A stretch of 64,000 nt of DNA from contig NZ_PJCH01000011.1 of NCBI RefSeq assembly GCF_002943565.1, positions 186,001 to 250,000 of the forward strand, written 5' to 3'. The position numbers and the translations under genes were made by a program. How positions within the stretch are numbered: position 1 is the stretch's first letter; every line of letters begins with the position of its first letter. The notes beneath the pieces are model-generated. The model was not told the origin of the DNA. It was given only the letters and a program-made list of their open reading frames with translations, and ran no database searches. This document shows positions 1-64,000 of this stretch, in pieces. The stretch comes from Hyphococcus luteus (lineage in GTDB: Bacteria > Pseudomonadota > Alphaproteobacteria > Caulobacterales > Parvularculaceae).

Positions 1-1
1 C

Positions 2-1078
2 GCGCTTATCTTCGGCTTTTTGCCAAGACCGCTGATCACGCCGGACTGGCGCGCGCCCTATGAAAAAGCGCTCGCCGCTGAGAATTGCGAGGCCCTCCGC
101 CGGGCGTTTGGCATTCAAAGGATCACGGACAATCTGCCTGGGTGGATTGAAATACAACTCACATTAGAGCGAAAGGAACTATGCGGCGCAAAACGAAACC
201 CTGATACGGGTTATGAGTTAAACGAAATAGATTTATATGGATCCTCAAATTTCTTTCAGCGCGCGCGCGCAAGTTCATATCTGTGGCCGCGCATTGAACT
301 TTTGCTGAAAAAAGAGCCGCATACAGAAAACCCTATAATAAAAGCATCGATGAAACGCGCCAGATCCGTCCGGCTTCGATGCCGCGGGCATATGTGGCCG
401 GCGCTTTCCTATCCGGATTACCGCCTCATGGCCTATGCGCTCGATCATGACGACTTGAGCCTGGACGAGATTAACCAGATCGCCATGGACCAAACGACAG
501 CTTGCGCCTCCATGCTGTTGGGCGAATCCGTGCTCATGCTCAATGCATCGAAAACCGCTGAAGATTACGCAGTCGCCTTGTCTCACGGCGCCAGCTTCGC
601 CCGTTTAGCCTATGCGGCGCCTGAAATGTTTAGCGAGATGATACGCATCACAAATGCGCTTCCCGACACAATCAAAGAGGACAATGATTTCAGCGTCGGC
701 TTTATTCTCGAATACAGCCTCACACGGGATTTTTTACAAGCCGAGATCGGATGCAAGACTGCGTATGAAAACACCCTCGCCGGCGCGATCGCATGCGCCA
801 ATGTCGCTGCTGAAAAAATCGGGGAACGGCCGCTAACAGCGGCTTACGCCTATTATTACGCGCTCAGAGCGAAGCGCCTTGGATGGGAAGATGTCGCCAA
901 TGCAGAGAAAGCGGCGCAAGGCGTGCTCACGCCTGACTGCCTCGCCGCCATCGCGACGCTCGAAGAAGCTCATACCCGTGAAAGCCTGGATCACCGGCAG
1001 TATCTGACCCTAAATCAGCCCTATGAGCTGAGAAGGCTCCCTGCCTGTGACAATCTTCAGCCCGATTCGCCGGATTGA
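2..1078 (+). CDS. Hypothetical protein, 5' end probably outside window
   Basis: I do not recognise this protein. The frame is open from the first bases of the window. The earliest in-window start is a TTG at 20, which has no purine-rich ribosome site before it, so the true start is probably upstream. From that TTG it would be 352 residues. The sequence looks soluble and mostly helical, with many Ala, Glu and Arg, no obvious signal peptide and no clear membrane segment. The C-terminal half contains Ala/Tyr-rich helices that could be a degenerate helical repeat, but I see no clear TPR or Sel1 consensus. Codon use fits the host, so it is likely a real chromosomal gene. No function is assigned. 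Confidence 0.6.
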   Translation, partial: ALIFGFLPRPLITPDWRAPYEKALAAENCEALRRAFGIQRITDNLPGWIEIQLTLERKELCGAKRNPDTGYELNEIDLYGSSNFFQRARASSYLWPRIELLLKKEPHTENPIIKASMKRARSVRLRCRGHMWPALSYPDYRLMAYALDHDDLSLDEINQIAMDQTTACASMLLGESVLMLNASKTAEDYAVALSHGASFARLAYAAPEMFSEMIRITNALPDTIKEDNDFSVGFILEYSLTRDFLQAEIGCKTAYENTLAGAIACANVAAEKIGERPLTAAYAYYYALRAKRLGWEDVANAEKAAQGVLTPDCLAAIATLEEAHTRESLDHRQYLTLNQPYELRRLPACDNLQPDSPD

Positions 1079-1445
1079 TAACGCCGCAGCGGCGCACGCA
1101 ACCGTCATGTTGGCTTTGAGCGGTTAACCTCTCCCGCAGGACGCGTAAAACCGCTTCTCCTCCCATGCTTGCTGGCTTTTCTCAGGAGAAAGTCAAGATA
1201 TAGAACATGGTAGTTAACTGCGCCCGCCTGCGCCGCGCGGATTGCTGATTGCTGATTGCTGAAAAAGCAAAGACCCGCCCGCAGCGCGGAAGCGTAAATA
1301 GGGAAGGCATGTTCCAGCAGGCTCTCGACATGCCGCCGGTTCCGGACACCAACCGCTACATCGCTTTCGCCCTGCCAAAGGAAGACATCGAATAAGCGAT
1401 CAAACTTCAGGGCCGGGCGTTTGCCCGGTCTGACCGCGAGACGGA
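1079..1445. other. Intergenic stretch with a triplicated heptamer and a possible gene remnant
   Basis: About 370 bases without a convincing gene. A perfect tandem triplet of GATTGCT lies at 1240-1260. A 114-codon frame on the minus strand (1105-1449) crosses most of the gap but has no ribosome site or recognisable domain, so I do not call it. The only protein-like stretch is the short plus-strand frame at 1309-1395, listed separately. Confidence 0.4.
1309..1395 (+). pseudogene. Possible 3' remnant of a lost gene (28 codons)
   Basis: The frame ATG...TAA encodes 28 residues starting MFQQALDMPP and ending ALPKEDIE. The amino-acid mix is protein-like, and the frame stays open some way upstream of the ATG, which suits the tail of a decayed gene. 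I do not recognise the family. It could equally be a small chance frame. No good Shine-Dalgarno site precedes the ATG. Confidence 0.2.
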
Positions 1446-1904
1446 TCACCGGCTCATGGCGATGATCAGCCCCATGCCGGCGCCGGCGATGAGGACGGCC
1501 GACGGCACAAGCAGGATTTGCAGCATCGCTTCGCGTCCTGAAACGACGCCGGTCCAGGTTTCGAACGGTTCTTTCAGGAACGCCGCAAAAGATTTTTCCT
1601 GAACCGGGTCCACGCGCCCGCCGACGCGGCTCAACATGAAAGGCGTTCCCATATAAGCGGCGAGATAAACGGCGCTGATCGCCACCATGAACAGCGCTTC
1701 TTTGTCGCCCGCAAAAGTCAGCCAGAAAACCGCGAGCAGCGCCGCATAGATCAGCGCGAGCGCCTTGAAGACGCCGCCGTGAAGGCTCGTATTCGCCTGT
1801 TCTATTTTGACAAGGGTTAAGGCCGGCGCGGCCCGCTCTTTTAGCGCCGACTCGATTTCAGCCTCTAAAATCTGCGTTTCCATCACTTCCGCCGGATATC
1901 CCAT
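1446..1904 (-). CDS. Small membrane protein divergent from nsrR
   Basis: A protein of 152 residues with about three hydrophobic segments: two in the middle (roughly residues 45-90) and one at the very C-terminus (LLVPSAVLIAGAGMGLIIA). I do not recognise a family. I chose the ATG at 1904 because AAAAGG lies about 8 bases upstream. Starts at 1913, 1922 or 1937 are in frame, but the last falls inside the operator. The gene is divergent from the nsrR-like gene, and one of two identical operator copies covers its promoter side. Inference: it belongs to the same nitric-oxide-responsive regulon, perhaps as an envelope protein in nitrosative stress. Biochemical function is unknown. Confidence 0.65.
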   Translation of the reverse strand: MGYPAEVMETQILEAEIESALKERAAPALTLVKIEQANTSLHGGVFKALALIYAALLAVFWLTFAGDKEALFMVAISAVYLAAYMGTPFMLSRVGGRVDPVQEKSFAAFLKEPFETWTGVVSGREAMLQILLVPSAVLIAGAGMGLIIAMSR

Positions 1905-1928
1905 GACCGTCATCCTTTTCATGTATAT

Positions 1929-1940
1929 AAGATACATCTT
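1929..1940. promoter_or_regulatory. Putative NsrR operator, copy 1
   Basis: AAGATACATCTT is a 5-bp inverted repeat (AAGAT/ATCTT, 2-bp spacer). It sits within a 20-bp block (1924-1943) repeated exactly 45 bp to the right. It resembles the AAGATGYATTT half-site described for NsrR. It lies just upstream of the leftward membrane gene. Confidence 0.6.
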
Positions 1941-1973
1941 TTATATTGCATTCCCGGCCGATATCCAATATAT

Positions 1974-1985
1974 AAGATACATCTT
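1974..1985. promoter_or_regulatory. Putative NsrR operator, copy 2, overlapping the nsrR leader
   Basis: This is the second exact copy of AAGATACATCTT, within the 20-bp direct repeat at 1969-1988. It ends 12 bases before the nsrR ATG at 1998 and abuts its ribosome site (TTTTAGGAGCGACC). A bound repressor here would block initiation, which suits autoregulation. Confidence 0.6.
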
Positions 1986-1997
1986 TTAGGAGCGACC

Positions 1998-2438
1998 ATG
2001 CGTCTCAATCTTCAAACCGACTACGCCTTGCGCATGCTGATGCATCTCGCCGTCAACCAGGACCGGCTGTGCACCATTGCGGACATCGCCGAGCGCTACG
2101 GAATTTCGAAAAACCATCTGATGAAAGTCGCGCATCTTCTGGGGCGGGACGGCTTCATCGAAACGGTGCGCGGGCGCGCCGGCGGATTGCGGCTTGCGCG
2201 CCCCGCGTCCGAGATCAATGTGGGCGACATCGTCCGCCGCATGGAGGCGGATTTCGCCGTCGTCGAATGTTTCGCGGGCGGCGCCGGCGAATGCGCCATC
2301 ACCCCCGCCTGCCGGCTGAAATCGGTATTGAAAGAAGCCCTGGAGGCGTTTTTGACGGCGCTCGACGCCTACACGCTCGACGATCTCGTGAGACGCAATC
2401 CGCGCCTGCGCGACTTGCTTGCAGAGGAGGCCGCCTGA
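1998..2438 (+). CDS. nsrR: Rrf2-family NO-sensing repressor, NsrR-like
   Basis: A protein of 146 residues, normal for Rrf2 regulators. The N-terminal winged helix begins MRLNLQTDYALRMLMHLAV, the usual Rrf2 opening, with the DNA-contacting helix around ISKNHLMKVAHLL (36-48). Three cysteines at 91, 99 and 105 match the Fe-S ligand set of NsrR (91, 96 and 102 in E. coli). NsrR's Fe-S cluster reacts with nitric oxide and DNA binding is lost. The start has a good ribosome site (AGGAG). The stop overlaps the ATG of a truncated haemoglobin gene (TGATG), so the sensor and a likely NO-detoxifying globin are translationally coupled. Iron regulators such as RirA or IscR are less likely given the neighbours and operator. 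Confidence 0.85.
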   Translation: MRLNLQTDYALRMLMHLAVNQDRLCTIADIAERYGISKNHLMKVAHLLGRDGFIETVRGRAGGLRLARPASEINVGDIVRRMEADFAVVECFAGGAGECAITPACRLKSVLKEALEAFLTALDAYTLDDLVRRNPRLRDLLAEEAA

Positions 2439-2890
2439 TGGAGACCCGCATCCGCACCGCCGACGAACGCCGCCGGGAGATCGAGGCGGCCGCCGTGAAA
2501 ATGGGAATCGACGAAGCCTACATCTCGGTTCTCGTCGACACATTCTATGGAAAAGTCCGCGCCCACCCCGTGCTCGGGCCGGTCTTCGCCGAAAAAATCA
2601 GCGACTGGGGCCCGCATCTTGCGAAAATGAAGGATTTCTGGGCGTCGGTGGCGCTGAACGCTGGGCGTTATTCGGGCAAGCCGGTCCCGAAACACGCGGC
2701 TCTGACCTCGGTTCAGGAACGGCATTTCGACATCTGGCTCGGGCTTTTCCGCGAGACGCTCGACGAGACCGCGCCGACGCCGCAAGCCGCCGATTATTTC
2801 ATGGAGCGCGCGATGCGCATCGCAGAGAGCCTGAAACTCGCAATGTTCGGCCTGCCTGGACTTCGCGCGCCGGCGCAAGCGGAGACCTGA
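2438..2890 (+). CDS. Group III truncated haemoglobin
   Basis: A 150-residue globin of the truncated group III (P) type. The proximal His is H96 in the motif HFDIW, and the segment HLAKMKDFWASV (60-71) is typical of the group. Globins of this kind bind O2 and NO and have been linked to nitrosative stress and microaerobic respiration. The start codon overlaps the nsrR stop, so the two form an operon. The DUF1971 gene follows two bases after its stop. A longer open frame extends upstream inside nsrR, but that is a shadow of the regulator gene. The context strongly suggests NO-induced expression and cytoplasmic NO removal. Confidence 0.85.
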   Translation: METRIRTADERRREIEAAAVKMGIDEAYISVLVDTFYGKVRAHPVLGPVFAEKISDWGPHLAKMKDFWASVALNAGRYSGKPVPKHAALTSVQERHFDIWLGLFRETLDETAPTPQAADYFMERAMRIAESLKLAMFGLPGLRAPAQAET

Positions 2891-2892
2891 TT

Positions 2893-3180
2893 TTGCGTGA
2901 AGACCTGCCAGACGGTCTCGTCAATTATGGCGGCACGCCGGTTTTTACCGAAAAGACCGTGCCGGCGAAACTGACCCGCGCCCACGACACCAAGCCCGGC
3001 GTGTGGGGCAAGCTAGTCGTCATCGACGGCGCGCTCGATTATGTCATCCCGGGCCCGCCGGAAGAACGAATGCGCATCGAGGGCGGCGATTTCGCAATCA
3101 TCGAACCGGAAATCGAACACTATGTGACGCCGCGCGGCGCCGTGAGCTTCCGCGTCGATTTCTATCGCGCCGCTCGGTAG
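2893..3180 (+). CDS. DUF1971 (TehB N-terminal cupin-like) protein
   Basis: A 95-residue single-domain protein of the DUF1971 family, which also occurs fused to the tellurite methyltransferase TehB. Hallmarks are the Thr/Lys-Pro-Gly-Val-Trp-Gly segment (TKPGVWGKLVVIDG), the PPEE loop, the EPEIEHYV stretch and the C-terminal VDFYR. The start is a TTG with GGAGA about 8 bases upstream, two bases after the globin stop. The family is often found next to nsrR or globin genes and is thought to act in nitrosative or oxidative stress, but no reaction is established. The TAG stop lies inside the left arm of the palindromic repeat that follows. Confidence 0.8.
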   Translation: MREDLPDGLVNYGGTPVFTEKTVPAKLTRAHDTKPGVWGKLVVIDGALDYVIPGPPEERMRIEGGDFAIIEPEIEHYVTPRGAVSFRVDFYRAAR

Positions 3181-3306
3181 CGTCTCAGTTTGCCTTCGCC
3201 CTTCGAGACAGCCCCGCTCCTTCATCCTGAGGAGCAAGCCGCAGGCTTGCGTCTCGAAGGACGAAGGAGCGGGGCCTCCTCAGGATGAACGCAAACTGAG
3301 ACGCTA
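3178..3306. repeat. Long palindromic intergenic element containing CATCCTGAGGA
   Basis: The outer arms are a perfect 16-bp inverted repeat, TAGCGTCTCAGTTTGC (3178-3193) and its complement (3291-3306). Inside are further complementary blocks: CCTTCGAGAC against GTCTCGAAGG, CCCCGCTCCTTC against GAAGGAGCGGGG, and CATCCTGAGGAG against CTCCTCAGGATG. The left arm includes the stop codon of the gene before it. The same CTCATCCTGAGGA core recurs at 59,762 and 59,832, so this is a dispersed repeat family. Confidence 0.75.
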
Positions 3307-3359
3307 CCCGCCGCTCAAACCGATTGACGCTTTGCGATCATAGCGGCAAAAGCCGCCTC

Positions 3360-4343
3360 ATGACCTTTCTCGTCACCGGCTCCTCCGGCCATCTCGGCGA
3401 AGCGCTCTGCCGCACGCTCAAGGCGCAGGGGCGCGGCTATGCGAGCGCCGACATCAAGCCCGGCCCTTACACGACGCATCAGGGCGACCTCGCCGATCCC
3501 GATTTCACTACGCGCATCATGAAAGGCGTCAGCGGGGTTCTCCACGCGGCGACGCTGCACAAGCCCCATGTGGTCACGCACAGCTTTCAGCAATTCGTCG
3601 ATGCGAACGTCACCGGCACGCTCAATCTCCTGGAAGCGGCGGCGCGCGAAGGCGTTGAAAGCTTTATCTTCACCAGCACCACCAGCACCTTCGGCGAAGC
3701 CATGCGCCCGTCTAAAGGATCGCCGGCGGTGCTGGTGACCGAAGATCTCGCCCCGATTCCGAAAAACATCTATGGCGTCACCAAGCTCGCGGCGGAAAAT
3801 CTCTGCCGGCTTGTTCACAAGAAACACAAACTCCCCTGCCTCGTGCTCCGGACCTCGCGTTTCTTCCCCGAAGAAGACGACAGCGCGGCGATCCGCAATG
3901 GCTATGACGATCTCAACGCCAAGGTGAACGAGCTTCTCTATCGCCGCGCCGACATCGAAGACATCGTATCGGCGCATATGCTGGCGCTGGACCGCGCGCC
4001 GGAGATCGGTTTCGCCCGCTACATCATCTCGGCGACGACGCCTTTTAGGGCGGACGACCTAGAAGAACTCGGTCGCGACGCGCCCGCGGTTCTGAAACGC
4101 TATGTGGATTATGAAGCGGACTATGCGCGGCGCGGCTGGCGCATGTTCGATACGCTCGACCGGCTCTATGTGAACGATCTGGCGCGAAAAGAGCTTGGAT
4201 GGAAGCCGAAAACCGACTTTTCAGCCGCGCTCGACCGGATGAAACGCGGCGAAAGCCCGTTCAGCGCCCTCGCCGGCGCCATCGGCAAGAAGGGCTATCA
4301 CGACGAGGTTTTCGAAAACGGCCCGTTTCCCGTGGATGAATAA
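3360..4343 (+). CDS. NAD-dependent epimerase/dehydratase (extended SDR)
   Basis: A 327-residue extended short-chain dehydrogenase. The nucleotide site TGSSGHLGE follows the first strand, and the catalytic Tyr-Lys pair is in YGVTK with a Ser/Thr cluster (TSTTSTFG) before it. These are the marks of NAD(P)-dependent sugar epimerases, dehydratases and reductases. The substrate cannot be read from sequence. I chose the ATG at 3360, which opens directly with MTFLVTGSSG, over the upstream ATG at 3324, which would add 12 unrelated residues. No sugar-pathway neighbours are present. It sits alone between the palindromic element and a leftward lipoprotein gene. Confidence 0.8.
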   Translation: MTFLVTGSSGHLGEALCRTLKAQGRGYASADIKPGPYTTHQGDLADPDFTTRIMKGVSGVLHAATLHKPHVVTHSFQQFVDANVTGTLNLLEAAAREGVESFIFTSTTSTFGEAMRPSKGSPAVLVTEDLAPIPKNIYGVTKLAAENLCRLVHKKHKLPCLVLRTSRFFPEEDDSAAIRNGYDDLNAKVNELLYRRADIEDIVSAHMLALDRAPEIGFARYIISATTPFRADDLEELGRDAPAVLKRYVDYEADYARRGWRMFDTLDRLYVNDLARKELGWKPKTDFSAALDRMKRGESPFSALAGAIGKKGYHDEVFENGPFPVDE

Positions 4344-4592
4344 TCAGTGCCGATCCACCGGCAGGCAGTCGGCGTAAACCGGATGGCCCACGACCTGGCG
4401 GCTCATCCAGTCTTCGCCGGCGGCGATGCAGTCTTCTTTATTGTCATAAACGCCGATGATTTCCGGCTCGCCTGTCGGTCCGGGGGACAAATACCCTTGA
4501 GCCGTCCATTCATAGATCTCAGGCTGGGTTGCGCAGGCGGATGCAGCAACAGCGAAAATGATTATTGCAACGCAAAATGATTTTGATTTCAT
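4344..4592 (-). CDS. Small predicted lipoprotein
   Basis: An 82-residue protein. The N-terminus MKSKSFCVAIIIFAVAASAC reads as a lipoprotein signal peptide with the lipobox Cys at about residue 20, followed by a short polar domain containing two more Cys (near DCIAAG and ADCLPV) that could form a disulfide. No known family. I used the internal ATG at 4592 because it opens the signal peptide; the longer frame adds a non-signal segment. Its stop is immediately next to the epimerase stop, so the two genes converge with no spacer. Confidence 0.7.
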   Translation of the reverse strand: MKSKSFCVAIIIFAVAASACATQPEIYEWTAQGYLSPGPTGEPEIIGVYDNKEDCIAAGEDWMSRQVVGHPVYADCLPVDRH

Positions 4593-5071
4593 AAGACCTC
4601 TCCCCGATCCGGAAATATCGATCGTAAGCGAGGCTGAAAAAGGGCGCAAAAGCGAAATCGCCGCCCCAAAATGCTTTTCTTGTGGAAAACCACTTCAAAC
4701 GCTTCCTGAAAGATGGAATTTTTTTTGAAGATTGCGCCTCAGGGCTGCGAAAAATCGGGCGGAGCGGCGAAAAAAACGGCCCGGCGCCGTAACGATCCCC
4801 AAAAGTAAAGCCCCGGCGATGATACGCGCCGGGGCTTTGAGCGAATAACAACCGTTTAGACAGCTGAATTCTGATTTGGACGAATGCTTTGCGCATTCCG
4901 TATTCTGTTTGCGGAGCGCCCCCGCATGTCATCGGCCCGCTACTTTGAACGCCGGCCCGATGAAAAGCCCCTCTTTTGCGCTTCCTCGTGCTTCAAAACA
5001 CGGTCCTGCGCGAGCGGCTATGCAACAAAACGCTTATAAATCAAGCGCTTCGCGCATTCAAACCCAAGCCG
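4593..5071. other. Intergenic region with a hairpin terminator
   Basis: Nearly 480 bases without a supported gene. It holds the terminator hairpin at 4807-4838. Short frames here, such as plus 4876-5136, overlap the repetitive lysine-rich gene and have no ribosome site. A purine/T-rich patch (TTTTTTTGAAG near 4720) could belong to the lipoprotein promoter. Confidence 0.4.
4807..4838 (-). terminator. Hairpin terminator
   Basis: AAAGCCCCGGCG and CGCCGGGGCTTT form a perfect 12-bp stem around an 8-base loop. Read leftward it is followed by the T-rich run ACTTTTGGGG, so it most likely ends the leftward transcript from the lysine-rich protein gene, 234 bases beyond its stop. Confidence 0.65.
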
Positions 5072-5506
5072 TTAGCGACGCTTGCGCTTCGTGGTTTTGC
5101 GCTTGGTCGTCTTGCGCTTCGCCGTTTTGCGCTTAGCAGGCGCTTTGCGCTTCGCGGTTTTGCGCTTGGTCGCTTTTTTCTTGGTGGTTTTGCGCTTGGC
5201 TGTCTTGCGCTTCGCGGTTTTACGCTTGGCAGCCTTTTTCTTGGTCGCCTTGCGCTTCGTCGCTTTACGCTTCGTAGCCTTTTTCTTTGCGGTGGTTTTC
5301 CGCTTTACAGCCTTGCGCTTGGTCGTCTTGCGCTTGGTTGCTTTCTTCTTTGTGGCCTTGCGCTTGGTGGTTTTGCGCTTAGCAGCCTTGCGTTTTGTCG
5401 TCTTACGCTTGGCCGGGGCCTTTCTTGTCGTCTTACGCTTTACAGTTTTTCTTTTCGCGGTTTTTTTCGCCGCTTTTCTCTTGGTCGTTTTTCTTTTGAC
5501 CGCCAT
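5072..5506 (-). CDS. Histone-H1-like Lys/Arg-rich low-complexity protein
   Basis: 144 residues built almost wholly from K, R, T and A in degenerate 5-8-residue units of the form KRKTT, KRKAA and KKKAT. No globular domain is visible. The composition is that of eukaryotic histone H1 tails and of bacterial H1-like nucleoid proteins, so binding to DNA or RNA is the natural reading. The start has a near-perfect ribosome site (GGAGGTGAACC then ATG), so the gene is probably well expressed. The opposite strand is also open over much of its length, only because of the repeat structure. It lies beside ssb and uvrA. The UvrA C-terminus carries a similar basic tail. Confidence 0.8.
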   Translation of the reverse strand: MAVKRKTTKRKAAKKTAKRKTVKRKTTRKAPAKRKTTKRKAAKRKTTKRKATKKKATKRKTTKRKAVKRKTTAKKKATKRKATKRKATKKKAAKRKTAKRKTAKRKTTKKKATKRKTAKRKAPAKRKTAKRKTTKRKTTKRKRR

Positions 5507-5643
5507 GGTTCACCTCCGAATCATGTGTCGAAAGCGGAAACATAACGCAATTTACTAAAAAAGTATTGTATGCACGCTTTGTTATAGGCGTGCAGCAGCA
5601 TTTTTTTGCATTTTTTGATTCGTTTTCGCGTTTTACAGCGCGA

Positions 5644-6108
5644 TTAAAACGGAATGTCGTCGTCTAACTCGTAACTTTGTCCGCCTGAAGACCCTCCTCG
5701 TTCGGACATTCCGCCCCCATCGCGATTTGAGTCGCGGTCAAAACCGCCGCCGCCGCTTCTTCCGTCGAGCATGGTGAGGTTCGAGTTGAACCCTTGCAGC
5801 ACAACTTCCGTCGTATAGCGGTCATTGCCGTCCTGGCCCTGCCATTTGCGCGTTTGCAGCTGGCCTTCGATGTAAACTTTCGATCCTTTGCGCAGATATT
5901 GCTCTGCAACACGCGCGAGACCTTCATTGAAGATAACAACGCGATGCCATTCGGTTTTTTCGCGCCGTTCGCCGGTGTTTTTGTCTTTCCAGCTGTCCGA
6001 TGTGGCGACGGAAAGATTTGCGATGCTCTTTCCGTCTTTCGTCTGGCGAATTTCCGGATCGGCGCCCAAATTGCCGACGAGGATGACTTTGTTGATGCTG
6101 CCTGCCAT
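5644..6108 (-). CDS. ssb: Single-stranded DNA-binding protein
   Basis: 154 residues. The OB fold opens [21 protein letters not shown] and contains the conserved EWHRVVIF and [10 protein letters not shown] segments. A Gly/Ser/Asp-rich linker (about 115-147) leads to the acidic tip DDDIPF, which docks partner proteins. It coats single-stranded DNA in replication, repair and recombination. The ribosome site AGGAG precedes the ATG. It is divergent from uvrA, and the SOS box between them suggests LexA control of one or both, the known arrangement in many proteobacteria. Confidence 0.95.
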
Positions 6109-6209
6109 GAAATTCTCCTGAAATCTCGCTTTAGAGAGCTAATCGCGCGGATTCGGCGCCGGCTCAATAAATCGTTCTCCCCAATCGGGCGCCTTGCGAA
6201 CTTGCAAAT

Positions 6210-6224
6210 GTTCACACCTTGTTC
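6210..6224. promoter_or_regulatory. LexA SOS box, alphaproteobacterial type
   Basis: GTTCACACCTTGTTC is an exact GTTC-N7-GTTC, the LexA site established for alphaproteobacteria. It lies 102 bases before the ssb start and 83 bases before the uvrA start, in the only space between these divergent SOS-class genes. Confidence 0.85.
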
Positions 6225-6306
6225 TTGCTGTCAACGTCGATATATAGAAACGCTGAGCATCAAGGTTCCACAACGCCCCTATATATAAAGAGGCTCCGCC
6301 TTTCTT

Positions 6307-9240
6307 ATGAGTTTGAAATCGATCCGCGTCGCCGGCGCGCGCGAGCACAATCTGAAGAACGTCACGCTGGAATTTCCGCGCGACGAATTGATCGTGATGA
6401 CGGGGCTGTCCGGCTCCGGCAAGTCGTCGCTCGCCTTCGACACCATCTACGCCGAGGGTCAGCGGCGTTATGTGGAAAGTCTTTCCGCATATGCGCGCCA
6501 GTTCCTGGAGCTGATGCAAAAGCCGGATGTGGACCAGATCGACGGACTTTCGCCCGCGATTTCCATCGAACAGAAGACCACATCGCGCAATCCGCGCTCC
6601 ACCGTGGGCACGGTGACCGAGATCTACGACTATATGCGCCTTCTCTGGGCGCGCATCGGCGTTCCCTATTCGCCCGCGACGGGCGAGCCGATCTCCTCAC
6701 AAACTGTTACAGAAATGGTCGACCGGTTGATGGACGAAGGCGACGGCGCGCGCTTTTACCTGCTCGCGCCGATCATTCGCGGCCGCAAGGGCGAATATAA
6801 GAAGGAATTCGCCGAGCTTCAGAAAAAAGGCTTCCAGCGCGTGAAGGTCGACGGCGAGTATTACGAAATCGCCGACGTTCCCGCCCTCAACAAGAAGCTG
6901 AAGCACGATATCGAGGTCGTGGTCGACCGCGTCGTCATTAAAGAGGGCCTGCAATCGCGCCTTGCGGAAAGCTTCGAAACCGCGCTCGAACTCGCCGACG
7001 GCATCGCCATTGCGGAGTCGGCCGATAAGAAAGACGCGAAAGGCGCGCCGCAGCGCAGCATTTTCTCCGCGAAATTCGCCTGCCCCGTCTCCGGCTTCAC
7101 CATCGACGAGATCGAACCGCGGCTTTTCTCCTTCAACGCGCCGGCGGGCGCCTGCCCCCAATGCGACGGGCTCGGCACGGAAATGATCTTCGACGAGGAG
7201 CTCGTGGTGCCCGACGGGTCGCTCGCCTTGAACAACGGCGCGATCGCACCCTGGTCCAAGGGCACCTCGCCTTATTATGCGCAGACGCTGCAGGCGCTGG
7301 CCCGCCATTACAAATTCAAGGTGACTGTGCCCTGGGACGAGCTTTCCGAAGAGGCGCAGGAGGTCGTCCTCTGGGGCACCGACGAAGAGGAAGTGAAGTT
7401 CATCTACGCCGACGGCGCGCGCAAATTCGAGACGGTGAAGCCCTTCGAAGGCGTCATCCCCAATCTCGACCGGCGCTGGCGCGAGACCGACTCGGCCTGG
7501 GTGCGCGAGGAGCTGTCGCGCTTCCAGTCCGTCACCCATTGCGAGGCCTGCAACGGCATGCGCCTCAAACCCGAAGCCCTCGCGGTGAAAGTGGGCGGGC
7601 TTTCCATCTCCGAAGCGACGGAATTTTCCATCAGGCGCGCGGGCGAATGGTTCGAGGCGCTGGAGAAAAAGCTCACCAAGAAGGAAACGGAGATCGCCGT
7701 GCGGGTCCTCAAAGAGATCCGCGAGCGCCTGACCTTTCTCAATAATGTGGGGCTCGACTATCTGACCCTGAGCCGCGCCTCGGGCACGCTGTCGGGCGGC
7801 GAGTCCCAGCGCATCCGCCTCGCCTCGCAGATCGGCTCGGGGCTCACCGGAGTCTTATATGTGCTGGACGAGCCCTCCATCGGCCTTCACCAGCGCGACA
7901 ACGCCCGGCTTCTCGAAACGCTGATGCGCCTGCGCGACCTCGGCAACACGGTGATCGTCGTCGAGCATGACGAAGACGCGATCCGCGCCGCCGACCATAT
8001 TGTCGATATCGGCCCGGGCGCCGGGGTTCATGGCGGCGAGATCGTCGCGCAAGGGTCCGTCAAGGACATCATGAACGAGAAAGCCTCGCTCACCGGCGAT
8101 TATCTCGCCGGGCGGCGCGAGGTCCCCGTTCCCGCCGAGCGCCGGCCTTTCGTCAAGAAGAAGACGATCAAGGTCAAAGGCGCGAAGGCCAACAACCTCA
8201 AGAATGTCACGGCGGAAGTGCCCGTGGGCCTCCTCACTTGCGTCACCGGCGTTTCCGGCGGCGGCAAGTCGACGCTTGTGATCGAGACTCTCTACAAGGC
8301 CGCGGCGCGCCGTCTTTATAATAGTAAGGATGCGCCCGCCGAGCATGACAAGATCACCGGGCTCGAACATTTCGACAAGGTGATCGACATCGACCAGTCG
8401 CCCATCGGCCGCACGCCGCGCTCGAACCCCGCGACCTATACGGGCGCTTTCACGCCGATCCGCGACTGGTTCGCAGGGCTCCCCGAGTCGAAAGCGCGCG
8501 GCTACAAGCCCGGGCGCTTCTCCTTCAACGTCAAGGGCGGGCGCTGTGAGGCGTGCCAGGGCGACGGCGTCATCAAGATCGAGATGCACTTCCTGCCCGA
8601 CGTCTATGTCACCTGCGACGTCTGCAAGGGCGCGCGCTATAACCGCGAAACCCTCGAAGTGAAGTTCAAGGGCAAGTCCATCGCCGACGTGCTCGACATG
8701 ACGGTTGAGGAAGGCGCCGAGTTCTTCAAGGCCGTGCCCTCGATCCGCGAGAAGATGGAGACGCTGAACCGCGTCGGCTTGTCTTACGTGAAGATCGGCC
8801 AGCAGGCGACGACCCTTTCCGGCGGCGAGGCGCAGCGCGTGAAGCTGTCGAAGGAATTGTCGAAGCGCGCCACCGGACGCACATTATATATACTGGACGA
8901 ACCGACCACCGGCCTTCATTTCGAGGACGTCAGGAAGCTCATGGAAGTCATCCAGGAGCTCACCGACGGCGGCAACACCGTCGTCGTCATCGAACACAAT
9001 CTCGACGTCATCAAACAGGCCGACTGGATCCTCGACCTCGGCCCCGAAGGCGGCGACGGCGGCGGCGAAATCGTCGCCGCCGGCACGCCCGAAGACGTCG
9101 CAGAGACGCAAGGCAGCTATACCGGCAAATTCCTGAAGCCGCTTCTTAGCAAGAAGAGCTCAAAAGCCCCGGCGAAATCCGCCGCCGCGAAGCGGAAGAG
9201 CGCGACGAAGAAAAAGGCGGTGAAACGCAAGGTGGCTTAG
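6307..9240 (+). CDS. uvrA: Excinuclease ABC subunit A
   Basis: 977 residues, slightly longer than the usual 940-950. It is the damage-recognising ATPase of nucleotide excision repair. It has two ABC modules: Walker [10 protein letters not shown] (33-41) with signature LSGGESQR, then Walker [10 protein letters not shown] with signature LSGGEAQR. The second zinc finger (CEACQGDG ... CDVCKGAR) is complete. The first has C259, then Ser262 where E. coli has Cys, then C283 and C286; I recall CPVSGF as common in alphaproteobacterial UvrA. The extra length is a basic C-terminal tail, [20 protein letters not shown] and onward, resembling the lysine-rich protein nearby. Likely SOS-regulated. Confidence 0.97.
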
Positions 9241-9255
9241 ATAAGCTCAAATTAC

Positions 9256-10401
9256 TTATGGGCTGGCATGTAACTGCCTTTTAACTTCCTCAAGGAATTC
9301 TGTTCTACATGCTTCAAGATAGTCCATGTTCTTCTCGAAACGAACTTTTCCACCATCAACAAACACTTTTACCGGGCTATTTCTTGACTTTGTATGGCAC
9401 ACAGAAGTGAGCAGTACATATCGCAGCTCATTAAGACGAATATAAAAATGATTGCAATTCCACTCTGCAAGATAATCTATTTCTGCAGACTCAATAGCAT
9501 CTTCTTGTTTTGGTACAAATCCTAAGCGACGAACTAGCGGTTGGACAGGATACCTTTTTTCCAACAAAAGGTGACTTTCGTTTTGTTCCAACGAATCTGA
9601 AATAAGAAGTCGGTTAATAATCAGGTCGTCATTTTTATAGTTGCATTTTGTGACCCCATTCCAAAGGATTGGGGGCTTGGACAGATCGTTCACATCAAAA
9701 TACCAACAGAAATGGACGACATCATCGATCTTTGTCATACCCGTTTCATTTCCAGCATACGCAACTTCAAAACCGCCGCCGTAATAACTGAAAAGTGTAT
9801 CACCTGATACTAATTCCAAAGCCAACAAACGCCACGCGGTCCCAGCAGGATCAAGAAGATCTTGTGGGTACCTATTTGGATTATGCCTTTGACGTGACCC
9901 GATGCTAAAATTCATCAAATGTTCGTAATACTGAAATTGCCCTGAGCCTGCATATATGAATTCATCATACCCTGGCACGTCAAACATGTGGGCATTTTGA
10001 AAAAATGCAGCCACCACACCATTAGACATTCGCAGCATGCCAATAAGAGATACTTTATCCTCTATGACATCGCTATGTTTATCTAAGATTTTTCGAATTA
10101 GGTCATACGATAAATCTGAATCTGCCGTTTCATCTCGCAAAATTCTGAGAATTATTCGTGCACGAATGTAATCACCTGACCAAGCGATAACAAGATTTTC
10201 AGATAGTATATTTATTTTCTGGGCAAGTCCTACTTGGGTGGTTTTTTCTCGCCTGTTCCAGTTGACTATTCGATCAAAATGCCGCAGCTCGCCTAGCGTA
10301 GGCACGTCAACACTTGGAAGTTCAGAATTTTGCCTGGATAGCAATAAGTCACCGATTAATATTGGTGTGCCAGTTGGATTTATCGAGGCTATCAAGGTCA
10401 T
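9256..10401 (-). CDS. AT-rich orphan gene; candidate proteasome-like Ntn-hydrolase
   Basis: A 381-residue protein whose DNA is far more AT-rich than its surroundings, a sign of recent transfer. No signal peptide or membrane segment. The first 160 residues show features of proteasome beta/HslV folds: Thr at position 2 (exposed if Met is removed), MTLIASINPTGTPILIGD with Asp18, then KINILSENLVIAWSGDYIRA (62-81), which mirrors the proteasomal K-I-x-x-(L/I)...A-x-S-G-x-x-A segment, and FIYAGSGQ near 148-155, like the IGSG loop. The spacing from Thr2 to Lys62 is longer than normal, implying an insertion. The C-terminal 200 residues match nothing I know. It is convergent with uvrA (15-base gap). 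The Ntn assignment is a motif-level inference. Confidence 0.55.
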   Translation of the reverse strand: MTLIASINPTGTPILIGDLLLSRQNSELPSVDVPTLGELRHFDRIVNWNRREKTTQVGLAQKINILSENLVIAWSGDYIRARIILRILRDETADSDLSYDLIRKILDKHSDVIEDKVSLIGMLRMSNGVVAAFFQNAHMFDVPGYDEFIYAGSGQFQYYEHLMNFSIGSRQRHNPNRYPQDLLDPAGTAWRLLALELVSGDTLFSYYGGGFEVAYAGNETGMTKIDDVVHFCWYFDVNDLSKPPILWNGVTKCNYKNDDLIINRLLISDSLEQNESHLLLEKRYPVQPLVRRLGFVPKQEDAIESAEIDYLAEWNCNHFYIRLNELRYVLLTSVCHTKSRNSPVKVFVDGGKVRFEKNMDYLEACRTEFLEEVKRQLHASP

Positions 10402-10621
10402 AAATTTTCTAACGCCTTGTATGAAAGCTCTATGTCTAGATAATAATCTGATTTTATTAGAACGTAGAGCAAGCTTATTTCAGTGTTTGATTCGAATCCA
10501 ACTAAGGTTTGTATCCTATAACTTTGTGCCCTTTAGCACTTAGCAGCTTTCTGTCTCTATCTGGTTTATAGTCTCAATTTTTCGCGAAAACGTCTCTCAC
10601 CGCATCCGCCGCGAGCACATC
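10402..10621. other. AT-rich upstream region of the orphan gene
   Basis: The low-GC composition of the orphan gene continues to about 10,580, then changes sharply to host-like DNA with repeats. This suggests the right edge of the transferred segment. I see no integrase, tRNA or clear direct-repeat boundary. A plus-strand frame (10238-10543) here is a shadow. Confidence 0.4.
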
Positions 10622-10658
10622 CAGCAAGCGTAGGGCGGGTTAGCGAAGCGTAACCCGC
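10622..10658. repeat. REP-like hairpin (GGGCGGGTTAGCGAAGCGTAACCCGCC type)
   Basis: The block begins CAGCAAGCGTAG and contains GGCGGGTTA...TAACCCGCC, a stem with an imperfect inner loop. A degenerate direct copy starting with the same CAGCAAGCGTAG lies at 11410-11439, so two related units bracket the GIY-YIG gene region. It resembles a widespread intergenic REP sequence. Confidence 0.6.
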
Positions 10659-10666
10659 CATTCCTT

Positions 10667-10824
10667 GATGGACCCCACGGTTCCCGGATCAAGTCCGGGG
10701 CAAGCAAGCCGTGGCGAGGCGCCGGTGGGTATGTTGGACCCTCTGTTCGCCGACTCCCAGTTTGATGGAGCCCACGGTTCCCCGATCAAGTCCAGAACAG
10801 GTAACCCGCAGCGAGGCGCCGGTT
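10667..10824. repeat. Two direct ~60-bp repeats
   Basis: 10667-10727 and 10764-10824 are imperfect direct copies, each running from GATGGA(C/G)CCCACGGTTCCC through GATCAAGTCC to GAGGCGCCGGT. They look like nested decay products of the same hairpin family. A 115-codon minus-strand frame covers the region but is a by-product of the repeats. Confidence 0.6.
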
Positions 10825-10849
10825 GCTGAAGCTCGATCTCTCCCCCATC

Positions 10850-10878
10850 GACTCCCCACGCTTTAAGCGTGGGGTCCA
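10850..10878. repeat. CCCCACGC hairpin repeat, copy A
   Basis: GACTCCCCACGC TTTAA GCGTGGGGTCCA: an 8-bp perfect stem with unequal ends (GACTC on one side, TCCA on the other), which lets its orientation be read. Further copies are at 11319, 24961, 25034, 31140 and 31191. Confidence 0.75.
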
Positions 10879-10993
10879 GCGCCCGCCAGCAAGGTTCCCG
10901 CATCTTTTCTATAGGATGCGAAGGCCGAGGCATTGAGGATGGACTCCACAGGCAAGCCGTGGAGAGTCGCTTGAGGCAGTCTCTCATCTTTTT

Positions 10994-11284
10994 TCAAAAC
11001 AAGGGCAGATCGTCCCAGTTCGGATTAACCGATTCAATGAGATCGATCTTCCATTTTCGCGGCCAGCGCTTCAGGCGTTTTTCATATGCGATGGCGGGCT
11101 CCATTTCGTCGAAACGTTCATACCAGACGAGGCGATTGCAGCCATATTTGGCGGCGAACCAGGAGCCGCGGCCCGTCTTGTGCGCGTCCATGCGCGCGAC
11201 AAGATCAGCCGTTGAGCCCGCGTAAAGCGTTCCGTTCTTACGGTTCGCGAGCATATAGGCGGCTATGAAGTCAAAGCGGGGCAT
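10994..11284 (-). CDS. GIY-YIG single-domain nuclease-family protein
   Basis: 96 residues, the full length of the small stand-alone GIY-YIG proteins (YhbQ/UPF0213 type). The family motif appears as YMLANRKNGTLYAGSTADL, where the usual G-I-Y is degenerate and Y-x-G is in LYAGST. It is followed by the conserved Arg/His helix (RMDAHKTGRGSW), the Tyr-Glu pair (YERF) and the C-terminal RWPRKWKIDLIE. GIY-YIG domains cut DNA using a Tyr, an Arg and a metal-binding Glu. The role of the stand-alone proteins is poorly known. Related hairpin repeats lie within about 120 bases on one side and 35 on the other, in opposite orientations. Confidence 0.85.
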   Translation of the reverse strand: MPRFDFIAAYMLANRKNGTLYAGSTADLVARMDAHKTGRGSWFAAKYGCNRLVWYERFDEMEPAIAYEKRLKRWPRKWKIDLIESVNPNWDDLPLF

Positions 11285-11318
11285 ATCTTAGCGTATCATA
11301 TGCGCATTGTCCCGCAGA

Positions 11319-11347
11319 TGGACCCCACGGTCGAGCCGTGGGGAGTC
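11319..11347. repeat. CCCCACGG hairpin repeat, copy B (inverted relative to A)
   Basis: TGGACCCCACGG TCGAG CCGTGGGGAGTC: the same family as the copy at 10850 but in the opposite orientation (TGGAC end first). It lies 35 bases upstream of the GIY-YIG start. Confidence 0.75.
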
Positions 11348-11409
11348 GGTTGCGGCTGGCATCACCTTCCAAAATAGACTGCTTAAAAGAGTGGCAAGCC
11401 GCCTGATGT

Positions 11410-11490
11410 CAGCAAGCGTAGAGCGCAGCGATACCCGCCGCCCTCAAACACAAGGCGGGTTACGCCTTCGGCTGACCCGCCCTACGAACT
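11410..11490. repeat. Degenerate REP pair right of the GIY-YIG gene
   Basis: CAGCAAGCGTAGAGCGCAGC...ACCCGCC (11410-11439) is followed by GGCGGGTTACGCCTTCGGCT and ACCCGCCCTACG (11454-11485). The second unit is an inverted copy of the one at 10622. The unit runs up to the stop of the next leftward gene at 11493. Confidence 0.55.
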
Positions 11491-11492
11491 AC

Positions 11493-11879
11493 TTAATTGC
11501 CCACCAGCCACGCCCTCGCAGCATCCGCAACGACCACATCCAGCCCGACAAGAACGCCGAGCCCGATCGCGCCGCCGAGCGCGAATTGAAGGCGCGCGGT
11601 CCGCTCTTCGGGCAGGAACAGCGTGCTGATGAAAATCGCGCTGTAGATCACGGCGCCGAGCATCACCGCGACCATGGCCCCGGCGCGGGCGCCCTCGAAA
11701 AGTTCGACGCCGCCGACGCCCGGCTCCACGAAGGAAAAGAACAGCGCCGCAACCGCGCCGAAGACAGGCAGCATGATCATGCAGAAAAACCCGGCGATTA
11801 TCGGATTTGAAAACAGAAATCCCGGCAGGCCGCCGAGCTTCGCGACGGCGTCAACCACCGGTTTCGGATTGGGAAACAT
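11493..11879 (-). CDS. Small integral membrane protein
   Basis: A 128-residue protein with three to four hydrophobic segments (IIAGFFCMIMLPVFGAVAAL, an Ala/Val-rich helix near MVAVMLGAVIYSAIF, and a C-terminal LGGAIGLGVLVGLDVVVADA). I do not recognise a family. I took the ATG at 11879 (MFPNPKPVVDAV) because a GGGGAGGGGCGCG stretch lies just upstream and the longer frame adds 21 poorly conserved-looking residues. It is transcribed away from the TonB receptor gene's terminator. No partner gene suggests a role. Confidence 0.55.
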   Translation of the reverse strand: MFPNPKPVVDAVAKLGGLPGFLFSNPIIAGFFCMIMLPVFGAVAALFFSFVEPGVGGVELFEGARAGAMVAVMLGAVIYSAIFISTLFLPEERTARLQFALGGAIGLGVLVGLDVVVADAARAWLVGN

Positions 11880-11943
11880 CGCGCCCCTCCCCTGACTTAT
11901 ATTTACTCTATATTGGGTCAAAGGCGCGCGGTCGCAAGACATG

Positions 11944-11977
11944 AAAAGGCCCCGGCGCCGGGAGGGCGCGCGGGGCC
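11944..11977 (-). terminator. Terminator of the TonB-dependent receptor gene
   Basis: GGCCCCG and CGGGGCC form the outer stem, with a further GC-rich pairing inside (GGCGCC). Read leftward, the hairpin is followed by TTTT. It lies 22 bases beyond the receptor stop. Confidence 0.7.
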
Positions 11978-11998
11978 GCTTTGCTCTGTCTGTCCGCC

Positions 11999-14347
11999 TT
12001 AGAATTCGGCGGTGATGGAGAACTGGAAGGTTCTCGGCGCCAGCGGGCGATAGAAGGCCGTGCCGTTGACGGTGGTGAAGGTGAAGGACAGCGTGTCCTC
12101 GTCGGTGAAGTTGGTGACGTTCATGCGCAGCTTGATGTTTTCAAGCGGGCCGTAGCCGCCGACATCGCCGATATCCACATAGGCGTCGAACACGGTGTAG
12201 GATTCCATCACCTGCGTGTTGATGAAATCCGCATAACGCTCGCCGGTGCGCCGCGCGGTGACATTGGCGATCATCCACGGCGTCGGCTCCACCGTGACGC
12301 CGGCGGTGACGAGCCAGTGCGGCGCGTCGGGCAGCTCGTTGCCCGGCAGGCCCAGCGGATTGCCGCTCCCGTCGAGGAAGTCGTCCTGGAACTCCGCGAA
12401 GTTATAGGTGACGTTGGAAGTGAAATAGGCGTAGCCGTTGAGGAATTCCGGCTTCCAGTTGCCGGTGAACTCGACGCCGTAAGCCTCGACCGCGCCGACA
12501 TTCTGCGCCACGGTTTCGATGGCGCCCATCTGGCCCGCGACCTGAATGCCCGCGGATTCGATGCGGTCCTTGAACTTCACATAGTAAAGCGCGAGGGCGG
12601 CGTTGAAGGTCGGCCGGTTGGAGCGAAAGCCAAGCTCGTAATTGGTGGAGCGCTCGCCGCCGACCATGGGCGTGTTGATGTCGTCATAAAGATCGTCGGC
12701 CGAGCGCGGGAACGCAAAGTTCTGCGCATAGGAGGCGAAGACCTGTTCGGTATCGGTCAGCGCGTAAACGGCGCCGGCCATGGGCAGGAAGTTGTCGTTG
12801 AACTCGCGCGAGATCACCTGCGGGCCATAGCCGATGGTGGGAACGCCCTCGACCAGCCGGGCGTAATCGTCGAAATCGCGATAGCCGTCCAGCGTGTAAT
12901 CGAGATTGAGTCCCTTGAACCCCGCCTCGATCGTCAGCCGGTCGTCGAGCAGCGACACGGTGTCTTTCAGATAGAACTGAAGGAACTCGCGGTCGGAGGT
13001 GTAGTCGCGCCGGTAATAGGCGACTTCATACGGCATGATCAGCGCCCCGGCGGGATTGCCGCCTTCCTTGTTGAGGCGCATCTGCGTGCGGTTATAGGTC
13101 TCTTCTTCATACCAGCCGCCCACATCGATGGTGTGGTTGGCGAAGCTTAACGTGAAACCGCCGGTGACGCCGTAACGGTCGCCGCCGACCTCGGACAGGC
13201 CGTATTGAACGCCGCGCGGCGCGCTGAGCGGCAGGCCGAACGCGGTCTCGACGCCCGCCGCGAGCTGGCGCTCATAATAACCGAGCGTATTGGAATAGCT
13301 GTCCGGCGACACGCCGAACCCGTCCTTGTTCTCCCAATAGCCGGTGAGATGAAAATCGATATTCTCGGTGACGTCAGTGAGAAAGGTGAGCCCGAGCAGC
13401 AGATCCTCGCGCACATTCACCCGGTCGATGTAATAGGCGGTGTAGCCGCTGTCCTGGAAGACGACGTCCGGCCCGGCGCCGAGATCGGGCACGGTCCCCG
13501 CATAGGTGATGTAGCGCCCCTGCGCCTCGTAGCCGGCGCGCGAGGTCGACGGCGAATCGTAATCGAAAAAGTCGTTATAAACGAGGTTCGCGCGCAGGAG
13601 CGTGTCGTCGTCGAATTCGTATTGCGCTTTCGCCTCGATATGTTCGCGGTCGATGGTGCCCGGCCCCCGCCACAGATCGCTGTCGGTTTTCGAGCGGCTT
13701 ACATAAGCGGAAAAGCCGTTGATGTCGCCGGTCTGAAGTTTGACGAAAGTGCGCTGCAGATCGTCGTCGCCGAAGGTGACGGAGACGATCGCCGAAGGCT
13801 CGTCGGAAAGGTCCGTGGTGAAATATTGAACGATGGGCCCGAGCGACGTGGCGCTCGGCAGGGAGACGTCGCCGGCGCCGGGCGAAGCCGTCACGCGCTG
13901 CAGGTTTTCATTGTCCACATAACGGAAAATCGGGCTGCCGCCGAACGGGTCCGGCCGGCCCATGGGAATGCCGTCGAGAACGAAGCCGATCTGGCCGAAA
14001 TCGAACGCGCGCACAGTGACGGAGTTGCCGAATTCGTAAAGCCCGAGCGCGCCGTCGGTCTGCACGTTGAAGCCCGGCAGGCCTTCCAGCGCTTTCAGGC
14101 CGGAAACGCCGGCCGGCGCCGAGAGCAGCGCTTCGCGCGTCACGGACACGGTGTTGCTCGCCTCATCGACGCCGACCGCAAGGCTGGCGTTCGAAACCCG
14201 GCGGCCGGTGACGACGACCACGTCCTCAGCGCTTTCGGTCTCCTCGGACGGCGTCTGCGCGAGCGCCGGCGCGGCAAGCGCCAGGAACGCTGTCGTCGTC
14301 AAAAACCGGGTCGTCAGTTGGCGTTTTGTTTTTTTGCGTGCAGGCAT
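11999..14347 (-). CDS. TonB-dependent outer-membrane receptor
   Basis: 782 residues. The signal peptide ends ALAAPALAQ (about residue 31). The TonB-box region (SAEDVVVVTGRR) and plug domain (about 45-165) are followed by a long beta-barrel ending in the aromatic-terminated strand RTFQFSITAEF. Such receptors import siderophores, vitamin B12, sugars or other large ligands using energy from TonB. The ligand cannot be read here. The start at 14347 is set by AAAGGAG eight bases upstream; the longer frame at 14371 includes that site. No Fur box or cobalamin riboswitch was recognisable upstream. The C-terminal motif LAPRTFQFS is typical of the family. Confidence 0.9.
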   Translation of the reverse strand: MPARKKTKRQLTTRFLTTTAFLALAAPALAQTPSEETESAEDVVVVTGRRVSNASLAVGVDEASNTVSVTREALLSAPAGVSGLKALEGLPGFNVQTDGALGLYEFGNSVTVRAFDFGQIGFVLDGIPMGRPDPFGGSPIFRYVDNENLQRVTASPGAGDVSLPSATSLGPIVQYFTTDLSDEPSAIVSVTFGDDDLQRTFVKLQTGDINGFSAYVSRSKTDSDLWRGPGTIDREHIEAKAQYEFDDDTLLRANLVYNDFFDYDSPSTSRAGYEAQGRYITYAGTVPDLGAGPDVVFQDSGYTAYYIDRVNVREDLLLGLTFLTDVTENIDFHLTGYWENKDGFGVSPDSYSNTLGYYERQLAAGVETAFGLPLSAPRGVQYGLSEVGGDRYGVTGGFTLSFANHTIDVGGWYEEETYNRTQMRLNKEGGNPAGALIMPYEVAYYRRDYTSDREFLQFYLKDTVSLLDDRLTIEAGFKGLNLDYTLDGYRDFDDYARLVEGVPTIGYGPQVISREFNDNFLPMAGAVYALTDTEQVFASYAQNFAFPRSADDLYDDINTPMVGGERSTNYELGFRSNRPTFNAALALYYVKFKDRIESAGIQVAGQMGAIETVAQNVGAVEAYGVEFTGNWKPEFLNGYAYFTSNVTYNFAEFQDDFLDGSGNPLGLPGNELPDAPHWLVTAGVTVEPTPWMIANVTARRTGERYADFINTQVMESYTVFDAYVDIGDVGGYGPLENIKLRMNVTNFTDEDTLSFTFTTVNGTAFYRPLAPRTFQFSITAEF

Positions 14348-14979
14348 GTGATGGGCTCCTTTAATTTGCACATCACGGCGTCTTCATCCCCTCAGGCGCC
14401 GCTCATGGATCGCCGGCCGCGCAAAACCGCCGGCGAAGCGTTCAGTCGATTGGTTTCAGATGGTTTGGCCTTGTCCGGATACGGCGCAGAAGCCGCCGGG
14501 CGTAAAGCCGTTGACGATAAGTCAGGGCAGTCCCTCGCCGATCCGCAAAACCGAACATTGCTTCCATGCGCCGTCAGCCTTCGCACAGACAAAAGCCACC
14601 CCTCATGCCGGCGCGCAGCAATGCCGACGCCGGCAAGCCTCAAAATCCGCATGCGGCCACATCGCGCAAAACGCTGCGGCGTTGCGAATAAACTGTTGAT
14701 TTCCACCCTAGAGAAATATGGAAGCTGGCTTAGACGATTACCGCTTCTTTTATGACGTTAATGGTAGGTCATGCTTTTGTGCTTCGCAACAAAAACATGA
14801 CAAATGACCGGCGCATGACGACGATAATTTTTGTCATAGCAATCAGAAAATCTTTACGTTGCCAATGCGCAACATCTTTGAACCGGCGTTGCATTTTCAT
14901 TTGCGCGCTGTAATGACGGTTACGACGCTGTGAGCGGCGGCCGCGGCGCGCCCGCTCGGGCGAAGCCGCAATGTTCCGG
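14348..14979. other. Long intergenic region upstream of the TonB receptor
   Basis: About 630 bases. I looked for cobalamin, TPP, SAM and FMN riboswitch core motifs on the minus strand and found none. A plus-strand frame runs through here from 13205 but is antisense to the receptor. The part from 14700 to 14890 is more AT-rich, with several ATGACAA/TTGTCAT elements and the hairpin at 14768. It is probably promoter DNA. Confidence 0.35.
14768..14801. other. Strong near-perfect hairpin of unknown role
   Basis: GTCATGCTTTTGTGC, a TTC loop, then GCAACAAAAACATGAC form a stem of about 14 pairs with one mismatch and one bulge. It lies about 420 bases upstream of the TonB receptor start, 180 bases past the dsbB-like stop. 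It could be a terminator for the leftward dsbB-like transcript or an operator. Related TTTGTCAT and ATGACAAA words occur nearby. Confidence 0.45.
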
Positions 14980-15414
14980 CTACGCCCGATTCTCGAGCGG
15001 GGACTTTCCGCCAAAAGGCTTAGCAAGCCCCAGAATTAAAAAGAGAAGCCAGACCAGCGCCGTGACCGCGAGGCCCGATAATATCCAGGGATGATCGAAG
15101 GTCAGCGCCGCCCAGTCGAATTCGCCCTTATTGATCTTCTTGACGTGATTGAAATTCTGCATGACGCCGACGATCAATCCGTAGACCCCGGCCAGCGCGG
15201 CGATGAACCGCCAGAACAGCGCGTGCTCGCCTTTCAAGAGAAGGATGAGGGAAAGAATGCCGAGCGCCGCCCGCTCCGTTCGGCAATAAGGGCACGGATG
15301 CACCAGCCCCATGACATCGAGGGTCAGCGTGATCGCCACGATGACGAGCACGAAGCCGCCCACAAGATAGCGGTTCATGAAGACCTTGCCCGCCAGATCG
15401 TTTATTTTGTTCAT
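14980..15414 (-). CDS. DsbB-like disulfide-generating membrane protein
   Basis: 144 residues with four predicted membrane helices. The CxxC pair C41-C44 (HPCPYCRTERAAL) after the first helix is the quinone-proximal pair of DsbB, with the Arg that follows. DsbB passes electrons from DsbA to quinone. Only these two Cys exist in the whole protein, so the second periplasmic pair that contacts DsbA in E. coli is missing; this may be a divergent DsbB family member with another partner. I used the ATG at 15414 (MNKINDLAGKVF). The longer frame starts in Arg-rich non-coding sequence. No dsbA lies in the window. Confidence 0.7.
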   Translation of the reverse strand: MNKINDLAGKVFMNRYLVGGFVLVIVAITLTLDVMGLVHPCPYCRTERAALGILSLILLLKGEHALFWRFIAALAGVYGLIVGVMQNFNHVKKINKGEFDWAALTFDHPWILSGLAVTALVWLLFLILGLAKPFGGKSPLENRA

Positions 15415-15685
15415 TGTCCGCCTCACTCCCAACGCCGCGTCTTTATTATACCGCCGGGTCTGCGGCCAGCCATATGGGCGCCTCACTGACAGTCATTCAA
15501 TAAAATTCTTACTCATGGCTGGCGGCCCTGCTTATGACGCGTTAGCGCATGACATCGCCCCGCATATCGGCCTTTTCTTTTCTTCGTCCGGCTCTTTCCG
15601 GTTCGCCATGCCGCATTGCGCGCCGCTGAAATCCGGCGGAAAATGACGGAAAATCCTCAAGGAAGGCCCAAAAGGAAGACGCCCC

Positions 15686-16615
15686 ATGCTGATTCACCCT
15701 ACCGGCAAGTTCGATAATACGGCGCGGGACTATAAGACGATTACCGCGCACCCCCTCGCCGCCGCCATGGGCGCGGAAATCCGGGGCGCCGATTTCACGA
15801 ATATGTCGGACGACCAGTTCGCCGAGATCGAAGACGCGCTCTTCCATCATAAGATGATCTATTTCCGCGATGTCGAGTGGAGCCACGATGAGCACGAAGC
15901 TTTTTCGCTGCGCTTTGGAGATTGGGCCGAGGACGCTTATACGGACGGCATTCCGGGACATTTGAACATCCAGCCGCTGGTGCGCGAAGCAGACGCTAAA
16001 GGCGCGCATATATTTGGATCGGGCTGGCATTCGGACGGGCCTTTTCTTGCAAACCCGCCAGCGATCGCGCTTCTTTATGGCGTCGAGATTCCGCCTTTCG
16101 GCGGCGATACGATCTGGGCGAACACCGTCCTCGCCTATGAAACGCTGTCCGAGACGATGAAAGAGCTGCTCGCGCCCTTGCGCGTCCACATGTCCATGAA
16201 GCACGCCTTCGAAAGCTCCATGGATTATGGCGAGGCGGACGACAGCCCTGTGGGCAAACTCGCGAAACTAAAAGGATTAGGCGTCAATGACCTGCCCGAA
16301 CATGTCGTCAGGAAGGTCAAAGGCAATTTTCACCCGCTGATCCGCACCCATCCGCGTTCCGGCGAGAAGTCGATCTATTTCGATCCATCCTACACCATCG
16401 GTTTTGAAGGCATGACGCCGCCGGAGGCTGAAGCGCTCATGGGTTTCCTCACCGCGCATCTGACACAGCCCGCTTTCACCTGCCGCTTGCGCTGGGCGCC
16501 GAAAACGCTCGCCGTCTGGGATAACCGCATTTCGATCCACCAGGCCTTCAACGATTATGACGGCTATCGCCGGGAGCTTTACCGCACCACCATCGCCGGC
16601 GAGGCGCCGGCCTGA
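15686..16615 (+). CDS. TauD/TfdA-family Fe(II)/2-oxoglutarate dioxygenase
   Basis: 309 residues, normal for the family. The iron ligands are the HxD pair H115-D117 (GWHSDGPF) and a distal His in ISIHQAFNDY. The 2-oxoglutarate Arg is in the C-terminal YRRELYRTTI. Relatives include taurine, 2,4-D and alkylsulfate dioxygenases; the substrate here is unknown. The ATG at 15686 is preceded by AAGGAAG. No sulfonate transporter or regulator is nearby, so a role in sulfur scavenging is not supported by context. It converges with the PRC-barrel gene across a shared terminator. Confidence 0.85.
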   Translation: MLIHPTGKFDNTARDYKTITAHPLAAAMGAEIRGADFTNMSDDQFAEIEDALFHHKMIYFRDVEWSHDEHEAFSLRFGDWAEDAYTDGIPGHLNIQPLVREADAKGAHIFGSGWHSDGPFLANPPAIALLYGVEIPPFGGDTIWANTVLAYETLSETMKELLAPLRVHMSMKHAFESSMDYGEADDSPVGKLAKLKGLGVNDLPEHVVRKVKGNFHPLIRTHPRSGEKSIYFDPSYTIGFEGMTPPEAEALMGFLTAHLTQPAFTCRLRWAPKTLAVWDNRISIHQAFNDYDGYRRELYRTTIAGEAPA

Positions 16616-16639
16616 TCCCCTTTTATCTTTGCGCATGAA

Positions 16640-16671
16640 AAAGACCGGCGGGGTGCGCGCCGCCGGCCTTT
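16640..16671. terminator. Bidirectional terminator between convergent genes
   Basis: CCGGCGG and CCGCCGG form the core stem, flanked by AAAAAGA on the left and CCTTT on the right. Read leftward it ends in TTTTT. It separates the dioxygenase gene from the convergent PRC-barrel gene. Confidence 0.65.
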
Positions 16672-16695
16672 CCGAGATCGCTGTCCTCGCGGGGA

Positions 16696-17577
16696 TTAAT
16701 CGACAGCGTCTTCGATCGCGTCGCCGGTTTTTTCGGCGGCGTCTTTCACGCCCTGCCTGGTCTTGTCCCAGGCTTTCTCGACGCCAGACCGCTTCATGGC
16801 GAATATCGGCGCGGCGTTCAGCTCGTCTTCGCTCATGTCGAGGACTAGGCCGCCATCGCCTTGCGCCACGGTCAGCTTGTTGTAAGCGACGGCGTATTTG
16901 TCGCCGGCGCCGATGGGGCCGATCGCGGTTTTCTGAACGAGCAGATATTCAACGTCGCCGTCGGCGTCGAAGATGATGTCGTTGATCACCACATCCGTCG
17001 CGCCCTCGCCGCCCGGCGTCAGCTCAAGCTCGGCGCCGAGAAGTTCGGATGCAAGGCTGTAATCGTTCATCTTGTCGGTCTTGAACTCCGCGACCGCCTT
17101 GATGCCTTCCTCGTTGAGGGAGGCGTGGACGTCGGGCTCATAGTCGCGGTTCACGTCAATGTCGACGGCGCGATAGTCGAGCGCGCCGCGCTTGCCGCCG
17201 AGACCGAAGATCCCGCCCGACAGGAAAACGACGTCCTCAGCGCGGCCATTCTTGTCGATGACAATGTCGTCGATGCGGGCGATGCGCTCGCCATTGGCGC
17301 CTTCAATGCCTTCGCCGAGAAGCTCCTTGGCGCTCAGCGACGCGGCCGGCATGTAAATGACGGCGGCGTCATTCGTCATTTCCGCCCCGGCGGTTTTGTC
17401 TTTTTTCGCCTTGTCCTTGTCGTGCTTGTCCTTGTCATAGGCGTTCATGTCGGCGTTCGCCTTCATCTCCGCCTGGGTTTCGGTCTTGGCTGCATCGGTT
17501 TTCGGCTTTTCGCCGGCGCTGGCCGCCATCGGCGTCAGCAGCGCAAAAGCAGCTGTAGAGAGCAACAGCTTGTTCAT
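16696..17577 (-). CDS. Secreted PRC-barrel domain protein
   Basis: 293 residues. The signal peptide MNKLLLSTAAFALLTPMAASA is followed by a Lys/Asp-rich linker (about 22-70) and then two PRC-barrel-like units. The first is around ELLGEGIEGANGERIARIDDIVIDKNG, the second around ELLGAELELTPGGEGATDVVINDIIFDADG. PRC barrels are small beta domains found in photosynthetic reaction centre H subunits and RimM; in secreted alphaproteobacterial proteins the role is unknown. The C-terminal KTRQGVKDAAEKTGDAIED is an amphipathic helix. The start at 17577 is the only one that opens a signal peptide; the longer frame to 17793 is spurious. Confidence 0.8.
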   Translation of the reverse strand: MNKLLLSTAAFALLTPMAASAGEKPKTDAAKTETQAEMKANADMNAYDKDKHDKDKAKKDKTAGAEMTNDAAVIYMPAASLSAKELLGEGIEGANGERIARIDDIVIDKNGRAEDVVFLSGGIFGLGGKRGALDYRAVDIDVNRDYEPDVHASLNEEGIKAVAEFKTDKMNDYSLASELLGAELELTPGGEGATDVVINDIIFDADGDVEYLLVQKTAIGPIGAGDKYAVAYNKLTVAQGDGGLVLDMSEDELNAAPIFAMKRSGVEKAWDKTRQGVKDAAEKTGDAIEDAVD

Positions 17578-17704
17578 GACAAACCTTCCTTTCCAATCTG
17601 ATACGCGGTTAACAGCCGCGCCGGCGGATCGTTCCCCGCTCCGGATTGACGATTGGAAAGGTTCGCAAGCGGCTTTTTCAGCTCCCGGCGCCGGCCCTCT
17701 TTGT

Positions 17705-18265
17705 TTAAAACAGCGCGACGCCGGCGATATATTTGTGCGCCCAGAAGGCGATGGCGGCGTAGGCGCCGGCCCCGACGACGACGGCGAGCCCATCGTTCAT
17801 GACCGGCCCGGCGGCGCGGCCGGTCTCGCCGCGTTTTTTCACGGCGATGCGGTCGATGACGCCATAGGCGAGGAATGCGCCGAACAGAATGACCGAGCGG
17901 ACTTCGCCGTTCACCAGCAAATGCGCAAAGGCCCAGAGCTTGACGCCCGCGAGCATCGGGTGCTTGGCCGCCGCCGCAATTTTTCCGGCGGGAAGATAGG
18001 CCGCCGCCAAGAGGATGAAGGCGATAAGCACCAGCAGATAGGTGATGTGGCGCGTCCAGGCGGGCGTCACATAAAGCACGCTCGCATCCGCCGTCTTCCA
18101 GCCGATGATGATGAGAACGAACCCCGCCAGCGAAACCAGAGAATAAAGCCCCTTATACGGCATCTCGCCGAGCTTCGCGACCAGCGCGCCGCGCGCCCCC
18201 CGGGCGAGCCCCGTAAACAGGTGCGCGCCGAAAAAGATGATGAGACCGACAAGAAAGAGAGTCAT
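17705..18265 (-). CDS. NnrU-family membrane protein
   Basis: 186 residues with about five membrane helices and the NnrU family segments GAHLFTGLARGAR, TPAWTRHITYLLVL and KHPMLAGVKLWAFAHLLVNGE. NnrU was named from denitrification regulons and its domain is related to isoprenylcysteine methyltransferase-like membrane proteins; its activity is not settled. The conserved KHPM and HLLVNG stretches are present. The next gene upstream on the same strand is apt, 40 bases away, so they may share a transcript. No nitrite or NO reductase genes are in the window, though an NsrR operon is. Confidence 0.85.
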   Translation of the reverse strand: MTLFLVGLIIFFGAHLFTGLARGARGALVAKLGEMPYKGLYSLVSLAGFVLIIIGWKTADASVLYVTPAWTRHITYLLVLIAFILLAAAYLPAGKIAAAAKHPMLAGVKLWAFAHLLVNGEVRSVILFGAFLAYGVIDRIAVKKRGETGRAAGPVMNDGLAVVVGAGAYAAIAFWAHKYIAGVALF

Positions 18266-18305
18266 GTTTTGCGCTTCCCTTTTTTCGGACGGCGCAAGCT
18301 CGAGG

Positions 18306-18833
18306 CTATTCGCCCTCGAATTCCACCAACGCCGTCACTTTTTTCCCTAACGCCCGCAACTTGTCGGCCCCGCCGAGATCCGGCAGGTCGACCACGAAAG
18401 AGCATAGCATAACTTCGCCCCCGGCGCGCTCCAGCAGCTTGATCGCCGCGCCCGCCGTGCCGCCGGTGGCGATGAGGTCGTCCACCAGAAGAATGCGGTC
18501 GCCTTTCTCCACGGCGTCCACATGGATCTCCACCTCGTCGATCCCATATTCGAGTTCATAGGATTCGCTCATGGTCTTGTAGGGCAGCTTGCCCTTCTTG
18601 CGGATCGGCACGAACCCGACGGAAAGCTGATGCGCGATGGCCCCGCCGAGAATGAAGCCCCGGGCCTCGATTCCCGCCACCTTGTCTATTTTCTGGCCCG
18701 CCAGCGGCTGGACCAGCTCGTCCACGGCCCGGCGAAAGCCGCGCGCGTCGGTTAAGAGGGTCGTGATGTCCCGGAACATGATCCCCGGCTTGGGATAGTC
18801 CGGGATGGTCCGGATGACGGATTTCAGGTCCAT
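18306..18833 (-). CDS. apt: Adenine phosphoribosyltransferase
   Basis: 175 residues, the expected size. The PRPP-binding motif [18 protein letters not shown] is complete, and the N-terminus [20 protein letters not shown] is characteristic of Apt. The enzyme converts adenine and PRPP to AMP in the cytoplasm, salvaging adenine. The [12 protein letters not shown] loop is also canonical. It is divergent from the M13 peptidase gene. About 250 bases lie between them with no gene that I can support. Confidence 0.95.
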
Positions 18834-19084
18834 GGGCCTCGCCTCTTCTCTTCAGTCAAACAGGGCGCACCATGGCCGAAACCGCCCCGCCCGGCAAGAA
18901 AGATGCGGCGGTGCAGCATGGAGGCCGCCAACCTCTCCAAACACCGCAAAAGTGAACGCTTCACCCCTGAAACTATTCGTCTCATCCCGCCAGACTTGCC
19001 CTGCCGGCTGAATTGGCGACATTCACCTCAAGCAAACCCTTATCTGATCTTGTGATCACCGGACTTCACGCGAGGAGAACACCC

Positions 19085-21154
19085 TTGAAAAAGCTTTTCT
19101 TGTGCGGCGCGGCCGCCTTCGCTCTCGCCGCCTGCGGGCAGCAGGGAGGCGAAAGCCAGGACGCGCGCGCTGACAAAACCGAAACCGCCGCTGTTGAGAC
19201 AACGCCGGAACTCGGCGACTGGGGCGTCGAGACGGACGACATCGACCCGGAAGTCGATCCCGGCGACGACTTCTTCCGTTACGTCAACGGCAAATGGCTC
19301 GACACGTTCGAGATCCCGGAGGAGTATTCGAGCTACGGCTCCTTCACCGTCCTGTTCGAGCGCTCCGAAGACAGAGTGAAGAAGATCATCGAAGACGCCG
19401 CGGCGAGCGACGCGCCCAAAGGCTCGCTTGAGCAGAAGATCGGCGATTTCTACGCCGCCTATCTCGATACGGACGCAATTGACGCCAAAGGCTTCGCCGT
19501 CGTCGCTGACGACTTTGCGGCGATCGACGCGCTTCAGACCCATGAAGACGTCGCCCGCCTGATGGGCGATCCAGGCTTCGGCGCGGACACGCCTGTGGGC
19601 GCCTATGTCGGCGTCGACGCCAAACGCACCGACCGGTACATTACGTACATCACCCAGTCGGGACTCGGCCTGCCGAACCGCGATTATTATCTCGACGACA
19701 AATTCGCCGACAAGCGCCCGAAATACATCGCCTATATCGAAAAGGCGCTGAGCCTCGCCGGGGTCGAAAACGCCGGGGAAAAAGCGCAGGCGATTTTCGA
19801 TCTCGAAAAACGCATGGCCGAAGCCCATTGGGAGCCGGCCAAGCAGCGCAATCGCGATCTCACCTATAATCTCAAGAGCATCGACGAATTAAAGGCGTTC
19901 GCGCCGGAAATGCCCTGGGACGTCATGCTGGAGACCGCCGGCCTCGGCGGCGAGACGCAGTTCGTGGTGCGCGAAGACGACGCCATTCAGGCGCTCGCGG
20001 AAATCTTCGCCGACACGCCGGTGGAGACGTGGAAAGCTTATCTCAAATTCCATGATCTCAACGATCACGCCGACGTCCTGCCCTCCGACCTCGACGAGGC
20101 GCGCTTTGAGTTTTTCGGCACTGAGCTTCGCGGCACGCCGAAACAGCGCGAACGCTGGAAGCGCGGCGTAGCAGCGGTGAACGGCGCCATGGGCGAAGCG
20201 GTCGGCAAAGTCTATGTCGAACACTATTTCCCGCCCTCGTCCAAGAAACAGATGGAGGCGCTGGTCGCCAATCTCAGAACGGCGCTTAAAGAACGCATCG
20301 CGACGCTCGACTGGATGGGCGAAGACACCAAGGCGCAGGCGCTGGAGAAGCTTTCCAAATTCACGCCGAAAATCGGCTATCCCGACAAATGGCGCGATTA
20401 TTCCGATCTCGACGTCAATCCCGGCGAAGCCTTCGCAAACGACAAGAACGCGGGCGCGTTTCAATGGAACTGGTCGGTCTCGCGGCTCGGCGGGCCGGTG
20501 GACGAAACCGAATGGGGCATGACGCCGCAAACGGTGAACGCCTATTACTCGCCGCCGCGCAACGAAATCGTCTTCCCGGCGGCGATCCTGCAGGCGCCGT
20601 TCTTCGATCCGAACGCCGACCCGGCGGTGAACTATGGCGGCATCGGCGCCGTCATCGGCCATGAAATCGGCCACGGCTTCGACGATCAGGGCCGCAAATC
20701 CGACGGCGACGGCGTGTTGCGCGACTGGTGGACCGAACAAGACGCGGCGAATTTCCATAAGCTCACCGACAAGCTCGGCGCGCAATACGAAACCTATGAG
20801 CCGGTTCCCGGTTTTCCGATCAATCCGGAACTGACCATGGGCGAGAATATCGGCGATGTCGGCGGGCTCGCCATGGCCTATCACGCCTACAAATTATCGC
20901 TGAACGGCCAAGAGGCGCCGGAGATCGACGGCTTTACCGGCGACCAGCGTTTCTTCCTCGCTTGGGCGCAGGTCTGGAAGCGCCTCAACCGTGAAGAAGC
21001 GCTCAAAAACCAGGTCGCCACCGACCCGCATTCGCCGGCGCAATATCGCGTCAACGGCGTCGTCAGAAACATGGACGCCTGGTACGACGCCTTCACCGTC
21101 ACCGAAGAGGACGATCTCTATCTGCCGCCCGAAGACCGGGTGCAGATATGGTAA
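19085..21154 (+). CDS. M13-family metallopeptidase lipoprotein
   Basis: 689 residues. A lipoprotein signal peptide (MKKLFLCGAAAFALAAC) puts the lipidated Cys at residue 17. The N-terminal M13 domain (DDFFRYVNGKW) is followed by the neprilysin catalytic core: HEIGH at 526-530 binds zinc, and ENIGD at 587-591 supplies the third ligand E587 and the Asp. M13 enzymes cut short peptides outside the cytoplasm. I chose the TTG at 19085, with GAGGAG just upstream, because it opens the signal peptide; the ATG at 19013 would hide it. A clean terminator follows the stop. No missing catalytic residue. Confidence 0.93.
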   Translation: MKKLFLCGAAAFALAACGQQGGESQDARADKTETAAVETTPELGDWGVETDDIDPEVDPGDDFFRYVNGKWLDTFEIPEEYSSYGSFTVLFERSEDRVKKIIEDAAASDAPKGSLEQKIGDFYAAYLDTDAIDAKGFAVVADDFAAIDALQTHEDVARLMGDPGFGADTPVGAYVGVDAKRTDRYITYITQSGLGLPNRDYYLDDKFADKRPKYIAYIEKALSLAGVENAGEKAQAIFDLEKRMAEAHWEPAKQRNRDLTYNLKSIDELKAFAPEMPWDVMLETAGLGGETQFVVREDDAIQALAEIFADTPVETWKAYLKFHDLNDHADVLPSDLDEARFEFFGTELRGTPKQRERWKRGVAAVNGAMGEAVGKVYVEHYFPPSSKKQMEALVANLRTALKERIATLDWMGEDTKAQALEKLSKFTPKIGYPDKWRDYSDLDVNPGEAFANDKNAGAFQWNWSVSRLGGPVDETEWGMTPQTVNAYYSPPRNEIVFPAAILQAPFFDPNADPAVNYGGIGAVIGHEIGHGFDDQGRKSDGDGVLRDWWTEQDAANFHKLTDKLGAQYETYEPVPGFPINPELTMGENIGDVGGLAMAYHAYKLSLNGQEAPEIDGFTGDQRFFLAWAQVWKRLNREEALKNQVATDPHSPAQYRVNGVVRNMDAWYDAFTVTEEDDLYLPPEDRVQIW

Positions 21155-21175
21155 GATAGACGGCAATTTCTTCGG

Positions 21176-21201
21176 AAAAGCCCCGGCCGTCCGGGGCTTT
21201 T
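21176..21201 (+). terminator. Rho-independent terminator of the M13 peptidase gene
   Basis: AAAAGCCCCGG, a CCGT loop and CCGGGGCTTTT form a perfect 11-bp stem continuing into TCTTTAT. It starts 22 bases after the peptidase stop. Confidence 0.85.
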
Positions 21202-21301
21202 CTTTATCCGCCATTGAGGATGTTTCTTACCCGTTACAGCTAAGCATTATTAACCAAATCCGAAGAAACTACGGCGCAGTGTTTGTTAGTAAGGCAGCCA
21301 A

Positions 21302-23014
21302 ATGCGCAAGACGTCGTCCGCCGGGGCCTCCGCCTCGCCTTCCATCATCGATCAGCACCGGGACGCCATTTTTTATCTGGTTTTGGCGGTCTTCTTCGCG
21401 ATGGGCGTGCTGCAGAACACGCTTCCCATCCTGTTCGCCCCGGGGCTCACGGGCGCGCGCATCGCCGGCTATGCGACCCTGGCTTGTTTTGCGGCGATAT
21501 TCGCCTTCTTTCATTTTACGAAAAAGCTTGAAGCCGCCGCCATCGCGCTCTTAACGGCGACGTATCTCGGGCTTGGCTGGGCCGCGCTCAACCAGGGCGG
21601 CGGGCCGGCGACGGCGCTGATTTACATCCCTTTCCTGCCGATGGTCGCCACGGTGCTGCTGGGACGGCGCGCCGGGATTATTTCAGCCGCAATCTCAATC
21701 ATCATGATGACGGTTTACACGGCCGCCAATGTGAACGGCTACACAACGCCCACGCCTCACACGCCGCACCAGATGAGTCTGCTCTACGCTTCCGGCGCGA
21801 TTCTTTTGACGATCGGCGTCGCCATGCACGCCGTCATCTACGAACATCTCGTCAAAAACGCCATGAACGCCGCCCAAAAGGCGCAACGCGAATTGCAGGA
21901 GAAAGCGGACGAGCTCGCTGAGAACCGTGAATTCCTGTCGACCGTCATGGACTCGATCAATGAGGGCATCGTCGCCGCCGATGCAAACGGCAAGCTTTCG
22001 GTGTTCAACAAACAGGCGCGCGCCATGCACGGTCTTGACGCCATGCCGCTCGCCTCATCGGCCTGGCCGCAGACCTACAGCCTTTACGATGCGGACGGCG
22101 AAACGCTCCTCGCCGAAAAAGACGTGCCGTTGTTCCGCGCCCTGAACGGCGAAAAGGTTTCCGGCCAGCATCTCGCCATTGTCGCGCAAGACAAGCCGAA
22201 ACGGTTTTTCTGTTCGAACGCCGCGCCCATGAGGAACGCCAAAGGCGAGCGCATCGGCGCCGTGGCGACCATGCGCGACATCACCCGCGAGCGCGTGCAG
22301 GAAGAAAAAATCAGCCGGCAGAACCGCGAAATCGACCAGTTCGCCCGCGTCGCCTCGGTCGACCTTCAAGAGCCCTTAAAACGCATCGTCGCCACGGCCG
22401 ACACGCTTCGCGACGCGCCGGAAGTGAAAGACTCGGGCCGCATGCGCAACGAACTCGCCTCCATCTCCTCGGCGGCGAAAAGAATGGGCGCGCTGATCAA
22501 GGACGTTCTCTACATGTCGCGCCTTCCCATCGGCGAGATGTCGCTGCAGCCCGTCGCCGCCCGCGAGTGCATCGAGGCGGCGATCGATCTTCTGGACATC
22601 AACGAGGCCAACTGCCGGCTCGATTTCCGCTTCGCCGGTTCGCCCGAGATCGTCGCCGATCCCCACAGTCTGACGCTCGTCTTCAAACATCTCATTGAAA
22701 ACGCATGGAGACACGCCCCGGAAGGCGTGAAGCCCCATGTGGAGTTCACCTGGATCGTTGAAGACGGCGCCGCGGTGCTGGGCGTCAAGGACAACGGCGC
22801 GGGGCTGACGAAAGAAGAGGCCGAGCGGGTGTTCCTGCCGCTGGAGCGGGTGCGCACGAGCGAGAATGAGGAAGGCTCAGGCCTCGGTCTGGCGATCTGC
22901 CGCAAATCCCTGACGCGCATGGGCGGGGAGTTCTGGCTCGAAACCGAACCCGGCGAAGGCTGCCATTTCCGCCTGCGCCTGCCGCTCGCCGAAGCAAAAG
23001 CCATGGCCTCGTAG
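21302..23014 (+). CDS. Membrane PAS histidine kinase lacking the phospho-acceptor His
   Basis: 570 residues. A membrane domain of about six helices (20-185) is followed by a coiled linker, a PAS domain (about 210-335), a dimerisation helix pair and an ATPase domain. The phosphorylation motif of this class reads F-x-x-x-A-S-H-D-L-Q-E-P-L; here it is FARVASVDLQEPLKRI, with Val353 (codon GTC at 22358) where His should be. The ATP-binding boxes look intact: N box HLIENAWRH, DNGAGL, GSGLGLAICRK. As written it cannot autophosphorylate at the usual site. It could be a pseudokinase that modulates another kinase, or it could use another residue. No response regulator is adjacent. Confidence 0.88.
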   Translation: MRKTSSAGASASPSIIDQHRDAIFYLVLAVFFAMGVLQNTLPILFAPGLTGARIAGYATLACFAAIFAFFHFTKKLEAAAIALLTATYLGLGWAALNQGGGPATALIYIPFLPMVATVLLGRRAGIISAAISIIMMTVYTAANVNGYTTPTPHTPHQMSLLYASGAILLTIGVAMHAVIYEHLVKNAMNAAQKAQRELQEKADELAENREFLSTVMDSINEGIVAADANGKLSVFNKQARAMHGLDAMPLASSAWPQTYSLYDADGETLLAEKDVPLFRALNGEKVSGQHLAIVAQDKPKRFFCSNAAPMRNAKGERIGAVATMRDITRERVQEEKISRQNREIDQFARVASVDLQEPLKRIVATADTLRDAPEVKDSGRMRNELASISSAAKRMGALIKDVLYMSRLPIGEMSLQPVAARECIEAAIDLLDINEANCRLDFRFAGSPEIVADPHSLTLVFKHLIENAWRHAPEGVKPHVEFTWIVEDGAAVLGVKDNGAGLTKEEAERVFLPLERVRTSENEEGSGLGLAICRKSLTRMGGEFWLETEPGEGCHFRLRLPLAEAKAMAS

Positions 23015-23068
23015 CCCAAGGCGCCGCGCCCCCTTGGTCCGGGCGGGCCGGAGCCCTATAACGGCCCC

Positions 23069-24916
23069 ATGATGGACAAGGAACAGATCCGCGAGGCCTT
23101 CAAACGGGCGCTTTTGCAGTCGACCCGGGCGCTCTCCGCCCAGCGCGACGTCGAGGTCGCCTTTGGCGGCGAACATGCGGCCGTGCAGGGCAAATCGGCG
23201 CGCATTCCCCTGCCCGCCCGGGTGCTCGACCCGGCCTCGGCGGCCATCGCCCGGGGCGAAAGCGACGCCGCGGCGCTTCGCCTCGCCCATCACGACAGCG
23301 GGGCCCACGCCCGTCTTTCTCCGAAAGGCGCGGAGGCGCGGGCCGTCTTCAACGCCCTCGAAAACGCCCGCTGCGAGGCCATTGGCGCCCTTCATCTGAA
23401 AGGCGTCGGCGACAATCTCGCCGCCTCGCTGGAAAAGACCATTATCGACAAAGGCTATGACCGCCAGTCCGCAACCGACGCCATGCCCATGGCCGACGTC
23501 GCCGCGCTGCTCCTGCGCGAAAGGCTGACCGGCCGCGCGCCGCCGGCCGCCGCCGCCGGGATCATGAAAATCTGGCGCGACGAGCTTGAGGAGCGCGCCG
23601 GCCCGGCGCTCGACGCCCTCGCCGACGCGGCCTCCATCGACGACCAGGAAGCTTTCGCGTCGCTCGCCCGCGACTTCATCCGCGATCTCGATCTCGACGA
23701 CGAGGACCAGGGCGACGAGCAGAGCGACGAAGAACAAAACAGCGACGAGTCGGAAAGCGAATCCGAAGACGACAGCGAGAACGGCGACGACGAAACCGGC
23801 GCCGACGAAATGCCCGACGATCCGGGCTCCGGCGAGTCCGAAACAAGCGACAGCGACATGTCCGAAGACGACATGGAGAGCCAGGCCGAAGAAGACGACG
23901 GCGCGTCGGAAAACGCCAAGGTCTCCGCGCTGCGCTCGCAATTCGAAGGCGACACGGGCGAAACCTACAAAGCTTACACGACGGCGTTCGATGAAATCGC
24001 CGACGCCGTCGATCTATGCGACGCCGAAGAGCTGCAGCGCTTGCGCCGCTCCCTCGACCGCCAGCTTGAAAATCTCCACGCCGTCGTGGCGCGGCTCGCC
24101 AACAAATTGCAGCGAAAATTGCTGGCGCAGCAGAACCGCAGCTGGATGTTCGATCTCGACGAGGGCGTTCTCGACGCGGCGCGCCTCGCGCGCGTCATTG
24201 TCGATCCGATGCAACCGCTTTCCTACAAGATGGAGCAGGAACAGGATTTCCGCGACACGGTGGTGACGCTGCTCATCGACAATTCCGGCTCCATGCGCGG
24301 ACGGCCGATCACTATCGCCGCGATCTGCGCCGACATTCTCGCGCGCACGCTGGAGCGCTGCGGCGTCAAGGTCGAGATTCTCGGCTTTACGACGCGCGCC
24401 TGGAAAGGCGGCCAGTCCCGCGAAAAATGGGTCGCCGACGGTCGCCCGCCAAAGCCTGGGCGACTCAACGATCTCCGGCACGTCATCTACAAATCCGCCG
24501 ACGCGCCCTGGCGGCGCGCGCGCACCTCGCTCGGCCTGATGATGAAAGAAGGCCTTCTGAAAGAAAACATCGACGGCGAGGCGCTGATGTGGGCGCATCA
24601 GCGCCTGATCGGGCGCCCCGAATCGCGGCGCATCCTGATGGTGATCTCCGACGGCGCGCCGGTGGACGACACCACCTCATCGGCGAATGGCGGCGCTTAT
24701 CTCGAACGTCACCTGCGCGAGGTGATCGGCTATATCGAGAACAAGTCGCCCGTGGAGCTGCTCGCCATCGGCATCGGCCATGACGTCACCCGCTACTATC
24801 GCCGGGCGCTGACCATCGTCGATGTGGACCAGCTCGGCGGCGCCATCATCGACAAGCTCGCCGAGCTCTTCGACGAAGACGCAGCCGAACAAAACGGGCG
24901 CGGACGCGCGGCTTAA
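23069..24916 (+). CDS. cobT: Cobaltochelatase CobT subunit
   Basis: 615 residues, the size of alphaproteobacterial CobT. It has an N-terminal helical domain, a long acidic Asp/Glu/Ser linker (about 210-290), then a von Willebrand A domain whose metal site begins DNSGSM (D404-M409) and continues with TSLGLMM and [10 protein letters not shown]. CobT forms, with the AAA+ protein CobS, the ring complex that drives cobalt insertion into hydrogenobyrinic acid a,c-diamide by CobN in aerobic cobalamin synthesis. The acidic linker is a family feature. Neither cobS nor cobN is in the window. The gene starts 54 bases after the kinase stop. Confidence 0.93.
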
Positions 24917-24960
24917 GGCGTTGCGCTAGTATGCCATCGCACGGTCTCTCAGCAAGCGCG

Positions 24961-25060
24961 TCCCCACGCTTTAAGCGTGGGGTCCAGTTTTACGGTCAAT
25001 CTTGGCTGGCTCAGTCATGCGCTTGCAAACATAGACCCCACGGTCAAGCCGTGGGGAGTC
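24961..25060. repeat. Pair of inverted CCCCACG hairpin repeats between convergent genes
   Basis: TCCCCACGCTTTAAGCGTGG... (24961-24986) and the oppositely oriented GACCCCACGGTCAAGCCGTG... (25034-25060), separated by 47 bases. Both belong to the family at 10850. The pair lies between the ends of cobT and the cytochrome b561 gene and could end both transcripts. Confidence 0.75.
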
Positions 25061-25094
25061 GCCCGTTGCATATCCAGCATGACAGCGTCAGCAA

Positions 25095-26288
25095 TCAGTC
25101 CTTGCGCGTAGCCTTGATCTCGAATTCGACGCGCACGTTCAGCGCGACGCCTTCCTCCTCCAGCCAGTCGTCGTTTTCGCCGAGGCCGAAATCGGTGCGG
25201 ACAAGATCGACGCCGCCGGCCGCCGCCGCCGCGTCGCCGTCAATGTCGAGATCGAAGGCAAGCGTCACCGGCTTTTCGTAATCCTTTATTTTGAGGACGC
25301 CGTCCGCTTCGTACCCGTCGCCGACGGCGCGGATATCCGTTGAAACGAAACGCGCTTCCGGATGATCCTTGACGTCGAACCATTGCGCATTCGGCAGGTT
25401 GGAATCGCGCAAGCTGTCGCCGGTCGAGGCGGACGCGGTCCTCACCGTGACGTCTATGGAGGATGCCTCAAGGTCTTCGGGATAAAACGCGATGACGGCC
25501 GTAAAGTCGTTAAAGGCGCCCTCGAAAGGCCTGCCTTTTTCCGAACCGATGAAGGCGAGACTGCTCGCGCCGTAATCGACGGCCCAATTGCCGCCCGCCG
25601 CATCTTCATGACCCCCGTCTTCATGCGTATGGGCGGGAAGCGAGACGACGCCGGGCTTCGGCGAGGCGAAATAAACGATGACGCCGGCGCCCAGCGCGGC
25701 GAAAATCGCGGCGAAGCCCAGCCACGGGCCCTTGCGTTCGGGAAGCATGCTCTCGAACACGCCGTCCTTATCCATGAACGCGTGCTTCAGCGCCGCGCCC
25801 ACATGCAGGACCAGAAGAACAAGAATGATCTTCGCCAGCAATTCATGGCGTTCTTCGAACAGATGCTCCGCGGCTTCCCTGTCTTCCACGCCGCCGAAAA
25901 ACGGCAGATGCGGCACGGGTATGACGCCGAACCATTTGGTCGGAATATCCGTGGGCGAGACCGAAACGATCGCCCAGCCGGCGAGCGGCGTTAAAATCAT
26001 CAGGGCGTAAAACGCCCAGTGCGTCACGCGCGCGGCGATCTTCTGCCAGCCGGGCGTCGAGGCGGGCAACGGCGGCGCCTTATGGGTGAAGCGCCAGCCG
26101 AGCCGAACCAGCGACAGCGCCAGCACCGTCAGGCCGAAAGACTTGTGAAGCTGATAGAGATCGAACTTCACGGGCGAGGAATTCGGCAGGCCGTGCATGT
26201 ACATGCCGCCGAAAATCTGGCCAATGATAAGCGCCGCAATCGTCCAGTGGAGGATTGCGGCGACAGGGGTGTAGCGCGCCGCCGTCAC
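25095..26288 (-). CDS. Cytochrome b561 fused to a YceI domain
   Basis: 397 residues. Residues 1-180 are a cytochrome b561-type four-helix membrane domain with haem-ligand His candidates (ILHWTIAALI, YQLHKSFGL, ARVTHWAFYA, VLHVGAALKHAF). A further helix (about 190-210) leads to a periplasmic YceI-like lipocalin domain (about 232-395: NWAVDYGASSLAFIGS ... TDFGLGENDDW). Cytochrome b561 proteins shuttle electrons from quinol, and YceI domains bind polyisoprenoids or quinone-like lipids, so the fusion may deliver a quinone-like ligand to the haem domain. The start is GTG at 26288. It follows another YceI gene by 6 bases, so the two form an operon. Confidence 0.85.
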   Translation of the reverse strand: MTAARYTPVAAILHWTIAALIIGQIFGGMYMHGLPNSSPVKFDLYQLHKSFGLTVLALSLVRLGWRFTHKAPPLPASTPGWQKIAARVTHWAFYALMILTPLAGWAIVSVSPTDIPTKWFGVIPVPHLPFFGGVEDREAAEHLFEERHELLAKIILVLLVLHVGAALKHAFMDKDGVFESMLPERKGPWLGFAAIFAALGAGVIVYFASPKPGVVSLPAHTHEDGGHEDAAGGNWAVDYGASSLAFIGSEKGRPFEGAFNDFTAVIAFYPEDLEASSIDVTVRTASASTGDSLRDSNLPNAQWFDVKDHPEARFVSTDIRAVGDGYEADGVLKIKDYEKPVTLAFDLDIDGDAAAAAGGVDLVRTDFGLGENDDWLEEEGVALNVRVEFEIKATRKD

Positions 26289-26294
26289 GCGCCG

Positions 26295-26993
26295 TTACTC
26301 GCTCTCGGGCGCGGGCATCTCCCACTCGGTTTCGATCGTGATGTCGACCTCGTCGCTGACGACCGGGACGAAGGCGCCGACTCCGAAATCGGACCGCATA
26401 ACGGTGGTCGCGCCGGAAAACCCGAGCTTGTAAATGTTGTTGCGTTCGTCATAAGCGCCCTTGCGGAAGGTCACGTCGAGCGTCACCGGCCTGGTGGCGC
26501 CCTTGATCGTCAGCTCGCCGGTGATCGTGCCGGTGTCGGCGCCGGTTTTCTCAACTTCCGTGCTGACGAAAGTGATTTCAGGATAGTTGGCGACGTCGAA
26601 GAAACGCTCGCCTTTCAGATGCCCGTCGAATTCCTCGACGCCGCTGTTAATGGACTCGGCGTCAATGGCGATGCTGACGGAGGAGTCGGCCGGCGCCTCG
26701 GCGTTCCAGTCGAGCTCGCCGGTCCAATCGTCCCATCTCAGAATCGGCCGTGAATAGCCCTGATGGAGATAGGAAAAAACGATATAACGATGACCGTCGT
26801 CCGGCGAATAAACGCCCGAGGGCGCATCATATTCAACAGTGTCCGCCTCTTGCTGCGCGCTGGCGGCTTCGCTCGAGGCGGACGCCTCGCTGGCCGCAGC
26901 CTCTTGCGTCGCGGCGTCCCCCGAAGCGTCCTGGCCGCAGGCGGCGAGCGCAAACGCAGCGGCGCCGGCGAAAGCAATTCGTTTGAAATTCAT
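26295..26993 (-). CDS. YceI-like lipoprotein
   Basis: 232 residues. Lipoprotein signal MNFKRIAFAGAAAFALAAC with the lipidated Cys at 19, an Ala/Ser/Glu-rich linker (about 20-55), then a YceI fold recognisable from the strand pattern FDGHLKGERFFDVANYPEIT, FVSTEV, GELTIKGATRPVTLDV and SDFGVGAFVPVV. YceI proteins bind an isoprenoid or quinone-like lipid in the periplasm. The ATG at 26993 opens the lipoprotein signal; the longer frame to 27083 is not supported. It sits directly before the b561-YceI fusion on the same strand, suggesting the two YceI units handle related ligands. Confidence 0.85.
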   Translation of the reverse strand: MNFKRIAFAGAAAFALAACGQDASGDAATQEAAASEASASSEAASAQQEADTVEYDAPSGVYSPDDGHRYIVFSYLHQGYSRPILRWDDWTGELDWNAEAPADSSVSIAIDAESINSGVEEFDGHLKGERFFDVANYPEITFVSTEVEKTGADTGTITGELTIKGATRPVTLDVTFRKGAYDERNNIYKLGFSGATTVMRSDFGVGAFVPVVSDEVDITIETEWEMPAPESE

Positions 26994-27072
26994 GATCTGT
27001 CCTTCTCTTTCACATCCGGTAGGCGCCGTATTTATGAACGCTTTCGCGCAACCGCTCCTCACACTGACGTGA

Positions 27073-27699
27073 TCAGCCCTCATAATGAGAAATAACCGCG
27101 GTCATGTCCGGGCGCCCGCGCTCCTTCGGGGCCTCCTGCGCCGTGCCAATATAGATGAATCCGGCGATTTTCTCACCCGGCGCGAGGTCGAGCGCGGCCA
27201 GCGCCGCCTCGTCATAGGCGTACCATTCGGTGAGCCATTGCGCGGCGAAGCCATGGGCGGAGGCGGCGAGCAGCATGTTCTGGCAGGCCGCCCCGGCGCA
27301 CAGGATCTGCTCCCATTCCGGCGTGCGATGGTCGGGATCGGTTTTGGAAATGACCGCCACCACCACAGGCGCGCGCAAAAAGCGGTTCTCCTCATAAGCG
27401 GCCTTTTTCTCGTCCGCCTCCGGCTCGTTTTTCAAAAAGGCCTGTTTCAGGGCCCTGCCGAAACGCGCCCGCGCCTCGCCCTGAAACACGATGAAGCGGA
27501 AGGGAACGACCCGGCGGTGATCGGGAATCCGCGCGGCGATGGTCAGAATGTCCTTCAGGGCCGCCGCATCCGGCCCCGGCTCGCCGAGGAAATCCGCCGG
27601 GCAGGACCGGCGCAGCCTGAGCGCCGTCAGCATGTCGTCGCCCGGATGCGCCGGCGCCAGGCTTTCGCCTAATTCGGGATACCGCACCGTCTTTGTCAT
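27073..27699 (-). CDS. Nitroreductase-family flavoprotein
   Basis: 208 residues, typical for the FMN-dependent nitroreductase fold. FMN-binding and core segments visible are LRLRRSCPADFLGEPG (the usual R-R-S/T motif), ARIPDHRRVVPFRFIVF, and CAGAACQNMLLAASAHGFAAQWLT, where the dimer helix and FMN contacts lie. These enzymes use NAD(P)H to reduce nitro compounds, quinones or flavins. The ATG at 27699 follows an AAGGAGACAG ribosome site; the longer frame starts upstream of that site. It is on the same strand as the YceI genes, 80 bases before them. The substrate is not known. Confidence 0.88.
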   Translation of the reverse strand: MTKTVRYPELGESLAPAHPGDDMLTALRLRRSCPADFLGEPGPDAAALKDILTIAARIPDHRRVVPFRFIVFQGEARARFGRALKQAFLKNEPEADEKKAAYEENRFLRAPVVVAVISKTDPDHRTPEWEQILCAGAACQNMLLAASAHGFAAQWLTEWYAYDEAALAALDLAPGEKIAGFIYIGTAQEAPKERGRPDMTAVISHYEG

Positions 27700-27818
27700 T
27701 CTGTCTCCTTGGACCCTCTTGGAAAAATTCATGCGCCTGATAGGAGATAGACGCTGCCCCCGCCCGGCCACAAGGGCGGGGCCGGAAATGACTGAAATAC
27801 GGGCGGGAAATAGATTTT

Positions 27819-30032
27819 ATGGCGGGCGCAATCGCCGCTTCCAATGACGGGTTTTTAACACGGCTCCGGGCCGGGCGTCTGCCGGCGCCGGTCTCGGCGG
27901 CGCGCCTCGAGGCCGCCGGCGTGACGGCGCGCGATCTCGCCGCCCTGTTCGAAAGCCAGCTGACGAGCCGCCGGCTCGATCTCGAAGCGCGCCGGCTCGG
28001 CGCGGAAAAGCGCGGCTTTTACTCCATCGGCTCCTCGGGCCATGAGGGCAACGCCGCCGTGGCGCGGACCTTCCGCGTCGACGACATGGCGTTCCTGCAT
28101 TACCGCTCCGGCGCCTTTTACATCGAGCGCGCGGCGAAGCTCGCGGGCGAAACGCCGATCTGGAACATGGCGCTGTCCTTCGTCGCCTCGTCGGAAGATC
28201 CAATCTCCGGCGGACGCCACAAGGTGATCGGATCGAAAGAGCTTTTCATCCCGCCCCAGACCTCGACCATCGCCTCGCATCTGCCGAAAGCCATGGGCGC
28301 GGCCTTCTCCGTCGCGCTGGCGCGCACCCATAAAAAACCGGATGCGGAGCTTCCCCGCGACAGCGTGGTCCTGTGTTCTTTCGGCGACGCCTCGGCGAAC
28401 CATTCGACGGCCGTCGGCGCTATCAATGCGGCGGCGCATACGGGCTATCGCGGCCTGCCCCTGCCCCTCGTTTTCATCTGCGAGGACAACGGGATCGGCA
28501 TTTCAGTGAAAACGCCTGAGGGCTGGATCGCCGCGAATTACGGAAACCGCGCGGGACTGCGTTACATTTACGGCGACGGACGCGACCCCGTCGACGCCAT
28601 GCGCGCGGCGAAAGAGGCGGAGCAATGCGCCCGCGCCGCCAGGAAACCGGTCTTTTTGCATCTCAGAACGGTGCGGCTCATGGGCCATGCGGGCTCCGAC
28701 ATCGAAACCGGCTATCGCGACAAGGCGGCGATCGAGACGGAAGCCGATCAGGATCCGCTGCTGCATACGGCGCGCCGCCTCGTCGAAGCCGGCGTCCTGT
28801 CGCTTGAAGACATCGAAGCGCTTTACGAACAGATTGGCGGGCGCGTCGCTCGCGCCATGGAGGAAGCGACCACGCGACCGAAACTGACGAGCGCCGCGGA
28901 GGTAACCGCCTCGCTCCTGCCGCCGAAACGCGTGCGCCGCGCCTTGCGGCCCGGCAAGCCGGCCGCGAATGCGCCGGACGATGCGCGCGCCAAATCCGAA
29001 CCGCAGCACATGTCGCGGCTGATTTCGCTGGCGCTCGCCGAACAAATGGAGCGCGACGCCAATGTGGTCGTCTTCGGCGAGGACGTGGCGAAAAAAGGCG
29101 GCGTATACGGCGCCACGACCCGGCTGCAGCCGAAATTCGGGCCGTCGCGGGTTTTCGATACGATCCTCGACGAGCAATCGATTCTCGGCATGGCCATCGG
29201 GCTCGGCCATAACGGCTATATCCCGGTTCCGGAGATTCAGTTCCTCGCCTATGTGCACAACGCCGAGGACCAGCTGCGCGGCGAAGCGGCCTCGCTCTCC
29301 TTCTTCTCCAAGGGGCAATATCAAAACCCCATGGTGGTGCGCATCGCGGGGCTCGCCTATCAGAAAGGCTTCGGCGGACACTTCCACAATGACAATTCCG
29401 TCGCAATCTTCCGCGACATTCCGGGGGTCGTGCTCGCCTGCCCGTCTTCCGGCGCGGAAGCAGTGAAAATGATGCGCGAGGCCTTCCGGCTGGCGCGCGA
29501 AGAGGCGCGCGTCGTCGTCTTTCTCGAACCCATCGCGCTTTATCCGGTGAAGGATCTTTACGAAGACGGAGACGGGCTGATGACCTCGGTCTTCAACGAT
29601 GTTGAGGGCGCCGCCGCGTTCGGCGCCGTCAACCGGATCGGCGACGGGAAGGACCTTGCGATTCTTACTTACGGCAACGGCGCCTATCTCTCACAGCGCG
29701 CGGCGGCGGCGTTGAAAGAACAAGGCGTGAAGGCGCGCATTATCGATCTCAGATGGCTGGCGCCGCTTCCCATGGATGCGGTCATCGAGGCCATCGGCAA
29801 GGTGAAGAACGTCCTTATCGTCGATGAATGCCGCAAATCGGGCTCGCTTTCCGAAGAGCTGATCGCGCAATTCGCCGACCGCGGCCTTTCCTACAATCTT
29901 GCGCGCGTCACCGGCGTCGACACGTTCATTCCGCTCGGCCCCGCCGCCAATGAAGTGCTGGTGAGCGAAACCGACATCGTCAATGCGGCGCTGGCGCTGA
30001 CGGGCAAGGCGACGAAGAAGGCGGCGGAATAA
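27819..30032 (+). CDS. 2-oxoacid dehydrogenase E1, alpha and beta subunits fused
   Basis: 737 residues. The N-terminal half (about 55-345) is the E1-alpha thiamine diphosphate domain: GFYSIGSSGHEGNAAVAR near the start, and the GDASANHST...EDNG pair (about 189-230) that binds ThDP and Mg. The C-terminal half (about 395-725) is E1-beta, with FGEDVAKKGGVYGATTRLQ, DTILDEQSILGMAIGLGHNG and the C-terminal transketolase-like domain IIDLRWLAPLP. This is the layout of fused branched-chain 2-oxoacid dehydrogenase E1, which decarboxylates 2-oxoacids and acylates lipoyl-E2. E2 and E3 genes are not adjacent. The stop overlaps the start of an acyltransferase gene (TAATG). Confidence 0.88.
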   Translation: MAGAIAASNDGFLTRLRAGRLPAPVSAARLEAAGVTARDLAALFESQLTSRRLDLEARRLGAEKRGFYSIGSSGHEGNAAVARTFRVDDMAFLHYRSGAFYIERAAKLAGETPIWNMALSFVASSEDPISGGRHKVIGSKELFIPPQTSTIASHLPKAMGAAFSVALARTHKKPDAELPRDSVVLCSFGDASANHSTAVGAINAAAHTGYRGLPLPLVFICEDNGIGISVKTPEGWIAANYGNRAGLRYIYGDGRDPVDAMRAAKEAEQCARAARKPVFLHLRTVRLMGHAGSDIETGYRDKAAIETEADQDPLLHTARRLVEAGVLSLEDIEALYEQIGGRVARAMEEATTRPKLTSAAEVTASLLPPKRVRRALRPGKPAANAPDDARAKSEPQHMSRLISLALAEQMERDANVVVFGEDVAKKGGVYGATTRLQPKFGPSRVFDTILDEQSILGMAIGLGHNGYIPVPEIQFLAYVHNAEDQLRGEAASLSFFSKGQYQNPMVVRIAGLAYQKGFGGHFHNDNSVAIFRDIPGVVLACPSSGAEAVKMMREAFRLAREEARVVVFLEPIALYPVKDLYEDGDGLMTSVFNDVEGAAAFGAVNRIGDGKDLAILTYGNGAYLSQRAAAALKEQGVKARIIDLRWLAPLPMDAVIEAIGKVKNVLIVDECRKSGSLSEELIAQFADRGLSYNLARVTGVDTFIPLGPAANEVLVSETDIVNAALALTGKATKKAAE

Positions 30033-31060
30033 TGAAACAATCCGCCGTCGTCATATTCCCGGGCCGCGGAACCTACGGCAAGGACGAGCTCGGCTATCTC
30101 GCCCGTCATCACGACGACAAGGCGGCGTTCATCCAGGGCGTCGACGACTGGCGCGCGTCCCAGAACCGCGAGACCGTCTCCGCACTCGACAACGCCAAAA
30201 CCTACTCCGCCGCCAAACACGCATCCAGCCTCAACGCCTCGGCGCTGATTTACACTTGCGCCCTCGCCGATTTCGCCGCCATCGACCGCGAGACATATGA
30301 CATCGTTGCGGTTTGCGGGAATTCGCTCGGCTGGTATCTGACCCTTGCCGGCGCCGGCGCGGTGAACGAGGCCAACGCCATCCGTCTTGTGGATACGATG
30401 GGCGCGCTGATGGAGGCTGAAGGCAAAGGCGGCCAGCTCATCTATCCTTTCGTCGGCGAAGACTGGCGCGAGGCCCGCGCCAATGAAAAGGCCATCGGCG
30501 AAGCCTTGCATGCGGGCCGCACGGCGGGCGAGGCTTATCTCTCGATCCGGCTCGGCGGCATGGCGGTGCTCGCCGGCGACGAAGCCGGCATGACGGCGAT
30601 GGAAAAATCGCTGCCAAAGGCGGAAGGGCGCTATCCGTTCCGGCTGGCGCGCCATGCGGCGTTTCACACGCCGCTGCTCACCCATGTCTCCGACGCCGCT
30701 TTCGATGCGCTTTCCGCCGATATATTCGAGGCGCCCCAACTTCCCATGATCGACGGGCGCGGCGCGGTCTGGACGCCGCACGGATCCGATCTCGATGCGC
30801 TTTATCAGTATACGCTCGGCCATCAGATCATTGAGACCTATGACTTCTCGAAATCCGTCGAAGTCGCGGTGAAGGAATTCGCGCCGGACAGGCTTATTCT
30901 CGCCGGCCCCGGCGCCACGCTCGGCGCGCCCATCGCGCAGGAGCTGATCCGCTGGCGCTGGAAGGGCCTGACCTCGAAAGCAGACTTTTCGGCCATGCAA
31001 AAGCAAGACCCGTTCCTCATCGCCATGGGCCGCGAGGACCAGCGAAAGCTGGCGGTGTAG
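30032..31060 (+). CDS. Malonyltransferase (FabD)-like acyl carrier protein acyltransferase
   Basis: 342 residues. The FabD nucleophile motif GHSLGE appears as GNSLGW with Ser98, and the downstream His region is present as HAAFHTPLLT. The N-terminus VVIFPGRGTYGKDE resembles the FPGQG opening of malonyl/acyl transferases. FabD moves malonyl from CoA to ACP. The His to Asn and Glu to Trp changes around the serine suggest a different acyl preference or a non-canonical role. One-base overlap with the E1 gene implies coupled translation, so its acyl donor may come from branched-chain 2-oxoacid decarboxylation. That is inference. Confidence 0.75.
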   Translation: MKQSAVVIFPGRGTYGKDELGYLARHHDDKAAFIQGVDDWRASQNRETVSALDNAKTYSAAKHASSLNASALIYTCALADFAAIDRETYDIVAVCGNSLGWYLTLAGAGAVNEANAIRLVDTMGALMEAEGKGGQLIYPFVGEDWREARANEKAIGEALHAGRTAGEAYLSIRLGGMAVLAGDEAGMTAMEKSLPKAEGRYPFRLARHAAFHTPLLTHVSDAAFDALSADIFEAPQLPMIDGRGAVWTPHGSDLDALYQYTLGHQIIETYDFSKSVEVAVKEFAPDRLILAGPGATLGAPIAQELIRWRWKGLTSKADFSAMQKQDPFLIAMGREDQRKLAV

Positions 31061-31072
31061 GATTCGCCCCGC

Positions 31073-31290
31073 CCGCTCATCCCGGCGAAAGCCGGGACCC
31101 AGATCAGTTGGCGTTTATCAACACAACTTCTCCGTTATCGATTCCCCACGGCTTGACCGTGGGGTCCATCTTACAACGCATTTGACGTTCTGGACGCCAC
31201 GCTTAAAGCGTGGCGAAGCGCGGTGGCAGGCTTCAGGCTTCTAATAAAAACTTTCATACTGGATCCCGGCTTTCGCCGGGATGAGCGGGG
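31073..31290. repeat. Composite repeat: outer inverted TCATCCCGGCGAAAGCCGGGA with inner CCCCACG hairpins
   Basis: The outer arms CCGCTCATCCCGGCGAAAGC (from about 31073) and the complementary CCCGGCTTTCGCCGGGATGA (to 31290) are an inverted pair, each itself a hairpin. Between them are two copies of the 28-bp hairpin family in opposite orientation, at 31140-31168 and 31191-31218 (the latter with CCAC for CCCCAC). The whole lies between the convergent acyltransferase and CNNM genes. The outer word is a common alphaproteobacterial intergenic repeat. Confidence 0.75.
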
Positions 31291-31348
31291 TTAATTGCGA
31301 TGCACAACATATCCCTGGACGCTCTTTCGCAGACGAGCGGAGCAAGGC

Positions 31349-32413
31349 TTATTCCGCTTTTTCTATGCTGTCGGGATCGACGCCGATGGCCTCCATGCGC
31401 TGGCGCCAGCGTTGATGGGCGAGCGCCTGCATGTCTTCGACCTTGTCGAGCTCGTCGGTGATTTCGAGCCCGATCAGGGTTTCGACAATGTCTTCGAGCG
31501 TGACGAGCCCCTGCACCGAGCCGTATTCGTCGACCAGAAGGGAGATATGACTCTTTTCATGCATCAGCTTGTCGAAAAGCTCCGATGCTGAAAAGACGTC
31601 GAGCAGCACAAGGAGGTCGCGCTTGAAATCGGATAGCGGTCTGTCAACTTCGCCATTCGCCTGCGCGATCAGAAGATCGGATTTCAGAACGAACCCGATC
31701 ACCTCGTCGGAATTTTTCTCGTAAACAGGAATGCGCGAAAACGGCTTGTCCGAATGCTGATCGAAAAACGCGCCGACGCTCATGGATGCGGGCGCCGAAA
31801 AAATCACCGAGCGCGGGGTCATGATGTCGCGCGCAGACAGCATTCTGAGGCGCATGAGGTTTTGGACGATTTTCAGCTCTTTTCTTTCGAGCATTCCTTC
31901 CTTCTCGCCGATTTCCGCCATGGCCTCGATTTCGTCGCGGCTGAAGGAATAGCCGGCGTCAGGGCGCGACAAGAGCCGCGTCAGTTTCTCCGACAGCCAG
32001 ACGAACGGAAAAAGAACGATGGTCAGCCCCTCGATCAGCCGGCCGAAGACGGGCGCCAGCGCTTTCCAGTAAGTGGCGCCCAGCGTTTTCGGAATGATCT
32101 CCGAGAAAATCAGGATCAGTAGCGTCAAGACGGCGGAGGCGACGCCCACATAGGCGCTGCCGAAGACTTTCGCCGATTGCGCGCCGACGCCCGCGGCGCC
32201 GACCGTATGCGCGATGGTGTTGGCCGTCAGGATGGCGGCGAGCGGCCGGTCGAGATTGTTTCTGAGGCGCGTCAGGGCTTTCGCGCCTTTCACGCCCTTG
32301 CGCTCGAGCGTCTTGATGTAGGACGGGCGCACGGAGAGCAGCACCGCTTCCGCCACCGAACAGAAAAACGAAACGCAGATTGCGAGCAGGAGATATAAGA
32401 CAAGCAGCGTCAT
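31349..32413 (-). CDS. CNNM/CorC-type transporter with CBS pair
   Basis: 354 residues. The N-terminal DUF21/CNNM membrane domain (about 1-175, four helices, with FSEIIPKTLGATYWK) is followed by a tandem CBS pair (about 195-320: RDIMTPRSVIFSAP ... FSRIPVYEKNSDEVIGFV ... HISLLVDEYGSVQGLVTLEDIVE). It lacks the C-terminal CorC/HlyC domain seen in longer members, ending soon after the second CBS. Relatives export or regulate Mg2+ and related cations, with CBS domains binding adenine nucleotides. The motif FCSVAEAVLLSV matches the first helix. Transport direction is not evident. Confidence 0.85.
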   Translation of the reverse strand: MTLLVLYLLLAICVSFFCSVAEAVLLSVRPSYIKTLERKGVKGAKALTRLRNNLDRPLAAILTANTIAHTVGAAGVGAQSAKVFGSAYVGVASAVLTLLILIFSEIIPKTLGATYWKALAPVFGRLIEGLTIVLFPFVWLSEKLTRLLSRPDAGYSFSRDEIEAMAEIGEKEGMLERKELKIVQNLMRLRMLSARDIMTPRSVIFSAPASMSVGAFFDQHSDKPFSRIPVYEKNSDEVIGFVLKSDLLIAQANGEVDRPLSDFKRDLLVLLDVFSASELFDKLMHEKSHISLLVDEYGSVQGLVTLEDIVETLIGLEITDELDKVEDMQALAHQRWRQRMEAIGVDPDSIEKAE

Positions 32414-32539
32414 TCTAAAGAACGCGCCGAATGCTGCGGTAAGCGTGGGGAATCATTTGGAAATTTTAGCAGCCTTCCATGGATAGGCAAGCAAACACGC
32501 CCTGGCGCGTTTCGATCCGCCGGCGCCTGAGAGCCCGGC

Positions 32540-33241
32540 CTATTCCTCGCCGATATGTTTGAACGTGTCCGGCGCGAGAAGGACGATGACGCCGCCTTCC
32601 TGACGGATGAGGCCTTCCGACTCCCAGAGCTTTAATTGGCGGTTGACGTTCTCGCGCATCATCCCCGCATGGGCGCCGAGATTGCCCTGGGAAAGCTTCA
32701 TGTCGATATGGAGCGCGCCGTCGCCGTCCCGGTGGCCGTAGGTTTCGCCGAGGCGCAACAGCGCGCGCGCAAGCCGCGGCGCCGCCGGCAGGGTGGCGAT
32801 GTCTTCCAGGAGGAAATTGGTGTGGCGGATGCGCTGGCAGAGCGCGGCGATGATCTGCAGCGCGACGCCGTGATTGCGCTCGAGAAAATCGAGCACGTCG
32901 CGCCGGTAAAGCCTTAACGCGCGGGTTTCCTGAAGCGCGCTCGCAGAGGCCGACCGGGCCCCGCCGTCGAAAACGCCCATTTCGCCCAGGACCTCGTTCT
33001 CGCCCATGAAGGCGAGCACGGTCTCCTTGCCGGCGTCGGAATAGCTCGAGATCTTCACCCGGCCGGAAAGGATGATGTAAAGGCAGTCGCTGTCGTCGCC
33101 TTGCGCGAAAATCTGCTTGCGCCCGGCGAAGACGACAGGATGCGCGGACTCAAGCAGGCCCTGCAGCTTGTCGTCCGACAAAGCCTCGAAAAAGGGATGC
33201 CGTTTCAGCTCCCAGATCAATCCGGCGTCGGCGCCTTTCAT
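32540..33241 (-). CDS. CRP-like cyclic-nucleotide-responsive regulator
   Basis: 233 residues. The cyclic-nucleotide domain (about 15-130) has the phosphate-binding cassette GEMGVFDGGARSAS (86-99), with E87, R96 and S97 matching the cAMP-binding Glu, Arg and Ser of CRP. No Cys cluster of the FNR kind is present at the N-terminus. The helix-turn-helix (184-205) contains MRENVNRQL; R196, E197 and R201 align with the Arg-Glu...Arg that read TGTGA in E. coli CRP (SRETVGRIL). Two perfect TGTGA-N6-TCACA boxes lie upstream at 33764 and 34088. An adenylate cyclase gene lies further upstream on the same strand. Binding to these boxes is predicted, not shown. Confidence 0.85.
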   Translation of the reverse strand: MKGADAGLIWELKRHPFFEALSDDKLQGLLESAHPVVFAGRKQIFAQGDDSDCLYIILSGRVKISSYSDAGKETVLAFMGENEVLGEMGVFDGGARSASASALQETRALRLYRRDVLDFLERNHGVALQIIAALCQRIRHTNFLLEDIATLPAAPRLARALLRLGETYGHRDGDGALHIDMKLSQGNLGAHAGMMRENVNRQLKLWESEGLIRQEGGVIVLLAPDTFKHIGEE

Positions 33242-33322
33242 GGGGTCTCGCGCCCTCTCCCACTGCGCTCGCCGGGAAGTCTACCGAAAAATCAGCCTGT
33301 TGTCGCGTTGCAATAAAGAAAG

Positions 33323-33354
33323 GCGGCGCGCCCCTCCCCCAAGGGACGCGCCGC
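33323..33354 (-). terminator. Terminator between small gene 1 and the CRP-like gene
   Basis: GCGGCGCG-CCCC pairs with GGG-CGCGCCGC around a short loop, with one mismatch. Read leftward it is followed by the T-rich CTTTCTTTATT. It would separate the small-gene transcript from the regulator gene that starts at 33241. Confidence 0.6.
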
Positions 33355-33597
33355 TCTCAAGAGCCCGTCTCATTAGCCCGCAGCGCCGCGCGGCGCGGGA
33401 TGGACAAATGTTCGCCAGCAGCAATCCCGATGCCCTAAAGGCTCTTAATTCTTAAAGAATCAGAGCCGAAGCTGTATCGGGACGCGGAAAGGACCATCTG
33501 GTTTTCCCTCTTTGCATGACGTTGCCGGACCTATCGATCAGGCTCTGGGCGAGGCCGGGACGGGGCGATTGTCCTGACCTCTGGGGCTCTGTTTGTT
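33355..33597. other. Long 3' region of small gene 1 with hairpin at 33440-33467
   Basis: Between the small gene stop and the terminator lie 240 bases with no supported frame. GGCTCT (33440-33445) pairs with AGAGCC (33462-33467), and the loop contains the palindrome ATTCTTAAAGAAT-like segment, giving a near-continuous stem. Read leftward it is followed by TTTA. It could be a first terminator, or part of a structured 3' untranslated RNA. Confidence 0.4.
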
Positions 33598-33684
33598 TCA
33601 GCGGCTCACCGTGAACAGGCTGGAAACGCCGAGGGCCGCATTGAGGCCGATGAAACCGATGATGATGATTTCGATGACGCCCAT
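33598..33684 (-). CDS. 28-residue hydrophobic small protein, copy 1
   Basis: The frame ATG to TGA encodes 28 residues: MGVIEIIIIGFIGLNAALGV, then a short polar end (SSLFTVSR). CAGGAGAG lies just before the ATG, a strong ribosome site. The peptide is one hydrophobic segment with an acidic residue at position 5 and a basic C-terminus, so it probably inserts in the inner membrane. A paralogue at 33921-34007 differs at only five or so residues, with most changes conservative, which argues for selection on the protein. It lies 80 bases below a perfect CRP-type box. I do not recognise a family; a small regulatory membrane protein or type I toxin-like peptide are both possible. Confidence 0.7.
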   Translation of the reverse strand: MGVIEIIIIGFIGLNAALGVSSLFTVSR

Positions 33685-33763
33685 GATGCTCTCCTGTTTC
33701 CCTTTGTTCCGGTCTCTCCCGACCGCCGATGGTTAAAAGATAAAAGCGCCCTGGATTTTCCGC

Positions 33764-33779
33764 TGTGATGGCGGTCACA
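33764..33779 (-). promoter_or_regulatory. CRP-type box upstream of small gene 1
   Basis: TGTGATGGCGGTCACA is a perfect TGTGA-N6-TCACA palindrome. Read leftward, a TATCTT element (33737-33742) lies with its centre 32 bases from the box centre, the spacing of a class II CRP-activated promoter (box at about -41.5). The gene starts 80 bases below the box. Confidence 0.75.
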
Positions 33780-33841
33780 GGCGCCGCCGGTTTTCGTTAA
33801 TTCCTGTAGTCTCCTGTTTTTCCTAGACTTTCCGCCCGCAT

Positions 33842-33873
33842 GCGGCGCGCCCTTCCCCCGATGGGCGCGCCGC
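33842..33873 (-). terminator. Hairpin downstream of small gene 2
   Basis: GCGGCGCGCCC and GGGCGCGCCGC form a perfect 11-bp stem with a 10-base loop. It lies 48 bases past the stop of small gene 2. No T-run follows on the leftward strand, so it may be a weak terminator or an RNA-stabilising hairpin. The same GCGGCGCG stem sequence is reused at 33323. Confidence 0.5.
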
Positions 33874-33920
33874 GTCTCCCCCTGCTTGGGCGGCGCAACG
33901 CTTCTCGCTTGGCGTTGCTA

Positions 33921-34007
33921 TCAGCGGCGGACCGTGACGAGGCTGGAAAGGCCGAGGGCCGCGTTGAGGCCGATGAAACCGATGATGATGATTTCGATGA
34001 CGCCCAT
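33921..34007 (-). CDS. 28-residue hydrophobic small protein, copy 2
   Basis: A second 28-codon gene. Its first 19 residues (MGVIEIIIIGFIGLNAALG) are identical to copy 1, ending LSSLVTVRR. GCAGGAGAGATCAAA precedes the ATG. The unit of box, TATCCT element, a 5' leader that can fold (GGTCGGGA...GACC) and coding region is duplicated as a whole, about 323 bases apart. Third-position changes between copies (for example AAT/AAC for Asn15) while the N-terminal protein stays the same support a real coding sequence. The predicted location is the inner membrane. Function is unknown; too short for most annotation pipelines. Confidence 0.7.
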   Translation of the reverse strand: MGVIEIIIIGFIGLNAALGLSSLVTVRR

Positions 34008-34087
34008 TTTGATCTCTCCTGCTTTCCGTCTTCCGGTCTTTCCCGACCGCCGATGATTGAAGGATAGGAGGAGCCCCGATTTATCGC

Positions 34088-34103
34088 TGTGATGGGCGTC
34101 ACA
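34088..34103 (-). promoter_or_regulatory. CRP-type box upstream of small gene 2
   Basis: TGTGATGGGCGTCACA is a second perfect TGTGA-N6-TCACA palindrome, 81 bases above the ATG at 34007. The TATCCT element (34061-34066) again has its centre 32 bases from the box centre, as in copy 1. The box lies 61 bases beyond the cyclase stop. Confidence 0.75.
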
Positions 34104-34164
34104 GGCCGGACCACATCCTTAAAAAAGAATGAACGCCGGCAGTTTTTGCTGATTTTACAGGGGG

Positions 34165-36408
34165 TTAGCTTTGGCCTTGGTGACGCATGGCCTCGGCCTT
34201 GGCGACAAAAAAGGCGATGGCGTCGTCGAACCCGTAAGTCTCGCCCTGCCCGCAGGCCCCGAAATGTTCCAGCGCTCCATAGGCGTCGCCTTCTTCAAGG
34301 GCGAGGATTCCCGCTTCAAAGGCGCGGCGAAACTGCTGGAAAGCGGGACTTGCGGCGAGGGCTTCGTCGCCCGCCAGGGCGAAGATCACCGTCGGGTCGG
34401 AGCGCCCCTTCACCGTAAAGGCGCCAAGCGGCACGGCGGCGAAATCGGGAATGCGCTGGCGCATCTCGGCTGAAATGATGATCGGCACGCCATATTGCTT
34501 GGTGAGCGATTCCAGCCGCGAGGTGAGGTTCACCATATCGCCGAGCATGGAATATTCGAGCTTGTCTTCGGAGCCGAAATTGCCGACCCGCGCTTCGTCG
34601 ACATGAAGGCCGATGCCGATGCGGATCTCCGGCACGGGCAGCTCCTTCGTCGACCGCCATCCGTCATTCAGCTTGTCGAGCGCTTTCATCATGTCGAGGG
34701 CGGCGCGCGCCGCTTCCGCCGGATGGTCGGCCACGTCGATCGGCGCGTTCCACATGGCGGCGAGGCCGTCGCCCATATATTTGTCGACGAGCCCCTTATG
34801 GACGACGACGATACGCGTCATCTGGGTGAAATACTGGTTGAGCATCGCCGTCACCTGTTGCGGCGTCAGCTGCTCCGAAATCGAGGTGAAGCCGCGAATG
34901 TCGGAAAAGAAGGCGGTGATCTCGCGCTGCTCGCCTTCGAGCTTCAACAGCGTCGGGTCGCGTTCAAGACGCTCCAGGAGAAGCGGCGACAGGAACTTGC
35001 CGAAGGCGCCGCGGATAAAGCGCCGCGCCAATTGCTCCTGCTGGAACATCACCACGAAAGCCGGCACGAACGCCGCCGTGACCACTAGGCCCGGCGTCAC
35101 CGGATCGATCAAAAGGCGCGAAGACTGAAAGGCGTAAAAGGCGCCGCCGAAAAGCGCGGCGGTGAGGACCGCCCAGATGCCGAAGCCCGCCGCCGCGGAA
35201 AGGCGCGGCAGGAAAAGCAGGATCATGAGCGAGACGATCGCCGCAAGGCCGATTTCGATGGGGCGCATCAGATCCCAGGCGCGGAACAGCGTCTTGCCCG
35301 CCAGCGCCTGTTCGATGACTTCCGCATGGATGTGCACGCCCGGACGCTCGTCGCCAAGCGGCGTGACAAGGACGTCGCGCAACCCCTCCGCCGAGGCGCC
35401 GATCATGACGATCCTGCCCTTGACCGCATCGGCGATATCGGACGGATCTCCTTCGAGAATATCGACGACCGACAATCGTCTTTTCGCAACGCTGTCGGGC
35501 CGCGAATAATGCACCCAGAGCTGGCCGTCTTCAGTGGTCGGAAAATGCAAGCGGCACATCACCACTTCGGACACCGACTGGCGCGCAATGCCGGTGACAT
35601 GGGCGCGGCACTGGCCGTTCTGCGCCGCCTTCACGAAAGCCGGCGTCGCATATTGCGGATCGAGTTTCGGCGCGGCGACGCGGATCGCCTCAAGCGCAAG
35701 GCTCGGATAGACTTCCGTCCCGTCGCAGGCGAGCGCGATCAGGGGCACGCTCCGGACAATCGCGTCCTCGGCGAGGCCGGCGCGCGCGAAGCCCTCGCCG
35801 CTCGCCGCTTCGCGGAACATCTTCAGCGGCGGCACCACCTGGCGAAAGCTCGGCGCCACGCGCGCAAGATCGCTCGCCGGCATGCCCTGCACGCGGGAGG
35901 CGCCAAGCGCCGGCGGACAGCCCCCGTCGGAAGCGCCGGCGCGCGCCGTCAGATGCAGAACCGTCGGCGCCGATGCGAGCGCCGCCGCAAACCGTCGGTC
36001 GTGATCGACTGCGGCGAGATCGGAAGCGCCAAGCTCGGCGACAATGGGCGCAAGCACCGGCGAATCGAGCCAGCTCTTGGCGACATTGCCGGGGCTTGTG
36101 CGGTCAGGCTCGGCCAGAATGACGTCGAAAACGATGGACGCCGCGCCCGCCTCATTCAGCTTGTCGATGATGGTTGCGAAACGGTGGCGCGGCCACGGCC
36201 ACTGGCCGTATTTTTCAAGCGCCGCGTCGTCGATTTCGACGACGCGCACCGGATCGGCGTCGTAATCGCGCGGAGCCAGGCGCTGGAACTGGTCGAACAC
36301 GCGGTCGCGGGCGATGTTGACGAGCGCCGGGTCGTTGAAAACCAGCGCGAGCGCCAGGACCGCGCCGACCAAACCGGCGATGCGAGGCCCGAGGTGATGG
36401 CGCCCCAT
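34165..36408 (-). CDS. CHASE2-domain class III adenylate cyclase
   Basis: 747 residues. An N-terminal helix, an extracytoplasmic CHASE2 sensor domain (about 35-330), three membrane helices (about 345-430), then a class III cyclase domain (about 470-650). Catalytic residues are present: metal Asp503 (FFSDIRGFTS) and Asp547 (DKYMGDG), and transition-state Asn627 and Arg631 (GDMVNLTSRLE). Lys543 and Asp624 at the purine-selecting positions indicate ATP rather than GTP, so it should make cAMP. It is the last gene of a leftward operon (TPR/barrel, FecR, cyclase; 13-base gap to FecR). It lies upstream of the twin CRP boxes and CRP-like regulator. The CHASE2 ligand is unknown. Confidence 0.92.
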   Translation of the reverse strand: MGRHHLGPRIAGLVGAVLALALVFNDPALVNIARDRVFDQFQRLAPRDYDADPVRVVEIDDAALEKYGQWPWPRHRFATIIDKLNEAGAASIVFDVILAEPDRTSPGNVAKSWLDSPVLAPIVAELGASDLAAVDHDRRFAAALASAPTVLHLTARAGASDGGCPPALGASRVQGMPASDLARVAPSFRQVVPPLKMFREAASGEGFARAGLAEDAIVRSVPLIALACDGTEVYPSLALEAIRVAAPKLDPQYATPAFVKAAQNGQCRAHVTGIARQSVSEVVMCRLHFPTTEDGQLWVHYSRPDSVAKRRLSVVDILEGDPSDIADAVKGRIVMIGASAEGLRDVLVTPLGDERPGVHIHAEVIEQALAGKTLFRAWDLMRPIEIGLAAIVSLMILLFLPRLSAAAGFGIWAVLTAALFGGAFYAFQSSRLLIDPVTPGLVVTAAFVPAFVVMFQQEQLARRFIRGAFGKFLSPLLLERLERDPTLLKLEGEQREITAFFSDIRGFTSISEQLTPQQVTAMLNQYFTQMTRIVVVHKGLVDKYMGDGLAAMWNAPIDVADHPAEAARAALDMMKALDKLNDGWRSTKELPVPEIRIGIGLHVDEARVGNFGSEDKLEYSMLGDMVNLTSRLESLTKQYGVPIIISAEMRQRIPDFAAVPLGAFTVKGRSDPTVIFALAGDEALAASPAFQQFRRAFEAGILALEEGDAYGALEHFGACGQGETYGFDDAIAFFVAKAEAMRHQGQS

Positions 36409-36421
36409 GGGGTCCGCTCCC

Positions 36422-38839
36422 CTAAAGCGGCGGCGGCGTCGCGCCGGGAACGCGCGGCATCAGTTCGATCTGGCCGGTCCCCTCGCCGCCGGCGCCGTCA
36501 TTGAAGTTGAAATAGATGTCGGCGTTTTCGCCGGCCCCGCCATTGCCGTCGCGGATCAGGAACAGGGCGTTTTCGATATTCGTCCCGCTGAAATCATCCG
36601 CGCCGAAACCGAACACCCCCTGGCCGCCGGCCGCGTCGTCAAAACTGACCGCGCTTAAGTTTTCGAAAATATCGAGATTGAAGTTGTTGAACGTATCGTC
36701 GATGGCGACCGACACATAGGATTCGCCGCCGCCCACCGTGCGGTTGGCGAAATTGATGTCGATCTCGGCCTCCGCATCGCCGGAGGAAAACGTCCCGTTC
36801 GCCCGCTCGATCGCTGCATAGCCGGCAAAGCCGCGCCCCGCCGCCGTGCCGTCGAAATGGTACGTGCCGGCGCCGAGCGAACCCGCCAGCGCCTCAAGTT
36901 CGGCGATGGTCGAAAGCGGCGGAACGCCGGAATCCTGAAAGGCACCCACTTCCGTATACAGATGATTTCCGGCGTCGTCGGACACGATCGCCGCAATATC
37001 GGCCTCGAGCCCGTCGCCGTCGCCGATGATCGCCTGACCTTTCAGCGCGTTCGGATCGGAACTAATCGAGGCCAGCGTATGGAAGGCGAGCCCGAAAAGA
37101 CCGCTGTCGAATGACGCCGCCTGGTCGAGGGCGACATATTGCACCGTGTTCTCGCCGCCGATCGCCGCGTCCGCCGCCGCGGAGACAGCGAGGAAGGACG
37201 AGCCCCCGCCGACCGTGCGATTGTCGAAATCGATTTCAAGCTGGACATAAGAAACGCCGGTCAGGGGCGTCGGCGTTCCCAGGGTCGAAATGACATTGGT
37301 CGAAAAACCCGTCACCAAAGTCGTGCCGGCGCCGCTCAACCCGTCAAGTTCGGTTATCGACAGGGCGAAGCCGAGCGGCGTCGTGAAATAGGCGAGGTCC
37401 CCCTCGCCCGGCGTAAACATCAGGTCGTCGGCGCCGCCTGTAAGCGCAATATTGTTGTTCTGGGCGTCGACGTCCGAATAGTCGATGCTGACATCCGCCG
37501 TCACCGTGTCGTTTTCCCCCTGACGGATGGTGAGGTTGTATGTCGGCGTCATATAGACGGCGAGATCGTTGTCGCCGGCGGAGAACGGAACGCCGGCGCT
37601 GTCGAACAGGGCGTTCAGATAACCGTCTTCAAAAGCGGCGCCGCCGCCGGTGAAGCCGGAGAAATTGCGCTGGGTGAGATCGTCCGGATCCGTCACCGTC
37701 CCGTCAAAGCGCGCGAAACTCGCCAGCGCTTCCGGCGCGATGGTGCGCGAGGCCCAGTCCACATGGATCTGGAAGATCACGACGCCGTCTTCGATGCTCG
37801 TCCCATTGTCGATCTGCGCCGGCGCGACGGCGAAAAGCACCCCGTCCGGATTGTTGGTCTGCGCATCCGCAAAATCGTCGAGAACATCGAGCGGCAGGAT
37901 ATCGCCCACGGGGATCGTCACAGGCGGCGGTGGCGGGGGCGGCGGCGGCGGCGGCGCATCGTCATCGCCCACCGAAGGCTGCTCCGGTTTGTTTTCGGTA
38001 TCCTCGTCGTTCTTTTCGTTCTTGTTTTCGGCGTATCGCCGTTCGTCGTCGCCTTCCTGCGCGCCCTGGCCCGAATTGTTCAGAGGATCGCCCGCATAGT
38101 CGAACGCAGAGCCCTCGCTTTCGGGAATGACCGGCACGAAGGCCTCGTAAATGCGCCTCAACAACTCGTCATCGGCGCGGAACGGTTCGGAAACGCCGTC
38201 GGGGCCGATGCGCACCGCGAAGCCGGAGCGTTTCAGCACCGCTTCAATCGCTTCGCGATTGCCGTCGGTCCAGAATTCAACAAGGCCTTTCGGCGCCAGA
38301 CCGCTATTGTCGCGCACCGGCCCTTCGAGCAGCGCGTAAACATACCCGTCGAGCTCCACCAGAATGACATTGGTGCCGCGCACGCCCATGGTGACGCCGC
38401 TCTCCTGGATCTCGACTTCCGTCGAGCCCGGTTCGGTGTCGCGCCCGGAGGAGAACCGGAACCCGCCGCGGAAGAAATTGATCACCCGCCGGCGGCCCGC
38501 GCCTTGCGCGTCGAAAAATTCGTTGATCGCGGACTCGCTGTTGGGCGAGAAGGTGTAGGTGCTCCAGTCGCACAGCTTTAATTGCAGATGCGAGGCGTCG
38601 CCGGTGCGCACCGTGTCCCCGGTAAACATGTCCGCGCCGCTGGACGGGCGGAAAGCGTTTTCGCGGTTAAGGCGCTCAACGTCGACGGCGGGGCCGACGA
38701 CGGCGGTGGCGTTGCCGGCCTTCGGATCGTTGGTGTCGCGGTCGAAACATTCCGCGGCCTCTGCGCCAAACGGCGCGAGCGCGAGAACAGCGGCGGATGC
38801 GGCGGCTTTCAGCGTCAGCATTGAAATGCGTTTCGTCAT
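36422..38839 (-). CDS. FecR-domain secreted protein with repeated C-terminal units
   Basis: 805 residues. A signal peptide (to about AEA, residue 28) is followed by a FecR-type domain (about 60-200: GDTVRTGDASHLQLKLCD, GVRGTNVILVELDG), an acidic linker with a run of prolines (near 295), then about 480 residues containing a repeated motif: DFDNRTVGGGSSFLAVS, NFANRTVGGGESYVSVA and the weaker DWASRTIAPEAL. FecR domains sit in the periplasm and often work with sensor proteins. It lies between a TPR/barrel gene and the CHASE2 cyclase, with 9- and 13-base gaps, so it may feed an envelope signal to the CHASE2 domain. The repeats look like beta-sandwich units. Confidence 0.82.
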   Translation of the reverse strand: MTKRISMLTLKAAASAAVLALAPFGAEAAECFDRDTNDPKAGNATAVVGPAVDVERLNRENAFRPSSGADMFTGDTVRTGDASHLQLKLCDWSTYTFSPNSESAINEFFDAQGAGRRRVINFFRGGFRFSSGRDTEPGSTEVEIQESGVTMGVRGTNVILVELDGYVYALLEGPVRDNSGLAPKGLVEFWTDGNREAIEAVLKRSGFAVRIGPDGVSEPFRADDELLRRIYEAFVPVIPESEGSAFDYAGDPLNNSGQGAQEGDDERRYAENKNEKNDEDTENKPEQPSVGDDDAPPPPPPPPPPPVTIPVGDILPLDVLDDFADAQTNNPDGVLFAVAPAQIDNGTSIEDGVVIFQIHVDWASRTIAPEALASFARFDGTVTDPDDLTQRNFSGFTGGGAAFEDGYLNALFDSAGVPFSAGDNDLAVYMTPTYNLTIRQGENDTVTADVSIDYSDVDAQNNNIALTGGADDLMFTPGEGDLAYFTTPLGFALSITELDGLSGAGTTLVTGFSTNVISTLGTPTPLTGVSYVQLEIDFDNRTVGGGSSFLAVSAAADAAIGGENTVQYVALDQAASFDSGLFGLAFHTLASISSDPNALKGQAIIGDGDGLEADIAAIVSDDAGNHLYTEVGAFQDSGVPPLSTIAELEALAGSLGAGTYHFDGTAAGRGFAGYAAIERANGTFSSGDAEAEIDINFANRTVGGGESYVSVAIDDTFNNFNLDIFENLSAVSFDDAAGGQGVFGFGADDFSGTNIENALFLIRDGNGGAGENADIYFNFNDGAGGEGTGQIELMPRVPGATPPPL

Positions 38840-38848
38840 GATCGCCCC

Positions 38849-40276
38849 CTAAAACGCAATGCGTTTCGACAGCAAAAGCGCGGCCTTGTGCGCCTTGTAG
38901 TCGAAGTTCAAAATATTGGAGTCGACGGTCTCATATTCATACTGAGCGATGAGATTGATGTCCTTCACTCCTTCCGGCGCTTTCGGGAAGAAGAAGGAGA
39001 ACGGCACGCCCAGCGTCGCGCGCGCGCGATAAAGCCATTCGTCCCGCACTGTGGGGCCGATGAACGGGTCATTGCCGTCATATTCTGATTTTTCCGCCCA
39101 CAGACCAATCAGCGAAAAGGCGCCGCGCCCTAAAAGCCAGCTATGCTGAACATTAGCGCCATAGCGGTCATAAGACTCGAAAGCGACTTCGCCGTCCTTT
39201 ATCATGTAGAGGCCTTCGACCTGGACGGCCTGGGTCGGGCTGAACCGCCATTTGGTTCCGCCGCGCAGGCCGATGCGCTTGCCCGAGCGCAAATAAGCAG
39301 CCCCGAAATTCGACGTCGCGCGGAATTTTTCATCCTCAACCCGCACCGCGCCGTAAGACGTGATTTTCGGGTTCCAGCGATAGGCGGTCCGCACTTCGCC
39401 GCCCCAGCTTGAGAGGTAATCGTCGCCGCCGAGCCAGTAGAAACTCCCGCGCGCCGTCGGCGTGAAGGACCATTTGCCCGAATAGAACGTGCCGCCGGCC
39501 GCAACGGTCGCGGCGTCGAGATCGAGCGTGTCGACCTCGACCTTGTCGGAGCGGTAGTAACCGACATCCGCATGCAGCATATGGCCTTCCTGCGATCCGA
39601 GATCGTGCAGGAGCCTTCCTTGCGCGGAGAAGACATAGGCCGCATCGCCGTTGCGTTGATTGGCCGGCACGATCGCCTCAAGATAGGCCGTGGGATTGAC
39701 CGGATCGTTCGGGATCGCGAATTGCAGCATGCCGCTAGACGGCGCCTGATTGCGGTTTGAATCGTAATCGACGCCGGCGGTGACGGTTAATGAGCCGCGC
39801 GTCCTGCGCTGCTCGTATTTGATGCGGTTCAAATAAGCTTCGGCTTCGGCGGCGAGCGCCGAGGGCAGCAAGCCGCTTTCCAGCGCCAGCTCCAGCTCAT
39901 AGCGCGCGCGGTCGTAAAGCCCGAGCCGGTAAAGCACGAACCCGTATAAGACGCGCACGTCATAAAGATCCGGGTTTATAAGAAGGATCCGTTCGAGCGT
40001 CGCGCCGGCTTCCTTAAGATCGCCCGCCGCGATCTGCTGGCGCGCATAAGCGATGTTAAGCCGGATATCTTCCGGCGCTCTCAGAATTTGCTCGAAGGGG
40101 ATCGCCGCCTCGCGCGCCGTATCGCTTTCTTCCGCACGCCGCTGGACGTCCATGAGCCCCTGATCGGCCGCCTCGCGCGCCGATTCCTCCGGCTCCTGCG
40201 CCAGCGCGGGTCCAAGCAGGCAAAGCGTCCCGGCGACCAGCGCTCCGGATGCGCGACATGCGGACCATTTCACCAT
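38849..40276 (-). CDS. TPR protein with C-terminal outer-membrane beta-barrel
   Basis: 475 residues. Signal peptide MVKWSACRASGALVAGTLCL ending ALAQ. TPR-like helices (about 60-150: LNIAYARQQIAAGDLKEAGA, VRVLYGFVLYRLGLYDRARY) precede a beta-barrel (about 170-475) with alternating aromatic strands, ending ALLLSKRIAF, a C-terminal Phe. The layout matches surface lipoprotein assembly modifier (DUF560/SLAM-like) barrels, though I cannot confirm this by eye. The ATG at 40276 follows GGGGGATTTC and opens the signal peptide; the longer frame to 40489 is not credible. It is the first gene of the FecR-cyclase operon. Confidence 0.78.
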   Translation of the reverse strand: MVKWSACRASGALVAGTLCLLGPALAQEPEESAREAADQGLMDVQRRAEESDTAREAAIPFEQILRAPEDIRLNIAYARQQIAAGDLKEAGATLERILLINPDLYDVRVLYGFVLYRLGLYDRARYELELALESGLLPSALAAEAEAYLNRIKYEQRRTRGSLTVTAGVDYDSNRNQAPSSGMLQFAIPNDPVNPTAYLEAIVPANQRNGDAAYVFSAQGRLLHDLGSQEGHMLHADVGYYRSDKVEVDTLDLDAATVAAGGTFYSGKWSFTPTARGSFYWLGGDDYLSSWGGEVRTAYRWNPKITSYGAVRVEDEKFRATSNFGAAYLRSGKRIGLRGGTKWRFSPTQAVQVEGLYMIKDGEVAFESYDRYGANVQHSWLLGRGAFSLIGLWAEKSEYDGNDPFIGPTVRDEWLYRARATLGVPFSFFFPKAPEGVKDINLIAQYEYETVDSNILNFDYKAHKAALLLSKRIAF

Positions 40277-40489
40277 GAAATCCCCCTGATGAGCGTGCGC
40301 CCGCATGTTGCAGCGCACAGCAATTCTCTCCCAAATCCCCGTCATGCAAACAGCGCGCCTTTTATCTTCATAGAGACGCTGCAGGCCGTTCTTAATCGCA
40401 ACTATGCGCCGCGCTCCTTTGCGCCGCAACCGTTTTCTATTCGGCTGGACGCTGAAATTATTGTAAAAACTGGCCGTAAGACGCCGCAT

Positions 40490-40888
40490 TCAGCGGTGCA
40501 TGAACAACTGCCAGATGATGAAATAATGAGTGCAGTGATGCACCATCTGATCAAAACCAAGCGGTATCCAGAAAGATTGTTTCGTCATGTCCTTAAAGCG
40601 GCCCAGATATTTCGGGCCCGATTTGATCCGGTCCATAAGGAAATGGACGGCGAAATCGAAAAGCGCCAGAAACCAAAGACTTGGGTTCACAACCATGAGG
40701 ATTCCAAGCGTCGTCAGGGCGTGAACGCCCACATGCACGCTCAAAGGCCAGACAAAGCCGGGACCGGGCCGCGCCTTGCCGCGCACCATCCAGCCTGTCT
40801 GCAGCACATAATCGCCGATAAAGTGTTTGATCTGAAACGTAACCAGCATCGCAAAGATGAACTGGCTATCGCTCATGCTCATGATCAT
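40490..40888 (-). CDS. DUF3307-like membrane protein
   Basis: 132 residues with about four membrane helices. The first contains FAMLVTFQIKHFIGDYVLQT, resembling the DUF3307 opening (H-x-x-x-D-Y-x-x-Q), and the middle has HVGVHALTTLGILM and HFLMDRIKSGPKYL with conserved His, Asp and Arg. The DUF3307 family has no settled function. I took the ATG at 40888 because GGGGGATGCC precedes it; ATGs at 40882 and 40876 are also possible. The longer frame to 41014 is Arg-rich and unlikely. It is 213 bases from the TPR gene downstream and is divergent from the FAD oxidoreductase gene. Confidence 0.7.
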   Translation of the reverse strand: MIMSMSDSQFIFAMLVTFQIKHFIGDYVLQTGWMVRGKARPGPGFVWPLSVHVGVHALTTLGILMVVNPSLWFLALFDFAVHFLMDRIKSGPKYLGRFKDMTKQSFWIPLGFDQMVHHCTHYFIIWQLFMHR

Positions 40889-41273
40889 GGCATCCCCCGC
40901 GATGAGCGGCCAACGGCGCCGCAAATGACGCAATGGCGCGGATCGCGCTAGCTTCTTCTCCAGCGCGACGTCGCCCCGCGCCTTGCCCCCGGTTCGCGGC
41001 CGCGCGCACTCCATGCGCAGATGATGGAGAGCGCGCCGCCGCTAACAAAAAGGTACGCATAGTTCCGCCAACGAAGCAAGCTGGCGTTAACGATATTTGT
41101 GCAGCACTTATGCGGCGCTGCACCTAAAGCTGATCGCCCAGGATTTCCGCTGAAACGGCGCGCGCAATCGTCAGGGTCCCGCTGAAATGCAAGCAAGAGG
41201 CAATGAAAAGGTGGATTGAGGGGGCGATATTGGGTATGGGGTTTAATGAGAGGGTTGACCGGGGGACCCGTAG
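40889..41273. other. Divergent promoter region of the electron-conduit cluster
   Basis: About 385 bases between the leftward DUF3307 gene and the rightward FAD enzyme gene. I searched for TGTGA-N6-TCACA and FNR-like TTGAT-N4-ATCAA and found neither in perfect form. It contains the inverted repeat at 41099-41123 and, near 41260, a G-rich run (GGGGGA) that may be the ribosome site of the FAD gene. Confidence 0.45.
41099..41123. promoter_or_regulatory. Inverted repeat GTGCAGC-N11-GCTGCAC
   Basis: A perfect 7-bp inverted repeat with an 11-base spacer, 151 bases before the start of the FAD/cyclic-nucleotide/ferredoxin gene. The dyad could be an operator for the cluster, but the protein that binds it is unknown. 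Confidence 0.35.
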
Positions 41274-43733
41274 TTGGAGAGCGTGAAAATCGCCATTGTC
41301 GGCTCAGGCCCTGCCGGGCTGAGCGCGGCGGGCCGCGCCGCGGCCCGGGGGATTTCGCACGTTCTCCTGGAAAAGGCCCCTCACCTTTCCGACACGATCT
41401 ACAAGTACCAGCGCGGCAAATACATCATGGCGACGCCGGACCAGTTGCCGCTCAGGTCCGACATCGAGTTTCAGGCGGGCTCGCGGGAAAGCATCATCAC
41501 CCGCTGGGACGACGACGCCGAAGACCTCAAGATCAATGTTCGCCATAATTCCGAAGTCACCGCGATTTCCGGTTCGAAAGGCGCCTTCCAGATCTCGCTC
41601 GCCGACGGCGAGACAATCAACGCCGACTTCGTCGTTCTTGCGGTCGGCGTTCAGGGCAACCCGAACAAACTGAAAAATCCGGGTACGGACCAGCCCTTCG
41701 TCCAATATCAGCTCGACGATCCGCGCGAATATTACGATGAAAACATCATCGTCATCGGCGGCGGCGACGCGGCGATCGAAAACGCGCTCGGCGTCGCCAA
41801 TCCCGACCAGGGCAATATCGTCACGCTGCTTCAGCGCTCGGACGGCTTTCCCCGCGCCAAGGAAGCCAATGTGCAAACGCTTTACAAGGCGCGCGACGAA
41901 GGCCGGCTCGACTTCATCACCGAAGCCTCGCTCATCCGCCTCGAACGCGGCGGCTCCGGCGAAAATTTGTGGATCGCCGTTGTCGATACGAAAGACGGCG
42001 AAGCGCGGCTTCCCTGCGACCGCATCATCGCCCGCCTCGGCGCCGCGCCGCCGCGCAAATTCGTCGAGGCTGCTGGCGTCGAGTTCACCGGCCCCGACCG
42101 CGAAGCTTTCCCGGTCCTGACGCCGCAATACGAAACCACCGTGCCGGGGCTGTATGTCATCGGCGCGCTCGCCGGTTTCCCCCTGATCAAGCACTGCATG
42201 AACCAGGGCCATGACGTGGTCGAGTTCATCGCCGGCAACACCGAGCTGCAACCGCCGGACACGCCGCTCCTTGAAAAACTTTTCGAAGGCGCGCCCGCGA
42301 AACGCAGCGTCGATCAATGGCTCGAGCATATCCGCTCGACCGTGGACGTGTTGCAGGACGTTTCCCCCCTGCAGATGCGTGAATTCCTGCTCGCCTCGAC
42401 CATCCATTATAAAAAGCGCGGCGACATTATCATGAAGCGCAACGACACAGGCTCGTCGATCTTCGCGATCATCGAGGGCTCGGTCGCCGTCGAGGTCGAT
42501 CCGAAAAACCCGTCCGTCACCGTGCCGATCAAGAAAGGGAACATTTTCGGCGAGCTCGGGCTCATCTCCGGGCGCCGGCGCACCGCCACCATCCGCGCGG
42601 CCGAGCCCGCCATGCTGCTCGAAATTCCGCGCAATGCGACGCTGAAATTGATGGCCTCGGTGCCGGGCGTCAAACGCCGCATGGACCGGCTTTCCATGGA
42701 GCGCCAGGTCGGCCAGATCTTCGGCCAGCTCCTGCCTCAGAGCGCCATTGACGAAATCGTCGATGCGGCGGAAATCATTCCTTTGAAAGCCGGCGACGCC
42801 TTTATCGAAGAAGGCGAGCGCAACACCGATATTTTCATCATCCGCTCCGGCAGCGCCGTCGTTGAAAAGCGCATCGGCGGCAAGGACGTTTTTCTCTCTT
42901 ACGTGCTCGCCGGCAATTATGTGGGCGAGATGTCGCTGTTTTACGAAGGGCTCAGGACCGCGACCGTGCGCGCGGCGATCAAATCGGAAGTGGTGCGTCT
43001 GCCCGGCGAAATCTTCGAGCGTCTGCTCAATCAGAATCCGGATCTGTACCGCGCCGTCGACGACCTCGTCGCCTCGCGCCGCAAGCTCAACGATTATGTG
43101 GAGGCGAAACGCGAAAGCTTCTCCTCCGTCGTCGACATGCACACCTCCATCGCGCGCTTTCTGCTCGAAGAAGAAGGCCTGTCGGAAGCGACCGACGCGC
43201 TGGTCATCGACGAAACGTTATGTGTGGGTTGCGACAATTGCGAAAAGGCCTGCGCCGACATTCACGAAGGCATTTCCCGCCTCGACCGCGAAGCCGGCAA
43301 TTCCTACGCCTATATTCACGTCCCGACCTCCTGCCGCCACTGCGAACATCCGCACTGCATGACCGACTGTCCGCCGGATGCGATCCATCGCGGGCCCGAC
43401 GGCGAAGTCTTCATCGACGAAAAATGCATCGGCTGCGGCAACTGCCAGCGCTATTGCCCTTACGGCGTCATTCAGATGGCCGCCGTGCCGCCGGAAAAAC
43501 CCGGCATCCTCTCCTGGCTTTTCTTCGGCCGCGGTCCGGGGCCTGGCGAACCGGATAAGGACTGGATCGAGAAGACGCGCAAGAAAGACGACGCACCGCC
43601 GAAGCTCGCGGTCAAATGCGACATGTGTTCAGGGCTGAAAGGCGGACCCGCCTGCGTGCGCGCCTGCCCCACCGGCGCCGCCCAGCGGGTTTCGCCGGAG
43701 GACTATCTCTCCATCGCCGAAGGGAAGGGCTAG
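41274..43733 (+). CDS. FAD oxidoreductase fused to two cyclic-nucleotide domains and a four-cluster ferredoxin
   Basis: 819 residues, no signal peptide. It has a thioredoxin-reductase-like FAD/NAD(P) half (GSGPAG at 10-15, second nucleotide site IGGGDAAIENA near 160, to about 330), then two cyclic-nucleotide domains. Their phosphate cassettes are G426-E427 ... R436-T437-A438 and G551-E552 ... R561-T562-A563; both keep the Glu and Arg needed for cAMP. The last part (C650 onward) has four Cys quartets (CVGCDNCEKAC, CRHCEHPHCMTDC, CIGCGNCQRYC, CDMCSGL...CVRAC), as in DmsB/NrfC electron-transfer subunits. A cytoplasmic NAD(P)H or quinone-linked electron entry point gated by cAMP is the natural reading. 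TTG start; GTG at 41283 is an alternative. Confidence 0.88.
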   Translation: MESVKIAIVGSGPAGLSAAGRAAARGISHVLLEKAPHLSDTIYKYQRGKYIMATPDQLPLRSDIEFQAGSRESIITRWDDDAEDLKINVRHNSEVTAISGSKGAFQISLADGETINADFVVLAVGVQGNPNKLKNPGTDQPFVQYQLDDPREYYDENIIVIGGGDAAIENALGVANPDQGNIVTLLQRSDGFPRAKEANVQTLYKARDEGRLDFITEASLIRLERGGSGENLWIAVVDTKDGEARLPCDRIIARLGAAPPRKFVEAAGVEFTGPDREAFPVLTPQYETTVPGLYVIGALAGFPLIKHCMNQGHDVVEFIAGNTELQPPDTPLLEKLFEGAPAKRSVDQWLEHIRSTVDVLQDVSPLQMREFLLASTIHYKKRGDIIMKRNDTGSSIFAIIEGSVAVEVDPKNPSVTVPIKKGNIFGELGLISGRRRTATIRAAEPAMLLEIPRNATLKLMASVPGVKRRMDRLSMERQVGQIFGQLLPQSAIDEIVDAAEIIPLKAGDAFIEEGERNTDIFIIRSGSAVVEKRIGGKDVFLSYVLAGNYVGEMSLFYEGLRTATVRAAIKSEVVRLPGEIFERLLNQNPDLYRAVDDLVASRRKLNDYVEAKRESFSSVVDMHTSIARFLLEEEGLSEATDALVIDETLCVGCDNCEKACADIHEGISRLDREAGNSYAYIHVPTSCRHCEHPHCMTDCPPDAIHRGPDGEVFIDEKCIGCGNCQRYCPYGVIQMAAVPPEKPGILSWLFFGRGPGPGEPDKDWIEKTRKKDDAPPKLAVKCDMCSGLKGGPACVRACPTGAAQRVSPEDYLSIAEGKG

Positions 43734-43736
43734 GCC

Positions 43737-44603
43737 ATGGCGGACCACATGCGCTCTTCCGGTTTGCCCATCTCCCATGAAGGGTTTTTGAACCACAAAG
43801 GCTTTCGCTATCTGAAAGTCGCGCTTGTCGTCAGCCTGATCGCAATCATCGGCTATCTCGCGGCCGATGTGCGCCTCAGACCCAATGGCGGCACCTGGTA
43901 CGGCTATAGTCTCGGCGCGATCTCCGCTTTGCTTATCGTCTGGCTGATGCTGCTCGGAATCCGCAAGCGCGCCATGACGTCAGGCCACTGGTCCTTAAAA
44001 GCGTGGACGTCGGCCCATGTCTATCTCGGCGCGTCGCTTCTGGTGCTGGCGACGCTGCACACCGGTTTTCAGTTCGGCTGGAACGTGCACACCCTCGCCT
44101 ATGGGCTGATGGTTGTGGTCATTCTCTCCGGCTTTGTCGGGATTTATTATTACGCGACCGTGCCGCGCAAAATGAGCGACAACCGCGCGCATCGCACCCA
44201 GAAAGACATGCTGGACGCAATCCGCGCGCTCAATCGTGAATTGCGCGAGGCGGCCCAGCCGCTCGACCAGAAATATGTCGAGGTGGTCAAGCGCGCGATC
44301 CGCAACACGAAGCTGAAGCCCGGCCTCTTTCAGTCCATCGCCGGCGCCCAGCGCCAATGCGCGACGACGCGCGCCGCAAAACGCCTCAGGAAAGCCGCGG
44401 CGAACGCCGATCCCGAGATGCGCCGCCCGCTCGAAGCGGTGACCGCGATCCTCGAGCGCAAGTCCGCCCTTCTCCTCAGGACCCGCCGCCATATCCGCAA
44501 CAAGACGCTGTTGCAGCTCTGGCTTTACATCCATGTGCCGATCTCGTTTGCGCTGCTCGCGGCGCTGACGGCGCATATCATTTCCGTCTTCTTCTACTGG
44601 TGA
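43737..44603 (+). CDS. Di-haem b-type membrane protein
   Basis: 288 residues with about five membrane helices (26-45, 56-76, 92-110, 117-140, 262-287). Two helices carry His pairs with the spacing used for stacked haems: H94-x13-H108 and H266-x13-H280. That is the bis-His pattern of cytochrome b subunits, giving one haem near each membrane face. A polar loop with a coiled, basic segment (about 142-258) should face the cytoplasm. It starts four bases after the FAD/ferredoxin gene and four Fe-S clusters could feed it directly. I do not know an exact family. Expected role: electron transfer between the cytoplasmic Fe-S enzyme or quinone pool and the decahaem protein encoded next. Confidence 0.75.
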   Translation: MADHMRSSGLPISHEGFLNHKGFRYLKVALVVSLIAIIGYLAADVRLRPNGGTWYGYSLGAISALLIVWLMLLGIRKRAMTSGHWSLKAWTSAHVYLGASLLVLATLHTGFQFGWNVHTLAYGLMVVVILSGFVGIYYYATVPRKMSDNRAHRTQKDMLDAIRALNRELREAAQPLDQKYVEVVKRAIRNTKLKPGLFQSIAGAQRQCATTRAAKRLRKAAANADPEMRRPLEAVTAILERKSALLLRTRRHIRNKTLLQLWLYIHVPISFALLAALTAHIISVFFYW

Positions 44604-44610
44604 GGCGGAA

Positions 44611-46428
44611 ATGGGCATTCGCGTAGAATTCATCAAAAGACGGCCCGGCGGACGCATCACGGTGCGGCCCACGATTTACGACAAGAAAGACGTCACCCTC
44701 GGCCGTGCCACCGACTGCGATGTTTTCCTGAGCGATCTTCGCGTCGGCCTTTATCACGCCAAGCTGACCCAGCTTTCGGCGAACAAGGCGCGCCTCGAAG
44801 CCAACGGCGATCATCGCGTGCGCGTCGACGGCGCCCAGGTGCGCCGCCGGGAGATCGGCCTCAAGGACGGTTCGACCATCCGCATCGGCCCTTATAAAAT
44901 CGCTTTAAGCCCGGCAGACAACAAGGGCGACATGCTCATCACCATCGAGCTGGTGGAGGAGCCGACGCCGGTGCGCGACAAGCGCGACGAAGAGGCCGTC
45001 TTCACCATGCGCGGTTATGCGCCCGACAAGCGGGCGAGCGCCTGGGTTTTGCTGTCTTTGATCGCCATCGTCTTTCTGGCGGCGCCCGTCGTCCTGCATT
45101 TCCGCGCCAAGGATCCGGAAACGCCGGGCCTCGCGGCGCATCTCGCGATGACGACGAACCAGACCTGGCTCGCCGGCTCCATGGCGTCGTCCCACGCCAA
45201 CCTCACCGAGGATTGCCGCTCCTGTCACGTAACGCCTTTCGAGCGGGTGACGGACGCGGCCTGCCTTTCCTGTCATGAAGACATGCGCGATCACGCCGAT
45301 CCGCACGCCATGCTGGCGGCGATGCCGGACCATAAAGGCGCCGATATCGTGCCGGCGGCGTTGCGCAAAGGGCTTTCCATTCCCGAAAGGCGCTGCGGCT
45401 CCTGCCATTTCGAACATAACGGGCCGACCGGCGTCATCCCGTCGGACGCGCAGCTTTGCGTCGATTGCCATGACGAACTCGACCAGCGTTTCACGGAAAC
45501 GACGCTGGTCAATGTTTCGAATTTCGCGCGCCGCCATCCGGAATTCTCGCCCGCCATCGTGCTCGACCCTGAGGCCGAGCCGCCGGAGACGACGCGCATC
45601 TCCCTCGTCAAACACCCGAAAGAAAACAACGGCCTCACCTTCCCGCACGATCTTCACCTCAAAGACGAAGAGGTCATCCGCAAACTCGAAACTCTGCCGG
45701 CCAATGTAAGGGCGCGCTATGGCGACGAACTCGATTGCGCGGACTGCCACGAAACCGACGCAGCGGGCGCGCTCATTAAACCCATCGAGATGGAAGAGCA
45801 TTGCAGCGACTGCCACTCTCTTGCTTTCGCCGCGAGTGATGATGAAGTGCGCAACCTCCCCCATGGCGAGCCGACGGAAGTGCGCCGCGTGCTCGAAGAT
45901 TTCTATCTCGCGCAGGCGACTAATCTTTTGCTCGGCGACCGGCCCGACACCCTTCTCGAACGCCAGTTGAGCGCCGAAGCGCGCGCCCGGCGCGAACGGC
46001 TGCGCGCGCAGGCCTTCGCCGACGCCAAGAAAAACACCGATGAAATGATCGCGCGCATCTTCTCCGAGGAAGGCGTCTGCCGGAAATGCCATGACAACGT
46101 TGATCCGGCGACGCGGCAGGGCCTGCCCGAACTGACGCCGGTGCGGCTCACCACGCACTATCTGCCCATGGCGCATTTCAATCACGCCGATCACATGACC
46201 GGCAACATCAAGTGTCAGACCTGCCACAAGGCCGAGACATCCGCCTCCTCAGAAGACGTCCTGATGCCCTCGATCACGGTCTGCCGGGCCTGCCATGACG
46301 ATACGGCCGGGCGGACCGCCATCGCTTCGGATTGCTTAACCTGCCATTCCTATCATGATGAGGATGAGGAAACGCCGCTGATGAGCCCTGCGGGGCTCAG
46401 GTCGGCGATGAGCGGGGGACGGCGATGA
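44611..46428 (+). CDS. FHA-domain, membrane-anchored decahaem c-type cytochrome
   Basis: 605 residues. The N-terminal cytoplasmic FHA domain (about 15-110: VTLGRATDCDVFLSDLRVG and the HAKL segment) is followed by one membrane helix (about 141-162), then a periplasmic domain with ten CxxCH haem sites: CRSCH, CLSCH, CGSCH, CVDCH, CADCH, CSDCH, CRKCH, CQTCH, CRACH and CLTCH. FHA domains bind phosphothreonine, but the usual Ser of the SxxH motif is Gly here, so binding may be altered. A protein joining cytoplasmic phospho-signalling to a ten-haem wire is unusual. It overlaps the next gene by four bases (ATGA). Confidence 0.88.
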   Translation: MGIRVEFIKRRPGGRITVRPTIYDKKDVTLGRATDCDVFLSDLRVGLYHAKLTQLSANKARLEANGDHRVRVDGAQVRRREIGLKDGSTIRIGPYKIALSPADNKGDMLITIELVEEPTPVRDKRDEEAVFTMRGYAPDKRASAWVLLSLIAIVFLAAPVVLHFRAKDPETPGLAAHLAMTTNQTWLAGSMASSHANLTEDCRSCHVTPFERVTDAACLSCHEDMRDHADPHAMLAAMPDHKGADIVPAALRKGLSIPERRCGSCHFEHNGPTGVIPSDAQLCVDCHDELDQRFTETTLVNVSNFARRHPEFSPAIVLDPEAEPPETTRISLVKHPKENNGLTFPHDLHLKDEEVIRKLETLPANVRARYGDELDCADCHETDAAGALIKPIEMEEHCSDCHSLAFAASDDEVRNLPHGEPTEVRRVLEDFYLAQATNLLLGDRPDTLLERQLSAEARARRERLRAQAFADAKKNTDEMIARIFSEEGVCRKCHDNVDPATRQGLPELTPVRLTTHYLPMAHFNHADHMTGNIKCQTCHKAETSASSEDVLMPSITVCRACHDDTAGRTAIASDCLTCHSYHDEDEETPLMSPAGLRSAMSGGRR

Positions 46429-47765
46429 GTAGAGTTTTCATTGTCTTAGCGCTGACTTTTGCGAGCCTGACTGCGCCCGCCGCGGCGCAGGCCCCTTTCG
46501 GGGACCATCCCGTTCCGCTGAATGACGGCCTCACCCATATGGGCGTCGCCAGCTGTTCGACCGCCGGCTGTCACGGCGATCAGGTCTCCGGCGTCGGCGC
46601 CGGTCCCGTGGTCGGCCAGAACGAATATTTCCAATGGGCCTCGCGCGGCGAAAAAGGCGCCCATTCGCGCGCTTACGAAGTCCTTCTGACGCCGCATGGG
46701 AAACGCATCGCCGCCAATCTCGGGGTCGGCCGCGCGGAAGCCGCGCCCGAATGCCTTTCCTGTCACGCCGACGCGGCGCCGAACAAAACGGCGCGCTTCC
46801 AGATTTCCGACGGCGTCGGCTGCGAGGCCTGTCATGGCGGCGCGCAGGAGTGGCTCGCCTTTCACCGCATCGGCGCCGGCCATGAAGCCAACATCGAGGC
46901 GGGGCTCTATCCCACCGAGGACCCGGCGGCGCGGGCGCGCCTTTGCATGGGCTGTCATTTGGGCTCCAGTTTCGAAAACCAGTTCGTCAATCACCGCATT
47001 ATGGGCGCCGGTCATCCGCGCCTTAAATTCGAACTCGATCTTTATACGACCATTCAGCAGCATCACGTCGTCGATGACGATTACCGCACGCGCAAAACCG
47101 TCGCGCCGGGCGCGCAAGTCTGGGCCGTGGGGCAGGCCATGGGGCTTGAACGCACGCTCGAGCTTCTTCTCGACAATGACACGGGCTCGGCGGGCGCTTT
47201 TCCCGAACTCGTCTTTTTCGATTGCCACGCCTGTCACCAGCCGATTTCCGAAGGCGACGGCCAGTTGAGCTGGCGGCCGAATCCCGGCCGCGCCCTCGGC
47301 CCCGGCGCGCCGATCCTGAACGACGCCAATCTCATCATGCTGCAGGCGGCGATGCGCGTCGTCGATCCCGCCATTGCGGAGAGACTCGACAGCGAAGGCC
47401 GCGTCCTCCACGCCGCCTCGCAGCATTCGGGCGATCATTTCCATAATGCGGCGCGAACGCTCAAAGGCACCGCAAATGAGGCCGTCGCGCGCATACTGGG
47501 CTCGGATCTTTCGAGCCCTTCAGCCGCACGCGCCATGCTGGTCCAGGTGACCGACGCTAAATTCGCCAAGCGCTACACGAATTACGCCGCCGCCGAACAG
47601 GCGCTCTTCGCCGTGCAGCGGCTGACGGCGGCGATGAATGCGGACAATGCGGCCATGCGCGCGGCCATTGAAAAGGCGAGCCGCGCGGCGCAGAGCCCTT
47701 ATGCGTATAATCAGAATGCGTTCACAGCCGCCCTCGCCGATATCGGGGCCATGGCGGGCGGTTGA
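46425..47765 (+). CDS. Periplasmic pentahaem c-type cytochrome with one CX4CH site
   Basis: 446 residues. The signal peptide ends APAAAQA (about residue 22). Four standard sites (CLSCH, CEACH, CMGCH, CHACH) plus CSTAGCH near the N-terminus, a CX4CH haem site of the kind seen in some multihaem nitrogen- and sulfur-cycle cytochromes. The spacing loosely resembles the cytochrome c554 family, with extra His residues as distal ligands (for example NHRIMGAGH, QHHVVDD). A helical C-terminal domain (about 330-446) has no haem site. It likely carries electrons across the periplasm between the membrane-anchored decahaem protein and the outer membrane. Start overlaps the previous stop. Confidence 0.85.
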   Translation: MSRVFIVLALTFASLTAPAAAQAPFGDHPVPLNDGLTHMGVASCSTAGCHGDQVSGVGAGPVVGQNEYFQWASRGEKGAHSRAYEVLLTPHGKRIAANLGVGRAEAAPECLSCHADAAPNKTARFQISDGVGCEACHGGAQEWLAFHRIGAGHEANIEAGLYPTEDPAARARLCMGCHLGSSFENQFVNHRIMGAGHPRLKFELDLYTTIQQHHVVDDDYRTRKTVAPGAQVWAVGQAMGLERTLELLLDNDTGSAGAFPELVFFDCHACHQPISEGDGQLSWRPNPGRALGPGAPILNDANLIMLQAAMRVVDPAIAERLDSEGRVLHAASQHSGDHFHNAARTLKGTANEAVARILGSDLSSPSAARAMLVQVTDAKFAKRYTNYAAAEQALFAVQRLTAAMNADNAAMRAAIEKASRAAQSPYAYNQNAFTAALADIGAMAGG

Positions 47766-47836
47766 GAGAACAACAAGCGCCGGACGCGGGCGTTACTGTC
47801 ATCGCGTCGGTTTTGGGGATAGCGGGAGAGACGACT

Positions 47837-49366
47837 ATGTTCTGGCGTAAGAAAAACAAGCAGTCGTTCGATGCGGCGCCGGCGGAAACGCCGCCGCGCG
47901 AGACGAAGGAAACGCCTGCGCCGATCGCAAAGGCGCACAAAGATATGAGCCTCGATCTGAGGCGCAAAACCGGCGAGCCCGTGCAGCGCTTCGCGGTCGG
48001 CATCGCCGGCGGCGGCAATGTGGTCAGCGAGATCGATCACTTCATGGACGGGCTGATGCGGCGCAATCCGCATGAGCCGGAATTCCATCAGGCGGTGTTC
48101 GAATTCGTCGAAACGGTGATGCCGTATTATCTCGATCACCGCAAATACACCGATGCGCGCATTCTCGAACGCATGACCGAGCCGGACCGCATCGTTTCGT
48201 TCCGCATCGTCTGGGAAGACGATAATGGCGTGCCCCACGCCAACAAGGGCTTCCGGGTGCAGTTCAACTCCTCCATGGGCCCTTACAAGGGCGGGCTGCG
48301 CTTCGACCCGAGCGTTAATGTCAGCATTCTGAAATTCCTTGGCTTCGAGCAGACCTATAAAAACGCTCTCACCCGCCTGCCCATGGGCGGCGGCAAGGGC
48401 GGCTCGAACTTCAATCCGAAAGGCCGCTCGGACCGCGAGATCATGCGGTTCTGTCACGCCATGATGAGCGAGCTGTTCCGCCATATCGGCGAGAGCACGG
48501 ACGTGCCCGCCGGCGACATCGGCGTCGGCGCGCGCGAGATCGGCTATCTTTTCGGCAAGTACAAACAGCTCTCGAACCATTTCACCGGCGGCGTTCTCAC
48601 CGGCAAGGGCCTCTCCTTCGGCGGCAGCGAAATCCGCAAGGAAGCGACCGGCTACGGCGTCGTCGTTTTCGCCGAAGACATGCTGAAACACCATGGCAAG
48701 ACCATGAGCGGCAAGACCGTCGCCGTTTCCGGATCCGGCAATGTCGCGATCTACGCCGTGCAGCGCGCCATGCGCATGGGCGCGAAAGTCGTCACCGTTT
48801 CCGACAGCCGCGGCTTTGCGCATCTGCCGAACGGCTTCACCGATGAAAGCTTCGCGATCCTGCAGGACATCAAGGAGAACCGGCGCGAAAGCCTCGCCGT
48901 CTTCGCGCAGGAAGCCAAAGGCGTCACTTACCACGCCGGCAAGTCGCCCTGGTCCGTCCCGGCGCAAGTGGGCCTGCCCTGCGCCACGCAGAACGAAGTC
49001 GACGAAACCATGGCGCGCGTTATGGCGAAGAACGGCATGGAATGTCTCGCCGAAGGCGCGAACATGCCGCTCACCGCGCAGGCTATACACGTACTGAAAG
49101 ACGCCGGCGTCATTTTCGGCCCGGCGAAAGCGGCGAACGCCGGCGGCGTCGGCTGCTCCGGCCTTGAACAGGCGCAGAACGCCCAGCGGCTTTTATGGAC
49201 CCGCGACCAGGTGGAGCAGGAGCTCGAGAAAATCATGCGCTCCATCCACGAGCAATGCGTGGAATACGCGCCGGTGAAAAACGGCGTCACGGACTATCAG
49301 GCCGGCGCGAATATTGCGAGTTTCGCGCGGGTCGCCGACGCCATGATCGGCTACGGCTATCTCTAG
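47837..49366 (+). CDS. gdhA: Glutamate dehydrogenase with an N-terminal extension
   Basis: 509 residues; the usual hexameric enzyme is about 450. The N-terminal extension of about 45 residues (MFWRKKNKQSFDAAPAETPP and onward) is low in complexity. The core is typical: RVQFNSSMGPYKGGLRFDP, the catalytic-Lys loop LPMGGGKGGSNFNPKGRS, and a Rossmann domain with VSGSGNVA. It interconverts glutamate with 2-oxoglutarate and ammonia using NADP. I took the ATG at 47837, preceded by GCGGGAGAG; the longer frame begins inside intergenic DNA. It lies 71 bases after the pentahaem gene on the same strand, inside the redox cluster, which is odd for a nitrogen-assimilation gene. Confidence 0.93.
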   Translation: MFWRKKNKQSFDAAPAETPPRETKETPAPIAKAHKDMSLDLRRKTGEPVQRFAVGIAGGGNVVSEIDHFMDGLMRRNPHEPEFHQAVFEFVETVMPYYLDHRKYTDARILERMTEPDRIVSFRIVWEDDNGVPHANKGFRVQFNSSMGPYKGGLRFDPSVNVSILKFLGFEQTYKNALTRLPMGGGKGGSNFNPKGRSDREIMRFCHAMMSELFRHIGESTDVPAGDIGVGAREIGYLFGKYKQLSNHFTGGVLTGKGLSFGGSEIRKEATGYGVVVFAEDMLKHHGKTMSGKTVAVSGSGNVAIYAVQRAMRMGAKVVTVSDSRGFAHLPNGFTDESFAILQDIKENRRESLAVFAQEAKGVTYHAGKSPWSVPAQVGLPCATQNEVDETMARVMAKNGMECLAEGANMPLTAQAIHVLKDAGVIFGPAKAANAGGVGCSGLEQAQNAQRLLWTRDQVEQELEKIMRSIHEQCVEYAPVKNGVTDYQAGANIASFARVADAMIGYGYL

Positions 49367-49390
49367 GCGCTGAGGGGGAAGAAAACAGGC

Positions 49391-51415
49391 ATGACGGGCG
49401 GAAGACATCTCTTCTTGGCGGGCCTCTTGGCGCTGACGCTCAGCGCCTGCCTTTCCGCTTGCGGGGGCGGCGCGGAAGAAACCGCCTTGCCCGATCCGGG
49501 AACGCCGCCGCCGGCGCCGCCCGCCTCTTCGCCGCTTTTCAAACCGGTCGTCCGCAGCCTGACGGCGTCCGAGGTCGAGACCATCATTGCGCAGGCCGTC
49601 GGCGAAGCGAACGCCCGCTCGACGCCCGCAACCATCGCGGTCACCGACCGCGTCGGCAATGTGCTCGGCGTTTTCGTCATGAACGGCGCGCGCACGACAA
49701 CAACCGTGCGCGAAGGCCCTTCCGGAACGCCCGACACGAGCCTGCAGGGCGTCGAGGTGCCGGCGACGCTCGCCGCAATCTCGAAAGCCATTACCGGCGC
49801 CTATCTGTCCTCCGGCGGCAATGCGTTTTCTTCACGCACAGCAAGCCAGATCGTGCAGGAGCATTTTCCGCCCGCGCCCTCGACAACCGGTCTTGAAAGC
49901 GGCCCGCTTTTCGGCGTGCAGTTCTCGCAGCTTCCCTGCTCCGATTTTGCGACGCGCTTTTCCATGGGCGGGCCGGGGATCGGACCGAACCGCGCGCCTT
50001 TGGGCCTTTCCGCCGACCCGGGCGGCTTTCCGCTCTACAAGAACGGCGCCGTCGTCGGCGGGATCGGCATCGTCACCGATGACGATTACGGCTTCGACCC
50101 GAACATTCTCGATGTGGATGAAAGCGACGAAGAAGCCATCGCCTGGGCGGGCGCATTCGGCTTCACGGCGCCCAAAGAGATCCGCGCCAATCGCATCTTT
50201 GTTGACGGCACGGCGCTGCGCTTCACGGATGCGGGCAATGAAGACCTGATGAGCGATCCCGCTTCGGCCCCGGCCTATGCGGCGATCGCCGCCGGCGTCG
50301 AAGGCGACTTGACTGACGTCACCGCTTATTTCGACGGCGCGTCCGGCGGCGGCGTTTATGCGGGAACGGCTTACGGCGCCGAAAGCTCCGGCATTCGTCC
50401 GGCGACGCCTGCTGAATATTCCAACGAAGACATTTATGTTCTCACCGACGGCGCGGGAACGAACCGCTACCCCGCAACCGGCGGCACGGACGGCGCCAGC
50501 GTCGCCGCGCCGCTGACGGCCGCAGAAGTCACCGCCATTCTCGAAGAAGCTTACGGCGTGATGACCGCGGCGCGCGCACAGATCCGCCAGCCGCTCGAAA
50601 GCCGCGCGCAGGTTTCGATCTCGGTCGTCGACACGAACGGGCAAATCCTCGGCATCATTCGCGGCCCCGACGCGCCGATTTTCGGCACGGATGTCTCGTT
50701 GCAGAAAGCGCGCACGGCGGCGTTCTTTTCCGGCGCCGAGGCCGCCTCGGATTTGACCGGAACGGCGGGCCCCGCCGTCGCCGGGTTCAATACAACGAAG
50801 CCGGTCGCCTCCTATGTGCAGGATGTGCGCGACTTCATTCCCGATCCGGCGGCGCTCACCGGAACCGTCGCTTTCGCCGACCGCTCCGGCGGCAATCTTT
50901 CGCGTCCCTATTTCCCGGATGGCGAAGTCGGGACGGCCAACGGCCCCCTGTCGCTGCCCATCACGGAATGGAGCCCCTTCGCCACGGGTCTTCAATCGTC
51001 CTTGATCGTCGACAACATCCTTGAGCATGTGATTCATGTGCTGGGCGGCGGCGCAGATACGGCCATCGGCTGCACGGGCCTGCCTGACATTCCCTCGCTT
51101 GCGGGCGTGCAGAACCGCCTGCAGAACGGCATTCAGATTTTCCCGGGCTCGGTGCCGGTCTATCGGGGCGACACGCTGATCGGCGGCGTGGGCGTTTCCG
51201 GCGACGGCATCGACCAGGACGACATGATCTCGTTTCTCGGCGTTCATCGCGCGGGCGAGCGCCTCAATGGCGCCCTCGGCAACGCGCCCGAAGCGATCCG
51301 CGCCGATCAGATCGTGATTTCCGTCAACGGGGCGCCGGTGCGCCTGCGCTTCGTTAATTGTCCGTTCAATCCGTTCGTCGGCTCGAACGAACAGAATGTC
51401 TGTCAGGGGAAATGA
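49391..51415 (+). CDS. Lipoprotein with two GlcG/HbpS-like domains
   Basis: 674 residues. Lipoprotein signal MTGGRHLFLAGLLALTLSAC, with a second LSAC just after it, then a Pro-rich linker. Two related domains follow: about 55-300 (LTASEVETIIAQAVGEANAR, IAVTDRVGNVLGVFVMNGA, GIGIVTDD) and about 370-650 (LTAAEVTAILEEAYGVMTAA, SVVDTNGQILGIIRGPDA, GGVGVSGDG). Each matches the GlcG/HbpS fold, whose members bind haem or cobalamin outside the cytoplasm. In a multihaem cluster, haem sensing, storage or delivery is plausible but unproven. The ATG at 49391 follows GAGGGGGAAG. Its stop overlaps the start of the barrel gene (ATGA), so expression is coupled. Confidence 0.8.
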   Translation: MTGGRHLFLAGLLALTLSACLSACGGGAEETALPDPGTPPPAPPASSPLFKPVVRSLTASEVETIIAQAVGEANARSTPATIAVTDRVGNVLGVFVMNGARTTTTVREGPSGTPDTSLQGVEVPATLAAISKAITGAYLSSGGNAFSSRTASQIVQEHFPPAPSTTGLESGPLFGVQFSQLPCSDFATRFSMGGPGIGPNRAPLGLSADPGGFPLYKNGAVVGGIGIVTDDDYGFDPNILDVDESDEEAIAWAGAFGFTAPKEIRANRIFVDGTALRFTDAGNEDLMSDPASAPAYAAIAAGVEGDLTDVTAYFDGASGGGVYAGTAYGAESSGIRPATPAEYSNEDIYVLTDGAGTNRYPATGGTDGASVAAPLTAAEVTAILEEAYGVMTAARAQIRQPLESRAQVSISVVDTNGQILGIIRGPDAPIFGTDVSLQKARTAAFFSGAEAASDLTGTAGPAVAGFNTTKPVASYVQDVRDFIPDPAALTGTVAFADRSGGNLSRPYFPDGEVGTANGPLSLPITEWSPFATGLQSSLIVDNILEHVIHVLGGGADTAIGCTGLPDIPSLAGVQNRLQNGIQIFPGSVPVYRGDTLIGGVGVSGDGIDQDDMISFLGVHRAGERLNGALGNAPEAIRADQIVISVNGAPVRLRFVNCPFNPFVGSNEQNVCQGK

Positions 51416-53145
51416 TGATCCGCAAACTCATCATATCCCTTTCTCTCGCCGCGCTTGCCGCGCCTGCGCTCGCACAGGAAGAAGCCCCCTTAAACCCCGG
51501 CGCCGTGGCGCCGCCGCGCATTGGCGATTACCCAGATTGCCGCGACGACGGCCGCGAGTTCACCGAATGCGCCCCGGCGATTCCCGACCGCTGGCGCCTT
51601 GCGGAAACTCTCGGGCTCGTCAAAACCCGCTGGTGGGACCCTTACAATCAAAACACGTTGAAGGGCGACCGGCCCATCTTCGGCGATGACTGGTTCTTTG
51701 TCGCCGCGCTCGTTTCCGACACAGTGGTGGAGCCGCGGTCCTTCCCGATCCCCGTGGGCGTGCAGACGACGACCGACGCGGGCGACATCGACGTTTTCGG
51801 CGATAGCGACAGTTTCGCTTTTAATCAGAACCTCATCACCAGTTTTTCGCTGATCAAGGGGTCGACGGCGTACAAGCCGCAGGATCTGGAATTCCGCGTC
51901 ACGCCGGTCTTCAATTTCAATTTCGCCCATGTGAACGAAAAGCGCATTCTCTATGTGGAGCCCTCGGAGAAGCTGAACCGCAAGGACGGCTTTATCGGCC
52001 TGCAGGAAGCCTTTGTCGATTATCACCTGCGCAATGTTTCCGAACGCTACGATTTCGATTCCGTGCGCGTCGGCATCCAGCCCTTTTCGTCGGACTTCCG
52101 CGGCTTCCTCTTCCAGGACAACCAGCTCGGCGTCCGCTTTTTCGGCAATCGCGACAATAACCGCTTCCAGTACAATCTCGCCGCCTTTATGCGCGTCGAG
52201 AAGGATACAAATTCCGGTCTTAATGACGTATCGCGCCGCCCCCGCGACGATTTTGTTTTCCTCGCCAATCTCTATCGCCAGGACCTGCCCTTCCCCGGCA
52301 TGACCAGCCAGGTGACGGCGGTTTACAATCTCAATCGCGAGGCGGACGACATCGAGATCGACAAGAACGGCTTTCCCGTGCGCCCGGCGCTGATCGGCAA
52401 TTTGCGCGGGCGCGACTATGACGTCGTTTATCTCGGCTATAACGCCGACGGGCGCATCGGGCGCATCAACCTCACGGCGTCGGCCTATTACGCCCTCGGA
52501 GAAGACCGCAATTCGATCTTCACCGACGAGAAAGCGAAAATCCGCTCTTTCTTTGCGGCGGTCGAGCCGTCTTATGATCGCGGCTGGGGCCGGGTGCGCC
52601 TGTCGGGCCTCATAGCCAGCGGCGACGGCGACCCGTATGACGATACGGAGCACGGCTTCGACGCCATCTTCGAAAACCCGCAATTCGCCGGCGCCGACAC
52701 GTCTTACTGGATCAGGCAAAGCGTGCCGTTTATCGGCGGCGGGCGCGTCATCGGGCTTAACGGGCGCAACAGCGTCTTGCCGGATTTGAGATCGACCAAG
52801 GAACAGGGCCAGTCCAATTTCAACAATCCGGGGATCATCCTCGCCGGCGCCGGCGCCGATTTCGATATTCTTCCTGAACTGCGCGTTTCGGTGAACCTCA
52901 ACCGGCTCTGGTTCCACAAGACCGATACGATAGAGGCGCTGCGCGTTCAGGGCGGGATCGACCGATCCATCGGCTGGGATTATTCCGGCGCGATCATCTA
53001 CCGCCCAAATTTCATCCAGAACATCGTCTTCCGGCTTTCCGGCGCGGCGCTAGAGCCCGGCGACGGCTTCCGCGCGCTTTACGACAACAATGAGGACCGG
53101 GACCTTTATTACTCCGTCCTCTTCAACGCGGTCTTAAGTTACTGA
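51412..53145 (+). CDS. Outer-membrane beta-barrel of the electron conduit
   Basis: 577 residues. The signal peptide MMIRKLIISLSLAALAAPALA is followed by alternating amphipathic strands with many aromatic girdle residues, ending YYSVLFNAVLSY, an aromatic-terminated last strand. That is a porin-type barrel, not a TonB receptor (no plug). I see no close match to MtrB/PioB, and the CxxC motif of MtrB is absent. Position decides the reading: its start overlaps the haem-domain lipoprotein and its stop overlaps the large decahaem gene (TGATG), the usual arrangement of a porin-cytochrome complex in which a barrel sheathes a haem wire. It could instead be an ordinary carboxylate or alginate porin. Confidence 0.75.
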   Translation: MMIRKLIISLSLAALAAPALAQEEAPLNPGAVAPPRIGDYPDCRDDGREFTECAPAIPDRWRLAETLGLVKTRWWDPYNQNTLKGDRPIFGDDWFFVAALVSDTVVEPRSFPIPVGVQTTTDAGDIDVFGDSDSFAFNQNLITSFSLIKGSTAYKPQDLEFRVTPVFNFNFAHVNEKRILYVEPSEKLNRKDGFIGLQEAFVDYHLRNVSERYDFDSVRVGIQPFSSDFRGFLFQDNQLGVRFFGNRDNNRFQYNLAAFMRVEKDTNSGLNDVSRRPRDDFVFLANLYRQDLPFPGMTSQVTAVYNLNREADDIEIDKNGFPVRPALIGNLRGRDYDVVYLGYNADGRIGRINLTASAYYALGEDRNSIFTDEKAKIRSFFAAVEPSYDRGWGRVRLSGLIASGDGDPYDDTEHGFDAIFENPQFAGADTSYWIRQSVPFIGGGRVIGLNGRNSVLPDLRSTKEQGQSNFNNPGIILAGAGADFDILPELRVSVNLNRLWFHKTDTIEALRVQGGIDRSIGWDYSGAIIYRPNFIQNIVFRLSGAALEPGDGFRALYDNNEDRDLYYSVLFNAVLSY

Positions 53146-56100
53146 TGCGCGCGCTCCTGACCATACTCCTCGCTTTTGCACTCTTCCCGGGCGCCGCCTT
53201 CGCATCGGGCGAAGAAAAGCCCGTCGAGCGCGATTATTCGCGGGTCACGGCGCCGCCCACGCCGGTCTATCAGACGCAAGCGGACGTCGAAGCGAAAAGC
53301 GCTGGCTGCCTCACATGCCATACGGCGACGGACGCGCCGACCATGCACAACCCCGCCGCCGATCTCAGGATCGGCTGCACCGACTGTCATGGCGGCGCCG
53401 CGGACGTCTTTGCCAATGGTTTAACGAGCGGGAGCGAGGCTTACGAAAACGCGCGCGACCGCGCCCATGTGCTGCCGACCTATCCGGAAAGCTGGCATTT
53501 CCCGCATTCGGCCAATCCCAAACATTCCTATGCGCTCCTCAATAAGGAGTCGCCGGAATTCATCCGTTTCGTGAACCCGTCCGATTATCGCGTGGCGCGC
53601 GAGGCCTGCGGCAATTGCCATATGCGCGAGATTCTCGCCTCGGAACGCTCGCTGATGGCGACGGGCGCCATGCTGTGGGGCGGCGCCGCCTATAACAACG
53701 GCATCCTGCCTTTCAAGAAATATGTGATCGGCGAGGCTTACACCCGCGACGGCGAACCGGCGGCGATCTGCTCCCCGGGCGAACCGGTGGAAGGCGACCA
53801 TCCCCTTGGCTGCCCGACGGCGCCCTCCGAAGCGGCTCAATTGCGCGGCGCCCTGCCTTATCTCGCGCCGCTGCCCACCTGGCATGTCCTGCCGCCGGCG
53901 GACATTTTCCGCGTTTTCGAGCGCGGCGGGCGCAACATCCTGACGCAATTCGCCGAAGTGGGCCTGCCCAACGCCGCGGGCCAGTTGCAGCGTCTCGAAG
54001 AGCCGGGCCGCCCGGACATCCGCCAGTCGAACCGCGGCCCCGGCACCGGCCTGCGCGTCGCGATCCCGGTCTTGAATATTCACAAGACGCGCCTCAACGA
54101 CCCGTTCACCTGGTTCCTCGGCACCAATGACAATCCGGGCGATTACCGCTCCTCGGGCTGCGCATCCTGCCATGTAGTTTACGCGAACGACCGCGAACCG
54201 CGCCATGCGCTCACCTATGCGCAATATGGCCGCGACGGCGAGACCATCACCAAGGACCCGACCATTCCGAAAGGCGAGCCCGGCCACCCTTTAAAGCACG
54301 CTTTCACGCGCGCCATCCCGACCTCGCAATGCATGATCTGCCACATGCACCAGCCGAACATGTTCCTGAACACGTATCTCGGCTACACCATGTGGGATTA
54401 CGAATCCGACGCGCCCTTCATGTGGCCGGAAGAACAGAAATACCCGACCATTAAAGAGCAGCGCGAAGTCCTCGATCGCAACCCGGAAGGCGCGGCGCCG
54501 CGCGGCAAATGGGCGGATCTCGATTTCCTGCGCGACGTCTACGATCTCAACCCCGAGCTCAACGACACGCAGTTCGCCGATTATCACGGTCATGGCTGGA
54601 ACTTCCGCGCGATCCTGAAACGCGACCGCGAAGGCAACCTTCTCGACGCCGACGGCAACATTGTTGCGAATGACGACCCCGAAAAATGGCGCAAGGACGG
54701 CGAAGGCAAGTTCGTCGAGGCCGGGACCAATCCCGGCAAGACCGTCCACATGATGTCGATCCACGCCGAGGTCGGCATGCAATGCGTCGACTGCCATTAC
54801 GCCCAGGACAGCCACGGCAACGGCTATATCCATGGCGAAGTCGCGAGCGCCGTCGAAATCCGTTGCAAGGATTGTCACGGCACCGTCGACGCTTATCCGA
54901 ACCTCAAAACCACCGGCCCCGCCGCGGGCCCCAATGGCCGCGATCTCGCCGTCCTGAAAAACCCGGACGGGCGCAACCGCTTCGAATGGATGAAGCGCGG
55001 CGGACGCAATGTCCTGATCCAGCGTTCGATCATCGACCCCGATCTCGAATGGGAAGTCTCGATGGTCAAAGACAGCGTCACGCCCGGCTCGCCCAATTAC
55101 AACGCCAAGGCCGCGCGCGCGAAAACCATGTCCATGGGCGCCGACGGCAAGCTGGCCTGGGGCGTCAAGTCCGACAAATCCAACCTCGCCCACAAGGACG
55201 ACGAGATGGAGTGTTACACCTGCCATCTTTCCTGGACGACCTCCTGCGGCGGCTGTCACCTGCCCATCGAGGCGAACTGGAAAGCGGAAATCCACAAATA
55301 TGAAGGCGGCGAGACGCGCAATTACGCCACCTACAATCCGCAGGTGGCGCGCGACCAGATGTTCCAGCTCGGCAAGCATCAGGACACCAAGAACAACACC
55401 GTCGCACCGGTCCGCTCGTCTTCGGCGCTGGTCTTGTCGTCGACCAACGTCAATCGCGAACGCATCTATGTGCAGCAGCCGCCGATTTCCGCCGCCGGCT
55501 TTTCAAGCCAGGCCTTCGCGCCGCACTTCCCCCACACGGTCAGGAAAACCGAGACCAAGACCTGCACCGACTGTCATTTGTCAGCCGATAATGACAACAA
55601 CGCCATCATGGCGCAGCTCATGCTGCTCGGCACGAATTTCGTGAACTTTGTCGGCATGCACGCTTATACGGGCCTCGACGGCGCCATCGAGGCGGTGCGC
55701 GTCACCGAATGGGAGGAGCCGCAAGCGGTGTTCGGCTCCTATCTCCATAAATACGCCTATCCCGATTATTACAAAGCCCATGTGGAGCGGAACGGCCGCG
55801 AACTCGTCAACTGGACCCGCGGCAAGACCTTCGGCGAAGGGCTTTCCGGCGAGACCGGCGCCTTGGAAGAAATCGCCAATGTGACCCAGGACGCCGGCGG
55901 CGCCGTCAACTGCCTGCAACTGCGCGGCGAATATCTCTACGCCGCCGAAGGCAAGGGCGGCTTTCGCGCCTATGACGTGGCGTCCATCGCCAATAAGGGC
56001 CTTTCGGAACGCTTCATCACGGCGCCCTTCTCGCCGCTCGGCCATGACACCCATGTGAAGACCGAGAACGCGACCTGCATGGTTCTGCCGACGAACCAGC

Positions 56101-57080
56101 CGATTAATCCGGCGCGCAACACCGAAGACTTACGTGAGCGCAACCACGAACAAGCGATCCATCCGATCTACAATTACGCGGTCATCACCGACGCCGAAGA
56201 AGGTCTCATTCTCGTCAACATCAACACCCTGGCCGACGGCGAGCCGCGCAACAATTTCTTCAAGCGCGCGCTCACCTGGAACGAAGGCGGCGTCTTAAAC
56301 GGCGCACGGCACATCACGCTTGGCGGGACTTACGCCTATATCGCCGCGGACGCCGGGCTCGTCGTCGTCAATCTCGACGATCCGCTCCATCCGAAAACGG
56401 AAAGCGTCACCCCCGTGGCCGGCATGCGCGCCAGCGCGCTGCAGTTCCGTTATCTTTTCGTGACAGACGCGCAAGGTTTGAAAGTCTTCGACGTCACCGA
56501 TCTCGCCAAGCCCAAACTTGTCGAGGGCGCGAGCGTTGCCCTCGCCGACGCACAGAAGATCTATCTTGCGCGCACCTACGCTTATGTGGCGGCGAAAGCG
56601 CAAGGTCTCGCCATTATCGACATCGAAAACCCGGAAACGCCGAAGCTCTATCAGGCCTTTACCGGCGGCGGCGCGCTGGGCGATGCGCGCGACGTGATCG
56701 TCGCCACCACCAACGCCTCGCTCTTCGCTTATGTTGCGGACGGGAAAAACGGCCTTAAGGTCCTGCAACTCACCAGCCCGGAATCGCAGCCCAATTTCTA
56801 CGGCTTCTCCCCCGAACCGAAGCCGGAAATCATCGCCTGGGCGAAAACGCCTAAACCCGCGCTGGCGCTCTCGAAAGGCCTCGACCGCGACCGCGCCGTG
56901 GACGAAACCGGGCACCAGATGGCGGTTTTCGGCCGTTTCGGCTCGCGCCCCTTCACCCGGCCGGAAATGGAGCGGCTTTTCCTGAAAGAGGATGGCGAGC
57001 CCTATTTCGTGAGCGACGACGTCGAGAAAACAGCCCGGGGCGCGCGAACGGAAACGACCGTGAAAAGCAGCGGGCGATAG
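53145..57080 (+). CDS. Large decahaem c-type cytochrome with C-terminal LVIVD beta-propeller
   Basis: 1311 residues. Type I signal peptide to about AFA-SG (residue 21). Ten CxxCH sites over about residues 55-830: CLTCH, CTDCH, CGNCH, CASCH, CMICH, CVDCH, CKDCH, CYTCH, CGGCH and CTDCH. Then from about 900 to 1240 come LVIVD-type repeats (YLYAAEGKGGFRAYDVASI, YAYIAADAGLVVVNLDDP, YLFVTDAQGLKVFDVTDL, YAYVAAKAQGLAIIDIENP), which build a beta-propeller. No lipobox. Such a propeller could bind a partner or substrate at the cell surface or in the periplasm. Start overlaps the barrel stop by one base. It is the terminal component of the predicted conduit. A substrate oxidase or reductase role, in either direction, is possible. 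Confidence 0.88.
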   Translation: MRALLTILLAFALFPGAAFASGEEKPVERDYSRVTAPPTPVYQTQADVEAKSAGCLTCHTATDAPTMHNPAADLRIGCTDCHGGAADVFANGLTSGSEAYENARDRAHVLPTYPESWHFPHSANPKHSYALLNKESPEFIRFVNPSDYRVAREACGNCHMREILASERSLMATGAMLWGGAAYNNGILPFKKYVIGEAYTRDGEPAAICSPGEPVEGDHPLGCPTAPSEAAQLRGALPYLAPLPTWHVLPPADIFRVFERGGRNILTQFAEVGLPNAAGQLQRLEEPGRPDIRQSNRGPGTGLRVAIPVLNIHKTRLNDPFTWFLGTNDNPGDYRSSGCASCHVVYANDREPRHALTYAQYGRDGETITKDPTIPKGEPGHPLKHAFTRAIPTSQCMICHMHQPNMFLNTYLGYTMWDYESDAPFMWPEEQKYPTIKEQREVLDRNPEGAAPRGKWADLDFLRDVYDLNPELNDTQFADYHGHGWNFRAILKRDREGNLLDADGNIVANDDPEKWRKDGEGKFVEAGTNPGKTVHMMSIHAEVGMQCVDCHYAQDSHGNGYIHGEVASAVEIRCKDCHGTVDAYPNLKTTGPAAGPNGRDLAVLKNPDGRNRFEWMKRGGRNVLIQRSIIDPDLEWEVSMVKDSVTPGSPNYNAKAARAKTMSMGADGKLAWGVKSDKSNLAHKDDEMECYTCHLSWTTSCGGCHLPIEANWKAEIHKYEGGETRNYATYNPQVARDQMFQLGKHQDTKNNTVAPVRSSSALVLSSTNVNRERIYVQQPPISAAGFSSQAFAPHFPHTVRKTETKTCTDCHLSADNDNNAIMAQLMLLGTNFVNFVGMHAYTGLDGAIEAVRVTEWEEPQAVFGSYLHKYAYPDYYKAHVERNGRELVNWTRGKTFGEGLSGETGALEEIANVTQDAGGAVNCLQLRGEYLYAAEGKGGFRAYDVASIANKGLSERFITAPFSPLGHDTHVKTENATCMVLPTNQPINPARNTEDLRERNHEQAIHPIYNYAVITDAEEGLILVNINTLADGEPRNNFFKRALTWNEGGVLNGARHITLGGTYAYIAADAGLVVVNLDDPLHPKTESVTPVAGMRASALQFRYLFVTDAQGLKVFDVTDLAKPKLVEGASVALADAQKIYLARTYAYVAAKAQGLAIIDIENPETPKLYQAFTGGGALGDARDVIVATTNASLFAYVADGKNGLKVLQLTSPESQPNFYGFSPEPKPEIIAWAKTPKPALALSKGLDRDRAVDETGHQMAVFGRFGSRPFTRPEMERLFLKEDGEPYFVSDDVEKTARGARTETTVKSSGR

Positions 57081-57173
57081 GCTAGACTGATCTTGGGGCG
57101 CGCCGGCATGTAAATTTGGCGGCGCGGGACGCCGCAGGGGCGAAACGCGGCGCTTGAAAATGGGGTGACGGCC

Positions 57174-59699
57174 ATGTGGGGCGTAGTCTTTGGACTTGCG
57201 GCCGTATTGACGCTGGCGGTGCTGCTGTTGCCGGTGGCGCGGCGGAGCAATATTCCTTACACGGTGCTTCTCGCCGTCGCCGGGATCGCGCTCGGCTTCG
57301 CGGCGCAGCATCTCGGCGTCGGCGCTGTAGAAGCCGCACACGCCCCTGTTGAGCATGGGGGCGCCCATGGCGGCGGCCCGATCTGGATGCAGATCGCCGA
57401 AGCCATTGGCGGGCTCAGGATCACCTCCGACGTCATTCTCTTTCTCTTCCTGCCCGCCCTGGTCTTCGAAAGCGCCATGTCGCTCGATTTGCGGAAGCTG
57501 ATGGCGGACATGCGCTCGATCCTTTTCCTCGCGGTCGTCGGGGTCCTCATCTCTACGGCGATTGTCGGGCTTTCCATCTGGGCGATTTCCGGCATGGCGC
57601 TGGTCCTCTGCCTTCTGCTCGGCGCCATTCTCTCCGCGACGGACCCGGTGGCGGTGATCGCGCTCTTCAAGGACCTCAACGCCCCAAAGCGCCTCACCGT
57701 GCTGGTCGAGGGCGAAAGCCTGTTCAACGACGCGACCGCCATCGTCATTTCGTCGATTTTCATCGCCATGCTTGCCGAGGGAACGAGCCCCGATGTGGCG
57801 GCGAGCGCGCTCGACTTTCTCGTCGTCTTTCTCGGCGGCGTCGCCGTGGGCGTGGTCGTCGCCCGTCCCGCCATCTGGCTGATGCGCGCGTTCCGCCGCG
57901 ATACGATGATCATCCTGACGCTCACCGTCACGCTGCCCTTCGTCGCCTTCGTCGCCGCGGAGCATTTCCTTCATGTCTCCGGCGTCATGGCGGTCGTCGC
58001 GGCGGGCCTCACCATCGGCTCCATCGGCCGCCGGATGATCCCGCCGCAGGTCTTCGTCGAGGTCGAACACGCCTGGCATCAGCTCGGCTTCTGGGCGACA
58101 TCGCTCATCTTCATGCTGGTCGGCCTCGCCATTCCGCGCATGTTGGGCCCGCATGTGCTCGATTATGTCGACGACATCGTCATCGTGGTCGTCGCCGCGA
58201 CGGCGGCGCGCGCCTTCATCCTCTATGTGCTGCTGCCGCTGCTCGATCGTTTCGGCGCGCAACAGAAAGTCAGCCTCGGCTATCAGACCATCATGTTCTG
58301 GGGCGGGCTTCGCGGCGCGGTCTCTCTGGCGCTGGCGCTGATCGTCCTCGAAACGCAGGCGATTCCGACGGAGGGCCGCGCTTTTGTCGGCGTCCTCGTC
58401 ACCAGCTACGTTCTCTTCACGCTCTTGTTTCAGGCGACGACCATCCACGCCGTCATGCGCGTCTTCGGTCTCGACAAGCTGTCGCCCGCCGACCAGGCGC
58501 TGCGCGACCGCTCCGTCGCCAGCGCGCTCAACAGCGTCTCCGCCGAGCTCGACCGTTTCGCTGAATTTCACGATTTCGACGAAGCCGAACGCGCCGCAGC
58601 GCTGAAACGCTTCGAAACAGCGGCTGAAGAAGCGCAGCGCAAAAGCGCCGCCGGCGACCTTTCTCCCGACGATTGGGTGCGCACCGGCCTCGCCATGGCC
58701 CTCGCCCAGGAACGGCAGATGTATCTGACGCGCTTCGGCGAAGGCTTTACAACGACGACGCAGCTGCAGGACGCCCTCGCCCGCCTCGACGATATTGTCG
58801 ACGAATTGAAGGACGGTCCCTTTAACTGGCGCGAAGCCGCCCTGAAAGGCGTTGCTTACAGGAAACGCTTCCGCATGGCGCTCGAGGCCCAGCGCAATTT
58901 CGGGATCACGCGCCCGCTTGCGACGCTGCTTTCACGCCGCCTCGGCGTGCTTGAATTCATCCGCCAGGTGCTGCGCGAACAGAAAGAAAAGGGGATCGGC
59001 GAGATCGAAGCGCTGCTGCCGCTGAATGCGCGAGAGCGCTTTCAGCAGTATTTCGACGAGCGCTTCAACATCGTCTCGCAAAACGCCGAAGCCCTCGCCG
59101 TGCAATATCCCGATTACGCCGCGGCGCTGCACCGGCGCGACCTTGCGCTGGCCGGTCTGCGGCTCGAGGAAGACGCTTATGACCGCCTCCTCGACCAGTC
59201 GATCATAGGGCCTGAAATTCACGGCGATCTCGTCAAGCGTCTGGAAAGCGCGGGCGCGAGCGAAGGCCGCCTGCCGCCCTTGAAGCTGAAGCTCAACACG
59301 GCCGATCTTGTCGCCAGGGTTCCCTTCTTCGACGAGCTCGACAAGGGCCGCCAGAAGCGGATCGCACGGCTTTTGAAAACCCGGCTCTTCGCGCCCGGCG
59401 ACCGCATCATCACGCGCGGCGAAATCGGCGATGAAATGTTTTTCATCGCCGACGGCGCGGTGCGGGTCATGCTCGACGATCGCGAAGTGACGCTCGGCAC
59501 CGGCGATTTCTTTGGCGAGATTGCGCTCATCACCGACCAGCCGCGCAACGCTGATGTGGAGGCGCTCGGCTTTTCAACGCTGCTGGCGCTGAAACGGCGC
59601 GACTTCGCCCGCTTCGTCAAACGCCATCCCGACTTGCGCGACAAGATCAGGAAGATCGCCGCGGAACGGGTCAATGGCGGCGTCGCCATCGACCTTTGA
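57174..59699 (+). CDS. CPA1-type Na+/H+ antiporter with C-terminal cyclic-nucleotide-like domain
   Basis: 841 residues. About twelve membrane helices (5-440) contain the CPA1 motif LLGAILSATDPVAVIALFKD and VEGESLFNDATAIV, with the paired Asp residues for ion exchange. A long cytoplasmic helical region (about 445-720) ends in a cyclic-nucleotide-type domain (about 725-835) with GDFFGEIALITDQPRNADV; the usual R-S/T-A of cAMP sites is R-N-A, so ligand binding is less certain than in the FAD enzyme. It would exchange H+ for Na+ or K+ and may respond to cAMP or voltage. It starts 93 bases after the decahaem gene. ATG at 57174 preferred; GTG at 57165 also opens the frame. Confidence 0.88.
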   Translation: MWGVVFGLAAVLTLAVLLLPVARRSNIPYTVLLAVAGIALGFAAQHLGVGAVEAAHAPVEHGGAHGGGPIWMQIAEAIGGLRITSDVILFLFLPALVFESAMSLDLRKLMADMRSILFLAVVGVLISTAIVGLSIWAISGMALVLCLLLGAILSATDPVAVIALFKDLNAPKRLTVLVEGESLFNDATAIVISSIFIAMLAEGTSPDVAASALDFLVVFLGGVAVGVVVARPAIWLMRAFRRDTMIILTLTVTLPFVAFVAAEHFLHVSGVMAVVAAGLTIGSIGRRMIPPQVFVEVEHAWHQLGFWATSLIFMLVGLAIPRMLGPHVLDYVDDIVIVVVAATAARAFILYVLLPLLDRFGAQQKVSLGYQTIMFWGGLRGAVSLALALIVLETQAIPTEGRAFVGVLVTSYVLFTLLFQATTIHAVMRVFGLDKLSPADQALRDRSVASALNSVSAELDRFAEFHDFDEAERAAALKRFETAAEEAQRKSAAGDLSPDDWVRTGLAMALAQERQMYLTRFGEGFTTTTQLQDALARLDDIVDELKDGPFNWREAALKGVAYRKRFRMALEAQRNFGITRPLATLLSRRLGVLEFIRQVLREQKEKGIGEIEALLPLNARERFQQYFDERFNIVSQNAEALAVQYPDYAAALHRRDLALAGLRLEEDAYDRLLDQSIIGPEIHGDLVKRLESAGASEGRLPPLKLKLNTADLVARVPFFDELDKGRQKRIARLLKTRLFAPGDRIITRGEIGDEMFFIADGAVRVMLDDREVTLGTGDFFGEIALITDQPRNADVEALGFSTLLALKRRDFARFVKRHPDLRDKIRKIAAERVNGGVAIDL

Positions 59700-59739
59700 A
59701 GCTTTCCGATGCAGATGACTTGATCTTGATGAACGTGCC

Positions 59740-59844
59740 ATCCTTCGCGACGCCCAATTTCCTCATCCTGAGGATCGGGCAAACATCGTCAGAATGTTTG
59801 TCCGATGTCGCGAAGGACGAGGAAATTGGGCTCCTCAGGATGAG
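59740..59844. repeat. Inverted-repeat element of the CTCATCCTGAGGA family
   Basis: TCCTTCGCGAC, CCCAATTTCCTC and CTCATCCTGAGGA (59740-59774) are each complemented on the right by GTCGCGAAGGA, GAGGAAATTGGG and TCCTCAGGATGAG (59808-59844). The right blocks are in the same order as the left, not mirrored, so all three cannot pair at once. An inner hairpin (ATCGGGCAAACAT against ATGTTTGTCCGAT) lies between. It shares its CATCCTGAGGA core with the element at 3178. It lies between the convergent antiporter and ccmI genes. Confidence 0.7.
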
Positions 59845-59876
59845 GACCGAGTGAGACGTCTGATCTTCAGAACGCG

Positions 59877-61457
59877 CTAAAGCCCGTCGATCATGTCCTG
59901 GATCTGCGCGGTTTCCGGCGCGCCTTCGGGCATCGCCTCTTTCAACTGCGTCCAATATTTGCGCGCTTCTTCCGCATCCCCGCGCTGGCTGGCGGCGAGT
60001 CCCTGAAAATAGAGCGCGAAAGGATGATCCGGCGCGCGTTTTGCAATCTCCGCGACGGCGGCTTCGGCTTCCGCGTCGATGGGCTTTCCTTCGGCGTTGA
60101 GCGCATTCAGCAACGCTTCGGCGCGGCCAAGACGCAGGTCGAGATTATCCGGCGCCAGCTCAATGGCGCGCGCGAAAGCCTCGGCGCTTTTCTCATGCTC
60201 GTTCATGACGCCGTAAGAGCGCGCCAGCATGGTCCAGCCTTCAAGATCGTCGGGCTCGTTTTCAAGACGCGCGGCGAGCCCCGCCACCATGCCTTCAATC
60301 ATCGCCTCGCGATCTTCCGGGCTCATATCGGACGCGGCCTGCATCTGTTCGGTGGTCGGCCCGCGGCGCGCGGAGGCGCCGCCTTCGATCCGGGCTTCAG
60401 CTTTGGCGATCTCCTGCAACACGAACGGCGCGCCGGCGTAACGCTCTTTGGCGCGCGCTGTTGCGTCTTTCGCCTTTTCCGTCTCGCCCGCCGCCGCATA
60501 AGCATCGATCAGCGCAATCCAGCTTTCATAAGGCGCGTCGCCCGCGGCGATTTCCGCTTCGAGCGCGTCGGCGCCTTTTTGGGGCGCGCCGGCGACGGGA
60601 CGGCCCAGCTCTGCGGAAATCATTTCAATCTGTGAGCGGACGGTGGGCAGCCAGCCTGCATTCGGCGGCGCGTCTTTTTCAAGCGCGATCAGCGCATCGA
60701 GCGCGTCTTCCCGGCGGCCTTCCTGGTAAGCCGCGATGGCGAGATAAAACCGCGCCCGCGGCTCCTGCCGGTCGAGCTCCAGCGCGCGATCGAACGCCGC
60801 GCGCGCTTCAGCGTTGATGACGCCGCCCGCCGCCATGGCGAGAGACTCGCCTTCCGCGGCGTGAAGGTAAGACTCGTTCGGCGCAAGGTCGCGCGCCTTG
60901 CCGAATGCCTCCGCCGCCTCGGCGAAGCGGTTCATATTGGCGTAGCTTTCGGCGAGCAACACCCAGTCGTCGACATTGTCCGGGTCTTTTTCGAGCCGCG
61001 CTTCAAGCGCCGCCACGGATTCCGCAAGCGGACGCGCGCCGGCGCCGGTCCGGTCGGCCCCAGGCTGGGGCTGGCTGCGCGCGGCGAGACGCATCCCCTC
61101 GTCGGTTTCCTTTTGCGCCGGGTTGCCGAGTGCAAAATAAACCGCAAAGGCGACGGCGGGCGCGGCAGCGACGAGCATCACGCTTGCCTGCCGCGCCATG
61201 GGGCCGGTTTTATGGGGCGCCGTTTTTTCCGACGCGCGATGGGCGGCGAGCAGGCGACGGCGCGCCTCGGCGCTTGCGGACTCAGCTTCCTCTTCGGTGA
61301 TCAGCCCCGCCGCGCGGTCGCGTTCGATATCGGCCACTTGCGCGGCGAGATAATCCTCTTCATCGAGATGATCGGCCTTTTTCGGCGTGCGGAAAAACGG
61401 CTCCACCAGAAGGAACAGCGCAGCGGCGGCGATGAGGAGAAAGACGGCCCAGAGCAT
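59877..61457 (-). CDS. ccmI: Cytochrome c maturation protein CcmI
   Basis: 526 residues. Two N-terminal membrane helices (1-20 and about 90-110) flank a cytoplasmic loop containing a short coiled region (LDEEDYLAAQVADIERDRAA, the CcmI hallmark). The rest is periplasmic TPR helices (about 140-526: VDDWVLLAESYANMNRFAEA, WTMLARSYGVMNEHEKSAEA). CcmI holds apo-cytochrome c for haem attachment by CcmF/CcmH. Start overlaps the ccmH stop by one base. It is the last gene of the leftward ccmF-G-H-I run. The C-terminal TPR part is long, as in alphaproteobacterial CcmI. Confidence 0.92.
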   Translation of the reverse strand: MLWAVFLLIAAAALFLLVEPFFRTPKKADHLDEEDYLAAQVADIERDRAAGLITEEEAESASAEARRRLLAAHRASEKTAPHKTGPMARQASVMLVAAAPAVAFAVYFALGNPAQKETDEGMRLAARSQPQPGADRTGAGARPLAESVAALEARLEKDPDNVDDWVLLAESYANMNRFAEAAEAFGKARDLAPNESYLHAAEGESLAMAAGGVINAEARAAFDRALELDRQEPRARFYLAIAAYQEGRREDALDALIALEKDAPPNAGWLPTVRSQIEMISAELGRPVAGAPQKGADALEAEIAAGDAPYESWIALIDAYAAAGETEKAKDATARAKERYAGAPFVLQEIAKAEARIEGGASARRGPTTEQMQAASDMSPEDREAMIEGMVAGLAARLENEPDDLEGWTMLARSYGVMNEHEKSAEAFARAIELAPDNLDLRLGRAEALLNALNAEGKPIDAEAEAAVAEIAKRAPDHPFALYFQGLAASQRGDAEEARKYWTQLKEAMPEGAPETAQIQDMIDGL

Positions 61458-61915
61458 CAGCCGCGCTCGTCCAGAATGCGATTGACGGCGTCTTCATCGT
61501 CTTCGGACAGAGGCGCCGACGCAGCCGCCGGTTTTTTACTGCCGCGCAGGAAGAAAAAGGCGCCCGCCGCGCCAAGAAGAAGCGCCGCCGCTGGAAAGCC
61601 CCAGAGGAAAAGCGTGTTGCCCTGCACCGGCGGCTTCAACAGCACATAATCGCCATAGCGCTCGACAATATAATCCATGACCTCTTCGTCGCTTTCCCCC
61701 ATGGCGATGCGCTCGCGCACAAGAATGCGAAGATCCTTCGCCAAAGGCGCATTCGATTCCGCAATCGACTGGCTCTGACAGACGACGCAGCGCAAATGCG
61801 CGTCGATCTTTTCCGCGCGCGCTTCAAGCGCCGGATCGTCGAGCAATTCGTCCGGCTCGGCGGCGAACGCGGCCGCGCTGAACAAGAACGCCGCGAGAAT
61901 GGAGAACAGTCTCAT
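61457..61915 (-). CDS. ccmH: Cytochrome c maturation protein CcmH (CcmL)
   Basis: 152 residues. The signal peptide ends AAFA, then the thiol-reductant motif CVVCQSQSIAESNAPLAKDL, the CcmH signature (RCxxCQ), a short helical bundle and one C-terminal membrane helix. CcmH keeps the cysteines of apo-cytochrome c reduced for haem ligation. It overlaps ccmG by four bases and ccmI by one. The gene lies in the expected order in the ccm operon. Confidence 0.93.
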   Translation of the reverse strand: MRLFSILAAFLFSAAAFAAEPDELLDDPALEARAEKIDAHLRCVVCQSQSIAESNAPLAKDLRILVRERIAMGESDEEVMDYIVERYGDYVLLKPPVQGNTLFLWGFPAAALLLGAAGAFFFLRGSKKPAAASAPLSEDDEDAVNRILDERG

Positions 61916-62445
61916 GACCGGCGCAGCTCCTCGATCAGCGGCTGGAGCGTGTCGGTCCAGTATTGTTCGGTGATCGGCCCGACCACCTTGAACCGCACCC
62001 GCCCTTGCCTGTCGACGACAAAGGTTTCCGGCGCGCCGGTGACGCCGAGATCGATGGCGACGCGCCCCTTCTGGTCATCGCCCACCGCCTTGTAGGGGTT
62101 GCCGTAGCGGTCGAGCCAGGCCTTGCCGTCGCCGGGAGCGTCTTTCCAGTTGAGCCCGTAAATCGGCACGGCGTTCGCTTTCGTCAGCTCCATCAGCACG
62201 GGGTGCTCGATATGGCAACTGACGCACCAGGAGGCGAAAACGTTCACCAATGCGACCTCGCCCTTGATGTCCTCCGTAGACAGACCGTCTTGCAGCCCTT
62301 GAATGGCGGGAAGATCGAATTCCGGCAGGGGCCGATCGATGAGCTGGGAGGGAATGTTCGACGGATCGCGCGTCAGCCCATAGGCGAAAAAGGCGCCGAC
62401 GACGACAAAGACGAGAATCGGAAAGATGAAAACGATGCGTCTCAT
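61912..62445 (-). CDS. ccmG: Thiol:disulfide oxidoreductase CcmG (DsbE)
   Basis: 177 residues. N-terminal membrane anchor (about 5-22) and a thioredoxin fold with the active-site pair in FASWCVSCHIEHPVL and the DsbE/CcmG-specific GVTGAPETFVVD segment with its cis-Pro region. It passes reducing power to CcmH and apo-cytochrome in the periplasm. ATGA overlaps join it to ccmF upstream and ccmH downstream, so all four genes are co-translated. Confidence 0.95.
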   Translation of the reverse strand: MRRIVFIFPILVFVVVGAFFAYGLTRDPSNIPSQLIDRPLPEFDLPAIQGLQDGLSTEDIKGEVALVNVFASWCVSCHIEHPVLMELTKANAVPIYGLNWKDAPGDGKAWLDRYGNPYKAVGDDQKGRVAIDLGVTGAPETFVVDRQGRVRFKVVGPITEQYWTDTLQPLIEELRRS

Positions 62446-64000
62446 GCGGGCGCCGCCTCCGCCGCGACGGCTTTAGGCTGGCGATGGCGCAGCTTCGCGG
62501 GCTTCTTGCCCCGGTCGGCGAAGGCAATGAGCCCGCCAAGCGCCGTCACCGCCGCGCCGAGCCAGAGGAAATGCACGAAGGGATTGAAGAAGAGGCGCAC
62601 GGGCCAGCCATTGCCCGACTTGTTCTCGCCGAAGGAAATATAAAGATCGCCGGGCCATTGCATGCGGATCGCCGCTTCGGTGGTTTCCATGCCGCGCACG
62701 GGGTAAAAGCGCCGCTCGCCTGAAAGCGCGATCGTCTCGCCGTTTTTGCGCGCGACAAAGTCGGCGCGCTCGGCAACGTAATTCGGACCGGAAAACGGCT
62801 CCACCGACTTGAGGGTCACTTCATAACCGGCGACTTCCGCCGTCGAGCCCTCGGCCATGAGGACGACGGTTTCCGATTTCCAGAGACTGATGCCCGCAGC
62901 GCCGAGCGCGAAGAGCGCGAGCCCGCCATGCGCAATCGCCGCGCCCCAGGCGGCGCCCGGAAGGCCCTTGACGCGGGTGAAGCTGTCGCCCGCCGGGGCG
63001 CGGAACAGCTTGACGCGGCCCGCAATGTCGATGGCGGCGCCGCCCACAAGCCAGACGACGAGCGCCAGCGCGAAAGCGCCGGAAACGCGCGCGCGGTCCG
63101 CCAGAAAGAGAACCAGCACCGCAATCACGAGCGCCGCGCCGGCGGCGGGGATGAGCCGTTTCAGGCTGGCGGGAAGATCGCCCTTCTTCCAGGCGAGGAG
63201 CGTTCCCACCGCCGCCAGCGCCAGGGTGATCGAGGCGATCGGCGCGAAGATCATGTTGAAGTAAGGCGCGCCCACGGAAATCTTGTCGCCGGACAAGACA
63301 TCGATGAAGAGCGGATAGAAGGTGCCGACAAACACCACCGCGCAGGCGACCAGCAGCAATACATTATTGACCACAAGCGCGCCCTCGCGGCTCACCGCCG
63401 AAAAGGCGCCGGTGGCGCTCAGGGAATTTGCACGCAGCGCGAAGACCGTCAGCGACCCGCCGATGGCGGCGATGAGAATGGCGAGAATGAAGACGCCCCG
63501 CGTCGGATCGACGGCGAAAGCGTGAACCGACGTCAAAACGCCAGAACGCACGAGGAAAGTCCCCACAAGGCTCAACGAAAACGCCGTGATGGCGAGGAGC
63601 ACCGCCCAGCCTTTCATGGCGTCGCGGCGCTCGACGACGCGCACCGAATGGATCAGCGCGGTGCCGGCGAGCCACGGCATAAAGGAGGCGTTTTCCACCG
63701 GGTCCCAAGCCCACCAGCCGCCCCAGCCGAGCTCGTAATAAGCCCACCAGCTTCCCAATGCGATGCCGATAGTGAGGAACACCCAGGCGATGAGCGCCCA
63801 TGGCCTGACGAGCCGCGCCCAGACCGTGTCTGCCTTGCCGCGGATCAGCGCCGCCACCGCAAAAGAGAACGGGATCGAGAAGCCCACATAACCGAGATAA
63901 AGAAACGGCGGATGGATGGCGAGACCGGGGTCCTGCAGCAAGGGATTGAGACCGGTTCCGTCCGCCGGCGCCGGGATCAGCCGTTCGAACGGATTGGACG
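62442..64000 (-). CDS. ccmF: Cytochrome c haem lyase subunit CcmF (5' end beyond window)
   Basis: The C-terminal 519 residues of CcmF; the frame stays open to the window edge, so the start is outside (full-length CcmF is about 640-670). The diagnostic segments are NPLLQDPGLAIHPPFLYLGYVG and the WWD haem-handling motif GWGGWWAWDPVENASFMPWL, each on periplasmic loops between many membrane helices. CcmF forms the haem-ligation complex with CcmH and CcmI. A TTG inside the frame (63,941) is only an in-frame codon and not the real start. The stop overlaps ccmG by four bases. Confidence 0.95.
   Translation of the reverse strand, partial: SNPFERLIPAPADGTGLNPLLQDPGLAIHPPFLYLGYVGFSIPFSFAVAALIRGKADTVWARLVRPWALIAWVFLTIGIALGSWWAYYELGWGGWWAWDPVENASFMPWLAGTALIHSVRVVERRDAMKGWAVLLAITAFSLSLVGTFLVRSGVLTSVHAFAVDPTRGVFILAILIAAIGGSLTVFALRANSLSATGAFSAVSREGALVVNNVLLLVACAVVFVGTFYPLFIDVLSGDKISVGAPYFNMIFAPIASITLALAAVGTLLAWKKGDLPASLKRLIPAAGAALVIAVLVLFLADRARVSGAFALALVVWLVGGAAIDIAGRVKLFRAPAGDSFTRVKGLPGAAWGAAIAHGGLALFALGAAGISLWKSETVVLMAEGSTAEVAGYEVTLKSVEPFSGPNYVAERADFVARKNGETIALSGERRFYPVRGMETTEAAIRMQWPGDLYISFGENKSGNGWPVRLFFNPFVHFLWLGAAVTALGGLIAFADRGKKPAKLRHRQPKAVAAEAAPA

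Follow-up and report, generated by a model that had tools for sequence, protein, structure and literature searches.

A putative cAMP relay in Hyphococcus luteus with a pair of tiny membrane peptides as its local output

The 64,000-nucleotide stretch of Hyphococcus luteus DNA analysed here (the window) is best read as encoding cAMP-activated, monocistronic micropeptides that would act at the inner membrane. On the minus strand, genes for a TPR/barrel protein, a FecR protein and a CHASE2-cyclase are followed, after a 923-bp gap, by the gene for a CRP-like regulator, and the gap contains two CRP boxes and two copies of a 28-codon gene (Table 1). These micropeptides, and not the regulator, seem to be the chief local output of a cAMP circuit, and we assign a probability of roughly 0.6 to a cAMP relay with this pair of tiny membrane peptides as its local output. 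The FecR and TPR/barrel genes are probably in one operon with the cyclase gene. The initial annotation had described a self-contained circuit of cyclase, twin boxes and regulator. Both genes and both boxes are present where it placed them, and the boxes do lie between the two genes, but each faces an overlooked micropeptide gene rather than the regulator. A self-contained circuit in the sense of autoregulation is likewise unsupported, as each box faces one of the tandem micropeptide genes and the genome has at least three further sites away from the locus.

Table 1. Features of the locus, in window coordinates
Feature	Position	Strand	Basis
CRP-like regulator, 233 aa	32540..33241	-	cNMP-binding domain and Crp-type HTH
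Intrinsic terminator downstream of peptide gene B; stem of 14 pairs and CTTTCTTTAT tail	33323..33354	-	
Micropeptide gene B, 28 codons, MGVIEIIIIGFIGLNAALGVSSLFTVSR, Shine-Dalgarno CAGGAGAG	33598..33684	-	profile matches, family dN/dS
5'-UTR hairpin, unit B (CGGTCGGGAGAGACCG)	33710..33725	-	
Predicted -10 TATCTT, unit B, 21 nt after box; inferred +1 ~33730	33737..33742	-	
CRP box B, TGTGACCGCCATCACA on gene strand	33764..33779	.	pattern match
Terminator-like hairpin, unit A, without T run	33842..33873	-	88% identical to 33323-33354
Micropeptide gene A, 28 codons, MGVIEIIIIGFIGLNAALGLSSLVTVRR, Shine-Dalgarno CAGGAGAG	33921..34007	-	
5'-UTR hairpin, unit A (CGGTCGGGAAAGACCG)	34034..34049	-	
Predicted -10 TATCCT, unit A, 21 nt after box; inferred +1 ~34054	34061..34066	-	
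CRP box A, TGTGACGCCCATCACA on gene strand	34088..34103	.	pattern match
CHASE2 sensor and class III (IIIb-type) nucleotide cyclase, 747 aa	34165..36408	-	PF05226 3.6e-52, PF00211 1.7e-19
FecR-domain secreted protein	36422..38839	-	PF04773 4.8e-6; syntenic in relatives
TPR and probable outer-membrane barrel protein	38849..40489	-	PF14559, PF11059; syntenic in relatives

Both boxes are perfect copies of TGTGA-N6-TCACA and match TGTGATSNNNGTCACA, for which 0.01 occurrences are expected in the window. The genome-wide box scan proposed in the initial annotation, run as a pattern search with a backwards control, returned six strict sites in the 4.92-Mb genome, two of them between cyclase and regulator, and the backwards pattern gave zero matches in the same genome. 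Each window box is followed 95-96 bp downstream by a micropeptide gene. The strict boxes at C3:11891, C8:1700 and C12:379812 (contig:position) also carry a TAnnnT element at 21 nt, and the box at C1:325403 was discounted, as it lies within a receptor reading frame and lacks a -10 element. Genome-wide, the extended pattern TGTG-N8-CACA-N21-TAnnnT has five matches, of which the locus accounts for two; its backwards control has one. Among the remaining predicted targets, secreted and membrane proteins predominate.

The spacing downstream of the boxes is nearly invariant. Of the 26 boxes that precede micropeptide genes of this type, here and in relatives, 25 are followed by TAnnnT at exactly 21 nt, and at other offsets from 5 to 39 the element follows none of the 26; the distance from box to micropeptide ATG is 87-100 bp in close relatives. 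Taking TAnnnT as the -10 element places the box centre at -41.5, the classical class II position of CRP, and both units thus have the arrangement of a class II CRP promoter, with a predicted start site. A simple sigma-70 consensus scan of both strands found no promoter and likewise missed the predicted peptide promoters; it is a weak test, and an empty result is expected of activator-dependent promoters. The predicted transcripts would start at a conserved ATCGGCGG followed by a small hairpin, in which 92.6% of cells are paired, versus 0-49% for slid versions. Covariation in this hairpin is modest, with four compensatory cells that all involve one pair (U-A to C-G) in related sequences. A hairpin related to the unit-B terminator follows the units of most relatives. 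Rfam yielded sub-threshold matches only, and a known RNA element was rejected on that basis.

The regulator combines a cNMP-binding domain (PF00027, 3.8e-21) with a Crp-type HTH (PF13545, 5.9e-14), as in the cAMP-responsive CRP family. Among proteins of solved structure, the closest are CRP-type regulators from mycobacteria and other actinobacteria, led by M. tuberculosis CRP (3d0s, 2.9e-32). Alignment bears out the cAMP-site residues E87, R96 and S97 of the initial annotation and adds G86, and T141 and N142 match the TN pair of the M. tuberculosis CRP C-helix. The protein thus has a phosphate-binding cassette of the GE...RS type (G86, E87, R96, S97) with the base-contacting T/(S,N) pair (T141, N142). 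The proposed TGTGA readers R196, E197 and R201 are also in place, as an R-E-x3-R motif. Seven Crp/Fnr-type proteins are encoded in the genome, counted as those matching the Crp HTH model above cut-off over nearly its whole length, and the window regulator alone combines the R-E-x3-R readers with the GE..RS cassette; the others were rejected as box readers on their recognition residues. Given these unique recognition residues, the class II geometry and the co-occurrence of box and regulator across the genus described below, a local cAMP circuit in which the window regulator reads the boxes is well supported.

The cyclase retains the metal-binding residues Asp503 and Asp547 and the substrate residue Lys543. 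The initial annotation had paired Lys543 with Asp624 as ATP-selecting residues; Lys543 stands, but Asp624 occupies a variable position in the alignment to CyaC (1wc1). The substrate partner position is instead Ser620, which aligns to the Thr of FTAIGPSVN in the class IIIb cyclase CyaC (1wc1). Thr or Ser at this position characterizes class IIIb, and D503, D547, K543 and S620 together give the class IIIb residue pattern. By general precedent from class IIIb enzymes, the cyclase likely prefers ATP. It could also feed a global cAMP pool, and a further cyclase-domain match is present on another contig of the genome (C10).

The micropeptide genes belong to a family under purifying selection. Both 28-codon genes are preceded by a good Shine-Dalgarno site, and their sequences specify hydrophobic, single-helix products of 28 aa. 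Units A and B are 80-88% identical in DNA and recur at a spacing of 323-324 nt, a pattern pointing to duplication of box and peptide gene together as a unit. Across 16 equal-length copies, median dN is 0.16 and median dS 0.81 (ratio 0.20), and changes in the peptide gene fall mostly at third codon positions (643/384/1351 for the three positions). Conserved positions recur with helical periodicity and line up on a single face that includes E5, L8, I12, N15, G19 and S22 (shuffle P of 0.006 for the whole family, 0.0002 for box-less paralogues and 0.05 for the boxed group alone). We read this face as that of a helix docking on a protein partner. Of the 28 genomes of the genus, 27 have profile matches to the family with E values up to 0.1, a count that includes some weak matches and box-less paralogues. 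The latter follow a TonB receptor gene and often a gene for a small membrane protein as well; since they adjoin the receptor and not the cyclase, binding to the cyclase cannot be the role of the whole family. Elsewhere in the order the profile finds almost nothing, and in a sample of 289 genomes from the class it matches the source genome alone. Pfam and NCBIfam gave no match to the micropeptide and the PDB only chance-level ones, including matches to NADH dehydrogenase chain 4L (E 0.1) that were set aside as hydrophobic-helix noise; neither the family nor its promoter is present in any library searched.

The arrangement is maintained among relatives, which inherit it together and are not independent tests. 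Regulator orthologues with 66-95% identity are found in nine relatives, all but one from the same genus (Parvularculaceae), and wherever the contig reaches, the order cyclase-(box-peptide)-regulator is kept with one to three box-peptide units; TPR and FecR genes precede the cyclase gene in relatives as well. In genus members whose regulator is only 45-50% identical, the peptide gene belongs to clusters of cyclase and M48-protease genes; where it shares a contig with the regulator, the two are about 10 kb apart. The box of these divergent members is of a TGTGCG type (TGTG-N8-CACA) with unchanged spacing; an apparent absence of the system there was rejected, as the strict TGTGA pattern had missed these boxes. 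The composite promoter occurs at 58 sites in the 19 regulator-positive genomes of the genus and at three unconvincing, noise-level sites in the nine regulator-negative ones, with eight matches for the backwards control in all 28. At least two sites are present in 18 of 19 regulator-positive genomes versus 0 of 9 regulator-negative ones (Fisher P = 1.4e-6, treating genomes as independent, which their kinship contradicts). In a genome from another genus (G077), three composite promoters stand in tandem at a distance of 5 kb from a regulator of 50% identity; behind two of them lie tandem genes for an unrelated membrane protein of 56 aa.

In the circuit we propose, an envelope signal received through the TPR/barrel, FecR and CHASE2 proteins would activate the cyclase, and the resulting cAMP would load the CRP-like regulator, as its residues suggest. 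The regulator dimer would then bind TGTGA-N6-TCACA at -41.5 and activate the class II promoters, a step consistent with the observed geometry and co-occurrence. Each promoter would produce a short mRNA comprising the conserved 5' hairpin, the Shine-Dalgarno site and the selected 28-codon frame. The peptide would insert into the inner membrane as a single helix, where the E5, L8, I12, N15, G19 and S22 face may bind a membrane protein partner. In the weakest step of the scheme, the neighbouring cyclase module would be the first candidate partner, allowing feedback on the circuit.

Several other explanations of the locus can be weighed against this relay. The boxes might autoregulate the regulator and/or the cyclase, with the short reading frames incidental, as the initial annotation implied. 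Their location between the two genes is compatible with this, and in divergent members a CsgG-like gene near the cyclase is preceded by a similar box, so some feedback may exist there. However, box B lies about 520 bp upstream of the regulator start and is cut off from it by a peptide gene and the strong terminator at 33323-33354, both boxes lie beyond the end of the cyclase gene on the gene strand, the orientation and spacing of the -10 elements point to the peptides, and box and peptide have been duplicated together up to three times. We therefore regard autoregulation as very improbable. Alternatively, the peptides might be membrane-active and type I toxin-like, as is the LexA-controlled TisB, in this case switched on by cAMP and acting as a brake on growth through membrane depolarisation. 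Their length and hydrophobicity, their tandem duplication and the existence of multi-copy paralogues all fit such a role, yet it appears quite unlikely given that conservation is residue-specific on one helical face and not merely compositional, and that several box-less copies are stably retained beside receptor genes; the simple promoter scan, a weak test that also missed the predicted peptide promoters, found no antisense promoter.

The box-driven transcripts could instead be mainly structured small RNAs with a secondary reading frame, that is, dual-function or regulatory RNAs resembling Vibrio cholerae VcdRP. The units are short, their 5' hairpin is conserved and their terminator hairpins are rich in G+C, and the third tandem box in G077 lacks an obvious peptide. 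Precedents include VcdRP and Spot 42, both under CRP control (PMC8672173), and an sRNA gene among the targets of Sinorhizobium meliloti Clr (PMC10127613). Against this reading stand the strong codon-level selection on the peptide, a 3' RNA that is less conserved than the reading frame, the loss of the RNA flanks in divergent members that keep the peptide, and the lack of an Rfam family for the RNA units. Overall, we consider a primarily RNA-based function unlikely, and the micropeptide relay remains our preferred reading.

The components of this relay resemble several known systems. The regulator shares its cAMP cassette and TGTGA readers with E. coli and M. tuberculosis CRP, which also use class II geometry at -41.5. 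Those proteins control global regulons, whereas the regulon here is small and local, with five composite sites in the genome. MgrB, SafA, AcrZ and KdpF are tiny inner-membrane helices with regulated expression that act by binding a membrane protein. The micropeptide is likewise predicted to be a tiny inner-membrane helix under regulated expression and expected to bind a membrane protein, but searches of Pfam, NCBIfam and the PDB showed no sequence relation to these proteins, and its family is confined to one lineage.

The type of circuit is already known from the Clr-CyaD1-FecR cluster of S. meliloti (PMC5498481), and it is the output that differs here. In the S. meliloti cAMP cascade of Clr, CyaD1, SMc02177 (FecR) and SMc02178 (PMC5498481, PMC10127613, PMC13001267), as in the window, a CHASE2 cyclase, a CRP-family regulator and a FecR-domain gene are clustered, a box precedes an adjacent envelope gene of unknown function, and a TPR protein and an outer-membrane barrel (NsrA) are involved. 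Promoter distances are also of the class I/II type in both, with most Clr-activated promoters at -42 to -76 (PMC10127613). The Clr core GTNNCNNNNGNNAC differs from the window boxes by one mismatch on either strand, and by inspection the divergent TGTGCG boxes do not fit it. In S. meliloti the local target carries a signal peptide and is periplasmic, in contrast to the tandem 28-aa single-helix peptides of the window, and the host signalling role is a feature of S. meliloti. VcdRP of V. cholerae is similarly a short CRP-controlled transcript with a 29-aa frame, but it is repressed by CRP and its peptide binds citrate synthase; the part of the source available describes neither tandem copies nor a linked cyclase (PMC8672173). 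A literature search for cyclase-linked small membrane proteins turned up no closer case than VcdRP.

Circuits of CHASE2 cyclases and CRP-type regulators are best known from rhizobia. In H. luteus the promoter is conserved, the product very small and the list of targets short, so that the output gene is pinned down nearly to the base and the circuit becomes testable. A further gain is a micropeptide family that lacks annotation, is under purifying selection and is tied to a second messenger; its products are small enough that routine gene prediction often overlooks them. A broader and tentative possibility is that lineage-specific, cAMP-switched membrane micropeptides serve as a dedicated output and feedback device of CHASE2-FecR cyclase circuits, and that different genera of the family placed unrelated tandem membrane peptides under this class II box independently of one another, of 28 aa here and of 56 aa in G077.

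Composite promoters, each a TGTG-N8-CACA box with TAnnnT 21 nt on, are also predicted upstream of genes other than those of the micropeptides. Neither the 161-aa nor the 138-aa protein behind two of them has a Pfam match, and a close relative (loci L150 and L164) retains similar promoters and proteins. No short reading frame is evident behind the perfect promoter at L099, whose product is possibly a small RNA. The tandem promoters of another Parvularculaceae genus and its regulator orthologue are 5 kb apart. Two of the three precede, and are predicted to drive, duplicate copies of a gene for a 56-aa membrane protein unrelated to the 28-aa micropeptide family, and the third has no obvious protein behind it. 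In divergent members of the Hyphococcus luteus genus, the CsgG-like gene near the cyclase is preceded by the same kind of box (L087, L089, L095, L113 and similar loci), and the regulator may therefore act back on its own locus there.

Coordinates of features (bare, window; after a colon, within the numbered DNA locus)
Feature	Position	Remarks
Composite promoter	L100:1700-1742	Upstream of 161-aa protein with N-terminal membrane segment
Composite promoter	L101:5813-5855	Upstream of 138-aa secreted protein
Composite promoter, perfect	L099:6892-6934	
Three class II box promoters in tandem	L162:7076-8169	Other Parvularculaceae genus
FAD reductase/two cyclic-nucleotide-binding domains/ferredoxin fusion gene	41274-43733	Divergent to cyclase operon
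Terminator hairpin, peptide unit A	33842-33873	
Terminator hairpin, peptide unit B	33323-33354	
29-aa micropeptide paralogue without box	L053:8369-8458	After TonB receptor

The cyclase operon is adjoined by the fusion gene, an arrangement also found in two relatives, and the protein it encodes may be a second effector of cAMP.

Most peptide units in relatives are likewise followed by a terminator hairpin, in many cases one with a G-rich loop; that of unit A in the H. luteus genome has no T run behind it. The receptor-peptide arrangement of the box-less paralogue has orthologous versions throughout the genus, mostly with a ~130-aa membrane protein between receptor and peptide.

Follow-up and report, generated by a model that had tools for sequence, protein, structure and literature searches.

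Here we describe two tandem, self-contained units on the minus strand of a 64-kb window (the whole stretch of DNA analysed) from a Parvularculaceae genome. Each comprises a CRP box, a -10 hexamer, a leader, a ribosome site and a 28-codon open reading frame (ORF). Both sit between the gene for a CHASE2 adenylate cyclase and that for a CRP-family regulator, downstream of genes for a TPR protein and a FecR-domain protein. The features are as follows, in the order in which the minus strand is read.

38849..40489, minus strand: TPR protein with a C-terminal DUF2860-like region, 546 aa; conserved member of the locus
36422..38839, minus strand: FecR-domain protein, 805 aa; conserved member of the locus
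34165..36408, minus strand: CHASE2 receptor-type class III adenylate cyclase, 747 aa (CHASE2 3.6e-52, Guanylate_cyc 1.7e-19)
34088..34103, minus strand: CRP box of unit 1 (cyclase side), TGTGATGGGCGTCACA, minus-strand reading TGTGACGCCCATCACA; perfect match, kept in relatives
34061..34066, minus strand: -10 hexamer of unit 1, TATCCT; predicted +1 is the A at 34054, which places the box at -41.5
33921..34007, minus strand: ORF of unit 1, 28 aa, MGVIEIIIIGFIGLNAALGLSSLVTVRR; homologs, purifying selection
33842..33873, minus strand: G+C-rich inverted repeat behind unit 1, the counterpart of terminator-like repeats behind other units; this copy lacks a T run
33764..33779, minus strand: CRP box of unit 2 (CRP side), TGTGATGGCGGTCACA, minus-strand reading TGTGACCGCCATCACA; perfect match, kept in relatives
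33737..33742, minus strand: -10 hexamer of unit 2, TATCTT; predicted +1 is the A at 33730, which places the box at -41.5
33598..33684, minus strand: ORF of unit 2, 28 aa, MGVIEIIIIGFIGLNAALGVSSLFTVSR; homologs, purifying selection
33323..33354, minus strand: terminator-like inverted repeat, then CTTTCTTTATT, behind unit 2; displaced by a 187-base insertion
32540..33241, minus strand: CRP/FNR-family regulator, 233 aa, with cNMP_binding and HTH_Crp_2 domains

The 747-aa protein combines a CHASE2 domain with a class III cyclase domain and thus qualifies as a receptor adenylate cyclase; its best matches among solved structures are adenylate cyclases. Judged by its residues, the neighbouring regulator keeps those with which E. 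coli CRP reads TGTGA and most of those that hold cAMP. In an alignment with the E. coli CRP reference sequence (checked against the PDB), the recognition helix reads RENVNR versus RETVGR in E. coli, with R180, E181 and R185 (E. coli numbering) all present, and RENVNR is found in 10 of 10 close orthologs. At the cAMP site, G71, E72, R82, S83 and T127 of E. coli CRP are kept (GE..RS plus T127), and S128 is replaced by N.

The two unit boxes are the only perfect TGTGA-N6-TCACA sites in the window, which bears out an earlier note on this DNA that had described tandem 28-residue genes behind perfect CRP boxes with class II spacing. Three window sites have at most one mismatch, against 0.41 expected from shuffles, and the whole 4.9-Mb genome holds six perfect boxes, two of them those of the units, and no match to a reversed control pattern. 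The 32 bases that the note had counted between the centres of the box and of the -10-like element are found in both window units. Class II CRP-dependent promoters of E. coli have TGTGA-N6-TCACA centred at -41.5 and a -10 only. The units share this box and centring, with a recognisable -10; the start sites are predicted and the spacing is computed from them, the host belongs to a different branch of the phylum, and activation is here a prediction. What the earlier note missed is the context that makes the units of interest, namely the CHASE2 cyclase and CRP genes that flank them.

The leaders of units 1 and 2 each fold alone (-8.9 and -8.6 kcal/mol), as the earlier note had proposed, and a search for a common RNA structure among the related leaders found none. 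The first dozen bases of the predicted transcripts are conserved (ATCGGCGGTCGG). In the alignment of homologous units, the inverted repeat behind the ORF is followed in most cases by a T run; because the cyclase-proximal repeat of the window has none, termination behind unit 1 is unsure.

Both ORFs encode MGVIEIIIIGFIGLNAALG[L/V]SSL[V/F]TV[R/S]R, a nearly identical hydrophobic peptide, as had been noticed at first reading. The mean hydropathy over 19 residues reaches 2.2, which fits one membrane span. Between the two ORFs, six codons differ, three silently and three not (dN 0.05, dS 0.15). The earlier note had taken the silent changes between the copies as a sign of selection on the protein; at three silent against three non-silent codons, this pair alone is weak evidence, and it is the relatives that supply the case. 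Among the ORFs of 17 units, the median dN/dS is 0.20 and differences fall on codon positions 1, 2 and 3 at 29, 18 and 54%, a pattern indicating that the peptide is under purifying selection. G2, E5, F11 and N15 are invariant in an alignment of 24 family members. The peptide had no profile match in Pfam or NCBIfam, and the peptide profile had none at E 1e-4 in 384 other alphaproteobacterial genomes.

We searched the family Parvularculaceae with the peptide, the cyclase and the CRP, and inspected named contigs, including those of Parvularcula sp. NAT21 and Parvularculaceae UBA4496; the matches assign the genome of the window to this family. An ortholog of the cyclase (69-100% identity) was found in 10 of the genomes searched, and all 10 carry one to three peptide units at the same place. 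The gene order TPR-FecR-cyclase-peptide units-CRP is likewise common to all 10, as far as the contigs reach. Together these genomes hold 19 units, counting one at a contig end, with the locus of one genome split over two contigs; the units are related by descent and therefore do not amount to 19 independent observations. The box is a perfect TGTGA-N6-TCACA in 18 of the 19 and has a single mismatch in the other. TAnnnT stands exactly 21 bases after the box in 18 of 19 units, preserving the offset of the window pair (background frequency in the window, 0.003), and the predicted +1, with the box at -41.5 as in class II promoters, is a purine in 19 of 19. A Shine-Dalgarno-like GGAGA precedes most of the ORFs, in line with the ribosome site reported earlier. 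Lack of frame conservation in relatives had been named beforehand as one outcome that would refute the proposal. The proposal withstands this test: in the 10 genomes, frame, box, spacing and ribosome site are all kept at this position. The order of the genes, the box and its spacing, the ORF, the purifying selection and the co-occurrence of these parts in different species are thus direct observations. A tree of the units had too little support to date the duplication.

Perfect boxes also occur beyond the locus. Genomes with the cyclase ortholog contain 47, versus 3 for the reversed control, and 18 of the 47 belong to peptide units; in nine members of the genus that lack this cyclase, the count is 9 versus 3 for the control. 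The sites outside peptide units often show the same geometry of box and -10 and recur across species, which supports a working class II regulon. One example is a short, periplasmic-looking protein, mostly starting MTN, that stands behind a class II CRP-type promoter in at least six genomes (L187, L170, L174, L177, L181, L201, L206). Its gene is often divergent from a symporter-like gene, and the two such proteins compared with Pfam gave no match.

The peptide family extends to two further subfamilies. A diverged peptide (M[LV]E..LI.FI...) is encoded in seven members of the genus that lack this cyclase. Its gene is no more than about 10 kb away from that of a 46%-identical CRP, with the gene of another CHASE2 cyclase nearby; in one of these genomes, it directly follows the operon of that cyclase, which includes an M48 peptidase gene. 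Six of the seven genomes have TGTGC-N6-TCACA followed after 21 bases by TAnnnT, and the box of the seventh is two bases shorter. The same class II geometry thus indicates that CRP controls members of the peptide family at more than one locus. The third subfamily is encoded behind a small gene with a LAAVAGG-like motif, without such a box, and also occurs where this cyclase is missing. Because these boxless paralogs stand alone in genomes without the cyclase, the original role of the family need not have involved it. Upstream of boxless paralogs (L044, L045, L046, L047, L003) there is a TGTGANCG-like element followed by CGTGAC, forming a direct repeat with a period of about 10 bases; a -10-like hexamer follows at a distance of 33 bases, and another regulator may act here.

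Other genera (L142:719-990; L147:4740-5142 and downstream; G030, G045) have perfect boxes close to the CRP gene ahead of unrelated small membrane proteins, one of 55 aa and two, in tandem, of 60 and 61 aa. Pmp3-family small membrane proteins stand behind perfect CRP boxes in G045 (L202, L204). In the genome of the window, a Pmp3 gene follows a 29-aa ORF with a weak likeness to the peptide (L004, G000:C1:95378). We consider this ORF probably not a member of the family: the invariant E5/N15 pattern is missing, and the Pmp3 gene comes next.

We conclude that the two tandem genes very probably represent a family of 28-residue, CRP-driven, single-span inner-membrane peptides. In the mechanism that we propose, a signal at the CHASE2 domain, perhaps with the help of the FecR and TPR proteins, would raise cAMP. 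The CRP encoded next door, bound to cAMP, would then occupy the box at -41.5 and recruit polymerase to the TAnnnT -10 with no need of a -35. Each unit would be transcribed from its own class II promoter into a short mRNA and translated into a peptide spanning the inner membrane once, which would make the peptide an output of the TPR-FecR-CHASE2 cyclase-CRP module. Dependence on cAMP and CRP, translation and membrane insertion are each predicted from sequence features. The peptide is probably an output or a feedback part of the cAMP signalling system.

What such a peptide would do is a separate matter. It could alter the inner membrane (its stability, its potential or a transporter) when cAMP is high without acting on the cyclase, a reading to which we give somewhat under an even chance. 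The boxes ahead of the unrelated small membrane proteins and of the Pmp3-family proteins suggest that this CRP has more widely been given control of small proteins of the membrane or envelope; a broader membrane role is favoured by the boxless paralogs at other places and by the boxed proteins that other genera have near the CRP gene. The constant position of the units between cyclase and CRP would, on this account, be mere convenience. That position is what recommends feedback, in which the peptide would bind the CHASE2 cyclase at its membrane part, or else bind the FecR protein, and turn its partner down or up, as MgrB does PhoQ (PMC2789325). Wherever the sensor occurs, the genome encodes next to it a single-span peptide that is predicted to be under control of the regulon, and peptide subfamilies recur near two different CHASE2-cyclase/CRP pairs, which speaks for a link with the module. 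We hold feedback only tentatively, given that boxless paralogs occur in genomes without this cyclase and that ten genomes are too few for a test of co-variation. In its furthest form, feedback would make a lineage-specific family of micropeptides the main CRP output of the CHASE2-cyclase module, acting back on the membrane part of the cyclase as a cAMP counterpart of MgrB, and in related genera unrelated small membrane proteins would take up the corresponding position next to the CRP gene; this fuller picture is speculative and we think it unlikely to hold as a whole.

Readings outside the membrane-peptide framework fare less well. The short, discrete predicted transcripts, with their terminator-like 3' ends and conserved first dozen bases, could suggest a regulatory or dual-function RNA: it would act by base-pairing with mRNAs, and its ORF would come second, after the model of VcdRP or AzuCR. 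CRP-controlled dual-function RNAs are known (PMC8672173). Conservation is nevertheless densest in the ORF and tracks codon positions, the units diverge between stop codon and terminator, and the leaders have no common structure, all of which makes such an RNA improbable. Length, hydrophobicity and tandem duplication would suit a type I toxin of a toxin-antitoxin pair, but in the 17-unit alignment, judged by eye, no conservation is apparent of a promoter-like stretch on the other strand or of any antisense region outside ORF and promoter. The synteny with a signalling module is stable across species, unlike that of typical type I modules, and E5 and N15, which lie within the span, are maintained by purifying selection, so that we regard a toxin as very improbable. 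An Ile-rich ORF and a terminator between unit 2 and the CRP gene might recall a leader peptide or attenuator of that gene; with one to three unit copies, each followed by its own terminator-like repeat, with Ile swapped for Leu and Val in relatives and with paralogs that stand alone, this can be set aside almost entirely.

Returning to the CRP-driven membrane peptide, the closest known setting is the Clr-CyaD1-FecR locus of Sinorhizobium meliloti (clr SMc02175, cyaD1 SMc02176, smc02177, smc02178; PMC5498481), in which a CRP-like gene likewise lies beside a CHASE2 receptor cyclase gene, with a FecR gene and targets of unknown function nearby. The likeness is one of gene content: the Parvularculaceae locus has the CRP-like gene, the CHASE2 cyclase, FecR and predicted targets of the regulator. 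A TPR protein is another Clr target in S. meliloti (PMC5498481). The Clr box is TGTTN8AACA-like, whereas that described here is TGTGA-N6-TCACA, and SMc02178, the target encoded nearby, carries a signal peptide and is periplasmic, in contrast to a tandem 28-residue membrane peptide. MgrB of the PhoQ/PhoP system (PMC2789325) is similarly a small peptide of the inner membrane, induced by the regulator of the system to which it belongs (induction is predicted for the present peptide), but it is longer, at 47 residues, and its target is a sensor kinase; the likeness drawn here is one of predicted role. VcdRP, with the 29-aa VcdP, and AzuCR (PMC8672173) also place a very short ORF on a short CRP-controlled transcript. 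These are repressed by CRP and act partly by base-pairing, whereas the spacing found here predicts class II activation; VcdP binds citrate synthase (PMC8672173), whereas our peptide is membrane-like. Since gene content is as in Clr-CyaD1-FecR while box and peptide differ, and since the RNAs of the CRP-linked short ORFs VcdP and AzuC are CRP-repressed, we rate the units as a new micropeptide family and a regulatory variant within a known type of circuit.

CHASE2-cyclase/CRP signalling thus gains a micropeptide family that is absent from Pfam and NCBIfam. In alphaproteobacteria, little is known of the signal and the outputs of this type of circuit, and the units offer exact candidate promoters that could be used as cAMP reporters. 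To our knowledge, there is no earlier example of a membrane peptide that tunes a bacterial receptor adenylate cyclase; the present peptide, if it acts on the cyclase, would be the first.

Three further features of this genome are recorded here. A third CRP-type box in the window, with one mismatch, lies at 21730-21745 (TGTGAACGGCTACACA). Another perfect box in the genome (G000:C1:325403) is probably a chance occurrence, as it falls inside a long ORF resembling a TonB-dependent receptor. The 187-base insertion (33360-33546), which ends AGAGCC...GGCTCT and splits unit 2 from its terminator-like repeat, is absent in the closest relative; elsewhere in the genome it has one full-length copy (73% identity) and three partial copies, and it looks like a short mobile repeat.

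Follow-up and report, generated by a model that had tools for sequence, protein, structure and literature searches.

We analysed a run of genes, labelled A to H below, that reads rightward on the forward (+) strand of the window (the whole 64,000-nucleotide stretch of DNA under study). The run encodes a flavin and Fe-S protein with cyclic-nucleotide-binding domains (A), an inner-membrane di-haem b protein (B), a membrane-anchored decahaem cytochrome (C), a secreted cytochrome c554-like protein (D), a glutamate dehydrogenase (E), a lipoprotein (F), an outer-membrane barrel (G) and a secreted decahaem cytochrome with a beta-propeller (H). All of the genes named in an earlier, sequence-only reading of this DNA lie where it had placed them, although its list lacked E and F. 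Gaps of 3 nt and 7 nt separate A from B and B from C, respectively. The ATGA and TGATG junctions described in that reading were found between C and D (common ATGA) and between G and H (common TGATG), and the reading frames of F and G overlap at AATGATGA.

The same reading had counted 25 c-type haem motifs, and this number was confirmed as 24 CXXCH plus one CX4CH over three cytochromes: C (10 CXXCH), D (4 CXXCH and a CX4CH, CSTAGCH, all conserved among its full-length orthologues) and H (10 CXXCH). Elsewhere in the 64 kb only two CXXCH motifs occurred in all six frames, so the clustering of haem motifs is not a product of chance; at genome scale the CXXCH DNA pattern was too noisy for counting cytochromes. 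Ten haem motifs were present in each full-length orthologue of C, and H kept ten in all aligned orthologues and in 79 of 80 named loci. Genes for cytochrome c maturation were located downstream.

Proteins of the inner module

Gene A (41274..43733) starts with TTG, and its product matched Pyr_redox_3 (8.5e-31), cNMP_binding (5.8e-34, in two stretches) and Fer4_11 (PF13247; 3e-10). The four-cluster Fe-S/FAD enzyme proposed earlier was borne out by 16 Cys for four [4Fe-4S] clusters, invariant among 16 sequences, but the two cyclic-nucleotide-binding domains had been overlooked. Both domains contain the Glu and Arg of the phosphate-binding cassette (GELGLISGRRRTA and GEMSLFYEGLRTA), and residues E427, R434-436, E552 and R561 were invariant in the 16 sequences. 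The fold of the flavin domain suggests NAD(P)H as the substrate of A, and this NAD(P)-type domain together with the cNMP domains suggests a controlled exit of electrons from the cytoplasm.

Directly downstream of A, B (43737..44603) contains two exact WX3HX13H motifs and SGXXG, as do 15/15 of its orthologues; the text of He et al. 2017 (PMC5566968) assigns this signature to two b haems. C (44611..46428) has an N-terminal cytoplasmic FHA domain (Pfam, 6.5e-07) followed by a single predicted transmembrane helix (140-167) and a periplasmic decahaem region with a match to Cytochrome_C7, while D (46425..47765) is a predicted secreted protein matching Cytochrome_C554 (1.6e-09). The next gene, E (47837..49366), encodes an NADP-specific glutamate dehydrogenase (NF006929, 1.3e-201) with an N-terminal extension, and its true start is likely 47837 instead of 47762. 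We rejected E as a core member because it lies inside the operon only among close relatives.

Proteins of the outer module

F (49391..51415) encodes a 674-residue lipoprotein with HbpS/GlcG-like repeats (Pfam HbpS-like, 1.2e-20); it is a conserved core member of the cluster and adjoins G and H in 72/80 named loci. G (51412..53145) carries a signal peptide and probably starts at the ATG at 51412. Searches of Pfam and NCBIfam at E 0.1 returned no match to G, and no relatives of G or H were found by sequence in the PDB. The AlphaFold2 model of G (mean pLDDT 65) forms 18 strands and resembles solute channels, its best structural matches being AlgE (Z 24.8) and OprD-type channels, with no MtrB-type entries among the matches listed. 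H (53145..57080) has a C-terminal LVIVD propeller (Pfam, 5.6e-19), and its AlphaFold2 model is good in the propeller and of low pLDDT in the haem part. Foldseek matches of this model were dominated by propellers and are uninformative on the haem domain because that part of the model has low pLDDT.

The sequence-only reading had proposed an envelope-spanning conduit. In a true extracellular conduit, H (or C-D-H together) would move electrons through or across G, either to an external acceptor (e.g. an electrode, humics or metal oxide) or inward from an external donor such as Fe(II) or Mn(II). A barrel-plus-decahaem arrangement is common to the cluster and to MtrCAB, MtoAB and PioAB, the porin gene is joined directly to the decahaem gene, and F-G-H are strictly conserved together. 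However, the MtrB barrel has 26-28 strands, as against 18 in the AlgE/OprD-like model of G, and H, with one haem per ~80 residues, is unlike an MtrA-type wire and has a plain signal peptide in which a lipobox was not found. The same reading had seen no obvious match to Mtr or Pio, and C, H and G indeed failed the MtrA/DmsE, OmcA/MtrC and MtrB/PioB models: the best score to the MtrA/DmsE family (TIGR03508) was 23.4 bits (C) against a cutoff of 192, and H was unmatched by the OmcA/MtrC family (TIGR03507) at E 0.1. Since the model of G is solute-channel-like and H is not wire-like, a crossing of the outer membrane by this cluster is only putative; the term envelope-spanning was dropped, and a conserved, envelope-associated redox chain is what the data support. 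We regard an extracellular conduit as unlikely, even though extracellular transfer has been proposed, in the text of He et al. (PMC5566968), for the related candidate cluster PCC4.

Likeness to the Geobacter Ext cluster (extHIJKLMNOPQS; PMC5877670) raises another reading, which is possible if rather doubtful: a periplasmic reductase of oxyanions (selenite/tellurite) or small molecules, with G as the putative substrate channel and H as the catalytic reductase. Like the window cluster, Ext combines a porin with several multihaem cytochromes and a cytochrome b, and its porin ExtI is needed for selenite/tellurite reduction and not for Fe(III) citrate reduction (PMC5877670); the model of G is solute-channel-like. 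By sequence, the haem region of H appears to be a remote relative of ExtM (1.5e-18), the two being bridged by 12-haem ExtM-like proteins in other genomes (E ~1e-67 to ExtM), but its 66.4 bits fall far under the ExtM cutoff of 800. No rhodanese or Rieske genes were seen in the window cluster, which also differs from Ext in the propeller of H and in the flavin/Fe-S/cNMP protein A. For F-G-H we favour an oxidoreductase of the periplasm or outer membrane that has a channel of its own over a haem wire running inside a barrel.

Conservation of the cluster and comparison with PCC4

Conserved co-occurrence in other genomes, whose absence the sequence-only reading had named as evidence against its proposal, was present. 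The core D-F-G-H plus A-B-C was found in hundreds of alphaproteobacterial contigs, and the cluster is widespread in common alphaproteobacteria; the order D-F-G-H was constant, C-B-A lay nearby in many alphaproteobacteria, and D was present in 67/80 named loci. Within one sample, B occurred in 19/19 H-bearing genomes compared with 7/270 others (Fisher p ~3e-24, uncorrected for phylogeny). Some genomes carried D-F-G-H with no visible A-B-C within 10 kb, and in these another donor may serve H. On a Sphingobium plasmid copy of the cluster, every gene was annotated "hypothetical protein".

We compared the cluster with PCC4, a candidate porin-cytochrome cluster in the text of He et al. 2017 (PMC5566968). 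As described there, the PCC4 inner-membrane protein bears two WX3HX13H motifs and SGXXG, the signature found in B; subgroup II has a pfam13247 Fe-S gene upstream of this protein, which A fits; and the 10-haem and 4-haem cytochromes correspond to C and D (the latter with its additional CX4CH). PCC4-like clusters that we detected likewise shared B and C with the window, and in most cases A and D as well, with a 5-haem protein and an unrelated porin in place of F-G-H. The PCC4 5-haem cytochrome, of ~600 residues in that text, is absent from the window cluster, and when the 5-haem proteins from three of the PCC4-like clusters were compared with H by profile, they proved unrelated to it. Between G and putative PCC4 porins from three genomes, references chosen by architecture and not by accession, the hhalign probability was 0.2%. 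The PCC4 text of He et al. 2017 (PMC5566968) describes neither F nor an LVIVD decahaem protein, and a search of a literature library, including the text of that paper, found nothing on an LVIVD-decahaem protein or on this cluster. PCC3, according to the same text, shares the histidine signature of B but has very haem-rich cytochromes (median 34 and 21 haems, 22-39 residues per haem), compared with 10, 5 and 10 haems in the window cluster.

Because the signature of B, together with A, C and D, matches the inner half of PCC4, the earlier description of the whole system as undescribed was too strong, and would apply only to the outer module. Judged by sequence, it is F-G-H that sets the cluster apart from PCC4, the inner half being already known from that candidate system. 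A modular build of this kind, in which the same inner module is combined with either of two outer modules that are unrelated to each other, would shed light on the evolution of such conduits.

Proposed electron path and cyclic-nucleotide neighbours

We put at about an even chance that the cluster is an NAD(P)H-linked electron pathway leading from the cytoplasm to H, possibly nucleotide-gated. From the observed domains, motifs, conservation and linkage we infer the order and direction of electron flow, its gating and the location of H, as follows. A would deliver electrons of NAD(P)H to B by way of its flavin and its four [4Fe-4S] clusters, and B would transfer them over the inner membrane to C. 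D would act as the periplasmic shuttle from C to H, and at the outer membrane H may work with the lipoprotein F and the 18-stranded barrel G. A-B-C-D would form an inner module also used in PCC4-type clusters, and F-G-H a different terminal module. Flow would probably be gated via the two intact cNMP domains of A and the FHA domain of C. If the cluster does export electrons, its host bacteria own an unrecognised outlet for reductant.

Multihaem chains are reversible, and electron flow could also be inward; at B, quinone could either give or accept electrons. A donor in the periplasm or outside the cell (e.g. Fe(II), Mn(II) or reduced sulphur) would then reduce quinone at B, or NAD(P)+ via A by reverse electron transport, and in the text of He et al. 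(PMC5566968) PCC3 and PCC4, with quinone-active inner-membrane proteins, are put forward as systems of Fe(II) oxidisers. Export of reductant is nevertheless the better fit to the NAD(P)-type flavin domain and the putative gating. Furthermore, the hosts are mostly Sphingomonadales and Caulobacterales, which to our knowledge are not known as lithotrophs, and we consider inward flow quite improbable.

Genes of cyclic-nucleotide turnover lie close to the cluster. A CHASE2 adenylate/guanylate cyclase (34165..36408, - strand; CHASE2 3.6e-52, Guanylate_cyc 1.7e-19), ~5 kb upstream, may supply the nucleotide that A would sense. Across loci, a CHASE2 cyclase was near the cluster in 30/100 (1.7 expected) and a CpdA/SpdA-like (cAMP-type) phosphodiesterase in 56/100, an enrichment inflated by the phylogenetic non-independence of the loci. 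The link held in Sphingomonadales, Caulobacterales and Parvularculaceae-type loci, and was not seen in more distant families. A bolder reading, less likely than not, is that the linked cyclase and phosphodiesterase set cAMP/cGMP, that direct binding to A switches the export of NAD(P)H electrons, and that F-G-H is an unreported terminal oxidoreductase module; direct cyclic-nucleotide control of an electron chain would, if true, be a new kind of regulation. Directly downstream of the cluster lies a Na+/H+ exchanger gene (57165..59699, + strand; Na_H_Exchanger 1.3e-60) with a C-terminal cNMP-binding domain (cNMP_binding 3.5e-19), a neighbour kept only in close relatives of the window.

Composition and conservation of the cluster

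The cluster at 41274-57080 of the window consists of eight genes, all on one strand, whose products we refer to as A to H. A combines a flavin/NAD(P) domain with two cNMP domains and four [4Fe-4S] clusters, B is a cytochrome b, C is an FHA-TM-decahaem protein and D is c554-like, with four CXXCH and one CX4CH motif; these form the inner module. E (47837-49366, + strand), an NADP-glutamate dehydrogenase (GDH) with an N-terminal extension of ~60 residues (MFWRKK...), is inserted in the operon ahead of the outer module, which comprises F, an HbpS/GlcG-like lipoprotein, G, a barrel, and H, a decahaem protein with an LVIVD propeller. C carries a membrane anchor, and D, F, G and H carry signal peptides. 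The 24 CXXCH motifs of the three cytochromes are not a chance occurrence, since the remainder of the 64 kb holds only two more in six frames. The sequence-only reading had correctly described the haem count (25 c-type haems), the gene overlaps and the protein types, but overlooked E, F, the cNMP domains of A and the FHA domain of C.

Of 385 genomes of the class, 35 gave matches to H (E < 0.001); most of these are full-length (~58-71% identity) and a few are distant hits only. In a phylum-wide sample full-length H was confined to the class. A scan of named genomes returned at least 585 relatives, of which 80 loci were kept (Sphingomonadales, Caulobacterales, Parvularculaceae and similar). Ten CXXCH motifs were present in H in every aligned protein and at 79 of these 80 loci, the exception being L131, where the reading frame is broken. 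Among 289 genomes searched for B (E < 1e-100), it was present in all 19 bearing H versus 7 of the 270 without H. D, F, G and H follow one another in that order, and C-B-A usually lies a few kb away on the opposite strand; the single run seen in the window is a local arrangement. GDH lies within the operon only in near relatives of the window, and a GDH gene lies within ~10 kb at 26 of the 80 named loci.

Several other genes recur nearby. An acetolactate-synthase-like gene lies within 10 kb at 24/80 named loci, and a CcmI-like TPR gene ~10 kb from H at 28/80. Just downstream of the cluster, window 59877-63998 (-) encodes cytochrome c maturation proteins (ccmI, an NrfF/CcmH-like haem-lyase subunit and dsbE, plus, by inspection, a ccmF-like frame). 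In eight distant loci (L042, L043, L045-L047, L052, L054, L056), the interval between C and F holds a conserved gene for a small secreted protein of ~150 residues and unassigned family, which the window lacks. The cluster can be plasmid-borne: L206 (AP027331.1) and further Sphingobium records carry all of it on large plasmids (0.9-1.3 Mb). The size and order of two large 'hypothetical' genes immediately upstream of D in L206 (678-8650, plasmid pTomTYG65a) suggest that they may encode a two-partner secretion pair. About 10 named loci have a POTRA/ShlB-like gene near the cluster, and about 10 have a long repetitive protein there.

Relation to known porin-cytochrome clusters

C, D, G and H all failed models of MtrA/DmsE, OmcA/MtrC and MtrB/PioB, in agreement with the earlier statement that no Mtr or Pio match was obvious. 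A closer likeness is to the putative porin-cytochrome clusters of He et al. 2017 (PMC5566968). According to that paper, PCC3 and PCC4 inner-membrane proteins carry two WX3HX13H motifs and SGXXG, and B has exactly these; PCC4 as described there comprises cytochromes with 4, 5 and 10 haems, a porin and an inner-membrane protein, with a pfam13247 Fe-S gene upstream of the latter in subgroup II. When B was used as the query, clusters fitting the PCC4 description emerged in three other genomes (L191, L192, L193). In all three, B and C are accompanied by a putative porin of ~540 residues and by two further haem proteins, one with 4 (or 4+1) haems and one of ~600 residues with 5 haems; two of the three also have A. 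Because these clusters lack F, G and H, and their 5-haem protein and putative porin have no profile similarity to H and G, the window is, as judged from sequence, a PCC4-type inner module joined to a different outer module. PCC4 membership of the window itself was rejected, as two defining parts that were looked for are not found there. The cluster is real, conserved and uncharacterised, but the term 'undescribed' is too strong, as the literature partly anticipates it through its inner module.

The outer module and the proposed electron path

AlphaFold2 (16 sequences) predicted G as an 18-stranded barrel (mean pLDDT 65, strands mostly 70-90). Many OprD/Occ solute channels were among its best structural matches, together with AlgE (Z 24.8, rmsd 3.1-3.2 over ~360 residues). 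The solved structure of MtrB has 26 strands. PMC5877670 lists 28 predicted segments for MtrB. The modelled barrel is unlikely to serve as a sheath for a decahaem. The haem part of H has ~80 residues per haem, against a quoted ~33 for MtrA; the periplasmic part of C (~42) is nearer to wire-like, but C is anchored in the inner membrane. With an 18-stranded G, sparse haems in H and C so tethered, electron transfer across the outer membrane, and with it the rival reading of a real extracellular conduit, is therefore only possible. The 'envelope-spanning' claim is not supported as stated.

From the cofactor motifs, the anchoring of C, the signal peptides and gene linkage, we infer that the most likely path would run outward from NAD(P)H through the FAD and four Fe-S clusters of A to the two b haems of B, then to C and D and on to H, with G and F, G perhaps passing a solute substrate. 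In a rival reading electrons flow inward, with Fe(II) or Mn(II), for example, as the donor. Another, compatible with the outward path, is an Ext-like oxyanion reductase: the haem part of H shows a remote relationship to ExtM (66 bits), and ExtM comes from a Geobacter cluster in which selenite/tellurite reduction, unlike that of Fe(III) citrate, depends on the porin ExtI (PMC5877670). Other genomes encode 12-haem proteins that score ~225 bits against ExtM and are 22-29% identical to H; at L201 7546-11348 and L202 2846-6680 such proteins are paired with TorC/NapC-type pentahaem quinol oxidases, apparently a separate system related to H.

A possible link to cyclic nucleotides

As a lead, sequence features suggest that cAMP or cGMP may gate A. 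Each of its two cNMP domains retains the phosphate-binding cassette's Glu and Arg (16/16 aligned sequences), a CHASE2 nucleotide cyclase lies ~5 kb upstream of the cluster in the window, and the next gene downstream is a Na+/H+ exchanger with a cNMP domain. CHASE2 cyclases were found in 30 of 100 cluster loci (2.0 Mb) versus 1.7 expected from the 81 counted in the 96.5 Mb of 26 such genomes, and a CpdA/SpdA-like phosphodiesterase (annotated cpdA in Sphingobium) in 56 of the 100, usually between H and C, although many of these loci are close kin and neither figure is independent. The cyclase/phosphodiesterase link is missing in more distant families carrying the cluster. In the leftward set upstream, at window 34165-40489 (-), the CHASE2 cyclase gene is accompanied by genes for a TPR/SlipAM-like outer-membrane protein and a FecR-domain protein; similar genes of all three types (CHASE2 cyclase, FecR-like and TPR) recur near the cluster in Sphingomonadales.
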